Below, one piece after another: positions 1 through 50,737 of a DNA stretch of 50,737 bases. Position 1 is the stretch's first letter. Each line of letters opens with the position of its first letter. Where the stretch lies: positions 1 to 50,737 of the IMG/VR virus record IMGVR_UViG_3300034190_000767; one strand, written 5' to 3'. The stretch comes from a virus. The translations under genes and the position numbers were made by a program. The notes under the pieces are model-generated. The model worked only from the letters and a program-made list of their open reading frames with translations, was not told the DNA's origin and searched no databases.

Positions 1-2
1 CT

Positions 3-305
3 GACGAAATACACTTCTATGCAGCAAATGCTCATCAGGTTAAAATCGTAGATGGGGCTATTGTTCCCGCAACAGACGATGATGTTGATTTAGGTACGAG
101 TTCAGCAGAATTTAAGAATGCTTTCTTTGACGGTACAGTTACATCAGATGCATTTGCTGGTCCTCTAACGGGTAATGTTACAGGTAATGCAGATACCGCT
201 ACTGCTCTTGCAACTGCAAGAACCATAGGTGGTGTATCCTTTGATGGTACAGGTAATATTAACCTTCCCGGCGTAAATACTGCTGGTAATCAGGATACAA
301 GTGGT
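3..305 (+). repeat. Direct repeat within the tail fibre gene, copy 1
   Basis: Bases 3-305 match 1113-1415 at a constant offset of 1110 bases with no gaps. The two translated copies are 101 residues long and differ at nine positions, mostly conservative (V/I, I/L, D/N). The copy may extend further left, outside the window. Confidence 0.9.
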
Positions 306-1775
306 ACGGCTGCTCTTGCTACACTTGCGACAGTTACCGATAGTACTGCAAATACAAACTTCCCTGTGGTCTTTCACGATGAGTCAAATGCTCTATTAGA
401 TGATACGGGTGCATTACGTTACAACCCAAGTTCAGGCACACTACTTGTTCCAAATCTTGTTGTGGCGGGAACAACCACACAGGTTGACACGGTTACGATG
501 AATGCACAAAATGCTGTTGTGTTTGAGGGTGCAACTGCTGACGATCATGAAACAACACTTACAATCATTGACCCAACTGGCGATAGAACAATCAATCTAC
601 CAAACGTGAGTGGTACAATTCCTGTACTGGCGGCCGCATCAACCACACAGGTTACATCTACTCCAGAAGAACTTAATATTTTGGATGGTGCAACGGTTGT
701 CGTTGGTGAAATCAACGCATTGGATTTAGGCTCTACTGCTGTTGGTACTGCCATCGCAAGTAAAGCAGTTATCTTAGACTCAAATAAGGACTACACTGGT
801 GTAAGAAACTTTACCTTATCTGGTGAATTAGACGCTGGTAGCCTAGACGTTTCTGGTGACGTAGATATTGATGGTACTCTTGAAGCAGACGCAATTACAG
901 TCAATGGCACTGCACTTGCAGAATTCATCAGCGATACTGCTGGTGCGATGGTCAGTTCCAATACTGAAACAGGTATCACAGTAACTTATCAGGACGCTGA
1001 CAATACAATAGACTTTGCAATTAATGCTGCACAGACTACAATCACTTCACTACTTGCTACAGACATTAAGATTGGTGAAGATGATCAGACCAAGATTGAT
1101 TTCGAGACTGCTGATGAAATTCACTTCTATGCTGCAAACGCACACCAGATAAAACTTGTTGACGGCGCACTGGTTCCTGCAACAGACAATGATGTTGATT
1201 TAGGTACGAGTTTAGTAGAATTTAAAAATGCGTTCTTTGACGGTACAGTTACATCAGATGCATTTGCTGGGCCCCTGACAGGTAATGTTACAGGTAATGC
1301 TGATACCGCTACTGCACTCGCAACTGCTAGAACTATCGGTGGTGTATCATTTAATGGAACAGCTAATATTAATCTTCCCGGCGTAAATACTGCTGGTAAC
1401 CAAAATACATCTGGTAGTGCTGCAACTTTAACTACTGCAAGAAGTATCGCAATGTCAGGTGATGTTGTGTGGAGTGTATCATTTAATGGTAGTGGTAATG
1501 TAACTGGTGCTGGAACTATACAAAGTGGCGCAGTAGAAACGGGAATGATTGCTGCTGATGCAATAACTGGCGCTAAGATTGCTGATAATGCGATAAATAG
1601 TGAACACTATACCGATGGAAGTATTGATACTGCTCACATTGCCAACGACCAAATTACGCAAGCAAAAATGGCAAACGATTCCGTAGGTTCAGCAGAACTC
1701 AAAACTCTCTCCACGCTACTGATTAAAAACTCTTCTGGAACCACTTTAAAAACTTGTCATACTGCGGGTGCATAA
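3..1775 (+). CDS. Tail fibre-like repeat protein, 5' end outside the window
   Basis: The frame is open from base 3 to the TAA at 1773-1775, so the true start lies upstream. The product is rich in Thr, Ala, Gly, Asn and Asp, with short beta-forming repeats of the type GNVTGNADTATALATA and IGGVSFNGTANI, common in distal tail fibres of marine T4-like phages. A 101-codon segment at 3-305 recurs at 1113-1415. The C-terminal part is a string of ADAITGAKIADNAI-like units. It probably forms a trimeric adhesin shaft, an inference from composition. The exact receptor and the T4 counterpart (gp34/36/37 class) cannot be told. The next gene follows after 25 bases and is also fibre-like. Confidence 0.75.
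   Translation, partial: DEIHFYAANAHQVKIVDGAIVPATDDDVDLGTSSAEFKNAFFDGTVTSDAFAGPLTGNVTGNADTATALATARTIGGVSFDGTGNINLPGVNTAGNQDTSGTAALATLATVTDSTANTNFPVVFHDESNALLDDTGALRYNPSSGTLLVPNLVVAGTTTQVDTVTMNAQNAVVFEGATADDHETTLTIIDPTGDRTINLPNVSGTIPVLAAASTTQVTSTPEELNILDGATVVVGEINALDLGSTAVGTAIASKAVILDSNKDYTGVRNFTLSGELDAGSLDVSGDVDIDGTLEADAITVNGTALAEFISDTAGAMVSSNTETGITVTYQDADNTIDFAINAAQTTITSLLATDIKIGEDDQTKIDFETADEIHFYAANAHQIKLVDGALVPATDNDVDLGTSLVEFKNAFFDGTVTSDAFAGPLTGNVTGNADTATALATARTIGGVSFNGTANINLPGVNTAGNQNTSGSAATLTTARSIAMSGDVVWSVSFNGSGNVTGAGTIQSGAVETGMIAADAITGAKIADNAINSEHYTDGSIDTAHIANDQITQAKMANDSVGSAELKTLSTLLIKNSSGTTLKTCHTAGA
1113..1415 (+). repeat. Direct repeat within the tail fibre gene, copy 2
   Basis: Second copy of the 303-base in-frame repeat, starting at the Asp-Glu-Ile-His-Phe-Tyr codons and ending at Asn-Thr-Ser-Gly. 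The repeat period of 370 codons suggests that a whole fibre module was duplicated. Only the 3' third of the first module is visible here. Confidence 0.9.
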
Positions 1776-1778
1776 ATA
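1771..1778 (+). promoter_or_regulatory. Possible late promoter, CATAAATA variant
   Basis: CATAAATA overlaps the fibre stop codon and lies 22 bases before the next ATG. It differs from the T4 late consensus TATAAATA at the first base. A Shine-Dalgarno-like TGGAG follows near 1789. Weak on its own. Confidence 0.4.
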
Positions 1779-1800
1779 TGAGTAATATGGAGAATAACTA

Positions 1801-2742
1801 ATGACAGCACGGTTACCCCTATGGTATAATAGCGGCAATCTTCAAGAGATGACCTCCGCTGAGATTGTTGAATGGCAAAAAGCAGCAATTTATGTTTATG
1901 CTCAAAATCCAACCTCAGTTCTTACTGTGAATACTGGCTCTGCTGGTAACCTTGATGCTATGTCTGATACAAGAAAAACAGCCGGGTCCACTTCTACAAA
2001 TGCATCTGCCTTTGTTGCTGAAACTTCTACTGCTGAACCCGGCACTGCTACCGTTACATATGACAGAATACATCAAGCATATACTACAAGCGGTGTAGGA
2101 CAGACTGCTGACTCAGGAACATCCTATCCTGTTTATTATGACGGTAGTGGAAGTATTCAAGCAATGAATCTTTCAGATTTTAGGGATACCTTCATTGTAC
2201 CAGCGATTAGTCTTCTTGTAGCAGGAACAGAGTCAAACGATACTGGTGGGACGTATACCATCACAACATCAGCGACGGCTGCTGCTGGTTATACAAATGT
2301 TTCTACTACCCCAGTATTTGTTGATACACGGGCAAATACTGCGGCGTATACTGCTGCTGGTATTCCAGAAACACTTGACCAACCCACTACGATAACTAAT
2401 TATTACCTTCATAGACGAAATGGCGCCGATAGCACCCCTTCACGCAATTTACTGCTTATCAACGGCGACAATGATTTGCAAGAAGGCGCAACTGCTACAA
2501 TGAAATCTCTTATAGGAAACTGGATACGTTATGATGCTGCTACACTGACGGGACACAAAATAGTATATACTGTTGCTACATCTGGTGGTTCCACTAGAGG
2601 TAGTGGTATGGTTGATACAAGACTAAATGGTGCTGGTAACTATCAAACTTTACAGGTAGGTGATGACTATCGTTCACAGGAATTTCCGAATGGTAGTGCC
2701 GCAACCATCACAACATATAATCTTAGAATTGCTAAAGGCTAA
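1801..2742 (+). CDS. Virion/tail fibre-associated protein
   Basis: A 313-residue protein opening MTARLPLWYNSGNLQEM, an N-terminus I recognise from structural proteins near fibre genes in marine T4-like phages. It is Thr/Ser/Ala/Gly-rich with little charge, as expected for a beta-rich fibre or fibre-cap protein. The middle holds several TYTITTSATA-like strands. No catalytic motif is visible. It follows the large fibre gene by 25 bases with a TATGGAG ribosome site, so it is likely co-expressed late. The exact role, such as attachment or chaperone, is not known. Confidence 0.6.
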   Translation: MTARLPLWYNSGNLQEMTSAEIVEWQKAAIYVYAQNPTSVLTVNTGSAGNLDAMSDTRKTAGSTSTNASAFVAETSTAEPGTATVTYDRIHQAYTTSGVGQTADSGTSYPVYYDGSGSIQAMNLSDFRDTFIVPAISLLVAGTESNDTGGTYTITTSATAAAGYTNVSTTPVFVDTRANTAAYTAAGIPETLDQPTTITNYYLHRRNGADSTPSRNLLLINGDNDLQEGATATMKSLIGNWIRYDAATLTGHKIVYTVATSGGSTRGSGMVDTRLNGAGNYQTLQVGDDYRSQEFPNGSAATITTYNLRIAKG

Positions 2743-2760
2743 AGGCGGTTAAGGTTTTCG

Positions 2761-2768
2761 CATAAATA
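2761..2768 (+). promoter_or_regulatory. Possible late promoter, CATAAATA variant
   Basis: CATAAATA in the 45-base gap between the fibre-associated gene and the next cassette, 19 bases before the ATG at 2788. A GGGAG ribosome site lies between. It may drive the overlapping enzyme cassette of 2.8-8.2 kb. Confidence 0.45.
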
Positions 2769-2787
2769 GAAAGAGTGGGAGATATTA

Positions 2788-3381
2788 ATGTCATATTTAT
2801 GGACAGATAAAATTACAGATTATTATTACAGCAACCCAGAATTGAATACTGTTGCGGTTTTGTGGACAGACCCAGAAGATGGCCTTACCAGAGAACACTA
2901 TATTAGGGTAGACGAAGAAGATGAACAGTGGAGAGATTTTGTAAAAGAAGTTTCTTATGAGGATATAGATAAACGTACTAGGGTTCGTCATGAACAGTTT
3001 CGTGAACAGTTTAGAGAAGCATTTCGAGAATGGACTGTAAGAAATGAAGAAATAAATGAAGATGACATACAAAATACAAATCAATCAACTAATACAACTA
3101 ATATTGAAGATGTAATTATTAATTTTATCTCAGAATTTGATAATACAGAGGCCGATCAAAAAGAAAAGTTGTTTAAACTTAAACTCAAGGTTTTTGAACA
3201 AGACGTTGTGAAAAACTCAGGTTCAGACGATAAATTTAAAAACGCAAAAACATTTATTCGTAAGGCAGACAATCCTATAGAAATTCTATTAGGATACATG
3301 GTATTTACAAATGGTGCTGAGATCAAGATGTCCGATATAGAAAAGTTTAAAGTTGAGGGGGTTTATATTCCGATAAAATAA
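2788..3381 (+). CDS. Hypothetical protein with Arg/Glu/Phe heptad-like segment
   Basis: A 197-residue protein I cannot assign. Residues about 68-85 contain a repeated FREQFREAFREW pattern, probably an amphipathic helix. The N-terminal 50 residues look globular (MSYLWTDKITDYYYSNPEL). The remainder is acidic and Asn-rich. Its stop codon overlaps the next start as TAATG, so it is translationally coupled to the glycosyltransferase-like gene. It is the first gene of the overlapping cassette. Confidence 0.6.
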   Translation: MSYLWTDKITDYYYSNPELNTVAVLWTDPEDGLTREHYIRVDEEDEQWRDFVKEVSYEDIDKRTRVRHEQFREQFREAFREWTVRNEEINEDDIQNTNQSTNTTNIEDVIINFISEFDNTEADQKEKLFKLKLKVFEQDVVKNSGSDDKFKNAKTFIRKADNPIEILLGYMVFTNGAEIKMSDIEKFKVEGVYIPIK

Positions 3382-4124
3382 TGATGAATAATATATTATG
3401 CATTAAGTGGGGGGACAAATACGATGACTCCTATGTTGAAAAGTTAAAAGAACAGTGCGAGGCAAACTGTTCTGTTCCATTTAAGTTCTGGTGTTTTACT
3501 GACAAGCCAGAAAAAGACTGGCACATTCCAATTCCAACCATACTAGATGAGTTCTATGATGAGGACCGTGGTTTCTTCTGGGCATATCGTAAGTGCTATA
3601 TGTTTAGACACGGACAAATCCCCGGCGACAATAGATATTTTCCCGATAATTCCAAGTTTTTATTTCTTGATCTTGATGTTATCATTCATCAAGACTTAAA
3701 GTATTTCTTTGATTTACCTAACGTCAAACCTTGGATTGTTCGTGGTTGGTGGAATGATATTCACATGGTTAAACAAAACTATGCAAAGCATAAGTCAACA
3801 CCTCTTAATTCATCAGTCATAGTATGGAAGAAGAATCAGATGATGCCTGTGTGGAATCATGTTGTGAAACATCCCGAAGTTGTTTTCTTTACATACCCAA
3901 GTTTGGATAACTACTTTTCCCATCATTGGTATGACCCTTGGAATGAAGATGGAGGATTTTTGCAAGGATTTCCACAGGGAGATATATATTCATGGTATAA
4001 GGGAAATATTTTTCCTGATGATATGGAGAAAAAGAAAAAAAGAGAAGACCATAAAATTTGTTTGTTTAATAATAGTGCAGAAACTAGTGATGTTGAAGAG
4101 TTAAAATCGTTATGGAATATTTAA
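3381..4124 (+). CDS. GT-A-like glycosyltransferase
   Basis: A 247-residue protein. The segment at residues 93-106, KFLFLDLDVIIHQD, carries a DLD (residues 97-99) that fits the DxD metal/nucleotide-sugar motif of GT-A glycosyltransferases, after a beta strand. Conserved aromatic residues around YRKCYMF (about 69-75) and RGWWND resemble those of the second such gene at 6709-7413. It probably transfers a sugar onto a phage or host target; donor and acceptor are unknown. It overlaps both neighbours (1 base upstream, 13 bases downstream), suggesting one cotranslated unit. It has no membrane segment, so it should act in the cytoplasm. Confidence 0.6.
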   Translation: MMNNILCIKWGDKYDDSYVEKLKEQCEANCSVPFKFWCFTDKPEKDWHIPIPTILDEFYDEDRGFFWAYRKCYMFRHGQIPGDNRYFPDNSKFLFLDLDVIIHQDLKYFFDLPNVKPWIVRGWWNDIHMVKQNYAKHKSTPLNSSVIVWKKNQMMPVWNHVVKHPEVVFFTYPSLDNYFSHHWYDPWNEDGGFLQGFPQGDIYSWYKGNIFPDDMEKKKKREDHKICLFNNSAETSDVEELKSLWNI

Positions 4125-4747
4125 AATTTACTCCAGAGTTAGCTCACGATTGGAAAAACGCATTATCATCATCAGAACCATACTTGTTAAAAAGAGTATT
4201 GGATTCCATGAACCAATCGCAATTAGAAAGTAAGTTGTGGATAATCCAAGAATTAATCAAGTTAGAAATTAAACCAAAAAGAGTTGCAATACTTGCTGGG
4301 TGGTACTCACAATATATCATTCCTCTTTTGATAGAACACGGTGTTGAGTTCATTTATAATTTTGAAATTGATCGTGACGCTAAAGACATATCTTACAAGT
4401 TTAATAAAAGATATAAGGATCAAGAGAAATACGAATGTCACATAACGGATATTATGTTTAAAAAAATAGAGGGAAAAGAAAAAAATTATGGAGCCTTTGA
4501 TGTTCTTATCAATACTTCTTGTGAACATATGTTTCCCATGCGTAGATTCCGTGAACTTAATAAAAATTTAAGTGGAAATCCAATATATGTTTTGCAATCT
4601 ACAAACGAGGATAAATATGAGGACCACATCAATTGTGTGAGTGGTCCAGAAGAACTTGCAGAACAGGCTGGGTTTGTGGACATCATGTATAGTGGAACAA
4701 AAACATTAGACAACGGCATGGAAAGGTTTATGGTGATAGGCAAATGA
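4112..4747 (+). CDS. Class I methyltransferase-like protein
   Basis: A 211-residue protein. After an N-terminal helical stretch, residues about 57-80 (RVAILAGWYSQYIIPLLIE) read as a Rossmann beta-loop-alpha unit. FIYNFEIDRDA follows as the acidic end of strand 2, and FDVLINTSCEHM sits where motif IV of a SAM methyltransferase would be. The glycine loop is atypical (AGWYSQY, not GxGxG), so catalysis is uncertain. It starts 13 bases inside the preceding glycosyltransferase gene and ends in an ATGA overlap with the next gene. It could modify the same sugar, protein or small molecule as its neighbours; that is inference. Confidence 0.5.
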   Translation: MEYLKFTPELAHDWKNALSSSEPYLLKRVLDSMNQSQLESKLWIIQELIKLEIKPKRVAILAGWYSQYIIPLLIEHGVEFIYNFEIDRDAKDISYKFNKRYKDQEKYECHITDIMFKKIEGKEKNYGAFDVLINTSCEHMFPMRRFRELNKNLSGNPIYVLQSTNEDKYEDHINCVSGPEELAEQAGFVDIMYSGTKTLDNGMERFMVIGK

Positions 4748-5442
4748 GTCATAAACAGATTGTAGATTGGTGTAGAGATAATGATGTTTGGTATCTCAAG
4801 ATGGACATAGAGATACCGGAGGTTTGCATTCAAGAAGCACAATCAGTATATGACGAAGGGTTCTTTGTAGATCACAGATATGGTGACGGAGATGGTTGGT
4901 GTTCTGCGGCCATACACAGTTTTGTGGAGAAAGGTTCTGATCCGTCAATGGGGTGGTTTCATACAAAAAATCCAAGTGGGCATGGTTTATCTGAGGATAA
5001 TGTTGATTGGGGATGGACGGAGATTGCAGAGGTCGCACCTGAGACTAAAAGATGGTTGGAAGATTTTCCACACAAAAATTATCGACGTTTGCGATTTATG
5101 TTATTGAAACCGGGCGGTGCTATTGTAGATCATAATGACTCCAATGAAAAAAGAGATAGAGAAGGAAGAACTAGAAACATTGCTGGTGCAATAAATCTTG
5201 CCTTCTATCAACCAGAGAATTGTTATCTGAGACGCACAGACACAAAGGAAGAGTTGCCGTTTGAAAACTGTACAGGGTTTTGGTTTGACAATGGCGTAAA
5301 TCACGAAGCATTAAACAGTTCAAACGAGAATAGGTTTCATTTTATCATGCACGGAGGTTTCAATAAGGAACGTGAAGAACTTATGAAGAGGTCGTTGGTC
5401 AAACAGTTTGGTAAAGATGTATTGAGAGAGATCAATGAATAG
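4744..5442 (+). CDS. Aspartyl/asparaginyl beta-hydroxylase-like 2OG-Fe(II) oxygenase
   Basis: A 232-residue protein. Residues 128-132 read VDHND, giving the HxD iron ligands His130 and Asp132. A distal His187 (in NGVNHEALN) and Arg197 (in RFHFIMHGG) complete the pattern of the Asp/Asn hydroxylase family, where Arg binds 2-oxoglutarate. NYRRLRFMLLKPGG just before HND matches the usual approach strand. The family hydroxylates protein side chains or small substrates. ATGA overlap upstream and an 8-base overlap downstream place it in the cassette. The target is unknown; a virion protein or a cassette-made metabolite are options. Confidence 0.65.
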   Translation: MSHKQIVDWCRDNDVWYLKMDIEIPEVCIQEAQSVYDEGFFVDHRYGDGDGWCSAAIHSFVEKGSDPSMGWFHTKNPSGHGLSEDNVDWGWTEIAEVAPETKRWLEDFPHKNYRRLRFMLLKPGGAIVDHNDSNEKRDREGRTRNIAGAINLAFYQPENCYLRRTDTKEELPFENCTGFWFDNGVNHEALNSSNENRFHFIMHGGFNKEREELMKRSLVKQFGKDVLREINE

Positions 5443-6721
5443 CTTTGATGAATTTGTTACCCTGTGGGTGAGTGAAACACAAAATAAAAAAATATACAAA
5501 AGATTTAAAGATATGTTGTTTCTCGTAGTTTATCCAGACAAACTAAAGTGGGATTTTGGAATAGAGAAACAAACCCAAACTACTACATTTATGATTTCTG
5601 GTGGGGCAACTGGTTCGGGTACTGGACACGATGTTCATTTTTGTTATAGAAGTGAAGTTCATGATGTTCTTTTAAATTGTGATCATACCCATGCTATGAT
5701 TGTATCAGTTGGTATGGTGTTTGATATGGTATCTGGTGGTCCAGAGAAAAGACAAACACCGATAACAGACTTCTATGATTTTGTAGAGAGTGGAAAGTTT
5801 TGCAAAGCACACATAATGGCAAGACCAGACCGTAAAGCATATTTTCACCATCAACACATGAATTTAAATTTGACAATGTGGAAAGAAATTGGAGCTCCCG
5901 ACATGTCAGAGAGATATGATGTTATTAAACGATCTCCTAATAATTATCATGACGACTATACCCCGCCATGGATAGAACTAAAAGGTATGCCTACTGTCAC
6001 GAATTTTACGAAAGATGAAAGATCAAGAAAGTCTTTTTCATATTATAGGGATTATCAGACTGAAGCTTGGAAAGACCTTGACAATGTAGATATAGAAGAT
6101 TATTATTTTAGTAGATTTATGACGAGAATACGCAAACAATTTTATATAGAGAATACAGAAAGAGTTGGAGAACTACCCACGGAAAAATTTGATGTCATAT
6201 TTTCTACTACGGCAGGTCAACGTGCTGCACTAATTGTAGACAGATTGGAGTTTGACGGTGAGGTTGTGTTGTTTGATTATTGTCAAGAAAATTTGGATAT
6301 AAAACAAATGATTGTAGAAATGAATATGTCTTTACAGGAAATTTATTATTACAGTAAAAGACTTACTCACAATATGGTAATGCCTGATTCTATCGCATCT
6401 AAAAATGCAAAGCAAGATATGCCTGCATTTGAAGATTTGAGAAAATTAGAACAAAAAATGCACAATGATTATGACATTGAATACTGGTTGATGGATTTAA
6501 TATCACCAAATTATGACAGACTCTTGAAAAAAATTAAAGGTAAAACTATATTTTTTGACGCAACTAACATCTTCTGTTATCACATGTCACACGCATATTA
6601 CACCCTAGATGAATTGGTCAATGCGTATAATAACTTACTGGATGTTTTAAGACATGCAGACGGAGCTTACTTACGAGGGTGGACGCCGACAAAACAGAGG
6701 TATGATAAATGGATATTGTAG
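5435..6721 (+). CDS. Unknown 428-residue protein of the enzyme cassette
   Basis: I do not recognise this protein. It has no signal peptide or membrane helix. A central stretch (about residues 253-285, KFDVIFSTTAGQRAALIVDRL then EVVLFDYCQENL) looks like two strands of a Rossmann-type fold and could be a degenerate nucleotide- or SAM-binding unit. The first 200 residues contain clustered His, Asp and aromatic residues (CDHTHAM, KAYFHHQHMNL), possibly a metal site. It overlaps the hydroxylase gene by 8 bases and the next glycosyltransferase by 13, so it is expected to act with them. It is the largest gene of the cassette. Confidence 0.6.
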   Translation: MNSFDEFVTLWVSETQNKKIYKRFKDMLFLVVYPDKLKWDFGIEKQTQTTTFMISGGATGSGTGHDVHFCYRSEVHDVLLNCDHTHAMIVSVGMVFDMVSGGPEKRQTPITDFYDFVESGKFCKAHIMARPDRKAYFHHQHMNLNLTMWKEIGAPDMSERYDVIKRSPNNYHDDYTPPWIELKGMPTVTNFTKDERSRKSFSYYRDYQTEAWKDLDNVDIEDYYFSRFMTRIRKQFYIENTERVGELPTEKFDVIFSTTAGQRAALIVDRLEFDGEVVLFDYCQENLDIKQMIVEMNMSLQEIYYYSKRLTHNMVMPDSIASKNAKQDMPAFEDLRKLEQKMHNDYDIEYWLMDLISPNYDRLLKKIKGKTIFFDATNIFCYHMSHAYYTLDELVNAYNNLLDVLRHADGAYLRGWTPTKQRYDKWIL

Positions 6722-7413
6722 CAGTTCGTATCGGTAATAAGTATGGTCCAGAGTATGAGACATACTTAGAGAATAAACTACCAGAGTATAATTTTATCTG
6801 GGTTCGTGAACCATATCATCCAGACGTAACTTTGCAGTGGAACAAGATGTGGGGTATGCAGATGGACACTGATGAACCTATCTGTGTAATGGACATTGAC
6901 ATTCTATTGGTCAATGATTATAAGAAGGTGTTTGATTATCCAATCAAGCCGGGACAGTTTCTTGCGATGCCGGGGTGGTGGAGAAATGACTCAAATCTTT
7001 ATCAACTTAATGGTGGTTTCTTTAAATACTATCCGAAGGAGTGTCGTTACATCTATGATAAGTTTATGAGTAATGTGCATCACTGGCAAAAGTTCTACAT
7101 TGAAAACGGAACTACTACAGGACCAGTAAATGGGGAACAATATTTTGTAGGAGATAGTGTGAATGAGAGACTAGAACTCATTACACTTCCTGATGAATGG
7201 TTTACCAGATGGATTGCTGATAATAAAGTTATTGATTTTAAAAATAACAGAACTTGGCAATACAGTATGACTGAAAAATATAAAGAAAAGACAGGTAACG
7301 ATTGGATATATATGGGTGGGGAGTTTCATCCAGATATAAAGTTTGTACATTTTACGAACCACAGAAACAAACCACATGAATGGAGAGACTATGAAAGTTT
7401 TCTCAGCAACTAG
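6709..7413 (+). CDS. Second GT-A-like glycosyltransferase
   Basis: A 234-residue protein. ICVMDIDILLVND (about residues 58-70) supplies a DID at 62-64, in the place of the GT-A DxD motif. MPGWWRNDSNLYQLNGGFFKY is a typical acceptor-side segment (an NGGFF motif after the DxD). The gene layout resembles the 3381-4124 protein, but the two are clearly diverged. It overlaps the unknown gene upstream by 13 bases and the PP-loop gene downstream by 23. Substrate unknown. Two glycosyltransferases in one overlapping cassette suggest a multi-sugar or two-step modification; that is inference. Confidence 0.6.
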   Translation: MDIVAVRIGNKYGPEYETYLENKLPEYNFIWVREPYHPDVTLQWNKMWGMQMDTDEPICVMDIDILLVNDYKKVFDYPIKPGQFLAMPGWWRNDSNLYQLNGGFFKYYPKECRYIYDKFMSNVHHWQKFYIENGTTTGPVNGEQYFVGDSVNERLELITLPDEWFTRWIADNKVIDFKNNRTWQYSMTEKYKEKTGNDWIYMGGEFHPDIKFVHFTNHRNKPHEWRDYESFLSN

Positions 7414-8161
7414 CTCATCTTCAGATAGTGTGGCTATGTTGTATAAACTTCTTACTGAAACTACGGATGATGTAATATCAAGGATACTTACACTTGATGC
7501 ATCTGATCAAGATTTAGCACAGTATCCTATTGTCTGTAATTGGTTGAAAGAAAATGTTCGTGATTTTGATTTTGATTTTTCAGAGTTTGAAGATCGTGCT
7601 AGTGATACCATGTTGGAAACTATAAGATCAAAAAATTATAATGTTGCATTGTTGTCAGAGACGCACGATGTTGATTTGATATGTCTTGGTATAAATACAT
7701 ATAATTGGAGTCATTCTACTTGGTATTTTCAAACGACAGAACCGATTGAAAATTTTTATGCAAAAGGCAATCTGTACTCTAGAGTAGATCATTCCATTCT
7801 TAGAGATTACACAGATATCCCTATCGACTGGCCGTTGATGAATCGTAAAACTAAACCTATGGGTCGGTGGCAAACGTGGGAATCGTTACCAAAGGAACTT
7901 CAAAAATTAGTTTCTCTCTGTCCTTGTGGAAAGTGTGCTAAATGTAAATGTGGGGAATGGTATAACAAAAAGAAAAATGAAGGATTTAGTGCAGAAGAGC
8001 TTGATGATATTATTATGAAAGAAGGGAAATACGGAAAATATTACACAAAAGATAGTATTACAGAAACCAGACATGATGCTTATGCTGACCAAAGATTTCC
8101 AGTTTGGAGTCCGGCAACATTCAATTACCAATCATTACCGACAAAACCCCACAATAAGTGA
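7391..8161 (+). CDS. QueC-like PP-loop protein with degenerate PP motif
   Basis: Starting at ATG 7391, with GGAG at 7382-7385; an upstream in-frame ATG at 7343 would overlap the previous gene by 71 bases and is less likely. The 256-residue product begins MKVFSATSSSSDSVAML. SSSSDS sits exactly where PP-loop ATPases carry SGGxDS, so two glycines are lost. Near the C-terminal side, CPCGKCAKCKCGEW gives five cysteines like the zinc site of 7-cyano-7-deazaguanine synthase (QueC). ATP pyrophosphatase activity is doubtful; binding or a structural role is possible. It is the last gene of the overlapping cassette. Confidence 0.5.
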   Translation: MKVFSATSSSSDSVAMLYKLLTETTDDVISRILTLDASDQDLAQYPIVCNWLKENVRDFDFDFSEFEDRASDTMLETIRSKNYNVALLSETHDVDLICLGINTYNWSHSTWYFQTTEPIENFYAKGNLYSRVDHSILRDYTDIPIDWPLMNRKTKPMGRWQTWESLPKELQKLVSLCPCGKCAKCKCGEWYNKKKNEGFSAEELDDIIMKEGKYGKYYTKDSITETRHDAYADQRFPVWSPATFNYQSLPTKPHNK

Positions 8162-8182
8162 TATCCTACATAAACCAAATGT

Positions 8183-8190
8183 TATAAATA
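8183..8190 (+). promoter_or_regulatory. T4-type late promoter before gp13
   Basis: Perfect TATAAATA 19 bases before the gp13 ATG, with the ribosome site AAAGGAT between. It lies in the only real gap (48 bases) between the enzyme cassette and the neck genes, so it probably starts the neck/terminase transcript. Confidence 0.8.
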
Positions 8191-8209
8191 TATAAAAAAG
8201 GATATCTTT

Positions 8210-9031
8210 ATGGCCATACCTACAAGTAAATCAACATTCAAAGATTATTGTTTTAGGGCACTAGGTTCTGGTGTCATTGATATCAACGTGTCAGATGATC
8301 AAGCAGATGATCGTATTGACGAGGCATTGCAATTCTTTGCACAGTATCACTATGACGGTATTGAGAAGATGTATCTCAAACATCTTATTACCGAAGAAGA
8401 AGTTACGAGAGCAAGAGCAAACACAACATCAACCGGAACAGATACATCAGATAATTCCATCACCGCAACATTTCTGGAGGGTAATAACTTTATCCCGATG
8501 CCAAGTGCTGTTGTGTCTGTGATACAGGTATGGCCATTTACAGACACGGGCGGCGGTAGTAACATGTTTGATTTACGTTATCAGTTACGTCTCAATGATT
8601 TATTTGACCTTTCCTCTACGTCTGTCATTCAGTATCAGATGGCTATGGACAACTTAGACCTTCTAGAACATATTCTTGTGGGTGAGACACCGATCCGTTT
8701 CAATCAACATCAGAACCGTCTGTACATCGATGCAGATTGGGAGAATGACTTTACTGCTGGAACAGACTATATCATTGTCGAGTGTTATCGTAAACTAGAC
8801 CCAGCAACTTACACAGATATTTTTGACGACATCTATCTCAAGAGATATGCAACTGCACTAATCAAACAACAGTGGGGTGCGAACTTGTCTAAGTTTAGTG
8901 GTGTTGCAATGCTCGGTGGTGTTACCATGAATGGTGAAACTATTTACTCACAAGCACAGGAAGAGATTAATAAACTAGAAGAACAAATCGCACTTACGTT
9001 TGAGTTACCAGTAAATTACATGGTAGGATAA
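8210..9031 (+). CDS. 13: Neck protein gp13
   Basis: A 273-residue protein beginning MAIPTSKSTFKDYCFRALG, with NVSDDQADDRIDEALQFFAQYHYDG shortly after. This is the typical N-terminus of gp13 in marine T4-like phages (T4 gp13 is 309 residues). gp13 joins gp14 in the neck, which closes the filled head and accepts the tail. Its position directly before gp14 and gp15 agrees. It has its own late promoter at 8183. Confidence 0.85.
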   Translation: MAIPTSKSTFKDYCFRALGSGVIDINVSDDQADDRIDEALQFFAQYHYDGIEKMYLKHLITEEEVTRARANTTSTGTDTSDNSITATFLEGNNFIPMPSAVVSVIQVWPFTDTGGGSNMFDLRYQLRLNDLFDLSSTSVIQYQMAMDNLDLLEHILVGETPIRFNQHQNRLYIDADWENDFTAGTDYIIVECYRKLDPATYTDIFDDIYLKRYATALIKQQWGANLSKFSGVAMLGGVTMNGETIYSQAQEEINKLEEQIALTFELPVNYMVG

Positions 9032-9033
9032 TC

Positions 9034-9996
9034 ATGGCAGTTAATAAGCATTTCCATACAAATGGTGTGAGTGCGATTGCATCTGAACAGTCTCTATATG
9101 CTGACTTAGTTGCAGAAGCTATTCATCACAGAGGACACTCTGTATATTATCTTGACCGTACACTTGTTGCAGAAGATACTGTTCTTGGTGAAGATTCTTT
9201 GTCAAAATTTAACAAACAATCTCTTATTGAAATGTATATGGAAGACTCTGGTGGTGGGTTTGCTGGTCAACAAGAACTGATGACTCAATTTGGTTTGCAA
9301 AATCTAAGTGAAGCAACCTTCGTTGTAAGTAAGACAAAGTTCCAAGAGAAGACAAAGCAAATACAACTTGAGGATGGTACAGACTCATCTGAATCTGGTT
9401 CTGTTCAGTTGGAGTCTGGTACGGTAACTGACAGCACAATATCTTATATACTAAACGAAACTGATGCAACTGATTCTGACAGGCCCTTTGAGGGCGATGC
9501 AATTTATCATCCAGTACTAAAGAAATTGTTTCAGATTAATTTTGTAGATCATGATGACCCTTTTAACCAGTTAGATTCCAATCCTGTTTACAAGATGCGT
9601 TGTCGATTGTTCGATTATTCTTCTGATGAACTTAGTACAGGTATTACTGAAATTGATGCAATCGTAGATAATTTATCGGTTGCCAGTTCTGATTATCAGT
9701 TTACACTAGAAAATGAAAGTATTATTGGTCAGTCATTTACAATAGATATAAATGGATATACTTTAGATGCAACGAATGTTACCCTTGATGCTACAATAGT
9801 TGGCGCAGATCAAGACCCAACTTCGTTTGGTGAAAGTTTATTGCTTGAAGATGGTAGTTACATTATATCTGAGGAGTTTGTGCTTGGTGATGGTGTCATT
9901 GATAAAACTGCTCAGAACGAGTTGTTTGATGACTTAGATGATACTGTTCTAGACTTTAGTGAGTCAAATCCATTTGGTGATGCAGGAGGATTATAA
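9034..9996 (+). CDS. 14: Neck protein gp14, first of two tandem copies
   Basis: A 320-residue protein. SEQSLYADLVAEAIHHRGHSV, YYLDRTLVAEDTVLGEDSLSKF and KQSLIEMYMED correspond to T4 gp14 (LVEDLIIESIKFYGVDVHYL, LFGEDVLSKF), which is 256 residues. The extra length is mostly a Glu/Asp/Ser/Gly-rich segment (LEDGTDSSESGSVQLESGT) and a variable stretch at about 225-275. The next gene is a close paralogue. It starts 2 bases after gp13 stops, with TAGGAT as ribosome site, and its stop overlaps the next start as TAATG. gp14 forms the neck with gp13. Confidence 0.85.
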   Translation: MAVNKHFHTNGVSAIASEQSLYADLVAEAIHHRGHSVYYLDRTLVAEDTVLGEDSLSKFNKQSLIEMYMEDSGGGFAGQQELMTQFGLQNLSEATFVVSKTKFQEKTKQIQLEDGTDSSESGSVQLESGTVTDSTISYILNETDATDSDRPFEGDAIYHPVLKKLFQINFVDHDDPFNQLDSNPVYKMRCRLFDYSSDELSTGITEIDAIVDNLSVASSDYQFTLENESIIGQSFTIDINGYTLDATNVTLDATIVGADQDPTSFGESLLLEDGSYIISEEFVLGDGVIDKTAQNELFDDLDDTVLDFSESNPFGDAGGL

Positions 9997-10964
9997 TGAC
10001 TACAGGACAAGTTATTTCATCTGAACAATCACTATATGCAAACTTGATTGCAGAAGCAATTCAAATTCACGGACATGATGTATATTATCTTGACCGCACA
10101 CTAGTTGCAGAAGATACAGTTCTAGGAGAGGATTCTTTGTCTAAGTTCAACACTCAGGCTCCTATAGAAATGTATATGGAAAATTCTGATGGTGGATATG
10201 CTGGTGAACAAGAAGTGATAACTCAGTTTGGTTTAGAAAACCTAAGTGAAGCAACTTTTGTAGTTAGTAAAGTAAGATTTCAAGAGAAGACAAAACAAAT
10301 ACAAATTGAAGATGGTACAGATTCAACATCGTCTGGTTCAATTCTTTTAGAATCTGGGTCAATAGCAACATCTAAACTGGAAGGCGAAACATTTTATATT
10401 CTAAATGAAACGGATGCGACTGATGCTGATCGTCCTCTAGAGGGTGATGCAATTTATCATCCACTACTTAAAAAATTATTTGAGATTAACTTTGTAGATC
10501 ATGATGATCCTTTTCATCAACTTGATACCAATCCTGTTTATAAGATGCGATGTCGCCTGTTTGATTATGGGTCAGAGGAACTTGATACAGGCATTACAGA
10601 CATTGATGCGATTGAAGATTCTCTCTCAATTGCAAGTTCGGATTATCAATTTACTCTTGAACAGGCAACAGGAACTACAATTAACCAAGAAATCAGAATT
10701 GATCACGCAACCAGTGATGGTAGTGGATTACTTCTGGATGAAACAGATAGTGACAATATTATTGGTGAGGATGAGACTGATCTTGGTGGTGAGAGTATTC
10801 TACTTGAAACTGGTGGTGATGAATATCTCATACAGGAAGACTATATAGTAGGAGATGGAGTAACGGATAAGACAGCTCAAAATGAGTTGTTTGAAACATT
10901 GGATGATACGATACTGGACTTCAGTGAATCGAATCCATTTGGTGATGCAGGGAGTGCAGATTAA
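9996..10964 (+). CDS. 14: Neck protein gp14, second tandem copy
   Basis: A 322-residue paralogue of the preceding protein. Over the first ~100 residues from SEQSLYA about four in five positions are identical. The C-terminal ~35 residues (DKTAQNELF...SNPFGDAG) are also nearly the same. Residues about 230-275 differ, with repeats such as GLLLDETDSDNIIGEDETD and SILLETGGDEY. Both copies are intact and start codons overlap upstream stops on both sides, so both are likely made. T4 has one gp14. Two forms could build a mixed ring or specialise; that is inference. Confidence 0.85.
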   Translation: MTTGQVISSEQSLYANLIAEAIQIHGHDVYYLDRTLVAEDTVLGEDSLSKFNTQAPIEMYMENSDGGYAGEQEVITQFGLENLSEATFVVSKVRFQEKTKQIQIEDGTDSTSSGSILLESGSIATSKLEGETFYILNETDATDADRPLEGDAIYHPLLKKLFEINFVDHDDPFHQLDTNPVYKMRCRLFDYGSEELDTGITDIDAIEDSLSIASSDYQFTLEQATGTTINQEIRIDHATSDGSGLLLDETDSDNIIGEDETDLGGESILLETGGDEYLIQEDYIVGDGVTDKTAQNELFETLDDTILDFSESNPFGDAGSAD

Positions 10965-11764
10965 TGCTAGGACAACAATTTTACCACGAAACAGTACGCA
11001 ATGTCGTTGTTAGTTTCGGAACAATTTTTAATAATATTCAATTAGTTCGTAAGGATAACTCTGGTGTAATTCAACAGACTATGAAAGTGCCTTTGGCGTA
11101 TGGACCAAGGCAGAAGTTTCTTGTTCGTCTTGCTGATGATGCAGACCTTAGTAAAGCAGCTGCTGTAACACTACCCCGTATTGGTTTTGAAATTACAGGA
11201 CTTACCTACGACCCCGGCCGGAAACTAAATCGTGTACAGAAGTTTAAAAAAGTTAAGGGTGATAAGTCAGAACAGTTAGACACGCAATATATGCCTGTTC
11301 CATATAATATAAATTTTCAACTCTATATTCTTGCAAAGCAGTCTGATGATGCTCTACAAATTGTAGAACAAATTCTTCCATATTTTCAACCAGATTATAC
11401 AATCACGATGAATGATAATGCAGACATGGGTGTGAAAAAAGATATTCCTGTAATTCTAAATAGTATTTCTTATGAGGACGATTATCAGGGAGATTTTACA
11501 ACTCGCCGAGCAATTATTTACACAATGGATTTTACTTGTAAGTTCTATCTCTACGGCCCTGTTACATCTAGTAAGGTTATCAAGACAGTTCAGGTTGATG
11601 CATACACTGATATGCCTGATAAAGCACCTAAACGTCAACAGAGACTTACTGTTACACCAGACCCAACGAGTGCTGATGCAGATGATGATTTTGGTTTCAA
11701 TGAAGTTTATTCTTACTTTGAAGATGCGAAGAATCACAATCCAGTGACGGGTGAAGATGAGTGA
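10964..11764 (+). CDS. 15: Tail completion and sheath stabiliser gp15
   Basis: A 266-residue protein (T4 gp15 is 272). The start MLGQQFYHETVRNVVVSFGTIFNNIQLVRKD resembles T4 gp15 (GYFYNSSFRRYATLMGDLFSNI), and LPRIGFEITGLTYDP matches the conserved LPRI region. gp15 forms the hexameric terminator at the head end of the tail and binds gp14 in the neck. It follows gp14 with a 1-base overlap. The C-terminus is acidic. Its end overlaps the first PP-loop gene by 8 bases. Confidence 0.85.
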   Translation: MLGQQFYHETVRNVVVSFGTIFNNIQLVRKDNSGVIQQTMKVPLAYGPRQKFLVRLADDADLSKAAAVTLPRIGFEITGLTYDPGRKLNRVQKFKKVKGDKSEQLDTQYMPVPYNINFQLYILAKQSDDALQIVEQILPYFQPDYTITMNDNADMGVKKDIPVILNSISYEDDYQGDFTTRRAIIYTMDFTCKFYLYGPVTSSKVIKTVQVDAYTDMPDKAPKRQQRLTVTPDPTSADADDDFGFNEVYSYFEDAKNHNPVTGEDE

Positions 11765-12545
11765 TAAAATACTTATGCCATTCTCCGGCGGCATAAACTC
11801 AACATACTCACTTTATCGTTGGTTAACGGAGACTGACGTTGATATTTTTGTTCGATATGGAGTTGATCGTTTTGAATCTGATGATTTCAATGCAAAAGAA
11901 TTTGATAGAATTCAAAAAATATCAAAGTTTCTTAAAAAAGAATATCGTGATTTTGATTTAGAACTTGGCGAGTTTCCCAAAGAATATGTAAAGGAACAGA
12001 TTCCAATCCGGCCGGGATTTAAAAAAGGAAAATATGATATTGGTGCTCTTAGGCCACGTTATGCTGGATACATCAATTGGTGTTTTGAAACAGGAGCAGA
12101 TGGAATATCTATAGGAATATGTTTAGAAAATACATCAACTCAGGGTTATGAAGTAAGTCGTCGGGAATCTGGTATTGAAAATATTGGTGTTGATATATAT
12201 TTGGGTGGTGTAAGAGAACTAATTCCAGTATCAATTGGTGATAATTTTAATTATGATGAGGTTGCAAAAGACATGACGGGTCGATTTGAACAGTATGAGT
12301 TCTTACCAAAAGAACTACAAGACTTGTGTATTAGGAATAATTCAGAGAGTCGTGCTGGGCGTGAAATGTCATATTGGAAAACCTATGAAAAATTTATTAA
12401 TGAAGGCAAGACAGGAAGGGACTTTGATTTGTATTGTGCCAAACACGGCAGTTATGGTCCTTGGAGACATGAAGCTGATCCAGAGACTTATATGTATAGG
12501 GGCCGAGGTGAGGATGGAAATTTACATTATTTACTTTATGAATAA
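11757..12545 (+). CDS. QueC-like PP-loop protein, Cys-less tandem copy
   Basis: Start taken at ATG 11757 rather than the GTG two codons upstream. The 262-residue product starts MSDKILMPFSGGINSTYSLY, a PP-loop (residues 10-16 SGGINST; the usual Asp of SGGxDS is Asn). It is a tandem paralogue of the next gene. Where the paralogue has four cysteines this one reads LCIRNNSESRAGREMSYWKT, with a single Cys, so a zinc site is absent. The shared C-terminal TYEKFINEGKTGRDFDLYC is conserved. PP-loop enzymes adenylate a substrate carbonyl; the substrate is unknown here. It sits between gp15 and gp16, where T4 has no gene. Confidence 0.6.
   Translation: MSDKILMPFSGGINSTYSLYRWLTETDVDIFVRYGVDRFESDDFNAKEFDRIQKISKFLKKEYRDFDLELGEFPKEYVKEQIPIRPGFKKGKYDIGALRPRYAGYINWCFETGADGISIGICLENTSTQGYEVSRRESGIENIGVDIYLGGVRELIPVSIGDNFNYDEVAKDMTGRFEQYEFLPKELQDLCIRNNSESRAGREMSYWKTYEKFINEGKTGRDFDLYCAKHGSYGPWRHEADPETYMYRGRGEDGNLHYLLYE
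11802..11846 (+). repeat. 45-base identical block, copy 1 (PP-loop genes)
   Basis: Identical to 12601-12645, including all third codon positions, although the two genes diverge strongly afterwards. Confidence 0.9.
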
Positions 12546-12561
12546 GGAAGGTTTTTGAAAA

Positions 12562-13371
12562 ATGAAAATACTTATACCATTTTCTGGAGGGATTAACTCT
12601 ACATACTCACTTTATCGTTGGTTAACGGAGACTGACGTTGATATTGTTGCAAGAGGCGCTTATGATGAATTTGAGAGTGAAGAATATAATTCTAGAGAAA
12701 TTAAAAAATTAAGAGAAATTGTTATTTTTTTGAAATCCGAGGTTAGAGATTTTGATTTTCAAATGGTAAATTGGTCAATTGATTACGTTGAAGAACGTAT
12801 ACCAATTAGACCCGGCTTCTCTAGTAAGTATAATGTAGGTGCTCTCAAACCAAGATACGAAACTTTTCCTTTATGGATTAAAGAAACGGATGCTGATGCA
12901 ATATCAATAGGAGTATCGTTAGAAAATACAGCACTGGACGTTGGTTATAATACATTACGTTCTATAGTTGAACCAACTGGTGTTGATATTTACTTGGCCG
13001 GTATTCGTGATCTAACACCAGTTCCACAGGGCGATGATTTTGATTGGGATGATATAAGTTTAAAAATTATAGGTAGGTTTGAGCAATACGAGTCAATACC
13101 AAAAGAGTTACAAAGTTTAGTTGTCAAATGTGATTTGAATACATGTGAAGACAATCAATGTCGTACATGCGCTTACCAAAGAACCTATGAAAAATTTATT
13201 AGTGAAGGCAAGACAGGAAGAGACTTTGATTTGTATTGTGCCAAAAAAGGAAGTTATGGTCCTTGGAGACATGAAGCAGACCCAAAAACTTATTATTATC
13301 GTGGTGCATTAAAAAGAAGAAATGGTGAAAATGATAAAAAAACTGCTCTTCCATATCTAACATATAAGTAA
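12562..13371 (+). CDS. QueC-like PP-loop protein, Cys-bearing tandem copy
   Basis: A 269-residue protein with ATG after AAGGAAGG. PP-loop at residues 8-14 (SGGINST, Asn for Asp). Cys190, Cys195, Cys200 and Cys203 form a zinc-type cluster placed as in QueC-family enzymes (CxnCxxC before a conserved TYEKF helix). A 45-base block near the start (12601-12645) is identical to 11802-11846 in the preceding gene, and the 3' part is also nearly identical, while the middle is diverged. The chemistry could be ATP-dependent amidation or nitrile formation as in 7-deazaguanine synthesis, but no queD, queE or folE partner is visible in this window. Confidence 0.6.
   Translation: MKILIPFSGGINSTYSLYRWLTETDVDIVARGAYDEFESEEYNSREIKKLREIVIFLKSEVRDFDFQMVNWSIDYVEERIPIRPGFSSKYNVGALKPRYETFPLWIKETDADAISIGVSLENTALDVGYNTLRSIVEPTGVDIYLAGIRDLTPVPQGDDFDWDDISLKIIGRFEQYESIPKELQSLVVKCDLNTCEDNQCRTCAYQRTYEKFISEGKTGRDFDLYCAKKGSYGPWRHEADPKTYYYRGALKRRNGENDKKTALPYLTYK
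12601..12645 (+). repeat. 45-base identical block, copy 2 (PP-loop genes)
   Basis: Partner of 11802-11846. It encodes the helix right after the PP-loop. Confidence 0.9.
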
Positions 13372-13383
13372 AGGATATGTCAT

Positions 13384-13809
13384 ATGGTAAATGAAATAGA
13401 TAAAGCGCTTGGAGTGGTTGGGGATGTTATTCCACCAGAAGCTTCTTTAAACCCAAAAACTAAAATGTCTGATGTTTCTCGTTATCCAGTAGAACTGGAA
13501 GATGACGAAGATATTGATGCTGATTACAAATACCAAAGAGAGAACTTCTATCGATTGGTTGAACAGGGTTCCACTGCGATTGAGGGTATCCTTGAACTTG
13601 CCAAAGAGGGTGAACACCCAAGGGCATACGAGGTTGCTGGACAGTTAATCAAGAATGTTGCAGAGGTTACTGAAAAACTAGGCGACTTACAAGAGAAGAT
13701 GAAAAAACTCAAAGAGGTTCCCAATAACGCACCGAAGAGTGTTACGAATGCATTGTTTGTTGGCAGCACTGCTGAGTTACAAAAAATGTTGAAAGGTAAA
13801 AGTGACTAA
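13384..13809 (+). CDS. 16: Terminase small subunit gp16
   Basis: A 141-residue protein. The central helices (YQRENFYRLVEQGSTAIEGIL, then ELAKEGEHPRAYEVAGQLIK, then VAEVTEKLGDLQEKMKKL) match the T4 gp16 central oligomerisation core (ETAKNADSPRHMEVFATLM). The end ATNALFVGSTAELQKML-like motif (residues about 121-136, VTNALFVGSTAELQKML) corresponds to T4 NATVFMGSPTELMD. gp16 forms a ring that regulates the gp17 packaging motor and recognises DNA. In T4 the gene abuts gene 17; here two enzyme genes separate them. Its end overlaps the next GTG start by 8 bases. Confidence 0.9.
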   Translation: MVNEIDKALGVVGDVIPPEASLNPKTKMSDVSRYPVELEDDEDIDADYKYQRENFYRLVEQGSTAIEGILELAKEGEHPRAYEVAGQLIKNVAEVTEKLGDLQEKMKKLKEVPNNAPKSVTNALFVGSTAELQKMLKGKSD

Positions 13810-14806
13810 AGTTATATATTATTATTCACATTCTTTTCCAGAAATAATGAAGAGAGATGAGTACAGGTTAGCAACTAATTTTGGTCTACACTCTCCACGT
13901 TTTAGAATTGGTTTTGATAATCAATTTGATCTGGTTGAGAATCCTTTTACAGAGTTTCCAACAAATTTTACATCAACCTTCGAAGATTTAACTAATCGCA
14001 GGGCTGTAGAGCTATGGGATATTGGCAAACCAATAAGATTATGGTGGTCAGGTGGTATAGACAGTACATGTGCATTGGTAAGTCTTCTGAAAACTAGAAG
14101 ATTGGATACAAGCCTTACTGTGTATCTATCAAAAGCTAGTGTGCAAGAAAATCCACGTTTTTATGATTTGTTAGTTAATAATAAAATTAATTTGCAGTGG
14201 CATTCTCACGATAACTATGTTCATAACAATGATGAGTTATGGAACGGACAAACAATCAATGTGAATGGTGGCGGTGGAGATGAACTGTTTCTTGCAATAT
14301 CGTCAAAAGTGTCTATGGAGGAGTTCTTTAAAATCAAAGATGAGAGTTGGATTCATCTTATGAAAAATCCTGATATGTTGAATACAGCAGAAAAGTATAT
14401 TGATATGTCTCCGTACAAACCAGAAACGTGTTGGGAGTTCCTTTGGTGGTTAGCAAGGAGTATAGATGATTTATTGTCAGTATATTTCTCACCAAGATTT
14501 TTAAAAGACCCATCCGTGTATCACTTAGAATACTCATTTTTCTATACAGATTATTTTGATAAGTGGGCTTTATCTAATCCATATGTAGGGCATAACGGTG
14601 ACTATAGAACATATAAATGGCCGATGAAAAGATACATATATGATTATGATAAGAATGAAGATTACTTGTATACAAAACAGAAGGAAAGTTCCTTTCCCTC
14701 AGTTGTTCTGGAGCAAACGCAAATCCAATATCTAGGGGCGTCTCGTAATGAATATGTTCTTAATAGTATTGTGTATGAAGATGGTACATACGTTAGATAT
14801 AAATAG
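13802..14806 (+). CDS. Asparagine-synthetase-like PP-loop ATPase
   Basis: A 334-residue protein with GTG start inside the end of gp16. RLWWSGGIDSTCALVSLL (about residues 77-94) is an intact PP-loop, SGGIDST. NVNGGGGDELFLAIS (about 155-170) corresponds to the G-E-G-x-DELF motif of asparagine synthetase C-terminal domains. There is no N-terminal glutaminase domain (no Cys2), so it would need ammonia or another amine donor, or make a different amide. It is distinct from the three QueC-like proteins. It lies between the two terminase subunits, and its last codons contain the late promoter for the next gene. Confidence 0.6.
   Translation: MTKVIYYYSHSFPEIMKRDEYRLATNFGLHSPRFRIGFDNQFDLVENPFTEFPTNFTSTFEDLTNRRAVELWDIGKPIRLWWSGGIDSTCALVSLLKTRRLDTSLTVYLSKASVQENPRFYDLLVNNKINLQWHSHDNYVHNNDELWNGQTINVNGGGGDELFLAISSKVSMEEFFKIKDESWIHLMKNPDMLNTAEKYIDMSPYKPETCWEFLWWLARSIDDLLSVYFSPRFLKDPSVYHLEYSFFYTDYFDKWALSNPYVGHNGDYRTYKWPMKRYIYDYDKNEDYLYTKQKESSFPSVVLEQTQIQYLGASRNEYVLNSIVYEDGTYVRYK
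14798..14805 (+). promoter_or_regulatory. T4-type late promoter before the nuclease/gp17 genes
   Basis: Perfect TATAAATA overlapping the end of the PP-loop gene. It is followed by AAGGAG (14810-14815) and ATG 14822. It would let gp17 be transcribed independently of gp16. Confidence 0.75.
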
Positions 14807-14821
14807 AACAAGGAGACGATT

Positions 14822-15232
14822 ATGTATGAGTATCCATGTAAAATCATTAAGGTAATAGACGGAGATACCGCCGATGTGGACATTGATCTTGGTTTCGGTG
14901 TGTGGTTGAAGAAACAGAGGATTCGTTTCTACGGTGTTGACACACCTGAGTCAAGGACAAGTGACAAAGAAGAAAAGGTCTATGGCCTGATGGCAAAGGA
15001 GTTTGTACAGAAACATCTTCCTTTGGATTCGATACAGGTTCTACGCACTAGGAAAGATGGTAAGGGAAAATATGGTCGTATTCTTGGTGAGTTTGTCATA
15101 GGTGATACAACACTAAATCAGTTGTTAATTGACACACACAATGCGGTTGCATACTACGGGCAGTCTAAAGAAGACATTGCAGAAGAGCATTTAAGAAACA
15201 GAGAACTTGTGAGTGTAGAGAATTATCCGTAA
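14822..15232 (+). CDS. Thermonuclease-like (SNase-fold) nuclease
   Basis: A 136-residue protein of the staphylococcal nuclease family. KVIDGDTADVDIDLG (residues 10-24) provides the first acidic ligands, RIRFYGVDTPESR (33-45) provides an Arg, Asp40, Thr41 and Glu43, and KYGRILGE (83-90) provides the second catalytic Arg86. All usual catalytic groups are present. It has no signal peptide, so it acts in the infected cell: host DNA degradation, phage DNA processing or nucleotide recycling. It is fused to the terminase transcript, its stop overlapping gp17's start by one base. Placement beside the packaging nuclease is notable, but a packaging role is inference. Confidence 0.85.
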   Translation: MYEYPCKIIKVIDGDTADVDIDLGFGVWLKKQRIRFYGVDTPESRTSDKEEKVYGLMAKEFVQKHLPLDSIQVLRTRKDGKGKYGRILGEFVIGDTTLNQLLIDTHNAVAYYGQSKEDIAEEHLRNRELVSVENYP

Positions 15233-16875
15233 TGCCTGATATTACTTACCTCGGCAATCCAAACCTAAAGAAAGCTAATGTCGCCCAGAACTGGACGAAA
15301 GAAGAACTTGTTGAGTACCAGAGGTGTATGGATAGTCCTCAGTATTTTATTGAGAACTATGTAAAGATTGTCTCTTTGGATGAGGGTCTTGTGCCTTTTA
15401 AAATGTATGACTTCCAGAAAGAAATGGTAGGGACATTTCATAACAATCGTTTCACTATCTGTAAGTTACCCAGACAGTCAGGCAAGTCTACCGTCATGGT
15501 TTCATATCTGTTGCACTATGCGTTGTTTAATGCAAGTGTTAATATCGCAATACTTGCGAACAAGGCTGCAACTGCTCGTGACCTACTATCACGTTTGCAA
15601 CTTGCGTATGAACATCTACCGAAGTGGTTACAACAGGGAGTAATGAGTTGGAATAAAGGTTCCTTGGAGTTAGAAAATGGTTCAAAGATACTTGCCTCAT
15701 CTACTAGTGCTAGTGCTGTTCGTGGTGGCAGTTACAACATCATTTTTCTGGACGAATTCGCCTATGTACCCTCAAACGTGGCAGAGCAATTTTTTTCCTC
15801 TGTGTACCCCACAATTTCATCTGGTAAGACAACAAAAGTAATGATCGTCTCCACCCCGCATGGTATGAACATGTTCTATAAACTATGGGTGGATGCAGAA
15901 GAACAGAGAAACGAGTACATTCCTATTGAGGTACATTGGAGTGAGGTGCCGGGCAGAGACGAAGCGTGGAAAGAACAGACGATTAAGAATACCTCTCAAG
16001 CGCAGTTCAATACAGAATTTGAGTGTGAGTTCCTTGGTTCTATTGATACACTTATCGCACCGTATAAACTGAAACAACTGACATATCGTTCACCAATACA
16101 GTCTAGTGCGGGTCTAGATGTTCATGTTGCTCCACAACCAGACCATACATACGTTCTCGTTGCAGATGTTGCGAGAGGTACATCAAACGATTATTCTGCG
16201 TTTGTGGTTGTGGATGTAAGTGAAATACCATATAGAGTGGTCGCAAAGTTTAGAGACAATGAACTGAAACCCCTTATATTTCCATCCAAGATTTATGATG
16301 TTGCAAGAGCATACAATCAAGCATTCGTATTGATTGAGGTTAATGACATAGGAGAACAGGTTGCTAGTGCGATGCAGTTTGACTTGGAGTATGACAACCT
16401 TATTATGGCAAGTATGCGTGGGCGAGCGGGACAGGTCATTGGAGCAGGGTTCAGTGGTGGTCGAGCGCAGTTGGGGGTAAGAACAACTAAGGCTGTAAAA
16501 AAGATTGGTTGTTCTAATCTCAAACAGTTGGTTGAGGATAATAAACTTATTCTTGAGGATTATGACTGTATCAACGAACTTTCTACCTTTATTGTTAAGG
16601 GTCAATCATTTGAAGCAGACGATGGGTGCAATGATGATTTGGTTGCGTGTCTCTTTATATTTGCGTGGTTGACAGACCAGACATACTTCAAGGAATTAAC
16701 TAACAACGATATTCGACGGGTCATGATGAATGAACAACAGGACATGCTTGAACAGGATATGGCACCATTTGGTTTTGTTGTGAATGGTCTTGAGGATGAG
16801 AATATAGGTGAGATGGTTGATGAGTACGGAACTCGTTGGGCTCCTATTATTAGAGATAGTTCTACGAGTTGGTAA
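15232..16875 (+). CDS. 17: Terminase large subunit gp17
   Basis: A 547-residue packaging motor. Walker A is KLPRQSGKS (about residues 79-86), as in T4 PRQLGKT. Walker B with the catalytic Glu is IIFLDEFAY (170-178). The nuclease domain opens with VLVADVARGTSNDYSAF (about 308-324), where Asp312 is the expected metal ligand; a later DDLVACLFIFAWL supplies further acids. gp17 powers DNA translocation into the prohead and cuts the concatemer. Length is close to T4 gp17 (610). Its stop codon directly abuts the stop of the convergent ABC permease gene with no gap and no visible terminator. Confidence 0.95.
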   Translation: MPDITYLGNPNLKKANVAQNWTKEELVEYQRCMDSPQYFIENYVKIVSLDEGLVPFKMYDFQKEMVGTFHNNRFTICKLPRQSGKSTVMVSYLLHYALFNASVNIAILANKAATARDLLSRLQLAYEHLPKWLQQGVMSWNKGSLELENGSKILASSTSASAVRGGSYNIIFLDEFAYVPSNVAEQFFSSVYPTISSGKTTKVMIVSTPHGMNMFYKLWVDAEEQRNEYIPIEVHWSEVPGRDEAWKEQTIKNTSQAQFNTEFECEFLGSIDTLIAPYKLKQLTYRSPIQSSAGLDVHVAPQPDHTYVLVADVARGTSNDYSAFVVVDVSEIPYRVVAKFRDNELKPLIFPSKIYDVARAYNQAFVLIEVNDIGEQVASAMQFDLEYDNLIMASMRGRAGQVIGAGFSGGRAQLGVRTTKAVKKIGCSNLKQLVEDNKLILEDYDCINELSTFIVKGQSFEADDGCNDDLVACLFIFAWLTDQTYFKELTNNDIRRVMMNEQQDMLEQDMAPFGFVVNGLEDENIGEMVDEYGTRWAPIIRDSSTSW

Positions 16876-17610
16876 CTAAACACCCTCACCGTATTTAATC
16901 CAACTACAAAATCTACGTTTTAAAAACTCTGTACCCCAACCGATTCCTAAACCAATTATACTGAGCCAGATTATTCCAGCAAACATTTCTGCAAAATCCA
17001 TTTCTCCACCAGTTATGAATATCCAGTTTCCCAAACCATACTTTGAACCTAACATTTCTGCTGCAACTAACAACACCAATGACAAACTACCGCTTGTCCT
17101 AAATCCTGAGATTATCGTCGGCATACTAATCGGTAAAATTATTTTTCGTAAAATAAACCAATAACCCCCACCACAAGCACGGCCTGCTTCTACATAGGTA
17201 GTGGGTGTTCTTATAATAGAATTGTATGCGATCAATATACTGGGAAAGAATGCCCCGATAAAAATAGTTGTTACTTTGCTCACTTCTCCTATTCCCAGAA
17301 GAACTATGAACAGAGGTAATAGTGCAATTTTTGGAATAGGAAATAAACAACTCACTAGTGGCATTATAAGTTTCTTCACATGTAAATTACTACCCATGAA
17401 GACACCAATGGTAGTTCCAATTAACATCCCAATTGACCAACCAACAACAAGTCTACACAGACTAATCCATAGGTTATAAAGAAAATCTGGGTTAACTGAT
17501 AACTCAAAGAAAGTGGTGGTTATATCCCATAAGCCCGGAATATAACCACCCTTTAACAATAGCTCCCATATAACTACAACAACAGAAATTGTTATGAGTG
17601 TATGTTTCAT
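16876..17610 (-). CDS. ABC transporter permease (TauC/SsuC/ThiX type)
   Basis: A 244-residue membrane protein with about six hydrophobic helices. The EAA loop that docks on the ATPase is present: VEAGRACGGGYWFILRKIILP (about residues 138-158), followed by the usual ISGFR. GIGEVSKVTTIFIGAFFP and LGLGN-like turns fit the nitrate/taurine/alkanesulfonate/thiamine-precursor importer family. The length is slightly below the bacterial norm of about 250-265. Its start overlaps the binding-protein stop as ATGA, so the two are cotranslated. No ATPase gene is present in the window, so it would need a host or distant phage subunit. It is host-derived by inference and the only minus-strand operon here. 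Confidence 0.85.
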   Translation of the reverse strand: MKHTLITISVVVVIWELLLKGGYIPGLWDITTTFFELSVNPDFLYNLWISLCRLVVGWSIGMLIGTTIGVFMGSNLHVKKLIMPLVSCLFPIPKIALLPLFIVLLGIGEVSKVTTIFIGAFFPSILIAYNSIIRTPTTYVEAGRACGGGYWFILRKIILPISMPTIISGFRTSGSLSLVLLVAAEMLGSKYGLGNWIFITGGEMDFAEMFAGIIWLSIIGLGIGWGTEFLKRRFCSWIKYGEGV

Positions 17611-18578
17611 TCACCTAGATCAAAATATTTGTTGTCAGGATGACGAGTTGGTAAATTTAATTTTTCTACCAGTATGGTTGTAAATTCACTTAAACGAGGA
17701 CCAACCATACTGGGATTACTAATTCCATTTTTCTGTACAAATGGCGTATTAACAAGTTCGTCAATACCATACTGAGCCCTTCTTACTTCAATATCTACTT
17801 TTTTACTTGTAGATACAACTGGACCTTCCAATGCAGATACACTTGCAGCAGGATTTTTAATAAAATCTTTTAGTAGTTGGCGTGATACCTCACGAAGAAC
17901 TTTTACTGCCTGTGGATTTTTTGCTGCCCAATCTGCATTTACAGTGATTACTCGGCTCACTGCCATTGGATAATGATCACTAAGTTTAATGATATTTAAT
18001 TCGTCAATACCAACTCCTACCTTTTCCAGATTGAAAACTACAGATGTTGTAAATGAGGTGATTGCATCAATATGTCCAGATACTAGTGCAGGGACACGGG
18101 CGGGCATGTGTACAGGAACATTTACCCACTTGGCAGATGTTACAGTAGTTAAAACTTTATTGGTAAAACTAGTGGGATGACTACCAAGTTTACGACCATT
18201 TAAATCATCGAATGTCTTAATACCCGATGATTTAAGGGTAATTACTCCGTTTTGTGACTTATCATCAACAACAAAGACCGCTAAAACTTTAGGGTCAGTT
18301 GATTTACTATTGACAAGAACCACACCACTATAGTCATGATATCCAATGTCTGCTCTTCCAGTTGCGAGAGCAAGACCAGTTTTAACACTACCTGGCCCCT
18401 TTCCTACAAATTCAATATCTAGTCCACGTTTAGAAAATGCACCGTTTTGGATTCCTTTCAGAAACCAACTGTGTACACCAAAGGGTCCAGTATCTATAAT
18501 AAGTTTTGCTTGTGTTGATGCATGAACTGAAGACATGCATAGTAATAGGGTAAATACCCCACAAATTAATGATTTCAT
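17607..18578 (-). CDS. Periplasmic substrate-binding protein (NMT1/TauA/SsuA-like)
   Basis: A 323-residue protein. The N-terminus MKSLICGVFTLLLCMSSVHA is a clear Sec signal peptide with probable cleavage after VHA. GPFGVHSWFLKGIQNGAF then RGLDIEFVGKGPG, ALATGRADIGYHDYSG and LNGRKLG follow the order of NMT1/SsuA-like binding proteins for sulfonates, nitrate, or thiamine-pyrimidine precursors. The ligand cannot be read from sequence. The ribosome site is AAAGGAG before ATG. It is followed by the overlapping permease gene. It is expected in the periplasm of the infected Gram-negative host. This indicates that the phage supplements nutrient uptake during infection; that is inference. Confidence 0.85.
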   Translation of the reverse strand: MKSLICGVFTLLLCMSSVHASTQAKLIIDTGPFGVHSWFLKGIQNGAFSKRGLDIEFVGKGPGSVKTGLALATGRADIGYHDYSGVVLVNSKSTDPKVLAVFVVDDKSQNGVITLKSSGIKTFDDLNGRKLGSHPTSFTNKVLTTVTSAKWVNVPVHMPARVPALVSGHIDAITSFTTSVVFNLEKVGVGIDELNIIKLSDHYPMAVSRVITVNADWAAKNPQAVKVLREVSRQLLKDFIKNPAASVSALEGPVVSTSKKVDIEVRRAQYGIDELVNTPFVQKNGISNPSMVGPRLSEFTTILVEKLNLPTRHPDNKYFDLGE

Positions 18579-18611
18579 AATGATACTCCTTTATGACTCA
18601 AATCATTTACT

Positions 18612-18641
18612 ATTATATATATGTTAGATAAATTCAATCAA
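18612..18641 (-). promoter_or_regulatory. Sigma70-like promoter for the ABC transporter genes
   Basis: On the minus strand TTGATT (18641-18636), an 18-base spacer and TATAAT (18617-18612) precede the binding-protein ATG at 18578. No TATAAATA is seen here. The operon may therefore be read by host-type polymerase rather than by the late sigma. Confidence 0.5.
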
Positions 18642-18923
18642 ATCATGATGTTTCTTGATAAAGCAGTTATAACATAGAATGACAGACTGATCAATTAGGT
18701 GAAATACCTCTTTGCGGCTTTCATCACTTGTTCCAACTCTCTTGGATACCTTGCGTATCTCTGCATCATGGGGGTAGAATTTAAGACAAACGTGTTCTGC
18801 CTCACCACAGTGAATACAGGATTTGTCTGTGAGAAATTCATTAAGAAGAAATACTCGTTTCTGGTAGTTTCTTCGTGAAACCTTCTTGATGGTGTCTTTG
18901 TATTTTTCATAATGTTCATTCAT
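18624..18923 (-). CDS. Small HNH-like zinc protein
   Basis: A 99-residue protein if the ATG at 18923 is used; an in-frame ATG at 18947 adds eight residues but would contain the promoter. CIHCGE and CYNC are two CxxC pairs, with LKFYPHD between them and KKHHD after. This is the arrangement of small HNH endonucleases (CxxC, L-x-FxHxD, CxNCH), but the second-site His is replaced (CYNCFIKKHH), so cleavage is uncertain. Small HNH proteins next to terminase genes assist packaging in some phages; that role is inference here. The N-terminal part is very basic. Confidence 0.5.
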   Translation of the reverse strand: MNEHYEKYKDTIKKVSRRNYQKRVFLLNEFLTDKSCIHCGEAEHVCLKFYPHDAEIRKVSKRVGTSDESRKEVFHLIDQSVILCYNCFIKKHHDLIEFI

Positions 18924-18928
18924 AATTC

Positions 18929-18936
18929 TATTTATA
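18929..18936 (-). promoter_or_regulatory. T4-type late promoter for the HNH-like gene
   Basis: TATAAATA on the minus strand, ending five bases before ATG 18923. The predicted start of transcription falls on or next to the start codon. The same spacing and nearly the same bases (TATAAATAGA..) occur at 27722. Confidence 0.6.
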
Positions 18937-18979
18937 TGATATAACACTTATAAAAATGAGTTTTGTAAAAGAGGTTTTT

Positions 18980-18987
18980 TATAAATA
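18980..18987 (+). promoter_or_regulatory. T4-type late promoter before gp18
   Basis: Perfect TATAAATA after a T run, 41 bases before the gp18 ATG. The leader contains AGGAG at 19017-19021. It is divergent from the HNH promoter. Confidence 0.85.
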
Positions 18988-19028
18988 TCTGTATAACAAA
19001 TAACTCTCTTTAAGTTAGGAGTAAAGAC

Positions 19029-21242
19029 ATGGGATTTCTAGTTTCGCCCGGCGTTCATGTACGGGAAATTGATCTTACAAATGTTGTTCCAGCTGTATCT
19101 ACGTCTATCGGTGCTATTGCCGGACCTTTTCAGAAAGGTCCAGTAAGTTCAGTTACCGCTATTAGTTCGGAAGAACAGTTGCTACAGACATTCGGTAAAC
19201 CAAACAGTTCAAATTTTGAGTGGTGGTTCACTGCTGCAAACTTCTTGCAGTACGGTGATGCACTCAGGGTGGTTCGTACAGAATCAGGCATTCTAAACGC
19301 TGGTGCAAATAGCGGTATTCTCATTCGTGACGATGACCACTATGAGGACAGTTTCTCTACAGGACAGGGTTCTCACGGTGAGTGGGCTGCTCGTACCGCT
19401 GGTACTTGGGGTAACTCAATCGGTGTGGATATTTGTCCCAGCGCAAGAGCATTTGAACAGCCTCTGGGTACACTTAACTTAGTGAATGGTGCTGGTGCAG
19501 TTGGTGATTTGCAAATCACAGTTGATGACCAAGATGCAACTGATGCAACAATCGCAGTCGGTGACATTATTAAGTTTTTCACAAACAACTCTGTCACTGC
19601 AACATCTAACGGGGCAATCACAGTTCCATCTAAAACTCTTACGGTTGATGGTAACTCTGGTACAATCGCAGTTGGTCAACGTGTGATTGGTGCCGGTATC
19701 TCTGATGGTGGCGTTCAGGCTAAAGTTGTAACAGTTACTTCTCAGACTTCTCTTATCCTTGATAAAGCAATTACGGTAGCTGACAATGTGCCTCTTGCAT
19801 TTGATACGGTCACCGCAGTTGAAGCTGGTAATGTAGAATACGAAGTTACTTCTGTTTCTGGTAATATTCTAACTATTCGTCAACTGGATGATCCTGCCGG
19901 TGGTGGACTTAAAACAGTTATTCCTGATAACTCCTATATTCAACGTCGATGGCGTTTCAGTGACCTTTTTGATGGGCCTCCGGGCACATCCGATTGGGCA
20001 ACTGCAAACGGGCGGGGTGAGAAAGATGAATTGCACGTTTGTGTTTATGACACAACAGGTGACATCACTGGATTTGATGTTGATGTTAAGGGTCAACGCA
20101 CTGCGGCAGTTATCGAAGTTTTCCCTGCTTTGTCTAAGAACCCAAGTGCAAAAACTACACAGGGTGGTAATAACTACTATCCAGATGTTATCTTCCGTAG
20201 TTCTAACTTTATCTACTGGACGGATCATCTGGCTGCTGGTTCTAACTGGGGTACAGATATTGCAACAGGTACGGACTATACACTAGTAAGTGGTGTTGAT
20301 GTTTCAGCACTGACAGGTGGAACGGACGATTACTCTGTAACTGCTGGTGAAATTGAACGTGGCTATGACAAGTTCGCTGACACAGAAAATCTTGACATCA
20401 ACCTAGTCATGGGTGGTCCAAGTTCTGGTGTTACAGATAGTGATGATGGTCAGGATACTTTTGTGACCATGATTACTGATCTTGTTGAATTACGAAAGGA
20501 TTGCGTCGGTTTTGTATCCCCTTATCGTTCGGCAACAGTTGGTGTAACATCATCCATCGCTCAAACATATAATGTAAGGAATGCATTTGATAAATGTCCA
20601 TCATCCTCTTATATGGTATTCGATAGTGGATACAAGTACATGTATGATAAGTACAACGATGTGTATCGATTTGTGCCGCTAAATGGTGATACTGCTGGTC
20701 TTTGCGCCAATACAGACAGTGTTGCAGACCCTTGGTTCTCACCAGCGGGTTACAATCGTGGTGGTGTTCGTGGTGCAATCAAACTTTCTTACAACCCACA
20801 GAAAGCAGATCGTGACATTCTTTACAAGTCACGGATTAATCCAGTTGTTGATTTTCCCGGCCAAGGTGTTACACTCTTTGGTGATAAGACTGCTCTTTCC
20901 AAACCAAGTGCATTTGACCGCATTAACGTGCGTCGATTGTTCCTTGTTCTTGAAAAGGCAATCGCCACTGCTGCTAAGTTCCAACTCTTTGAGTTCAACG
21001 ATGAATTCACAAGAGCGCAGTTCCGTAATCTGGTAGAGCCCTTTTTGCGGGATGTGCAGGGCCGTAGAGGTATTTTCGACTTTAAGGTAGTTTGTGACAC
21101 AACTAATAACACTGGTGAGGTCATTGACCGTAACGAGTTTATTGGGGACATCTACATCAAACCAGCAAGGTCAATCAACTTTATTACACTAAACTTCATC
21201 GCCGTTCGAACTGGTGTTGCGTTTAGTGAGGTAGGAGGTTAA
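19029..21242 (+). CDS. 18: Tail sheath protein gp18
   Basis: A 737-residue protein (T4 gp18 is 659). The start GFLVSPGVHVREIDLTNVVPAVSTSIGAIAG is the hallmark N-terminus of myovirus sheath proteins, and the C-terminal ~150 residues (INVRRLFLVLEKAI, then FEFNDEFTRAQFRNLVEPFL, then GEVIDRNEFIGDIYIKPARSINFI) are the conserved sheath core. The middle (about 150-300) is a beta-rich insertion that probably lies on the sheath outside. It forms the contractile sheath around the gp19 tube. It ends 2 bases before gp19. Confidence 0.95.
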   Translation: MGFLVSPGVHVREIDLTNVVPAVSTSIGAIAGPFQKGPVSSVTAISSEEQLLQTFGKPNSSNFEWWFTAANFLQYGDALRVVRTESGILNAGANSGILIRDDDHYEDSFSTGQGSHGEWAARTAGTWGNSIGVDICPSARAFEQPLGTLNLVNGAGAVGDLQITVDDQDATDATIAVGDIIKFFTNNSVTATSNGAITVPSKTLTVDGNSGTIAVGQRVIGAGISDGGVQAKVVTVTSQTSLILDKAITVADNVPLAFDTVTAVEAGNVEYEVTSVSGNILTIRQLDDPAGGGLKTVIPDNSYIQRRWRFSDLFDGPPGTSDWATANGRGEKDELHVCVYDTTGDITGFDVDVKGQRTAAVIEVFPALSKNPSAKTTQGGNNYYPDVIFRSSNFIYWTDHLAAGSNWGTDIATGTDYTLVSGVDVSALTGGTDDYSVTAGEIERGYDKFADTENLDINLVMGGPSSGVTDSDDGQDTFVTMITDLVELRKDCVGFVSPYRSATVGVTSSIAQTYNVRNAFDKCPSSSYMVFDSGYKYMYDKYNDVYRFVPLNGDTAGLCANTDSVADPWFSPAGYNRGGVRGAIKLSYNPQKADRDILYKSRINPVVDFPGQGVTLFGDKTALSKPSAFDRINVRRLFLVLEKAIATAAKFQLFEFNDEFTRAQFRNLVEPFLRDVQGRRGIFDFKVVCDTTNNTGEVIDRNEFIGDIYIKPARSINFITLNFIAVRTGVAFSEVGG

Positions 21243-21244
21243 TC

Positions 21245-21781
21245 ATGGCTAATATAGATGACTTTAAAGCAAGTTTAATCGGTGGTGGTGCAAGAGCCAA
21301 CCAATTTAGGGTAACTATTACTCCACCATCAGGTATCGCAATTGGTCTTGATACTCGTAGAACTTCGTTTCTTGTTAAGGCTGCAGCACTGCCATCCCGT
21401 GCAATCACTGAAATTCCTTTGAAATTCCGTGGTCGTACAATCTACATGGCGGGTGATCAGACAGAACCAGAAACTTGGGAAACTACGTTCCTTAATGACA
21501 CTGACTTTGGTGTTAAGAACGCAATTGAACTTTGGTCAAACGGTATCAATGGATTTGCAACAAACACTGGTGTTATTGCTCCTGCTGATTATCAGACGGA
21601 CCTTACAGTGGAACAACTTGATAGGGATGAAGCAGTTCTGAAAACATACATTCTTCGTAACTGCTGGCCAACAAACTCTGGTTCTGCAATTGATCTGAGT
21701 ATGGATACTGAAAGTGCGATTGAAGAATTCTCAGTAACTTGGAGATATCAGTATTTTGATGCATCCGGCGTAAGTATCTAA
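21245..21781 (+). CDS. 19: Tail tube protein gp19
   Basis: A 178-residue protein (T4 gp19 is 163). FKASLIGGGARANQFRVTITPPS, then FLVKAAALPSRAITEIPLKFRGRTIYMAGDQTEPETWETTFLND, are the characteristic tube-fold strands. EEFSVTWRYQYFDA near the end is the conserved last strand. It stacks in hexameric rings to make the inner tube. The ribosome site TAGGAGG lies inside the end of gp18. Confidence 0.95.
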   Translation: MANIDDFKASLIGGGARANQFRVTITPPSGIAIGLDTRRTSFLVKAAALPSRAITEIPLKFRGRTIYMAGDQTEPETWETTFLNDTDFGVKNAIELWSNGINGFATNTGVIAPADYQTDLTVEQLDRDEAVLKTYILRNCWPTNSGSAIDLSMDTESAIEEFSVTWRYQYFDASGVSI

Positions 21782-21814
21782 ATTGAACCTACTAAATAGA
21801 GGGTAGGAGACATT

Positions 21815-23461
21815 ATGGCAGAACTATTTGGCTTTTCAATACAAAGAGCATCTAAGGATGTGGGGCCCCGTGAGAAAACTTTCACGGACCCCACTCCTGA
21901 TGATGGCGCAATTGAGGTTGCGGGTGGAGGTTTCTTTTCATCTGTACTAGATACGGATGGACGGGAACGATCTGACCTTGACCTCATTCGTCGTTACAGA
22001 GACATTTCTATGCAATCGGAGTGTGATGCTGCAATTGAAGATATCGTGAATGAAGGTATCATTTCTAATCTAAATGATATTCCAGTAAACATTGATTTAA
22101 CAAATCTACCCTATCCTGATAAAATTAAAAGACGTATGAGAGCAGAATTTAGTGAAGTTCTGCGACTTCTTAATTTTAATGAGAAGGGTCACGATATTTT
22201 TCGTCGTTGGTATATCGATGGTCGTTTGTACTATCACAAAGTTATTGATTCAAAAGACCCGCAAAGGGGTATAACTCAGCTTCGACACATCGACCCAACT
22301 AAAATTCGTAAGGTACGAGAAACAAAGAAAGACCCTGATCCAAACCATAATGGTATTGAGATGGTCAAAAAAGTAGAAGAGTATTTTATCTACAACGACA
22401 AAGGGTTTGCATCAGCGGGTGTGCAAGGTAACGATCAGGGTATTAAGATTGCACCCGATTCTATTGTGTATGTTCCGTCAGGACTTCTTGATAATAACTC
22501 AGGTCGAGTTATCTCGTATCTACACAAAGCAATCAAACCAGTTAATCAGTTGCGTATGATTGAAGATGCGATTGTTATCTATCGTATTTCTAGAGCGCCA
22601 GAACGTAGAATTTTCTACATTGATGTTGGTAATCTACCCAAGATCAAAGCAGAACAGTATCTAAAAGATGTGATGAACCGTTATCGTAACAAGTTGGTGT
22701 ACGATGCAAGCACAGGTGAGATTCGGGATGACCGTAATCACATGTCTATGTTGGAAGATTTCTGGCTTCCTCGCCGTGAAGGTGGTAGGGGTACAGAGAT
22801 TACAACACTTCCCGGCGGTTCTAATTTGGGAGAGATTGATGACATCGTATATTTCCAACGGAAACTATACCGTTCACTTAACGTGCCGATTTCAAGACTT
22901 GAAGCCGAAAACGGATTTAATCTTGGACGAGCCTCTGAGATTACTAGAGACGAACTCAAGTTTACCAAGTTCGTACAACGTATTCGTAAGAAATTCGTCC
23001 CCCTATTCACTGACTTGCTCAAGACTAACCTACTCCTTAAAGGTGTAATCTCACCAGAAGATTGGCCTCGTATGCAAGAGCATATTCAGTATGACTTTAT
23101 GGAAGATGGTCACTTTGCAGAATTGAAAGAAGCTGAACTTCTTAATGACCGCATTCAAACACTTGACGGTATTCAGTCTTACATTGGTACATTCTTCAGC
23201 AAAGAGTATGTGTTGAAGAAGGTTCTCAATATGACCGATGCAGAAGTTCAAGAGATGCGAGATCAAATTAAGAAAGAACTTGAAGCTGATCCATTGGATG
23301 GTGGTATTGATATGCCAGATGGTGGTGACGGTATCACAAGGTATCCACAGGATGGCGATGGTGGTGTTATTGGACCAGACCAAATGCCAGACTATGAAGA
23401 CCCAGAACAAGATGGTAAACCAAATGATGATCAAAAATTTGACAAAGGAGATGAGGAATGA
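21815..23461 (+). CDS. 20: Portal vertex protein gp20
   Basis: A 548-residue protein (T4 gp20 is 524). RDISMQSECDAAIEDIVNE, DRRYYHKVID-type segment (RLYYHKVIDSKDPQRGI) and RISRAPERRIFYIDVGNLPKIKAEQYL are highly conserved portal features. The C-terminal ~50 residues are Gly/Asp/Pro-rich. It forms the dodecameric head portal, starts head assembly and is the docking ring for gp17. The gene has GGTAGGAG before its ATG. The stop overlaps the gp67 start as ATGA. Confidence 0.95.
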   Translation: MAELFGFSIQRASKDVGPREKTFTDPTPDDGAIEVAGGGFFSSVLDTDGRERSDLDLIRRYRDISMQSECDAAIEDIVNEGIISNLNDIPVNIDLTNLPYPDKIKRRMRAEFSEVLRLLNFNEKGHDIFRRWYIDGRLYYHKVIDSKDPQRGITQLRHIDPTKIRKVRETKKDPDPNHNGIEMVKKVEEYFIYNDKGFASAGVQGNDQGIKIAPDSIVYVPSGLLDNNSGRVISYLHKAIKPVNQLRMIEDAIVIYRISRAPERRIFYIDVGNLPKIKAEQYLKDVMNRYRNKLVYDASTGEIRDDRNHMSMLEDFWLPRREGGRGTEITTLPGGSNLGEIDDIVYFQRKLYRSLNVPISRLEAENGFNLGRASEITRDELKFTKFVQRIRKKFVPLFTDLLKTNLLLKGVISPEDWPRMQEHIQYDFMEDGHFAELKEAELLNDRIQTLDGIQSYIGTFFSKEYVLKKVLNMTDAEVQEMRDQIKKELEADPLDGGIDMPDGGDGITRYPQDGDGGVIGPDQMPDYEDPEQDGKPNDDQKFDKGDEE

Positions 23462-23643
23462 GTAAGGAATTTGTAGACGCAATTGTTGATGGTAACAATC
23501 TTGAAGCAGAGAAAGCTTTCAGTATCACAATGGCTACTAGGGTCGGGGATGCACTAGAAGTTAAACGCAAAGAACTTGCAAATACATTTGTAAGTTCGAG
23601 TTATATCGATCAGGAATCGGATGTAAATGACCAAGAGGATTGA
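23458..23643 (+). CDS. 67: Prohead core protein gp67-like
   Basis: A 61-residue protein. MSKEFVDAIVDGNNLEAEKAFSI and MATRVGDALEVKRKELANTF correspond in pattern to T4 gp67 (LIEAIKSNDLVAARKLFAEAM, ARTIDLIKEEKIAIARNF; 80 residues), which has an acidic tail. Here the tail is short (ESDVNDQED). gp67 is part of the scaffold core and is cleaved by gp21. The position immediately after gp20 agrees with T4. Confidence 0.75.
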   Translation: MSKEFVDAIVDGNNLEAEKAFSITMATRVGDALEVKRKELANTFVSSSYIDQESDVNDQED

Positions 23644-23878
23644 GGAAATCTATGAATCTACAGTTGTAGAGAGGGATGAACACAGGAAATCTAAGCAATA
23701 TAAGCGTCTTTCACCCAAAATGAAGGACGCTGTAGACGATTTGTTCAAAAAAATGGATGCGAAACCTTCAGATTTCCTAAATAGTTTCGAAAGAACTATA
23801 ACTGACGTATCTAAGAAATATAAAGTTCCTGAGAGGGAACTTATTGGATATTTCGAAAAAGAAATGCTGACGATCTAG
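23627..23878 (+). CDS. Small prohead protein in the gp68 position
   Basis: An 83-residue, charged, mainly helical protein (KRLSPKMKDAVDDLFKKM, then SFERTITDVSKKYKVPERELIGYFEKEML). It starts 17 bases inside the gp67 gene. T4 has gp68, a prohead core protein of 141 residues, at this location; I see no certain sequence match, so the assignment rests on position and composition. Confidence 0.55.
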   Translation: MTKRIEEIYESTVVERDEHRKSKQYKRLSPKMKDAVDDLFKKMDAKPSDFLNSFERTITDVSKKYKVPERELIGYFEKEMLTI

Positions 23879-23887
23879 GGGATAATA

Positions 23888-24310
23888 ATGGCTTTTGCAA
23901 CAAGAACACTTAGAGATACGCCTGTAAATAATCCGGGCGCAGGCGGATTTGTTACCATCTTGGTTAATATCGAAGATGACACAACTGCAAATAATGCTAT
24001 CCTAGATGCGAGTGCTTTGGATGGACATGCAAACGGTGCGAAACTGCACATCAATCGTATTTGGTGGGCATTAACACAGGGTACAGCGGATGATGATACA
24101 GGTCATATTGACATTCAAGAAAAGGGTGCGTCCTCTGATGTTGTACAGATTCGTTTAGCTGGCACAGGTCACTATGACGGTTCTGCTGGTAAGATTGCAT
24201 CTGCTGCAACAAATACAACCGCAACTTCTGGTGATCATGAGATGACCTGTTATGGTACATCTGGTATGGTCATGATTGAATTCAAAAAAGACGAAAACTA
24301 TACATCGTAA
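23888..24310 (+). CDS. Putative capsid-cluster structural protein
   Basis: A 140-residue protein, Thr/Ala/Gly/Asp-rich and beta-like (GGFVTILVNIEDDTTANNAIL, then KLHINRIWWALTQG, then HEMTCYGTSGMVMIEFKKDE). I do not recognise it. Its place between the prohead core genes and the protease gp21 suggests a head component, perhaps a decoration protein. T4 has no gene of this sort here. A ribosome site GGGGATAAT is weak. It ends 10 bases before the gp21 start. Confidence 0.5.
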   Translation: MAFATRTLRDTPVNNPGAGGFVTILVNIEDDTTANNAILDASALDGHANGAKLHINRIWWALTQGTADDDTGHIDIQEKGASSDVVQIRLAGTGHYDGSAGKIASAATNTTATSGDHEMTCYGTSGMVMIEFKKDENYTS

Positions 24311-24320
24311 GGATAGAAAA

Positions 24321-24968
24321 ATGAAACTATTTTCAGAGGCAGTCGAAGAAGTAGAGTATATCTGCGAAGCAAAGGAAGACGGTAGTAAGAACTACAAGAT
24401 TCGTGGTATCTTCATGCAGGCTGACATCAAGAACCGTAATGGTCGGGTGTATCCTATGGAAGTACTCAACAAAGAAGTAAATAAATATAACAAGAACTTT
24501 ATTGAAGAGAACCGTGCATTTGGTGAACTTGGACATCCAGACGGACCAACCGTTAATCTGGAACGAGTATCCCACATGATTACATCTCTGGAACCTGATG
24601 GGAAAAACTTTATTGGTGAGGCAAAGATTATGTCTACACCTATGGGTGAAATTGTGAAGAGTCTTATGGATGAAGGTGCAAAACTAGGCGTTTCCTCACG
24701 GGGAATGGGCAGTCTAGATCAAAAAGGTGGTGCAAACTATGTGCGGGACGACTTCTATCTCGCAACGGCAGCAGATATTGTTGCTGATCCTTCTGCACCA
24801 AACGCTTTCGTGCAAGGTATCATGGAAGGTAAAGAGTGGGTTTGGAACAACGGAGCGTTGTTGGAAGCGGAAATGATAGAGATGAAGAGAGAATTTGATG
24901 TTAAGGAGCGTCAAAGAAACGCAAATAGAGAAGCTTTAGCGTTTGCTAAATTTCTTAAAAGACTTTAA
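24321..24968 (+). CDS. 21: Prohead protease gp21
   Basis: A 215-residue protein (T4 gp21 is 212). Start chosen at ATG 24321 (MKLFSEAVEEVEYI), preceded by GGATAG; an earlier in-frame ATG would overlap the previous gene. FMQADIKNRNGRVYP is the conserved N-terminal block. GELGHPDG carries the probable catalytic His72 and LGVSSRGMGSL the catalytic Ser (125/126). It is a herpes-assemblin-like serine protease that cuts scaffold and gp23 at (L/I)xE sites during head maturation; a matching site, FLAE, is visible in gp23. Confidence 0.92.
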   Translation: MKLFSEAVEEVEYICEAKEDGSKNYKIRGIFMQADIKNRNGRVYPMEVLNKEVNKYNKNFIEENRAFGELGHPDGPTVNLERVSHMITSLEPDGKNFIGEAKIMSTPMGEIVKSLMDEGAKLGVSSRGMGSLDQKGGANYVRDDFYLATAADIVADPSAPNAFVQGIMEGKEWVWNNGALLEAEMIEMKREFDVKERQRNANREALAFAKFLKRL

Positions 24969-24971
24969 TCT

Positions 24972-24979
24972 TATAAATA
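24972..24979 (+). promoter_or_regulatory. T4-type late promoter before gp22
   Basis: Perfect TATAAATA 25 bases before the gp22 ATG. AAGGAG follows at the proper distance. It separates scaffold/capsid expression from the protease gene. Confidence 0.85.
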
Positions 24980-25004
24980 ATATTTAACGATAAGGAGACA
25001 CCCT

Positions 25005-26288
25005 ATGTCAGAACTAGAACAAACAATTGAAGAGCTGGAAGCGGAAGTGCTTGCAGAACTAGAAGAGGCATCTAAACAGCCTACTGATGGTGCTGCTCCT
25101 GCCGAAGGCAAGAAGAGTCTTGATAACAAGACTCCCGGCGGCGAAGTCGATGATGGCGGTGAACCCGTTGTCGAACCTGATGCATCAAAATCCCCAACGG
25201 ATGTTGCTGCAAAGAAGGTTAAGAAAGACACATCTGCACCAACTAAAGGTGCAAAATCAGAACCCAAAGTAAAACAGGGTTCCTCTGGTGAAGCAACACC
25301 CGGCGAGTCTCAGAAACTTGCTGCTGGTGATTTTGTTGAACCCGCAGAAGGTCAGGAGGTTGTTAAAGAAGCCCGCATGACCAAAGAAATGATTAAAGCT
25401 GCAATGCATAAAAAGATGGAAGGCATGAAAGCCGTCGATCTCAAAGCTGCTTACGAAATGATGATGAAAGATGGTATGCATGAAAAGGAAATGGACGAAG
25501 CTGCAATGGACGAACTCAAGAAACTTGAGGATGCCAAGGCTGAGATCGAAGAGAAGATCAAGTCCATCAATGTCAAGGAAGATGTTGACGCCCTCGTAGA
25601 AGGTGAAGACCTCTCCGAAGAGTTTAAAGACAAGGCAGCAACAATCTTTGAAGCTGCTGTTAAATCAAAAACCCGTGAAGAAATCACTCGTATTCACGAA
25701 GGAATGACTTCTGAGTTTGAAGTAAAACTGGAAGAGTCGGTTGAAGCTCTTACAGAAAAAGTAGATACTTATCTCAACTACGTTGTAGAGGAATGGACGA
25801 AAGAGAACGAGTTGGCAATCGAACGTGGACTAAAGGGCGAGATTGCAGAAGACTTTATCTCTGGACTGAAACAGTTGTTTGAAGATCATTATATTGACGT
25901 GCCTGATGAGAAATATGACGTTCTCGAAGCACAGTCTGAAAAAATTGCTGAACTGGAAGAAAAGGTTAACGATGTTATGGAGCAGAATATCGCTCTTACC
26001 TCTGTTAAGTCTAGTCTGGTTCGGGAACAGGTCGTATCTGAAGCTTGCGAAGATTTGACCGATACTGAAATTGAGAAGTTCAAGTCTCTTACAGAAGATG
26101 TTGACTTTGCCGACGAAGAGTCCTTCAAAGCAAAACTCGACACCTTGAAGGAAAGTTATTTCCCGAAGACGATTGTTGAACAGAGTTTTGATGATGAAGA
26201 CGGTGGCACCGCACAGGACATTGATACGACTGAAGCAATGAGCGCTTATATGTCGGCAATCAGTCGTAACAAAGCACGTGCCCAATAA
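25005..26288 (+). CDS. 22: Prohead scaffold protein gp22
   Basis: A 427-residue, highly charged, mostly helical protein in the gp22 position between gp21 and gp23. The C-terminal half (ARGLKGEIAEDFISGLKQLFEDHYIDVPDE-like segment, then EKVNDVMEQNIAL, then the end MSAYMSAISRNKARAQ) fits T4 gp22. It is much longer than T4 gp22 (269). The extra material is an N-terminal Pro/Lys/Asp/Gly-rich low-complexity region (residues about 25-115) and a helical repeat region. It forms the inner core on which the head assembles and is then degraded by gp21. Confidence 0.88.
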   Translation: MSELEQTIEELEAEVLAELEEASKQPTDGAAPAEGKKSLDNKTPGGEVDDGGEPVVEPDASKSPTDVAAKKVKKDTSAPTKGAKSEPKVKQGSSGEATPGESQKLAAGDFVEPAEGQEVVKEARMTKEMIKAAMHKKMEGMKAVDLKAAYEMMMKDGMHEKEMDEAAMDELKKLEDAKAEIEEKIKSINVKEDVDALVEGEDLSEEFKDKAATIFEAAVKSKTREEITRIHEGMTSEFEVKLEESVEALTEKVDTYLNYVVEEWTKENELAIERGLKGEIAEDFISGLKQLFEDHYIDVPDEKYDVLEAQSEKIAELEEKVNDVMEQNIALTSVKSSLVREQVVSEACEDLTDTEIEKFKSLTEDVDFADEESFKAKLDTLKESYFPKTIVEQSFDDEDGGTAQDIDTTEAMSAYMSAISRNKARAQ

Positions 26289-26324
26289 TATTATTAACGG
26301 ATGTAATTAAAAAAGGAGAAACAA

Positions 26325-27668
26325 ATGTTTCAGACAGAACATCTACAAGAAAAGTGGCAGCCAGTCCTAGAACACCCCGATCTTCCGAAGATTGAGGATT
26401 CTTACAAGCGGGCCGTTACCACTCTCATCCTAGAGAACCAAGAAAAAGCTTTGCGTGAAGACCGTGGTTTTCTTGCAGAAACAGCACCAACCAACAGCAC
26501 AGGTGGTTCGATTGACAATTGGGATCCAATTCTGATTTCCCTCGTTCGCCGTGCAATGCCTAACCTTATCGCATATGACGTTTGCGGTGTGCAGCCAATG
26601 ACAGGTCCAACGGGTCTGATCTTTGCGATGCGTTCCTCGCTCACATCTTCCGATGGTGCAGAAGCTCTCGTTGACGAGTCCTTCCCAGGCGCACAGGGTC
26701 GTTCGAACCAGAACGCTGCCGGTACAATCGGTGGTGGCGATGTTGGTGGAACAGAAACCAACCCTGCTGTTCTTAATGACAGCCCTGCCGGTACTTACAC
26801 AAGTGCCACAGGTATGACGACTGCTCAGGCAGAAGCCCTTGGTGATAGCGGCACGAACGCTTTCGCTGAAATGGCCTTCTCCATTGAGAAGTCAACGGTT
26901 ACTGCGGTTTCCCGTGCGCTCAAAGCTGAGTACACGATGGAACTCGCACAGGACTTGAAGGCAATTCATGGTCTTGACGCCGAAACAGAACTCAGCAACA
27001 TTCTTTCTACAGAAATCCTTGCTGAAATCAACCGTGAAGTTGTTCGTTCGCTGTATGTTACGGCGGTTGCGGGTGCTCAGGTTAACACAACTAACGCTGG
27101 TATCTTTGATCTGGACACCGACTCGAATGGTCGTTGGTCAGTTGAGAAGTTCAAGGGTCTGATGTTCCAGATCGAACGTGATGCCAATGCGATTGGTCAA
27201 CAGACTCGTCGTGGTAAGGGTAACATGCTGATCGTTTCAGCTGACGTTGCTTCTGCTCTTCAGATGGCTGGTGTTCTTGATTACACGCCTGCTCTGAACA
27301 ACAACCTGTCGGTTGACGACACATCCACCACATTCGCTGGTGTGATGAATGGTCGTTTCAAGGTCTATGTTGACCCGTATTCTGCAAACGTCGCTGCTTC
27401 TCAGTACTACGTCTGTGGTTACAAGGGCACATCGCCTTACGATGCTGGTTTCTTCTACTGCCCATACGTTCCGCTTCAGATGGTTCGTGCGGTTGGTGAG
27501 AACTCCTTCCAGCCCAAGATTGGTTTCAAGACCCGTTATGGTCTTGCTGCTAACCCATTCGCTGCTGCGGGTGCGGTTGCTGCTGGTGACACGGTTAATA
27601 CCGATGCTTCACTGGATGCGAACACCAACGCTTGGTATCGTCGGGTTAAAGTCTCTAACCTTATGTAA
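26325..27668 (+). CDS. 23: Major capsid protein gp23
   Basis: A 447-residue protein (T4 gp23 is 521). ISLVRRAMPNLIAYDVCGVQPMTGPTGLIFAMRS is the highly conserved gp23 block used in marine surveys. The first 52 residues form the delta propeptide, ending FLAE, where gp21 would cut. AEYTMELAQDLKAIHGLDAE is the other signature. A strong AAGGAG lies at 26313-26318, but no TATAAATA is seen just upstream, so it is probably read from the gp22 promoter. G+C is visibly higher than in nearby accessory genes, as expected for a heavily expressed gene. A perfect terminator follows. Confidence 0.96.
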   Translation: MFQTEHLQEKWQPVLEHPDLPKIEDSYKRAVTTLILENQEKALREDRGFLAETAPTNSTGGSIDNWDPILISLVRRAMPNLIAYDVCGVQPMTGPTGLIFAMRSSLTSSDGAEALVDESFPGAQGRSNQNAAGTIGGGDVGGTETNPAVLNDSPAGTYTSATGMTTAQAEALGDSGTNAFAEMAFSIEKSTVTAVSRALKAEYTMELAQDLKAIHGLDAETELSNILSTEILAEINREVVRSLYVTAVAGAQVNTTNAGIFDLDTDSNGRWSVEKFKGLMFQIERDANAIGQQTRRGKGNMLIVSADVASALQMAGVLDYTPALNNNLSVDDTSTTFAGVMNGRFKVYVDPYSANVAASQYYVCGYKGTSPYDAGFFYCPYVPLQMVRAVGENSFQPKIGFKTRYGLAANPFAAAGAVAAGDTVNTDASLDANTNAWYRRVKVSNLM

Positions 27669-27689
27669 AATAAGGGGTCTAACAGACTT

Positions 27690-27719
27690 GGGGGAGAGCT
27701 TCGGCTCTCCCCTTTTTTT
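27690..27719 (+). terminator. Rho-independent terminator after gp23
   Basis: Stem GGGGAGAGC / GCTCTCCCC with a TTCG tetraloop, then seven T. It is perfect and strong. A late promoter starts 2 bases downstream, so the next gene is a separate unit. Confidence 0.95.
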
Positions 27720-27721
27720 GT

Positions 27722-27729
27722 TATAAATA
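27722..27729 (+). promoter_or_regulatory. T4-type late promoter with leaderless geometry
   Basis: TATAAATA directly after the gp23 terminator. Only five bases separate it from ATG 27735, and no ribosome site can fit in between. Confidence 0.75.
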
Positions 27730-27734
27730 GATAC

Positions 27735-28319
27735 ATGGCAACAGCATCATCACCACTCGCAAGACAACCAGATCAGTTAGACTATGCAAGTCCTACTCAA
27801 TTTCGCTTTGGTATCAAACAATTACCAAAGGTGGAGTTTTTTACAATCAATGCAAACCTGCCCGGCATTGAAGGTGCATCTATAGATTTTGCAAACCCCT
27901 TTAACAACATTCCAGTTATGGGTGACAAACTTACCTATAATGATCTTAATATCACATTTATCGTTGATGAGTATCTGGAAAATTATCAGTCACTACACAA
28001 CTGGCTTACTGGTTATGGGTTTCCATCAGACAGATCAGAGTTTAGAACACACAGAGATGTAACATCAAATACTCCAGCTGGTGGTTCAACACCACCTGTT
28101 GACCTCGTTACTAAGGCAACTCCTGATAAGGCAATGTACTCAGATGCATTTCTTATGATCCTGTCAAACAAAAACAATCCAATTCTAAATGTAAATTTTC
28201 AGAATGTGTTTCCTGTTTCTTTAAGTGGATTAGACTATACTCAGGGCGCAACAGACGTTGAATACATGACTGCTGATGTTACGTTCAAATACCAAATCTA
28301 TAAATTTGAGGGTGTATAA
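27735..28319 (+). CDS. Tail-tube-like protein (gp19/gp54 superfamily)
   Basis: A 194-residue protein. FRFGIKQLPKVEFFTINANLPGIEG, then FNNIPVMGDKLTYNDLNITFIVDEYLENYQSLHNWLTGYGFPSD, are the strand-helix pattern shared by the tube protein gp19 and the tube initiator gp54 (T4 gp54 SPNIRITGRELDPLVISFRMD, NYRAMQDWVNSV). It is shorter than T4 gp54 (320) and clearly different from the gp19 at 21245. It may cap the baseplate hub or be a second tube subunit. It sits alone between a terminator and a late promoter. Confidence 0.65.
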   Translation: MATASSPLARQPDQLDYASPTQFRFGIKQLPKVEFFTINANLPGIEGASIDFANPFNNIPVMGDKLTYNDLNITFIVDEYLENYQSLHNWLTGYGFPSDRSEFRTHRDVTSNTPAGGSTPPVDLVTKATPDKAMYSDAFLMILSNKNNPILNVNFQNVFPVSLSGLDYTQGATDVEYMTADVTFKYQIYKFEGV

Positions 28320-28322
28320 ATA
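28315..28322 (+). promoter_or_regulatory. T4-type late promoter before the candidate small RNA
   Basis: Perfect TATAAATA overlapping the stop of the tube-like gene. A start about six bases downstream would be near 28328. The only ATG next to it opens a seven-codon frame (28326-28349), so the unit it drives seems to be RNA rather than protein, unless transcription runs through the T tract into uvsY. Confidence 0.7.
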
Positions 28323-28327
28323 AAAAT

Positions 28328-28447
28328 GAGCAGATTTGGTAAGCTTTAACATTTTATCAAATCTTAGACTTAATTTCTGGTGACAACTCGTTCGAACTCA
28401 TCAGGGTCAATATAGTACAGAGAGAAACCAAACTGCTCGCTTTTTTT
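28328..28447 (+). ncRNA. Candidate structured small RNA, about 120 nt
   Basis: The 5' segment GAGCAGATTTGGT (28328-28340) pairs with ACCAAACTGCTC (28427-28438), giving 12 pairs with one bulged A. The right arm is followed by GC and seven T (28441-28447), so the 3' end looks like an intrinsic terminator. An internal hairpin pairs CTGGTGA (28377-28383) with TCATCAG (28398-28404, one G-U). A late promoter lies six bases before the 5' arm. No protein frame longer than seven codons starts here on the plus strand. I cannot assign an RNA family. A simpler reading is a terminator with an unusually long loop. Confidence 0.5.
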
Positions 28448-28461
28448 ATTATGAGGTAAAC

Positions 28462-28893
28462 ATGGATTTAGAGACACTAAAACGAACTGCAAGGGAAGAC
28501 CTTCCCGTATCTGATCACGAACACATTGATCAGGAATCTTTTAAAAATCAAATGATCAAACAGAAGTGGTTGGACTACAAGGCTGACTTCGAACTTCTGC
28601 TCATCAAATCAAAGACTGACCATCAACAGATGTACCGTGAAAAGTGGGAATACTATGGTGGTAAGGCAGATGCAAAAGTGTATGCATCCAAACCCTTTGA
28701 CATCAAAGTTATGAAGACAGACCTTCAGATGTATATTCAATCTGACGATGACATTCTTCGACTCCAAAACAAAATCGGGTATTACGAATCCTGTGTGGAC
28801 TACTGCAAAGGTGTAATCAAGTCTATCGACAATCGTGGATGGGACATTCGTAATGCAACTGATTGGAAGAAATTTGAAGCGGGTATGATATGA
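28462..28893 (+). CDS. uvsY: Recombination mediator UvsY
   Basis: A 143-residue protein (T4 UvsY is 137). MIKQKWLDYKADFELLLIKSK, then REKWEYYGGKADAKVYASKPF, DIKVMKTDLQMYIQSDDDIL and the end NRGWDIRNATDWKKFEAGM align with T4 UvsY (ARLDYYSGRGDG, EMKTVLSADKDVL, SRGFAIKHIQDMRAFEAG). It loads UvsX recombinase on gp32-coated single-stranded DNA. UvsX itself is not in the window. The gene follows the T7 terminator of the candidate RNA by 14 bases and starts the recombination block. Its stop overlaps the next start as ATGA. Confidence 0.9.
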   Translation: MDLETLKRTAREDLPVSDHEHIDQESFKNQMIKQKWLDYKADFELLLIKSKTDHQQMYREKWEYYGGKADAKVYASKPFDIKVMKTDLQMYIQSDDDILRLQNKIGYYESCVDYCKGVIKSIDNRGWDIRNATDWKKFEAGMI

Positions 28894-29381
28894 TTCATTA
28901 CACCAACATTCATAATGTTTTTTCTGTTCCTGATACGTTGGAAGATGGTGTTATTACAAATGAAAGCGGCAAGGTTAAAAGGAACTCAAAGGTATCTTTT
29001 ATTGAAGATGCTGAAATCTGTAGAGAAATCTTTAACATAATCGATTCTACCACACCAATAAATCTAACTGATATTGAACCATTGCAATATTCTGAATATG
29101 GTGTTGATGATGAATATGGATGGCATCGTGATGTTCATGACGAGCCATATTCGAATGGACTAGTTCGAAAGGTATCCTTTTCGACTATTCTAAATGATAA
29201 TTTCGAAGGTGGTGAATTTGACATTGAGACAAAAAATCCAGAGGATAATAGAAGATACGAAACATTTAAATCTGAAGAATACAACACTATAATATTTCCC
29301 GCTCACATGTGGCACAGAGTAAGACCTGTAAAGTCTGGAGTCAGAAAATCCATTGTGGGTTGGTTACTAGGAAGGCCATAA
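28890..29381 (+). CDS. 2OG-Fe(II) oxygenase, prolyl-hydroxylase-like
   Basis: A 163-residue protein. YGWHRDVH gives His79 and Asp81 (HxD). FSTILNDNFEGGEFDI is the usual strand with the GGEF turn. FPAHMWHRVRPVKSGVRKSIVGW gives the distal His142 and the 2-oxoglutarate-binding Arg152. All four ligand residues are present, so it should be active. Small oxygenases of this type are common in marine T4-like phages; targets (nucleic acid or protein) are unknown. Coupled by ATGA to uvsY and by TAATG to the SpeD-like gene. Confidence 0.8.
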   Translation: MIHYTNIHNVFSVPDTLEDGVITNESGKVKRNSKVSFIEDAEICREIFNIIDSTTPINLTDIEPLQYSEYGVDDEYGWHRDVHDEPYSNGLVRKVSFSTILNDNFEGGEFDIETKNPEDNRRYETFKSEEYNTIIFPAHMWHRVRPVKSGVRKSIVGWLLGRP

Positions 29382-29731
29382 TGACTTGGGGTTATCACAC
29401 ATTATTTGATTGCGAAGAATGTCCTGTAGAAAAATTTACAGAAGAAAACATTCGATCATTTATATTAAACATCGTAAAAGACATAGGTATGAAATCATAT
29501 GGCGAACCTATGATTGCTCACTTTGCGTCTCATAATCCTGATGTTGCAGGATTTAGTTTCTGTCAAATGATTGAAACAAGCAATATCACTGGACATTTTG
29601 TAGATAAAACTGGCGATTGCTATATCGATATTTTTAGTTGCAAGGACTATGATAAGGGTCTTGCTACTGGAATTATTGTAGACTTCTTCAGCCCCAAAGA
29701 AATTAAAATGAAATATATTGAGAGGGGTTAG
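29381..29731 (+). CDS. S-adenosylmethionine decarboxylase-like (SpeD-like) protein
   Basis: 116 residues from ATG 29381, which overlaps the previous stop (TAATG). The segment AGFSFCQMIETSNITGHF then CYIDIFSCKDYDKGLA resembles the SpeD family (ESHISIHTWPE, DVFTCG...A). In SpeD the chain is cut at Glu-Ser to make the pyruvoyl cofactor. Here a Thr stands between Glu and Ser (ETS), so processing may occur at Thr-Ser or not at all. The catalytic Cys after the FSC turn is retained. Role: decarboxylated SAM for spermidine, or a repurposed fold. Confidence 0.65.
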   Translation: MTWGYHTLFDCEECPVEKFTEENIRSFILNIVKDIGMKSYGEPMIAHFASHNPDVAGFSFCQMIETSNITGHFVDKTGDCYIDIFSCKDYDKGLATGIIVDFFSPKEIKMKYIERG

Positions 29732-29733
29732 TT

Positions 29734-31209
29734 GTGCGTATATCAAAAAAGAACGAAGTATATCTAGTCCTAGATGATATGACAGATTCTACTCGACAAG
29801 AGTTGTCAGAATTCTTTACCTTTGAGGTGCCGGGTTTTAAGTTTATGCCCATGTATCGCAATCGAATGTGGGATGGAAAGATACGACTCTTTTCTCCAGC
29901 AACAGGTGAGATATATGTCGGACTATTGGAATACATTAAAGGATTTTGTCAGAAAAACGGAATCGACTATATATTAGAAGAAGGAGTTGAAAATGAGCGG
30001 ATTGTTGTTGGCCAAGTGGTTAGAGATTTCATCAGAAGCCTTAAACCGAAATCAAAAGGTAAATCAATCAAAGTTCGTGACTACCAAATTCATGCGGTAC
30101 ACCATGCTATATCCACAAATCGTGCTTTGCTTGTTTCTCCTACTGCTTCTGGTAAATCACTTGTAATCTATTCGTTAGTTCGATATTATCATATGATGGG
30201 GTTAAAGACCCTGATACTAGTTCCCACTACCTCACTTGTGGAACAGATGTATTCAGATTTTGAAGACTACGGCTGGAGTTCTGGTACATACTGTCAAAGG
30301 GTATATCAGGGACATTCCAGTAAGGTTGAAAAAGACGTTGTAATTTCTACATGGCAGTCTATCTATAAACTGCCAAAGAAGTATTTTGAACAGTTTGGTT
30401 GTGTGATTGGTGATGAGGCGCATATGTTTAAGGCTAAGTCTCTTACTGGCATCATGACTAAGTTACACCAATGTAAGTACAGATTCGGTCTTACAGGCAC
30501 CCTAGACGGGACACAGACGCACCAACTTGTTTTAGAGGGACTATTTGGTCCAGTTGAAAAAGTAACGACTACAAAGGAGTTAATTGAGAAGAAATCTCTT
30601 GCTAACCTAAAAGTCAAGTGTATTATTTTGAAACATCAAAACATACGAGAAAGAATGACATATTCTGATGAGCTCCAGTTTCTAGGCGAACATGAAAGAA
30701 GAAACGAATTTATTGCTGGGTTACTTATGCATTTGAAAGGTAACACACTATGTCTATATCAGTTAGTAGAAAAACATGGCAAACCGTTATATGAACAAGT
30801 CCAGAAATCTCAGAATGAGGGTTTCTTTGACGACAGAATGCGAAAGTTGTTTTTCATCTATGGAAACACTAGCACTACAGAACGTGAAGAGATACGATCT
30901 GTTGTTGAGAACGAAACAAATTCTATCACCATTGCTTCGTATGGGACTTTTAGCACTGGTATTAACATTCGTAATATCCACAACATCGTGCTCGCAAGCC
31001 CGTCTAAATCTAGAATTAGAGTGCTCCAGAGTATCGGTAGAGGATTGCGTCAGGGGGAAAATAAAGATTCCGTTTTGATATTTGACATTGCAGATGATAT
31101 GACGTTTCGTGATCAACCCAACTTTACACTGAACCATTTTCAAGAACGCATAAATATATACAATGCAGAACAATTCAACTATGAAATCAGTAAGGTAAAA
31201 CTACGATGA
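29734..31209 (+). CDS. uvsW: DNA/RNA helicase UvsW
   Basis: A 491-residue superfamily 2 helicase (T4 UvsW is about 500) with a GTG start after GAGGGG. The N-terminal domain contains PGFKFMPMYRNRMWDGKIRLF, typical of UvsW. Walker A SPTASGKS is at 135-142, DEAH at 227-230, FGLTGT and the C-terminal motif VI QSIGRGLRQG are present. It unwinds R-loops and branched recombination intermediates and helps switch from origin- to recombination-dependent replication. It overlaps the following gene by ATGA. Confidence 0.93.
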   Translation: MRISKKNEVYLVLDDMTDSTRQELSEFFTFEVPGFKFMPMYRNRMWDGKIRLFSPATGEIYVGLLEYIKGFCQKNGIDYILEEGVENERIVVGQVVRDFIRSLKPKSKGKSIKVRDYQIHAVHHAISTNRALLVSPTASGKSLVIYSLVRYYHMMGLKTLILVPTTSLVEQMYSDFEDYGWSSGTYCQRVYQGHSSKVEKDVVISTWQSIYKLPKKYFEQFGCVIGDEAHMFKAKSLTGIMTKLHQCKYRFGLTGTLDGTQTHQLVLEGLFGPVEKVTTTKELIEKKSLANLKVKCIILKHQNIRERMTYSDELQFLGEHERRNEFIAGLLMHLKGNTLCLYQLVEKHGKPLYEQVQKSQNEGFFDDRMRKLFFIYGNTSTTEREEIRSVVENETNSITIASYGTFSTGINIRNIHNIVLASPSKSRIRVLQSIGRGLRQGENKDSVLIFDIADDMTFRDQPNFTLNHFQERINIYNAEQFNYEISKVKLR

Positions 31210-31589
31210 ACACAGATACATACAAAATTCTGAAGCTCATTAGTGGTGAAAATATCATTTGTGAGCTTTCCGAAGATAATGGTAAATACGAAATCACAAG
31301 ACCCCTTCTAATGCATGTCTCTCCAAAGATGACAATGACAGGGATGACAGAATCGTTGATGCTCTCCCGATGGGTACAACCCTTCACAGATGAAAAATAT
31401 TTTGAGATTGATCCTAAACACGTTATTATTATGTTACCTGCCTCTCCGGGCTTGAGTATATATTATGAGGGTGTGTTAAATAAGTTGGAAGGGCCTGAAG
31501 AAATTCCTACTATGGAAGACATCGATGAAGAAGAAATATACGAAGAACTATTAGAAGAATTAAATACAGAGAATAAATCAATTCATTAA
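31206..31589 (+). CDS. Hypothetical protein, possibly Sm-like fold
   Basis: A 127-residue protein. The first ~80 residues (YKILKLISGENIICELSED, then YEITRPLLMHV, and a later strand pair FEIDPKHVIIMLPAS) have the strand pattern of small Sm/LSM-like barrels, a weak resemblance only. The tail is very acidic (EDIDEEEIYEELLEELNTE). It is coupled to uvsW by ATGA. I cannot assign a function. Confidence 0.5.
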   Translation: MNTDTYKILKLISGENIICELSEDNGKYEITRPLLMHVSPKMTMTGMTESLMLSRWVQPFTDEKYFEIDPKHVIIMLPASPGLSIYYEGVLNKLEGPEEIPTMEDIDEEEIYEELLEELNTENKSIH

Positions 31590-31680
31590 TGTAGTTCAGC
31601 AAACCAAGACAAGATCAATGTAACACTATTTTCGGGTGGAGTCAAGGTTCCTTAAAGAATTATTTAAATTATATTGTTCC

Positions 31681-31709
31681 TTGACATTATAGTTGTGGTG
31701 GTGTATAGT
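31681..31709 (+). promoter_or_regulatory. Sigma70-like promoter before gp55
   Basis: TTGACA (31681-31686), exactly 17 bases, TATAGT (31704-31709). The leader then has TTAGGAG before ATG 31733. It would make the late sigma from host-type polymerase, as a phage cascade requires. The preceding stretch 31590-31680 is A/T-rich and I see no gene in it. Confidence 0.8.
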
Positions 31710-31732
31710 GAATAAAGTTTAGGAGAGTAATT

Positions 31733-32299
31733 ATGGCGAAAGCTAAAGGTGAACATTATGTGGATAACAAAGTTTTTCTACAGGCGATGATTGAGTGGAA
31801 AGAGAAGTGTAAGATTGCTGAAGAGGCAGACGAACAGAAACCCGCTGTTACAAATTACATTGGTGAGTGTTTTCTGAAGATTGCAACGCATTTGTCTTAT
31901 CGACCTAATTTTATTAACTACACATATAAGGATGACATGATTTCAGATGGGATCGAAAACTGCTTACAATATGCTTCAAATTTCAATCCAGAGAAGTCAA
32001 ACAATCCATTCGCATACTTTACGCAAATCATCTACTACGCCTTCATCCGAAGAATTCAAAAAGAAAAAAAACAAACCCACGTTAAAAACAAAATCGTAGC
32101 AGGTAGTAACTACCAATCTTTTGACACGATGCCTGGAGACTCAACTAATTACAGTATCGACAATTCTTTTGCTATTGATAATCTTCCAGAAGAAGATGTT
32201 TATAAACCGAAGAAGGTAGAAAAAAAAAGTAAAAAGGGACTAGAGAATTTTATGGATGATGATATTGAAAATGTAGCAGTTCTGGGTGATGAGCGTTGA
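31733..32299 (+). CDS. 55: Late-transcription sigma factor gp55
   Basis: A 188-residue protein (T4 gp55 is 185). ITNYIGECFLKIATHLSYRPNF-type segment, YKDDMISDGIENCLQYASNFNPEKSNNPFAYFTQIIYYAFIRRIQKEKKQ are the sigma region-2-like core that binds RNA polymerase and the TATAAATA -10 box. Such boxes occur repeatedly in this window. The C-terminal part is Lys/Glu-rich. Expressed from its own sigma70-like promoter. The last codons overlap the gp47 TTG start. Confidence 0.93.
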   Translation: MAKAKGEHYVDNKVFLQAMIEWKEKCKIAEEADEQKPAVTNYIGECFLKIATHLSYRPNFINYTYKDDMISDGIENCLQYASNFNPEKSNNPFAYFTQIIYYAFIRRIQKEKKQTHVKNKIVAGSNYQSFDTMPGDSTNYSIDNSFAIDNLPEEDVYKPKKVEKKSKKGLENFMDDDIENVAVLGDER

Positions 32300-33351
32300 A
32301 GATTGCAATTATAACTGACACTCACTTTGGTGCCAGAAATGATAACCAAAACATTAATGACTTTTTCTACAAATTCTATGATGATGTATTCTTTCCTACT
32401 CTAGAGAAACGTGGTATCACAACCTGTATTCATATGGGTGATGTTACTGACCGTAGAAAGTTTATCAGCTTCAAAACTGCATCCGATTTTCGTAAAAAAT
32501 TTATTAGTCGTTTTCAAGAGTTGGGTATTGACCTTCATCTTATCATTGGTAATCATGACACCTTTTATAAGAACACCAACGAAGTCAATTCAATGGAAGA
32601 GCTTGTAGGTTCTGACCGATGCAACATTTATACTGGACCACAGGTTGTGGAGTTTGATGGTTGTCCTATTCAGTTCATGCCGTGGATCAATGCGAATAAC
32701 TATGAAGAATCAATGGCAGCTTTGTCACGTTCTCCCGCTCAAATCCTGATGGGTCACCTAGAAGTAAATGGTTTCGAAATGCACAAGGGACATAAATCTG
32801 AAGGTGCATTTGACAAGGAATTGTTTCGTAGGTTTGACCTGTGTTTCAGTGGTCACTTTCATCACAAATCAGATGACGGCCAGATATATTATCTGGGTAC
32901 ACCATATGAGATGACTTGGAGTGACTACGATGATGCCAAGGGGTTTCACATCTTCGATACAGAGAAGCGTGAACTTGAACGCATCGTCAATCCTTACACA
33001 CTTTTTGAGAAGATTTACTATGACGATACTACTACTGATTATACTAATGAAGATGTATCTAAGTATAAAGACAAGTATGTGAAACTGATTGTAGTCAATA
33101 AGAAAGACTTATATCAGTTTGACAAGTTCACAGATAGACTGTTGCAGGCTGACGCATTTGAGGTCAAGATTATCGAAGACTTCTCTGAGTTGGATGCTGA
33201 CAATGTATCTGATGATATTGTGGAGAACACCGAAGATACGATGACACTACTAGAAAAATATATTGACCAGCTTGATGTTACACTGAACAAAGACCGATTG
33301 AAAAATACGATGCGGTCACTTTATACAGAGGCGCAAGATTTAGAAATATGA
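32296..33351 (+). CDS. 47: Recombination nuclease subunit gp47 (Mre11-like)
   Basis: A 351-residue protein (T4 gp47 is 339). Metallophosphoesterase motifs in order: DTHFG (8-12), GDVTDR (about 48-53), GNHDT (about 86-90), GHLE and GHFHH. Together with gp46 it resects double-strand breaks and degrades host DNA. The start is TTG 32296, overlapping the gp55 stop as TTGA; the next in-frame ATG would remove the first metal motif. It is coupled to the next gene by ATGA. Confidence 0.93.
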   Translation: MKIAIITDTHFGARNDNQNINDFFYKFYDDVFFPTLEKRGITTCIHMGDVTDRRKFISFKTASDFRKKFISRFQELGIDLHLIIGNHDTFYKNTNEVNSMEELVGSDRCNIYTGPQVVEFDGCPIQFMPWINANNYEESMAALSRSPAQILMGHLEVNGFEMHKGHKSEGAFDKELFRRFDLCFSGHFHHKSDDGQIYYLGTPYEMTWSDYDDAKGFHIFDTEKRELERIVNPYTLFEKIYYDDTTTDYTNEDVSKYKDKYVKLIVVNKKDLYQFDKFTDRLLQADAFEVKIIEDFSELDADNVSDDIVENTEDTMTLLEKYIDQLDVTLNKDRLKNTMRSLYTEAQDLEI

Positions 33352-33809
33352 TAAAAGAACAATCTAAACAAACTTATTTTTTGTTAGAACAAAAAGTGTT
33401 GTTGGATATTACAGAAAAAGGTTGGATAGGAATACCAACACCACCAGAAACACCATATGATATAGTTGTTGACATGGGTATTGTTGATAATAAAAAAGAA
33501 TTTGTAACCATTCAAATAAAAAAAGATTTGAGAACAACATCTAGATCAAACAGTGGTAAAGGTGAACCTGTCTCTACAAATGGTAAAAATAGAAATTCTT
33601 ACTATTACTATGATGAGGATGTAACGTATCTTGCTAGTTTAAATAATTATGGTGATGTTGAATATATTCACAAAGAAGACTACAAATATAAAACTCCGGC
33701 TCAACTAAAAAAAGCAAACAGGTCAAGTTTTCCTGTAAATCACAATATGTCTTCCTATAGAAAGACAAAACACATAGATAATGTTGTTACCTTGGAGGCC
33801 TTTCTTTGA
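33348..33809 (+). CDS. PD-(D/E)XK-type nuclease candidate between gp47 and gp46
   Basis: A 153-residue protein. FLLEQKVLLDITEKGWIGIP, TPYDIVVDMGI (Asp38) and EFVTIQIKKD (Gln56, Lys58) match the E...P-Y-D...(Q)-x-K pattern of small PD-(D/E)XK proteins (PDDEXK_5-like), followed by YYYYDEDVTYLASL. The gene is more A/T-rich than gp47 and gp46. It splits a pair that forms one complex. It could be a free-standing homing-type nuclease or a helper of the gp46/47 nuclease. The two junctions are ATGA and TTGA overlaps, so it is fully built into the operon. Confidence 0.6.
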   Translation: MIKEQSKQTYFLLEQKVLLDITEKGWIGIPTPPETPYDIVVDMGIVDNKKEFVTIQIKKDLRTTSRSNSGKGEPVSTNGKNRNSYYYYDEDVTYLASLNNYGDVEYIHKEDYKYKTPAQLKKANRSSFPVNHNMSSYRKTKHIDNVVTLEAFL

Positions 33810-35518
33810 TACATTTTGAGACTGTGAGATGGAAGAACTTCCTGTCAACTGGTAATAACTTTACAGAAATTCAGTTAGATAGAAATTCAACCACATTAAT
33901 TATTGGAGAAAACGGTGCCGGTAAGTCTACTATTCTGGATGCTCTTTGCTTTGGCTTGTTTGGTAAGCCATTCCGTAGTATTAACAAACCTCAACTTCTA
34001 AACTCTGTTAATGGCAGCTCTGCACTTGTTGAGGTAGAGTTTCGTGTTGGTTCCAAGAAGGTTAAGGTTGTTCGTGGTATCAAACCAAATGTGTTTGAAA
34101 TTCATGTCAACGGTAAGTTGTATAACCAAGACGCTAACTCCCGTGACTACCAGAAGTATCTTGAACAGCAAATCTTAAAGTTAAACTATCGTAGTTTCAC
34201 TCAGGTTGTTATTCTTGGTAGTTCCACCTTTATTCCGTTTATGCAACTGAAGTCAAAACACCGGCGTGAGGTTGTTGAAGAAATTCTCGACATTCAGATT
34301 TTCTCATTGATGAATATGCTTCTCAAACAGCAGTTGAAGACTATCTCTGATGATATGCGTGAAGTGGACTATCAGTATAGTTTGTTTCAAGAGAAGATTG
34401 CTCTACAGGAAAAGTATATCGCAGATGTAGAACAAAACAGAGAAAAACTGATTAAGGAAAAGACGTTTCTGATTGCTGGCAATGAGGAAGAAATTTTCAA
34501 CAAAAGGTCTAGAATTTCTGACCTTGAGGATGACACTTCTAAGATGCATGAGAAGATTTCTAACTCCACAAAGATTGAAGAAAAGTTTAGTAAACTAAAG
34601 GACATTCAGTCTCAGTTGAAAGAGAAACACAGGGCCCACACCAAACTGATTAACTTCTTTGAGAGCAATGAAGATTGTCCAGTGTGTCAACAGCATATTG
34701 ATGAGTCGTTCAAAGAAGATATGATTACGAAAGAAAACTCCAAGTCAGAAAAACTCAGTTCTGGAATGGGAGAACTTCTAGAGGAATTGGAACAGACACA
34801 GGCGAAGGTCAATGTGATCAACGAGGTTAACCAGAACATACAAACAAACAGGGTTGAGATTGCCAAAGAGAACAGTTCGTTGGTTCAACTTGAGAAGTTC
34901 AACTCGACACTGCAAACAGAAATTAATGAGTTGCAGAGTTGCAAGGTAAACAAGAGTGATCATGGTAAGTTGAATGAGTTGAAAGAAATTCTATCAGGGT
35001 TTGATATGCAGAAGTCAAAGTTGCGTGAGGACCAGACCTATGCTGAAGCTGCAAAGAATATGCTACAGGATACAGGTATCAAGACAAAGATTATCAAACA
35101 ATATCTTCCTATCATGAACAAGCTCATCAACACCTATCTTACATCGATGGAGTTCTATGTAAACTTCACGCTGGATGAAAACTTTGAGGAAACCATCAAG
35201 TCTCGCTATCGTGATGAGTTCTCTTATGCATCATTCAGTGAGGGTGAGAAGATGCGTATTGACCTTGCACTGCTATTCACATGGAGAGCAGTTGCAAAGA
35301 TGAAGAACAGTACGAACACGAACCTGTTGATACTGGATGAAATCTTTGACAGCTCACTTGACGGCACAGGAACAGATGAGTTCCTAAAGATTCTGAATAC
35401 ACTTGGTGATGAGAATGTATTTGTAATTAGTCACAAACAGGATGCACTCGCAGACAAGTTCCGTAGCACAATCAAGTTTGAGAAGGTGAAAAACTTCAGT
35501 CATGTGGCAATCAACTGA
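33806..35518 (+). CDS. 46: Recombination nuclease ATPase gp46 (Rad50-like)
   Basis: A 570-residue SMC-type protein (T4 gp46 is 560). Walker A GENGAGKST is at 34-42, the zinc-hook CPVC at 291-294 amid a coiled coil, the signature FSEGEKMRIDLAL near 475, and Walker B LLILDEIFDSS. The start is TTG 33806, overlapping the previous stop as TTGA, and gives MIHFETVRWKNFLS, the expected N-terminus. Partner of gp47. Confidence 0.94.
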   Translation: MIHFETVRWKNFLSTGNNFTEIQLDRNSTTLIIGENGAGKSTILDALCFGLFGKPFRSINKPQLLNSVNGSSALVEVEFRVGSKKVKVVRGIKPNVFEIHVNGKLYNQDANSRDYQKYLEQQILKLNYRSFTQVVILGSSTFIPFMQLKSKHRREVVEEILDIQIFSLMNMLLKQQLKTISDDMREVDYQYSLFQEKIALQEKYIADVEQNREKLIKEKTFLIAGNEEEIFNKRSRISDLEDDTSKMHEKISNSTKIEEKFSKLKDIQSQLKEKHRAHTKLINFFESNEDCPVCQQHIDESFKEDMITKENSKSEKLSSGMGELLEELEQTQAKVNVINEVNQNIQTNRVEIAKENSSLVQLEKFNSTLQTEINELQSCKVNKSDHGKLNELKEILSGFDMQKSKLREDQTYAEAAKNMLQDTGIKTKIIKQYLPIMNKLINTYLTSMEFYVNFTLDENFEETIKSRYRDEFSYASFSEGEKMRIDLALLFTWRAVAKMKNSTNTNLLILDEIFDSSLDGTGTDEFLKILNTLGDENVFVISHKQDALADKFRSTIKFEKVKNFSHVAIN

Positions 35519-36170
35519 AAATACTATAAAATACATTGAAGATGGTGTTTTAGAACATTTGACAAAAATTCAATATTTGCGTTCGAATTGGCTGCAAGAC
35601 TCTCATATGGAAAATTCAACAAGTGGGTCTGATGGCTTATTTTTACAATTAGCATGTCTACGAGAAAAACCAAAAAAGATAATGGAGATAGGTACATGGG
35701 TAGGAACTAGCGCATATGCATTGTCGAAAGCTTCAGATGCACTTATATACACATGTGATGAAGGACCAGATAATTTTTATATAATTGAAGGTCAGGAATC
35801 ATATACAGACAGAATTATTCGCCATCCAGATACACATAGTTCCGAATTTTTTAAAAAAATAGATGGTGGTTTTGACTTTGTATTTGTTGATGGTTGGTTG
35901 AAAGATGATGATGCTAAGGGTATATTTGAAAAGTGTGAGGATAATTTTACATTTATAACACATGACTATTATAGGATTGAAAAACCAAAACCAGTTTTTT
36001 GTAAGGGACATCATGTCGTAAAGAGAATGATAAAATATGCTTGGGAAAATGAATATGAGTGTGAATTGTATCCACCAAATCCAGATTGGTATAGTGCTGG
36101 GGGTTACTACGTTAAGAATTTTGGTGGAATGAATATTTGTTGTGCAATGGTAAAGTTTAGTAGAATATAA
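35502..36170 (+). CDS. Class I SAM-dependent methyltransferase
   Basis: A 222-residue protein. KIMEIGTWVGTSAYALSKA (about 59-77) is motif I, IYTCDEGP supplies the acidic end of strand 2, and GFDFVFVDGWLKDDDA is the D-x-V-F-x-D-G motif typical of O-methyltransferases acting on small molecules or sugars (Methyltransf_24-like). It starts 17 bases inside gp46 and ends in a TAATG overlap with the DNA methylase. It is A/T-rich compared with gp46. Substrate unknown. Confidence 0.7.
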   Translation: MWQSTENTIKYIEDGVLEHLTKIQYLRSNWLQDSHMENSTSGSDGLFLQLACLREKPKKIMEIGTWVGTSAYALSKASDALIYTCDEGPDNFYIIEGQESYTDRIIRHPDTHSSEFFKKIDGGFDFVFVDGWLKDDDAKGIFEKCEDNFTFITHDYYRIEKPKPVFCKGHHVVKRMIKYAWENEYECELYPPNPDWYSAGGYYVKNFGGMNICCAMVKFSRI

Positions 36171-36691
36171 TGGGTAAACGTTCAGACTTTGAGAGAAAAC
36201 CTAGAGACTTCTACCCCACACCATTTGCGGCGGTAGAACCTCTAATCGACTATTTACCAAAGGGGTTCACGTTTGCAGAACCTTGTGCTGGTGATGGACA
36301 ATTGTGCAGACACCTAGAACACTTTGGTGGCACTTGCATGTGGGCCAGTGATATCGAACCACAGTTGCACGGTATCGCAAGAAACGATTATACTGATATC
36401 GGTGAGAAAGAATTATACGAGTCGGACTTCATTATCACAAATCCACCTTGGGACAGAAAATTACTGCACCCAATGATTGAACATTTTGTGTCACTGAAGA
36501 CTACATGGTTATTGTTCGATGCTGATTGGATGCACACCAAACAATCGTCTGAATATATGAAGTACTGTTCGAAGATTGTGAGTGTTGGACGAATCAAATG
36601 GTTTGGTAACATGACAGGCAAAGACAACTGTGCTTGGTATAGATTTGAAACAAATACGAATTACGCTACTATTTTTCATGGGAGAACATAA
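36170..36691 (+). CDS. DNA adenine methylase-like protein
   Basis: A 173-residue protein. DFYPTP (13-18), FAEPCAGDGQL (35-45, motif I) and IITNPPW (88-94, motif IV, the NPPW of N6-adenine or N4-cytosine methylases). The order motif I then IV fits gamma-type amino-methyltransferases. It lacks an obvious target recognition domain, so it is small for a Dam-type enzyme. It could protect phage DNA from restriction. TAATG overlaps on both sides. Confidence 0.7.
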   Translation: MGKRSDFERKPRDFYPTPFAAVEPLIDYLPKGFTFAEPCAGDGQLCRHLEHFGGTCMWASDIEPQLHGIARNDYTDIGEKELYESDFIITNPPWDRKLLHPMIEHFVSLKTTWLLFDADWMHTKQSSEYMKYCSKIVSVGRIKWFGNMTGKDNCAWYRFETNTNYATIFHGRT

Positions 36692-37233
36692 TGGACGGTA
36701 ATCATTCAGTAAGACCAATACCAGTATTAGGGTTGGTTCCTGTAACAGACCCAATTCTAAAGAAACCATTGGAGTCCTGCTCTATTGGTTTGGACCGCAA
36801 GGAACTACAGGACAAATTGCATAGGGCGATGATACATTATCAGGGTATCGGATTGTCTGCGAATCAGGTTGGAATAAAGGAACGTGCTTTCATCATGTAT
36901 TCAGATGTGAAGAAGAAAGAAATGATTGCCTGTTTCGATCCCCTAATTACAGAGTACGGTGAGGAAAAGATCATTATGGATGAGGGTTGTCTGACATGGC
37001 CCGGTCTGTGGTTGAAGGTGGAACGCTCAGAGGGTATTCGGTGCGTATATAACGATGTAGACGGTGAACTGGTACAGGTACAGATGCACGGACTTGAAGC
37101 ACGAATCTTTCAACATGAGTATGACCATATGGAAGGTACAAACTTTACTCAGAGAGTTAGTAAACTAAAGTTGAACATGGCTAAACGTAGAGCGTCAAAG
37201 ATGATGAAGAAGTCACTTCTATCGATGAAATAG
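36691..37233 (+). CDS. def: Peptide deformylase
   Basis: A 180-residue protein. GIGLSANQ (52-59), EGCLTWPG (98-105) and QHEYDHMEG (141-149) are deformylase motifs 1-3; Cys100, His142 and His146 bind the metal and Glu143 is catalytic. The usual EGCLS is EGCLT. It removes formyl groups from new proteins. Phage copies are common in marine phages and lack the C-terminal extension. Overlaps the methylase stop as TAATG. Confidence 0.92.
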   Translation: MDGNHSVRPIPVLGLVPVTDPILKKPLESCSIGLDRKELQDKLHRAMIHYQGIGLSANQVGIKERAFIMYSDVKKKEMIACFDPLITEYGEEKIIMDEGCLTWPGLWLKVERSEGIRCVYNDVDGELVQVQMHGLEARIFQHEYDHMEGTNFTQRVSKLKLNMAKRRASKMMKKSLLSMK

Positions 37234-37247
37234 ACCAAAATCGTGAT

Positions 37248-37271
37248 AGTGTGATAAAAATGTCACACTTC
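37248..37271 (+). promoter_or_regulatory. Hairpin element repeated at 39809
   Basis: AGTGTGA (37248-37254), loop TAAAAATG, TCACACT (37263-37269). A 21-base core, 37251-37271, recurs exactly at 39809-39829. Both copies follow a gene end and precede a TTGAC promoter by 30-45 bases. It could be an operator, processing site or weak terminator. The remaining gap to 37313 shows no gene. Confidence 0.6.
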
Positions 37272-37313
37272 CCCTAAATATCATATAAAACGACATTAGG
37301 GCTCATTATTCCT

Positions 37314-37342
37314 TTGACTTATCCTACTCAGTATGTTACTGT
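37314..37342 (+). promoter_or_regulatory. Sigma70-like promoter, TTGACT-17-TACTGT
   Basis: TTGACT (37314-37319), 17 bases, TACTGT (37337-37342), followed by AAGG. An ATG lies at 37348, five bases after the -10 box. Almost the same -10 region occurs at 37564. Confidence 0.65.
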
Positions 37343-37347
37343 AAGGT

Positions 37348-37527
37348 ATGATAAGAAATAAGGAAATAGAGATGACCAAGAAAACACGAGGATATACCGT
37401 CAAATACAAGTTGTATGGTAAGATCAATTTCGAGAAGAAATTTGAGACTGCCAAGGAAGCAAAAGGTTTCTTCTTTGGATACGTTGTGAAGACCCCGAAT
37501 GTCACTGGCGAATTAATTTGGAACTAG
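37348..37527 (+). CDS. Small hypothetical protein
   Basis: 59 residues from ATG 37348 (or 51 from ATG 37372, which gives MTKKTRGYTVKYKLYGKINF). I cannot assign it. The pattern is strands followed by a helix: YTVKYKLYGKINFEKKFET, AKEAKGFFFGYVVK, then TGELIWN. Codon use is like a real gene and it has its own promoter. The first ATG falls where transcription should start, so the longer form would be leaderless; the shorter would have a weak AAGGAAAT site. Confidence 0.55.
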   Translation: MIRNKEIEMTKKTRGYTVKYKLYGKINFEKKFETAKEAKGFFFGYVVKTPNVTGELIWN

Positions 37528-37540
37528 GCTAAGATTCTTC

Positions 37541-37569
37541 TTGACAAAACCTCTTTCGTATGGTACTGT
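37541..37569 (+). promoter_or_regulatory. Sigma70-like promoter, TTGACA-17-TACTGT
   Basis: TTGACA (37541-37546), 17 bases, TACTGT (37564-37569), then AAGAC and ATG 37575. No ribosome site can lie between -10 and ATG. Confidence 0.7.
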
Positions 37570-37574
37570 AAGAC

Positions 37575-39812
37575 ATGATGAAAAATAAATCGACACTCGC
37601 AAAACTCCTCGCTGAAGAGGATATCTTCGTGGTTCATAAGAAGATGGATACCGCATACTTCAATGCGAAATCCCGTGAACTTGGTCTGCCCATCTGGAAA
37701 GATGAGGAGATGACCAAAGATATCTATGACCTGATGGTTTGCCATGAGATTGCTCACGCACTCTGGACGCCTCTCGACATGCTTGAGAAGGCACAGGTTC
37801 GCAAGATCAATCACTCGTTTGTGAATATCGTTGAAGACGCCCGTATCGAACGGATGGTGCAGGATCGGTATCCCGGCTCTGTTGCAGTTTTCAATCGTGG
37901 ATATCGTGACCTGACTGCCAAGGATTTCTTCGGTATTGCTGACAAGGATGTTTCTGAGTTGAACCTGATTGACCGTATCAATCTGTTCTTCAAGAAGCAG
38001 AAGGTTGAGTTCACTGATGAAGAAAAAGTCTGGGTCAAGCGGGTTGCAGAAACCAAGACTTCAGAAGATGTTCTGAACCTCTCTGAAGAGCTCTACGCTT
38101 GGATGGCAGAGAATGCTCCAGAAGAAGAGTCTGACGATGAGAAAACCATGGCTGACCCCAACGGTGAGTCGGGTGAAGGTGAAGAAGGCGAAACTGGTGA
38201 GGGCGATGCTCCTACTGGTGACGATGGTGAAGAAAAAACTGGTGAGGGTGATGCCCCTGCCGATGATAAAGGTGAAGAAGATGGAAATGATGCTCCTGCT
38301 GGTGGGTCTGATGATGTTCCCAATGATGGTAATGATGCCGATGCCAAAACTGAAGAAGGCGAAAGTTCTGAAGTAGGTGGTGTAGAGTCCACTGGTCGAG
38401 GTGGACCGCCCATGGCAGAAACCGATACTGATGCGAACAATGCAATCAAAAAGTTGATTGATGAGAACGCCTCGACACGGACCTATGGTCGTATTCCTGC
38501 TATTGCTGATGATCTGATCCTGCCCTACAGTGAAATCCTAGAGAAGTCTCGTCCCTCTTACGCTGAAGGTGGTCCTTGGGTTGATGCAAAGAAATCAGAG
38601 ATTGCTTCCATGAAGGATGAGTCGAAGAAGACTGTTGCCTACATGGTCAAAGAATTCGAGATGAAGAAGTCTGCTGATCAGTATGCCCGTGCTGCTGTTT
38701 CCAAGACGGGTTCACTCGACATGGGACGGTTGCACACTTACAAATACAATGAAGACCTGTTCAAGAAGGTGACTACTCTGCCGGGTGCTACGAACCACGG
38801 TATGGTGATGGTTGTCGATTGGAGCGGCTCCATGTATGAGAACCTTAAAGGTACTCTGTCCCAGTTGTTCAACCTGATTTGGTTCTGCCGCCGCACTCAG
38901 ATTCCTTTTGAAGTGTTCGCATTCAGCGATTGCCGTGAGTTGTTCATTGATCGTGTGACAGGCGAATATCCTAATCGTTATGAAATGAAGATGGATGACT
39001 TCAAGGCGGGTGACCTCGCTCTACACAGTTTCAAACTTCTAGAGTTCTTCTCCAGCAAAATGTCTGCAAAAGAAGAAGTCGAGATGATGGAAATCCTGTG
39101 GATGATTGCTTCATACTACGGTTTCGAACCTAATCGTGATGTTTACTCCAGCAAGGTTGTGTATCCCAGCTTCCTTAATTTGGGTGGTACTCCTCTCAAT
39201 GACGCAATCATTGCGATGATGGATATCGTTCCCAAGTTCAAGGCTGAAACTGGTGTTCAGAAAGTCAACACGATTTTCCTGACTGACGGTGCCTCAAATA
39301 ACTTGGACGGTGTGTACGATTATCGTCTGAATACCGATACTGGTGATCACACGGAAATTGTTAACTCGCTACGGGGCAAGGTCATGATCTCTGATCCCAA
39401 GACTCTCAAGACCTATGAGGTTGATGCCTTCAACATGACTGATGGTCTGCTCAAGGTTCTCAAGAAGCGGGTTCCTGATATGAACCTGATCGGGTTCTTC
39501 ATTGCGGGTTCTGGTCGCTCTGGTCGGGTTGACAAACGAGTTCTCTACTCACTGCAGCGTGAACTTTCGATAGATGCCATCATGGAACAGGTCCGGTTCA
39601 TCAACAAGAACAAGTTCCTTGCCATCGAGTCGAAGGGTTACGATGAGATGTATGTTCTGCCCGCCAAGGGTATGGAAGTCTCGAACGAGGGACTGAGTGA
39701 TGAACTGGTTGGTGCATCCAAAGCAAAACTCAAGTCTGCCTTTGGTAAGTCGATGAAGGGCAAGATCGAGTCCCGTCAGCTCCTCAATAAATTCGTGAAG
39801 TTGGTGGCGTGA
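37575..39812 (+). CDS. CobT-like protein: HExxH plus VWA domain
   Basis: A 745-residue protein. VCHEIAHALW (56-64) is an HExxH zinc motif (His57, Glu58, His61), with DARIERMVQ following as a possible third-ligand region. Residues about 165-290 are an acidic Gly/Glu/Asp repeat linker. VVDWSGSMYENL (Asp415, Ser417, Ser419) is the MIDAS of a von Willebrand A domain. This architecture matches CobT-like partners of MoxR/CobS AAA ATPases, encoded next. Cobaltochelatase activity is doubtful since no CobN is seen; a chaperone/protease role with the ATPase is more likely. Starts with ATGATG at the predicted transcript start. Confidence 0.75.
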   Translation: MMKNKSTLAKLLAEEDIFVVHKKMDTAYFNAKSRELGLPIWKDEEMTKDIYDLMVCHEIAHALWTPLDMLEKAQVRKINHSFVNIVEDARIERMVQDRYPGSVAVFNRGYRDLTAKDFFGIADKDVSELNLIDRINLFFKKQKVEFTDEEKVWVKRVAETKTSEDVLNLSEELYAWMAENAPEEESDDEKTMADPNGESGEGEEGETGEGDAPTGDDGEEKTGEGDAPADDKGEEDGNDAPAGGSDDVPNDGNDADAKTEEGESSEVGGVESTGRGGPPMAETDTDANNAIKKLIDENASTRTYGRIPAIADDLILPYSEILEKSRPSYAEGGPWVDAKKSEIASMKDESKKTVAYMVKEFEMKKSADQYARAAVSKTGSLDMGRLHTYKYNEDLFKKVTTLPGATNHGMVMVVDWSGSMYENLKGTLSQLFNLIWFCRRTQIPFEVFAFSDCRELFIDRVTGEYPNRYEMKMDDFKAGDLALHSFKLLEFFSSKMSAKEEVEMMEILWMIASYYGFEPNRDVYSSKVVYPSFLNLGGTPLNDAIIAMMDIVPKFKAETGVQKVNTIFLTDGASNNLDGVYDYRLNTDTGDHTEIVNSLRGKVMISDPKTLKTYEVDAFNMTDGLLKVLKKRVPDMNLIGFFIAGSGRSGRVDKRVLYSLQRELSIDAIMEQVRFINKNKFLAIESKGYDEMYVLPAKGMEVSNEGLSDELVGASKAKLKSAFGKSMKGKIESRQLLNKFVKLVA

Positions 39813-39829
39813 TAAAAATGTCACACTTC
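39809..39829 (+). promoter_or_regulatory. Second copy of the hairpin element
   Basis: Exact repeat of 37251-37271. Here it overlaps the stop codon of the CobT-like gene and lies inside a wider inverted repeat: CGTGAAGT (39794-39801) pairs with ACTTCACG (39825-39832). Confidence 0.6.
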
Positions 39830-39861
39830 ACGGAATTATTGAATAAAGTGAATTTATAGTA

Positions 39862-39890
39862 TTGACAAATCCTACTCCACATGGTAATGT
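39862..39890 (+). promoter_or_regulatory. Sigma70-like promoter before the CobS-like gene
   Basis: TTGACA (39862-39867), 17 bases, TAATGT (39885-39890), then AGG. The leader contains AAAAGGATT before ATG 39926. A 14-codon out-of-frame ATG frame begins at 39901. Confidence 0.7.
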
Positions 39891-39925
39891 AGGATATAAG
39901 ATGAGAAAACAGAAAAGGATTGAAT

Positions 39926-41092
39926 ATGTATCTCTCACCTCGTAAGAAACTCTTCGTTGACACTGCTACCGAAATGTTCGGTGAAGGTGCCGTGATTACC
40001 AAGTCTCAGAAGGCAGAAGCTGCTGAGAAGGCAGGTGTTCCGTTTCCCACTTGGTTCAAGGGTGAAGGTTTTTCCGTTGGTTACAATGCGTATAAATTAC
40101 CTGTAGAGGGCGGCGCTCCTGTTGCTCCTATTACTGCCGCTCCTGAGAATGCAGAGGCGTCAATGGTAAATCTGATTGCAACCAATATGGAAAAACAGAA
40201 TCTTATTCCCGGCAAGTTCGACGGGTTTGTTCCGTGGGGCAACTTCTCTCTGATTGAGAAGGTTGTCAAGTCTGGAATGTTCTATCCTATCTTCATCACT
40301 GGTCTGTCGGGTAACGGCAAGACTCTTATGGTCGAACAGGTTTGTGCCAAACTCAACAAGGAACTGATCCGTGTCAACATCACCATCGAAACTGATGAGG
40401 ATGATCTGCTCGGTGGGTTCCGTCTTGTGAACGGTGAAACCAAGTTCGTGCCTGGTCCTGTGATCGAAGCAATGGAACGTGGTTGCACTCTGCTTCTTGA
40501 TGAGTGTGATCTGGGTTCTAACAAGTTGCTTGCATTGCAGCCTGTCCTTGAGGGTAAAGGTGTTTACCTCAAGAAGATCAACAAGTGGGTCACGCCCAAA
40601 GATGGTTTCAACGTCATGGCCACTGCCAATACTAAGGGTAAGGGTTCTGACGATGGACGGTTCATTGGAACCAACATCCTCAACGAAGCATTCCTTGAGC
40701 GGTTCGCAGTCACGATGGAACAGCCCTATGCAACGGTTGCTACTGAAACCAAGATCATCAATCTCGCCATGAAGAAGTATGGTGCTGAGGATGAAGGGTT
40801 CGCCAAGAACCTTGTGACTTGGGCTGATGTTATTCGCAAGACCTTCTACGATGGTGGTGTTGATGAAGTCATTTCCACCCGCCGTCTGGACCACATTGTG
40901 AAAGCGTTTGCAATCTTTGGTGACAAGATGCAGGCAATCGAACTCTGTGTCGCACGGTTTGATGAGGATACCAAGGTTTCCTTCATTGACCTCTACACCA
41001 AGATCGACGCCGGTGTTATCACTGGTGAAGAAGAGACAGAAAGCGTAGTTGAAGAAAACAACAACGATGGTCCGACCATCAGTTGTTTCTAA
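39926..41092 (+). CDS. cobS: CobS/MoxR-like AAA+ ATPase
   Basis: 388 residues from ATG 39926 with AAAAGGATT upstream; a TTG six bases earlier is less likely. GLSGNGKT (126-133) is Walker A, TLLLDECDLG (188-197) is Walker B, and MATANTKG is sensor 1, with NEAFLERFAVTMEQPY as the usual downstream block. This gene is called cobS in many marine T4-like phages. Pairing with the VWA protein upstream suggests a MoxR-VWA remodelling complex. Whether it contributes to cobalamin synthesis or to metal insertion or protein maturation is open. Confidence 0.85.
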   Translation: MYLSPRKKLFVDTATEMFGEGAVITKSQKAEAAEKAGVPFPTWFKGEGFSVGYNAYKLPVEGGAPVAPITAAPENAEASMVNLIATNMEKQNLIPGKFDGFVPWGNFSLIEKVVKSGMFYPIFITGLSGNGKTLMVEQVCAKLNKELIRVNITIETDEDDLLGGFRLVNGETKFVPGPVIEAMERGCTLLLDECDLGSNKLLALQPVLEGKGVYLKKINKWVTPKDGFNVMATANTKGKGSDDGRFIGTNILNEAFLERFAVTMEQPYATVATETKIINLAMKKYGAEDEGFAKNLVTWADVIRKTFYDGGVDEVISTRRLDHIVKAFAIFGDKMQAIELCVARFDEDTKVSFIDLYTKIDAGVITGEEETESVVEENNNDGPTISCF

Positions 41093-41144
41093 AAAAAGTT
41101 ATGTATGGGGGTTGAAATTTAGGTTTCAACTCTTATATATAATA

Positions 41145-41199
41145 GGTGGATGCCATTAAGGGTCCACTGTTTAATCTTGCTTTATAAGGAGATACCAAA
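41145..41199 (+). promoter_or_regulatory. Candidate RNA thermometer in the Hsp20 leader
   Basis: The leader has a first hairpin, GTGGA (41146-41150) with TCCAC (41163-41167), and then TTGCT (41177-41181) four bases before AAGGAG (41186-41191). ROSE-type thermometers of small heat-shock genes carry U(U/C)GCU facing AGGA. The second hairpin would be short and imperfect, as in ROSE elements. Upstream (41093-41144), an inverted repeat GTTGAAA/TTTCAAC precedes TATATAAT, a possible promoter/operator. Confidence 0.4.
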
Positions 41200-41637
41200 A
41201 TGGTTACAAGCAAAGCACTATCTATTTTCGATAATCTAAATCAACTCACACCCTATGCTGTAGGATTTGATCGAGTCTTCGATCAACTCAATACATACGC
41301 TCGCAATAATGCAACGTCAACAGGGTTCCCGCCATATAACATCCGTAAAGGGGGTGAATATAACTATACCATTGAAATGGCCTTGGCGGGTTTTTCAAAG
41401 AATGATATTGAAATCGAAGTAGCAGAAGGTTTGCTTACGGTTCGTTCTATCAAGGAGAACGATGAAAATGATTCTGACATTTATCGGGGAATCTCATATC
41501 GTAAGTTCAATCGAAAATTTACTCTTGCAGATGACATTGTAGTGAACGATGCTTCCCTCGAAAACGGTATGCTTGAGATTACTCTTGAGCGTATTGTTCC
41601 AGATGCGAAGAAACCTCGTATTATTAAAATCAAATAA
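41200..41637 (+). CDS. Small heat-shock protein (Hsp20)
   Basis: A 145-residue protein. PPYNIRKGGEYNYTIEMALAGFSKNDIEIEV opens the alpha-crystallin domain, with LLTVRSIKEN, RGISYRKFNRKFTLADDI and ENGMLEITLERI as its later strands. The basic tail ends KPRIIKIK, where IxI helps oligomerisation. It is closest in pattern to IbpA-type proteins. It probably keeps phage proteins soluble during head and tail assembly. It stands alone between its own leader and a terminator. Confidence 0.93.
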   Translation: MVTSKALSIFDNLNQLTPYAVGFDRVFDQLNTYARNNATSTGFPPYNIRKGGEYNYTIEMALAGFSKNDIEIEVAEGLLTVRSIKENDENDSDIYRGISYRKFNRKFTLADDIVVNDASLENGMLEITLERIVPDAKKPRIIKIK

Positions 41638-41650
41638 AGTGATGTAGTGG

Positions 41651-41687
41651 GGAAAGGTGACTTGACTTTTAGTCACCTTTCCTTTAC
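41651..41687 (+). terminator. Terminator after Hsp20, overlapping the next promoter
   Basis: GGAAAGGTGACT (41651-41662) pairs perfectly over 12 bases with AGTCACCTTTCC (41671-41682) around an 8-base loop, followed by TTTACTATT. The -35 and spacer of the next promoter lie inside this structure. Confidence 0.75.
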
Positions 41688-41690
41688 TAT
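41662..41690 (+). promoter_or_regulatory. Sigma70-like promoter inside the terminator
   Basis: TTGACT (41662-41667), 17 bases, TACTAT (41685-41690). The transcript would then have GGAG before ATG 41713. Confidence 0.6.
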
Positions 41691-41712
41691 TATACAGAAT
41701 GGAGATTTATAA

Positions 41713-42828
41713 ATGGTGAAATTCCACACATATGAAGACCTTTCCCCAGAGGAACAATCAGCGTTTCTTGAGAAACAGGGAATGACTGAAAACGAATACC
41801 TCAAGGAGAGGAATGCTAATCTCAAAAAGGCTTCACCCTTTTTGACATTAGAAGATATGACTCCAGAGCAGCGTAAAGATTATGATGAGCGGAAGCGCAA
41901 AGAAAAACAAATTTTAGAGAAAAGAGAGAAACGAATGGAAGAACAGAATGCTACAAAAGAAGAGATTGAAAGGGCACGGGAAAAGTATCTTAACAAACTC
42001 GATATGACAATTGACCCTATCCCAAACCATTATATTGGGAAGATTCAATTTTCTCAAGAAATCGTTGACGAGATTAACGAACATATTGACGCAACAAGCG
42101 ATGATGTGCCTAACATGGCAGAGAAACTTGTTGGTCAATTGAAGAACGATGAGAAATCGAGACAAGTGGATTTTGATATAACAACTGAAGTTGGTCAACA
42201 GGTAAAGACAGTTTTTGACTCTATTGGTTCTGCTTATCTACAACAGGGTTATGGTCGTAAGTCTATTGCTGAAGTATTTGAAATCTGGACAAACCATGCA
42301 TATGCGGGTGACTACAATCCTCTACATGACCACGGGTCACGCACCACTGCTGGACTGTCTGGTTTCATGTGGACCAAGTTACCCGATTGTATGACTGAAC
42401 AAGAAGTGCCAGAAGGTAAGAACTTCTTTAATAATGCATCTGGCATTGCTGATGGTTGGACGCACATGATTTGGGGATTGCAACAGAGGCGTGATGTACA
42501 TCGTCTGTATCCTCGCACTGAGGAATATATTCAACCAAGGGTTGGTCTTATGTATGTTTTCCCGCAATGGATGAAGCATCAGGTACTTCCATTCTTTGGT
42601 CCGGGCGAACGCCGTTCCATTGCAATGAACTGGGCAGTCTATGACTCTGAAGCAGAACTTCGTGACTTCTTTACTCCCGGCGAATGGAAAACATTCTATG
42701 AAGAAAATATCAAGGACACTCCTGCTGAAACTGATGAATCGCAACCTTATCGTGTTATGATTGATGGTGTTGAAACCTATATTCGTCGTGATATCTTTAA
42801 GGAGGAGAAGCATCCTAGTGAAGAATAA
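41713..42828 (+). CDS. 2OG-Fe(II) oxygenase, large marine-phage type
   Basis: A 371-residue protein. Residues about 1-100 are helical and very charged (KRKEKQILEKREKRMEEQ, a coiled coil). The oxygenase domain follows: IWTNHAYAGDYNPLHDHGSRT carries the proximal ligands (His205, Asp206, His207 region), LSGFMWTKLP is the core strand, and QWMKHQVLPFFGPGERRSIAMNW supplies the distal His and the Arg. It matches the 2OG-FeII_Oxy_5-like family frequent in cyanophages. Its target is unknown. The ribosome site of the next gene is in its last codons. Confidence 0.8.
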   Translation: MVKFHTYEDLSPEEQSAFLEKQGMTENEYLKERNANLKKASPFLTLEDMTPEQRKDYDERKRKEKQILEKREKRMEEQNATKEEIERAREKYLNKLDMTIDPIPNHYIGKIQFSQEIVDEINEHIDATSDDVPNMAEKLVGQLKNDEKSRQVDFDITTEVGQQVKTVFDSIGSAYLQQGYGRKSIAEVFEIWTNHAYAGDYNPLHDHGSRTTAGLSGFMWTKLPDCMTEQEVPEGKNFFNNASGIADGWTHMIWGLQQRRDVHRLYPRTEEYIQPRVGLMYVFPQWMKHQVLPFFGPGERRSIAMNWAVYDSEAELRDFFTPGEWKTFYEENIKDTPAETDESQPYRVMIDGVETYIRRDIFKEEKHPSEE

Positions 42829-43102
42829 AGAGATTGGTTATAAGTACAACGAGGGCACTACCCTTGTTGAACTTCAAAAGTACATCGACTCAACATATGA
42901 TGAACACTATAGCAAGAACAAGTTTCAAGCTACAGAGTTCATCATAGATGGTGGACATGGTGAAGGTTTCTGTATCGGCAACATCATGAAATACGCACAA
43001 CGATATGGAAAGAAGGGTGGAAAGAACAGAAGTGACTTGCTAAAAGTGATTCACTATGGTATTATTGCTCTATACATTAATGAACTAGAAGGTGAAAAAT
43101 GA
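42818..43102 (+). CDS. DUF3310-like protein (T7 gp1.7-like)
   Basis: 94 residues from GTG 42818, with GGAGGAG at 42801-42807; an upstream in-frame ATG would overlap the previous gene strongly. GEGFCIGNIMKYAQRYGKKGGKNRSDLLKVIHYGIIAL matches the core of the DUF3310 family, to which T7 gp1.7 nucleotide kinase belongs. The N-terminus (VELQKYIDSTYDEHYSKN) differs. Possible nucleotide metabolism role, placed in front of the replisome genes. ATGA overlap with gp45. Confidence 0.65.
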   Translation: MKNKEIGYKYNEGTTLVELQKYIDSTYDEHYSKNKFQATEFIIDGGHGEGFCIGNIMKYAQRYGKKGGKNRSDLLKVIHYGIIALYINELEGEK

Positions 43103-43761
43103 AACTATCTAATGAAACTATCTCCGTATTGAAAAACTTCTCTACGATCAATGCCAATCTTATGGTGAAGGCGGGGTCTAGTCTTTCCACCATGTCTGCA
43201 ATGAAGAACATCGTAGCAAAGGCTGATGTCACTGAGGAATTTCCTAGTGACTTTGCAATCTATGACTTGAATGAGTTCCTATCGGCACTCTCTCTATTCG
43301 GTAAACCCGATTTAGAGTTTGGTAATGACTTTGTTATTATTACAGAAGAGGGTACATCGAAGTCTCTCAAGTATTGGTTCTCTGATCCATCCGTGGTGAC
43401 GACTCCATCTAAAGAGATTTCGATGCCCTCAACTGAATTGACGTTCAACCTGTCGAGTGATACACTCAACGAAATCACCAAGGCTGCTGCTGTTATCGGT
43501 GTTCCCGATATGGCATTGTCTGGTGGTAAGTTGATGGTCACTGACAAGAAGAACAGCACTGCAAATGCATATGAAACATCTCTGGATGTTGGTGATGTAG
43601 ATGCACAGTACAAGTTCTGGTTCAAGGTTGAAAACCTAAAAGTTATGCCTGGCGCATACGATGTTGAAGTATCCTCTAAAAAGATTAGTCACTTTACTAA
43701 CACTAAACTTGGTGTACAGTATTGGATTGCACTGGAACCCGAATCTTCGTACAATGACTAA
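43099..43761 (+). CDS. 45: Sliding clamp gp45
   Basis: A 220-residue protein (T4 gp45 is 228). MKLSNETISVLKNFSTINANLMVKAGSSLSTMS is the conserved start. FAIYDLNEFLSALSLF and FKVENLKVMPGAYDVEVSSKKISHFTNTKLGVQYWIALE match the T4 clamp. It forms the trimeric ring for gp43 and also activates late transcription through gp55 and gp33. First gene of the replisome operon. Confidence 0.95.
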   Translation: MKLSNETISVLKNFSTINANLMVKAGSSLSTMSAMKNIVAKADVTEEFPSDFAIYDLNEFLSALSLFGKPDLEFGNDFVIITEEGTSKSLKYWFSDPSVVTTPSKEISMPSTELTFNLSSDTLNEITKAAAVIGVPDMALSGGKLMVTDKKNSTANAYETSLDVGDVDAQYKFWFKVENLKVMPGAYDVEVSSKKISHFTNTKLGVQYWIALEPESSYND

Positions 43762-43778
43762 TTTGAGGAATTTATATT

Positions 43779-44714
43779 ATGGATCAATTTTTATGGGTCG
43801 AAGAATATCGGCCACGGGACATAGAGTCATGCGTACTCCCTAAGACTCTAAAAACCTCTTTGCAGTCTTTTGTTGACAAAGAGACATTACCTAATCTGAT
43901 TTTATCAGGTGGTCCGGGCGTTGGTAAGACAACTGCTGCCCGTGCCATGCTAGAACAGATTGGTGCTACCTACATGTTTATCAATGGTTCTGAGGAGTCA
44001 GGTATTGACGTTCTCAGAACCAAGATAAAGAACTTTGCGTCCACTGTATCGCTTGAGGGTGGCAAGAAGTATCTCATTCTTGATGAGGCAGACTATCTAA
44101 ATCCACAGTCTACACAACCAGCTCTTCGTGGTTTCATTGAAGAGTTTCACAAGAACTGTGGTTTCATTCTAACCTGCAACTATAAGAACCGCATTATCCC
44201 TGCATTGCAATCACGATGCAGTGTAATTGACTTTGTGATTCCTAGTGCAGAGAAACCTAAACTTGCACAAAGTTTCTTCAACAGGGTTCTACACATCCTT
44301 AATGAGAACGAAATCAAGTACAATGAAAAGGTTATTGTACAGCTCATAAATACTCACTTTCCAGACTGGCGTAAAGTTCTGAATGAACTGCAACGGTATT
44401 CTGTGTCTGGTGAGATTGACGCTGGTATTCTGGTTAATCTTGGTGACAAGAACATCAAAGACCTTATGGGTATGATGAAAAACAAGGAGTTCACCAATGT
44501 TCGCAAATGGGTTGTCGATAGTCTGGATAATGATTCTGACAAGCTTTTTCGTAGTGTTTACGATAATCTATACGAGTATGTTGAGCCTAGCAGCATTCCT
44601 CATGTTGTCGTTGTGTTGGCTGAATACCAGTATAAGGCAGCGTTTGTTGCTGATTTGGAAATAAATATGTTGGCTTGTTTGACTGAAGTTATGGGAAGGG
44701 CAAAGTTCAAATGA
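43779..44714 (+). CDS. 44: Clamp loader large subunit gp44
   Basis: A 311-residue AAA+ protein (T4 gp44 is 319). FLWVEEYRPRDIESCVLP is the characteristic start, GGPGVGKTT (44-52) Walker A, LILDEADYL (99-107) Walker B, and ALQSRCSVIDF the SRC arginine finger. It opens gp45 with gp62. In T4 gp62 follows immediately; here two other genes intervene. The ribosome site TTTGAGGAA is weak but well placed. ATGA overlap with the next gene. Confidence 0.95.
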   Translation: MDQFLWVEEYRPRDIESCVLPKTLKTSLQSFVDKETLPNLILSGGPGVGKTTAARAMLEQIGATYMFINGSEESGIDVLRTKIKNFASTVSLEGGKKYLILDEADYLNPQSTQPALRGFIEEFHKNCGFILTCNYKNRIIPALQSRCSVIDFVIPSAEKPKLAQSFFNRVLHILNENEIKYNEKVIVQLINTHFPDWRKVLNELQRYSVSGEIDAGILVNLGDKNIKDLMGMMKNKEFTNVRKWVVDSLDNDSDKLFRSVYDNLYEYVEPSSIPHVVVVLAEYQYKAAFVADLEINMLACLTEVMGRAKFK

Positions 44715-45142
44715 CCGATGCTGAATACAGGGAAATGTTTATTCCACTAGTAGATTACTTAAAAGATATTGGGTGTGATAAACAAAAACATAGTGGTGGT
44801 TCTAGAAGTCTTTTACATCATTTAGTTGCGGTTAGTATACTGTTGTCTGAAAGAGGTTGTTCTGATGACCTTTGCAAAGCTGGTTTGTTTCATTCAATCT
44901 ATGGAACTGCTATATTCAAACCCAAGATGGTTTCTTTAGAAGAACGAGATAAAATCAAAGACCTGATTGGCGTGTGGGCAGAAACTCTTGTTTATGAATT
45001 TTGTATGCTTCCTAAAGACAGAAAATCGGGAATTAAAAAAATTGAAAATGTCCCTCTAAGAAACGATCTTATTGATCTTGCTTATGCAAACGCAGACGAG
45101 CAAAGAATATGGAAGGAGAAAAACAATGATAATGTTACATGA
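44711..45142 (+). CDS. HD-like protein (DUF6817 type) inserted between gp44 and gp62
   Basis: A 143-residue protein. HSGGSRSLLHHLVAVSILLSERG followed by LCKAGLFHSIYGT resembles HD-domain folds in which the first His pair and the FHS step bind metal. The later VYEFCMLPKD and LIDLAYANADEQR complete the helical bundle. Such proteins may be nucleotide or phosphate-ester hydrolases. Its end overlaps the next gene by 17 bases. Lower G+C than gp44. Confidence 0.6.
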   Translation: MTDAEYREMFIPLVDYLKDIGCDKQKHSGGSRSLLHHLVAVSILLSERGCSDDLCKAGLFHSIYGTAIFKPKMVSLEERDKIKDLIGVWAETLVYEFCMLPKDRKSGIKKIENVPLRNDLIDLAYANADEQRIWKEKNNDNVT

Positions 45143-45653
45143 TGGTGTGGTAGAAGACCATGTTGCAGAATTGATTGCTTCCGAAATGAAAAAGGTTCAT
45201 TGGAGATATGAGTATCACTCTAGGGGTAAGGGAAAAGACGCACATCCTAGCACCCATTGGCATCGTCTTTGTGGAAAAAATGGACAACAAATAATTGCAA
45301 ATGGTTTCGAGTTTGTGATGCCTATTTGGACAGCTGCGATGTACAAATATGATTTTAAAAAGAACTTTAATATTACAGGTTATGAACGCATCTATTTAAA
45401 TGCTCACACACATGGTATTGAACCTGTATTGCATACAGATGATGGTGATTTCACAATGATTTACTATCCACGAATGGATTGGAAACCTGAGTGGGGCGGT
45501 GGTACTCTTGTTGATGGAGAACTTATTCCTTATGTTGGTAACAGTTTAGTTGTATTTGACGCACATCTACCACACATGGCCATGCCCGTGACCCGTGAGT
45601 GTTATGAGTTGAGGAGTGTAATCGTATTTAAGTGCAATCGTAGTGATGTATGA
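45126..45653 (+). CDS. 2OG-Fe(II) oxygenase inserted between gp44 and gp62
   Basis: 175 residues from ATG 45126, with GGAAGGAG just upstream; a longer in-frame form would run far into the HD gene. VLHTDDGDFTMIYY gives His103 and Asp105, EWGGGTLV the GG-turn, HLPHMAMPVTRECYELRSVIVF the distal His150 and Arg163. This is the prolyl-hydroxylase-like pattern. It ends inside the gp62 start. Function within the replisome operon is unknown; an effect on DNA bases or nucleotides is possible but unsupported. Confidence 0.78.
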   Translation: MIMLHDGVVEDHVAELIASEMKKVHWRYEYHSRGKGKDAHPSTHWHRLCGKNGQQIIANGFEFVMPIWTAAMYKYDFKKNFNITGYERIYLNAHTHGIEPVLHTDDGDFTMIYYPRMDWKPEWGGGTLVDGELIPYVGNSLVVFDAHLPHMAMPVTRECYELRSVIVFKCNRSDV

Positions 45654-46038
45654 GTTAAAGGAATATCTCAAGGCTATCAATCAGACTAAAGAACCTCTGA
45701 TGGATGGTGATGATGAATGGGAACGAAAGTATCCCCCGTTCATTGTCAACAAGTGTGTTGCTCCATTTGCTGATACCATCATGTTGGTGAATGAGATTAA
45801 TCAACTACCAAATGTTGATAAGAAGATGCAGTTTGACTTTTTACTAAATAGTCTGAGGCCAAGGAAGAGATTTACTCCGTGGTTGAAGGCGACGAAATTA
45901 GAGAATCTAGAGTATGTTAAAGAGTTTTATGGATATAGTAATGCAAAGGCCAAGGCCGCTCTTGATATATTGTCTGAGGAACAAATTTCTGCCATAAGAA
46001 AAAGATTATATAAAGGTGGGAAAAATGGAAGAGATTAA
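45646..46038 (+). CDS. 62: Clamp loader small subunit gp62
   Basis: 130 residues from ATG 45646 (a GTG one codon earlier is possible). MYELKEYLKAINQTKEPL, FIVNKCVAPFADTIMLVNEIN, QFDFLLNSLRPRKRFTPWLKA correspond to T4 gp62 ([40 protein letters not shown]). It is shorter than T4 gp62 (187), lacking much of the C-terminal part, as is usual in marine T4-like phages. It overlaps the regA start. Confidence 0.85.
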   Translation: MYELKEYLKAINQTKEPLMDGDDEWERKYPPFIVNKCVAPFADTIMLVNEINQLPNVDKKMQFDFLLNSLRPRKRFTPWLKATKLENLEYVKEFYGYSNAKAKAALDILSEEQISAIRKRLYKGGKNGRD

Positions 46039-46429
46039 TTGGACACAGGAGATGATGCTAGAAGTCGGGTTGAAAGAACCTGATGACTTTCTGAAGGTAA
46101 GAGAGACTCTATCTCGTATTGGCGTTGCATCCCGTAAAGAAAAGAAACTGTATCAGTCATGTCATATTCTGCATAAGCAGGGTAGGTATTTCATTGTGCA
46201 TTTTAAGGAGCTCTTTGCTCTGGACGGTAAGAATACAAATCTGACAATCAATGATATTTCTCGTAGGAATACGATTGCCAAACTATTACAGGATTGGGGA
46301 CTGATCAATGTTATTGGTGAGCTTGGTGAAGTTGCTCCGCTCAGTCAGATTAAAGTATTGTCATATTCTGAGAAGGGTGATTGGACACTAGAAACCAAAT
46401 ATAACATTGGAAAGAAAAAAGAAGTCTAA
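46025..46429 (+). CDS. regA: Translational repressor RegA
   Basis: 134 residues from ATG 46025 (T4 RegA is 122). PDDFLKVRETLSRIGVASRKEKKLYQSCHILHKQGRYFIVHFKELFALDG is very close to T4 RegA (PEDFLKVKETLTRMGIANNKDKVLYQSCHIL). It binds mRNA near start codons of early genes and represses their translation. The extra N-terminal INWTQEMMLEVGL replaces T4's short start. Its stop overlaps the next start as TAATG. Confidence 0.95.
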   Translation: MEEINWTQEMMLEVGLKEPDDFLKVRETLSRIGVASRKEKKLYQSCHILHKQGRYFIVHFKELFALDGKNTNLTINDISRRNTIAKLLQDWGLINVIGELGEVAPLSQIKVLSYSEKGDWTLETKYNIGKKKEV

Positions 46430-47478
46430 TGGAAAAGTTCAAGTCTTACATCGCAGAGGAAAAGGATGAACCTTATAGGTTGATGTTAATAATCTTTGAT
46501 GATCCTAATGATCCAAATAAAACTGGAGAAGAAATAGAAAAAGAATGGGCAAAAAATAATAACCCAAAAGATTTTTATCAGTTTGAAATAAATAAAGGTT
46601 ATTTTACACAGAACGAAAAGGGTAATTATGTTGCACATAACTATAGTAAAGATAATGACAATAGAAGGAATGTTAAACCAAACCCGAAATTTTCAGAAGA
46701 AGAACACGATAAAAAAGGTTTTGAGATAATACCAGAAAATACTGTTGTTGTAATCAGAGGAAGTAAAGGCGATAGAACTCACAGATATACTGAAATGTTA
46801 AGACTAAAAAATGTTTTTATGGTAAACTCTAGAAAAACTATGGAAATGTGTAATGATAAATGGCTTAATTATATTCATTTTAAAGAAGCAGGATTACAAC
46901 AACCAAAAACTAGTTTAATTACATCTGTAGAAACTCTAGAAGTGCCTATAAAAGAGGTTGGTGGTAAATATCCTATGATATTAAAAACTGCCATGGGAAC
47001 AAGAGGTATAGGGGTAGTTTTTATAGAATCATATAAATCTCTAGTTACTGCATTACAATTGATTTATAAAATTGATGAAGATATTCCTTTAATATTACAA
47101 GAATATATTCCAACTGAGTTTGATGTAAGAGTCATAGTTTTAAACAAAGAAATTATTGCTCAAATAAAAAGACCAGTTATTAGTGGAGATTTTAGAAGTA
47201 ATATAAGTCAAGGAACTTTACCTTTAAAAATGACTTTAACCGATTTAGAAAAAGAAAGTGTTTTGAAGGCAGCAGAATCAACAGATGTTTTTTGGGGTGG
47301 TTTTGATTTTATTCCCTCAAAAGATAGAGAGAAAATTCCCCCTTATTTTATAGAGGTTAATGGTTCGCCTGGAACTGGTCATATAAATGAGTTGAATAAT
47401 ATTAACATTTATAAGATGTTTGTTGATGTATTTAAAAATCGTGACAACTGGAACCTTGACAAATCTACGGAAACCTGA
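46429..47478 (+). CDS. RimK-like ATP-grasp ligase inserted between regA and gp43
   Basis: A 349-residue protein. The first ~130 residues are a phage-specific domain. Then NDKWLNYIHFKEAGLQQPKTSLI, MILKTAMGTRGIGVVFIE (ATP-grasp lysine and glycine loop), LILQEYIPTEFDVRVIVLN and GGFDFIPS...FIEVNGSPG (metal-binding Glu and Asn) follow the order of RimK/glutathione-synthetase-like ligases. RimK adds glutamate to ribosomal protein S6; the phage target is unknown. The gene is strikingly A/T-rich next to regA and gp43, which suggests separate acquisition. Its last codons contain the gp43 promoter. Confidence 0.8.
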   Translation: MEKFKSYIAEEKDEPYRLMLIIFDDPNDPNKTGEEIEKEWAKNNNPKDFYQFEINKGYFTQNEKGNYVAHNYSKDNDNRRNVKPNPKFSEEEHDKKGFEIIPENTVVVIRGSKGDRTHRYTEMLRLKNVFMVNSRKTMEMCNDKWLNYIHFKEAGLQQPKTSLITSVETLEVPIKEVGGKYPMILKTAMGTRGIGVVFIESYKSLVTALQLIYKIDEDIPLILQEYIPTEFDVRVIVLNKEIIAQIKRPVISGDFRSNISQGTLPLKMTLTDLEKESVLKAAESTDVFWGGFDFIPSKDREKIPPYFIEVNGSPGTGHINELNNINIYKMFVDVFKNRDNWNLDKSTET

Positions 47479-47484
47479 TATAGT
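47456..47484 (+). promoter_or_regulatory. Sigma70-like promoter for gp43 with leaderless geometry
   Basis: TTGACA (47456-47461), exactly 17 bases, TATAGT (47479-47484), then six bases and ATG 47491. The best consensus match among such promoters here. It lies in the end of the ATP-grasp gene. Confidence 0.8.
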
Positions 47485-47490
47485 CTTTAT

Positions 47491-49986
47491 ATGAACTTTT
47501 ACACAAACGTATTGCAATACGGTAACTCCATTCTTGTTCGTGAAGTCAGGAATGGAGAACGCACGACTCGCAGAGTTAAATATGAACCTACGCTGTTCGA
47601 TCTGGTCAATACCCGTGAGGAGACTGGCTACAAAACTCTAGATGGTCAGAGTGTTCTCCCACATAAGTTCGACTCTATCAAAGAAGCCAAACAGTGGGTG
47701 TCTGATCGTGAGAACCAAAAAGACATTATGTTTGGTAACACACAATATCCCTATTGCTGGATTGCTGATGAATATCCTAATCAGGTCGATTGGGACTTGG
47801 ACCAGATGCTCATGGTCACCATCGATATTGAGGTGGAGTGTGAGAACGGTTTCCCTAAACCAGAAGATGCAGCAGAACCTATGCTGTCTATTACTCTCAA
47901 GAATCACCAGACTAAACGCATCGTTGTCTGGGGTATCGGTGAGTTCGTCACAGACCGTGATGATGTAACCTATGTGCAATGTGAGAGTGAAGTGCATCTG
48001 CTGAAAGAGTTCCTAGCATTCTGGGAACGACACACACCTGATATTATCACTGGATGGCATACAGAGTTCTTTGATATTCCATATCTTTGCAATCGTATTC
48101 GTAATGTGTTTGATGAGGAAGAAGTCAAACGTCTGTCTCCGTGGAAGAACGTGTTTGCCCGTGATGTGTATCAGATGGGTCGTACTCATCAAGTCTATAC
48201 TCTAGATGGCATCGCTGCACTGGATTACTTTGATCTATATCGTAAGTTCACATACACCAATCAGGAGTCCTATCGTCTGGACCACATTGCGTTTGTCGAA
48301 CTAGGTGAACGCAAGGACGGTAATCCCTTCGAAACATTTCGTGAGTGGTACACTAAAGACTATCAGTCGTTCATCGAATACAACATTCAAGATGTGGAAC
48401 TTGTTGACCGTCTTGAAGACAAGATGAAGCTGATTGAACTTGCATTGACGATGGCATATGAGGCAAAGGTCAACTTTACTGATGTGCTTGGAACTGTGCG
48501 GTATTGGGATATCCTTATCTACAATTATCTGCGTGAGAGGAACCTTGTGATTCCTCAGAAGAAAGATCACAAGAAGGTGGAAAAGTTTGAAGGTGCCTAT
48601 GTGAAAGACCCACAGGTAGGTATGCACAAATGGGTTATGTCCTTTGATTTGAACTCTCTGTATCCTCATCTAATCATGCAGTACAACATCTCACCTGAGA
48701 CACTAGTAAACAAGGACGCCGAACTTGTTGAGGGTATGGTAGATAAGATGTTGGCTGGTAAGGTAAAGAATGATACAGAATATTGCATGACTCCTAATGG
48801 TGCGTTCTTTCGCAAAGACAAACGTGGGTTTCTACCAGAACTAATGGAGGGCATGTATAATGATCGTGTCAAATATAAAAGACTTATGCTCGACGCTCAA
48901 CAAGAGTATGAAAACACTGGGGAAAAGTCTCTACTTAAAGACATTGCCCGATACAACAACATCCAAATGGCGAAGAAGATTTCTCTTAACAGCGCATATG
49001 GTGCTATTGGGAACAATTGGTTTCGTTATTTTGATCTGCTGGTTGCCACTGCAATTACTTCATCTGGTCAATTGTCTATTCGATGGGTTGAGAAAAGTCT
49101 CAACATTTATCTTAACAAAATCTTGGAAACGAAGAACGTGGATTACGTTATTGCTTCGGACACAGACAGCGTATACATCACTTTTGACAAGTTGGTTAGT
49201 AAGGTGTTTAAAGAGGGAACAGACACTAACACTATTGTCAATTTCTTGGATAAGATTGCAAAAGAGAAGCTGGAACCTTTTATTGATAAGTCTTATCAAG
49301 CTCTTGCTAAAGTAACCAACGCATACGAACAGAAGATGGAGATGGGCAGAGAGGCAATCGCTGACAAGGGAATCTGGACTGCAAAGAAACGATACATTCT
49401 AAACCTGTATGATATGGAAGGTGTTCGGTTTAAGGAACCTAAACTCAAGATTATGGGACTAGAAAGCGTTAAGAGTTCAACTCCTGCACCCTGTCGGGAG
49501 AAGTTGAAGGAGGCAATCAAAATCATCATGGGTGGTGATGAGGAGATGTTAAATAAATTCATACAAGATTTTCGTGAGGAGTTTATGACATTGCCACCAG
49601 AAGAAATTGCCTATCCTCGCTCCTGTAATGGACTGAAGAAGTTTCGAGGATCAGATCGTTTATTTGCACTCGGCGCACCCAAACATGTTAAGGGTGCAAT
49701 ACTCTACAACCATCTCGTAGATGAGAACAAACTTGGAAACAAGTACGTTTCTATTCAAGAAGGAGACAAGGTGAAATTTGTGAATCTCAAAGACAATATC
49801 TATCAAGCCTCTGCGTTTTCTTTTATGACAAAGATACCAAAGGAACTTGACATATTGCCGATGGTTGACTATACTAGTCAATACGAAGACAGCTTCTTAG
49901 CGCCGTTGCGTGTGATAACGGATAAGATGAACTGGATATTGAAAAACGATGAGGTAGGAACACTGGAGGATTTTTTGGATGAATGA
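47491..49986 (+). CDS. 43: DNA polymerase gp43 (family B)
   Basis: An 831-residue polymerase (T4 gp43 is 898). Exonuclease motif I is TIDIEVE (Asp112, Glu114). Exo II is ITGWHTEFFDIPYL and exo III includes YNIQDVELVD. Polymerase motif A is FDLNSLYP (385-392), motif B KISLNSAYGAIGN, motif C ASDTDSVY (555-562). The start MNFYTNVLQYGNSILVREVRNGE aligns with the T4 N-terminus, supporting ATG 47491. No intein or intron break is seen. Confidence 0.96.
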   Translation: MNFYTNVLQYGNSILVREVRNGERTTRRVKYEPTLFDLVNTREETGYKTLDGQSVLPHKFDSIKEAKQWVSDRENQKDIMFGNTQYPYCWIADEYPNQVDWDLDQMLMVTIDIEVECENGFPKPEDAAEPMLSITLKNHQTKRIVVWGIGEFVTDRDDVTYVQCESEVHLLKEFLAFWERHTPDIITGWHTEFFDIPYLCNRIRNVFDEEEVKRLSPWKNVFARDVYQMGRTHQVYTLDGIAALDYFDLYRKFTYTNQESYRLDHIAFVELGERKDGNPFETFREWYTKDYQSFIEYNIQDVELVDRLEDKMKLIELALTMAYEAKVNFTDVLGTVRYWDILIYNYLRERNLVIPQKKDHKKVEKFEGAYVKDPQVGMHKWVMSFDLNSLYPHLIMQYNISPETLVNKDAELVEGMVDKMLAGKVKNDTEYCMTPNGAFFRKDKRGFLPELMEGMYNDRVKYKRLMLDAQQEYENTGEKSLLKDIARYNNIQMAKKISLNSAYGAIGNNWFRYFDLLVATAITSSGQLSIRWVEKSLNIYLNKILETKNVDYVIASDTDSVYITFDKLVSKVFKEGTDTNTIVNFLDKIAKEKLEPFIDKSYQALAKVTNAYEQKMEMGREAIADKGIWTAKKRYILNLYDMEGVRFKEPKLKIMGLESVKSSTPAPCREKLKEAIKIIMGGDEEMLNKFIQDFREEFMTLPPEEIAYPRSCNGLKKFRGSDRLFALGAPKHVKGAILYNHLVDENKLGNKYVSIQEGDKVKFVNLKDNIYQASAFSFMTKIPKELDILPMVDYTSQYEDSFLAPLRVITDKMNWILKNDEVGTLEDFLDE

Positions 49987-50284
49987 TGATTATGATAATT
50001 TCGTTGGTAAGAAAGCTGAAGTTGAGAAGAAAGGTACACTAAACGAGTTTCTTGGCATCAAAGATGAAGAGCCTTGGGAGAAACACTGGGTAGGTATGCC
50101 AGAGTTTGAGCAAGAGGATGATCCAAACTACAAGGAATTACTGGTGAAGTTCAAGACAAAGGAAGACTATGAGAAGTTTCAGAAGCTGATAGAGCAGAAG
50201 CTCACATTGAAAACTAAAAGCATATTCTATCCCAAAGATGATAGATTACCAAACCGTTTATTGAGGTGGGTTGTAGATGATTAA
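49979..50284 (+). CDS. Small conserved hypothetical protein paired with the TAGT-like gene
   Basis: A 101-residue acidic protein. WVGMPEFEQED, then LLVKFKTKEDYEKFQKLIEQKLTLKTKSIFYPK, is a module I associate with phage DNA-modification neighbourhoods (often next to ParB-like or methylase genes), from memory only. It starts 8 bases inside gp43 and overlaps the next gene by 8 bases. No catalytic motif is evident. Confidence 0.55.
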   Translation: MNDDYDNFVGKKAEVEKKGTLNEFLGIKDEEPWEKHWVGMPEFEQEDDPNYKELLVKFKTKEDYEKFQKLIEQKLTLKTKSIFYPKDDRLPNRLLRWVVDD

Positions 50285-50737
50285 TCCAAAGTATCCCGTA
50301 TATATCGTATCCAAAGGAAGAGCAAAGATTGGCGGCACTCGTAAGTCTCTTGACCGTATGGGTGTTCCCTATAAGATTGCTGTTGAGCCACAAGACTATG
50401 ATGATTATGCTGCCGAGGTAGGTGAGAGCAAATTGCTTGTGCTACCATTCAGCAATCATGGTGATGGGCCTGGAAGAGCAAGAAACTGGTGTTGGGAACA
50501 CTCCATCTCGCAGGGTGATAAGCGTCACTGGGTTCTGGATGACAACATCGATGACTTCTATCGCTTGCACAAAAACTATCGTATTCGAGTGGAAAGCGGT
50601 GTTGTCTTCAGAGCACCAGAAGACTTTGTTGACAGGTATGAGAACATAAAGATAGCAGGATTGCGCTATAGGTTCTTCTTACCACCAAATGAGAAGCGCC
50701 CACCTATCGTGTGGAATACAAGAATATACTCCTGTCT
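50277..50737 (+). CDS. TET-associated glycosyltransferase-like protein, 3' end outside the window
   Basis: Open from ATG 50277 to the window edge (153 full codons). YPVYIVSKGRAKIGGTRKSL, GVPYKIAVEPQDYDDYAA, LLVLPFSNHGDGPGRARNW and HWVLDDNIDDFYRL (DDN at 88-90) follow the order I recall for TET-associated glycosyltransferases (TAGT), which put sugars on hydroxymethylcytosine in phage DNA. FEN-like VDRYENIKIAGLRY also fits. If so, the phage DNA may carry glucosylated or otherwise sugar-bearing bases; the matching TET/JBP oxygenase would have to be identified. Confidence 0.65.
   Translation, partial: MINPKYPVYIVSKGRAKIGGTRKSLDRMGVPYKIAVEPQDYDDYAAEVGESKLLVLPFSNHGDGPGRARNWCWEHSISQGDKRHWVLDDNIDDFYRLHKNYRIRVESGVVFRAPEDFVDRYENIKIAGLRYRFFLPPNEKRPPIVWNTRIYSC

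Follow-up and report, generated by a model that had tools for sequence, protein, structure and literature searches.

To our knowledge, the viral genes for nutrient uptake known so far encode mostly single proteins, such as binding proteins (SBPs) of the PstS type and ammonium or phosphate transporters. T4-like cyanophages carry hypervariable insertions of host genes between g15 and g18 (PMC2984593), and in HEG-islands nuclease genes stand at the boundaries of exchanged DNA (PMC10448857). Among cellular ABC importers, NrtC and CmpC contain a cytosolic SBP-like domain that serves as regulator (PMC6603209, PMC11349869), and in Staphylococcus aureus the single ATPase FhuC serves several importers that have none of their own (PMC10147376). 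ABC transporters are not mentioned in the paper describing phage Melnitz (PMC9004378), and the literature searched yielded no account of phages that carry an SBP and a permease as cargo without the ATPase.

The importer pair and its genomic setting

Such a pair is found in the IMG/VR record IMGVR_UViG_3300034190_000767, whose whole analysed stretch of 50,737 nt is called here the window; it is a fragment, the genomes of its cultured relatives measuring 141–147 kb. The features of the locus are the following:

15232..16875, plus strand: gp17, large subunit of the terminase, flanking the slot on the right (PF03237, PF17289)
16876..17610, minus strand: ABC importer permease (TauC/SsuC/NrtB-type), 244 aa (PF00528, 1e-21)
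17131..17190, minus strand: EAA loop, EAGRACGGGYWFILRKIILP (permease residues 141-160), the element on which an ATPase docks
17607..17610, minus strand: ATGA shared by the SBP stop and the permease start (GGT GAA TGA / ATG AAA CAT)
17607..18578, minus strand: SBP of the NMT1/THI5-like family, 323 aa (PF09084, 3.5e-23; omega 0.12-0.28)
18519..18578, minus strand: residues 1-20 of the SBP, a probable Sec signal peptide with its cut after VHA (sequence and hydropathy)
18579..18621, minus strand: cassette leader, with the -10-like TATATATAAT and then TGATTTGAGTCATAAAGGAG, which includes the ribosome-binding site
18624..18947, minus strand: HNH-like gene, probably starting with the ATG at 18923 (phrog_3106, 1.2e-5)
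19029..21242, plus strand: gp18 tail sheath, flanking the slot on the left (Phage_sheath Pfam matches; phrog_23, 3.6e-129)

Both reading frames lie on the minus strand between gp17 and gp18, where an earlier note on this DNA had described them as an inverted pair, and the ATGA overlap that it reported is read directly in the sequence. The flanking genes are a clear T4-type terminase and sheath by Pfam and PHROG, and the permease stop directly abuts that of gp17 (16875/16876). Compared by terminase, the cultured phages nearest to the window are the Methylophilales phage Melnitz (69.7%) and the Pelagibacter phage HTVC008M (67.7%). Two divergent late-promoter-like boxes TATAAATA are located between the HNH-like gene and gp18, at 18929-18936 (minus) and 18980-18987 (plus), and the window contains eight such boxes against 2.9 expected. 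Elsewhere in the window, 2OG-Fe(II) oxygenases and a RimK-like ATP-grasp protein (28890-29381, 41713-42828, and 46429-47478) appear amid T4-like core genes, and a tRNA search found none.

The assignment to importer components, also made in the earlier note, stands well above the curated cut-offs of both families, with 83.1 bits for the SBP against PF09084 (NMT1; cut-off 20.5, residues 36-245) and 78 bits for the permease against PF00528 (BPD_transp_1; cut-off 26.4). The permease has 5–6 hydrophobic segments and keeps its EAA loop (EAGRACGGG...LP) intact, as the note had said, so that it shows the two marks of an ABC importer permease, and its closest solved structures are CmpB (1.8e-14) and a nitrate permease (1.3e-13). 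The SBP begins with the hydrophobic stretch MKSLICGVFTLLLCMSSVHA, followed by S, with hydropathy peaking at 2.7 over residues 4-15, which is consistent with a Sec signal peptide, a call that comes from hydropathy only.

Relatives in cells are distant. In plasmid records they reach about 30% identity for the SBP and about 43% for the permease, the best cellular relatives of the two proteins being different, and of two scans of cellular genome contigs the first found none and the second one distant archaeal match at 26%. Cultured phages yielded no relative of the SBP; 22 of their records contain permease relatives at roughly 26–31% identity, probably as host or prophage DNA.

Recurrence, cargo slot and lateral movement

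The locus is found again in related phages, as the earlier note had suggested looking for. The SBP is present in 26 other IMG/VR contigs, 22 T4-like and four belonging to a second phage background. In the former it adjoins the same HNH-like gene and T4-like structural genes, in the order gp18, HNH-like gene, SBP, permease, and gp17 wherever the contig is long enough (16 of the 22 are complete from the HNH-like gene to gp17), and these copies share with the window 83–99% (SBP) and 84–100% (permease) protein identity. In the other four (L020, L021, L022, and L029) identities drop to 55–62 and 65–75%, respectively, and the surroundings comprise a DNA polymerase III-type gene, nrdA/nrdB, and other phage genes, with a PP-loop protein after the pair. 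In L029 there is in addition a tryptophan halogenase (8423-10000) directly downstream of the pair and the PP-loop gene; HTVC008M likewise has a tryptophan halogenase beside its terminase gene. Wherever both genes are intact they overlap by 4 or 1 nt. The EAA loop is canonical in all the T4-like relatives and in L020-L022, and diverged in L029/G003. Inactivating changes in homologues, named in the earlier note as a ground for rejecting its proposal, amount, among the SBP genes of the 23 relatives read, to one frameshift (L019), the other 22 copies being intact.

Upstream of every T4-like copy the leader 20-mer TGATTTGAGTCATAAAGGAG is exact, i.e., the pair brings its own strictly conserved leader. 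This conservation suggests that it may act as a promoter; a sigma-70-like match (TTGATT-18-TATAAT) is located within it, in a scan that overall gave no excess over shuffled sequences.

The constant neighbor of this site is the HNH-like gene, which accompanies the slot in the 80 loci kept, whether cargo is present or not, and is found at the same junction in Melnitz (55%). We call it HNH-like since its sole support is the weak PHROG match listed above, it has no Pfam match, and its second C-x-x-C is followed by F instead of the usual H, so the protein possibly has no catalytic His. A scan with this gene gave 189 relatives, of which the best 80 loci by similarity were kept and the pair-carrying contigs added. 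Counting distinct contigs that reach from the HNH-like gene to the end of gp17 (with L082 and L019 counted once), the pair is present in 16 contigs and the window, the slot is empty in 49, and eight hold other cargo, figures that are not population frequencies because the sample was chosen by HNH similarity and by presence of the pair. One of the 16 has an additional PP-loop gene. In the empty slots 6–54 bases separate the HNH-like and gp17 stops. The other cargo consists of PP-loop (SGGxDS) proteins and a Sulfotransfer_2 protein, together with a DegT-type aminotransferase accompanied by an asparagine-synthase-like protein. In two contigs (L115 and L116) the 54-base gap consists of ACATATATATAATTATAGTGATT GGAGCACATATGGTGAGGGTGTTTGA, the leader fused to the last codons of the permease, which reads as a deletion scar of the cassette.

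Several further observations concern this region. In both phage types, large PP-loop proteins that match no Pfam family are found repeatedly next to the slot and next to the pair (window 13802-14806; the slot of L093, L109, L111, L126, L128, L131, and L134; in the second type L021:11721-12869 and L029:7245-8423). The terminase gene itself is split by inserts in L136, L137, and L138 (about 7156-8132), where a GIY-YIG-like protein and a reading frame with an intein-like end (...GLVSHN) are found, and in L015/L134. Between gp18 and the HNH-like gene, L141 has a gene for a NifU/IscU-like iron-sulfur scaffold (687-1118, plus strand; PF01592, 6.6e-25).

The substitution rates indicate how the pair has travelled. 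Between the window and the clade-B contigs L011, L014, and L018, dS is 0.36–0.39 for the SBP and 0.35–0.42 for the permease, and against L013 it is 0.42 and 0.34; in these same comparisons gp17 gives 2.1–3.2 or saturation and the HNH-like gene 1.9–2.5 or saturation, so that between phage clades the dS of the pair is 5–8 times below that of its neighbors. The nearer L006 shows 0.18–0.29 for the pair and 1.3 for gp17. Nucleotide identity shifts near the stop of the HNH-like gene and near that of the permease, and together with the low dS this means that the cassette moved between phages later than its neighbors diverged. Omega is 0.12–0.28 for both genes. On sequence evidence, then, the pair is a cassette that moves laterally and evolves under purifying selection; the earlier note had located it correctly and missed its mobility, the pair being exchanged in a slot beside the HNH-like gene. 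With cell-type genes that lie amid phage genes, recur, and evolve at such omega values, it has the marks of a viral auxiliary gene set.

The missing neighboring ATPase and the alternatives

In the 50.7-kb window there is no ABC-transporter ATPase, the sole PF00005 match being the gp46-like protein at 33869, and none was found in the other T4-like contigs, of up to 64.5 kb. We consider it rather probable that the pair is a mobile auxiliary cassette of T4-like marine phages, an importer half powered by an ATPase of the host or one encoded at a distance in the phage. The cassette would supply the part of a type I ABC importer that determines its substrate, namely a secreted SBP and a translationally coupled permease expressed from their own leader. 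During infection a small solute would be captured by the SBP in the periplasm; the permease homodimer would use its EAA loop to dock onto a TauB/SsuB/NrtD-type ATPase, either the own ATPase of the host or one from elsewhere in the phage genome; the infected cell would then import the solute, presumably with some benefit to the phage.

A complete but split importer, with SBP and permease in one slot and the ATPase elsewhere in the same genome, is a less likely reading that has a concrete case in its favor. In the lineage 2 contig G003 the pair coexists with an intact ABC ATPase 22 kb downstream (Walker A GPSGCGKST, LSGGM, Walker B LMDEPFG), which adjoins a 309-aa NMT1-like protein without signal peptide, in a contig with one permease only. 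The solved structures closest to this ATPase are CmpC, CmpD, and nitrate ATPases, matching those of the permease. Thus, the statement in the earlier note that the pair comes without its ATPase holds for the window and the T4-like fragments, but not for this phage. In the split importer the cytosolic NMT1-like protein is a possible regulator, functionally comparable to the regulatory domain of NrtC/CmpC; no fusion of that kind is seen, the two parts being separate neighboring genes in G003 and absent from the window.

A further 14 contigs contain relatives of the signal-less protein, located directly 3' of gp23 in the T4-like contigs that show gp23, and one of these (L074) also has the same HNH-like gene. 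In cells they lie beside ABC importers in a Geminicoccaceae plasmid and a Nostoc plasmid, and in the former, coral-associated, the gene for the NMT1-like protein stands in a row with genes for an SBP, a permease, and an ATPase. The family comprises L064-L075 (mostly immediately 3' of gp23), L076, L077, and L057:10938-11867, with 61–64% identity between unrelated phages and signal-less relatives in bacteria and haloarchaea; a profile search found no solved structure for it.

Against the split importer, no ATPase turned up in any T4-like contig, and the pair and the cytosolic NMT1-like gene were looked for in the same T4-like contig and not found together; the NMT1-like protein is absent from the three T4-like sequences with the pair in which the 3' side of gp23 is readable (window, G001, and L013). 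Besides, the nearest relatives of the G003 ATPase belong to two-permease systems, the EAA loop of the G003 permease has diverged, and the Geminicoccaceae SBP is unmatched by the phage SBP. It is accordingly doubtful, and equally so in its broader form, that marine phages of at least two unrelated groups might run a fully phage-encoded, dispersed importer, with the SBP/permease and ATPase/sensor modules as separate cargo in hypervariable slots of the virion gene region.

It is quite improbable that the pair acts by interference, competing for the host ATPase or ligand and so shutting down host uptake or excluding other phages. Fragments without ATPase would be expected from a decoy and the kept EAA loop would suit it too, but a decoy would need just one of the two proteins, and here an SBP and a full permease are tightly coupled and under purifying selection. 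More improbable again is that the pair is neutral DNA carried along in a recombination hot spot and plays no role in infection: presence/absence polymorphism, other cargo, the deletion scar, and one frameshifted copy would all be natural in such DNA, but its genes should not show this omega, an SBP so rarely damaged, or a conserved leader. The assembly chimera of host and phage DNA envisaged in the earlier note, to which genes typical of cells might point, is ruled out together with chance because identical junctions on both sides recur in many independent contigs from different metagenomes, and diverged copies are flanked by equally recognisable phage genes.

Substrate and comparison with known systems

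As to the substrate of the mobile importer half, the curated models for sulfonate, taurine, and nitrate were missed by wide margins: the SBP scores 43.1 bits against SsuA_fam (cut-off 163.5) and 33.7 against TauA (304), the permease 91.9 against TauC (342) and 63.5 against SsuC (347). The best solved relatives of the SBP profile are 4nmy (3.9e-9) and, as a weak match, ThiY (3ix1, 3.7e-4), and the AlphaFold2 model for pocket reading, built from 18 sequences, had a mean pLDDT of 40.9. The sulfonate, nitrate, or thiamine-precursor substrate of the earlier note is thus left unsupported, with SsuA and TauA cut-offs missed and a weak leaning to ThiY. We would rank a thiamine-pyrimidine-like compound first and an organosulfonate or another small anion after it, each of them unlikely when taken singly. 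SAR11 has a known pyrimidine requirement, and a thiamine-precursor link would fit it if the host were SAR11-like.

If the favored reading is true, phages would be using the interchangeability of ABC ATPases to direct host transport to new targets. The locus offers a sharply defined case for testing, with natural presence/absence polymorphism and a signal of exchange, and its slot lets other marine phage cargo be read (PP-loop proteins, sulfotransferase, and aminotransferase).

Like TauABC, SsuABC, NrtABCD, and CmpABCD, the phage pair combines an SBP of the NMT1 superfamily with a permease, here closest to CmpB and a nitrate permease; unlike them it has no adjacent ATPase, and it misses all the curated equivalog cut-offs. 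ThiXYZ is approached through the weak profile match to ThiY (PDB 3ix1), but an Rfam search of the window gave no match, TPP riboswitch included, and no thiamine gene was noticed near the pair. Melnitz and HTVC008M have similar flanks and lack the cassette at the same site. As in HEG-islands, a nuclease-like gene lies beside exchanged DNA; here, however, there is a single HNH-like gene, on one side, so that the cargo is not bracketed by homing endonuclease genes, and this cargo is accessory rather than essential. With the g15-g18 region of cyanophages the locus shares the insertion of host-like genes in the structural module just before g18, but here the slot is a defined one, bounded by a convergent HNH-like gene and by gp17; it occurs among relatives of OM43/SAR11 phages and carries minus-strand transport genes instead of carbon/photosynthesis genes.
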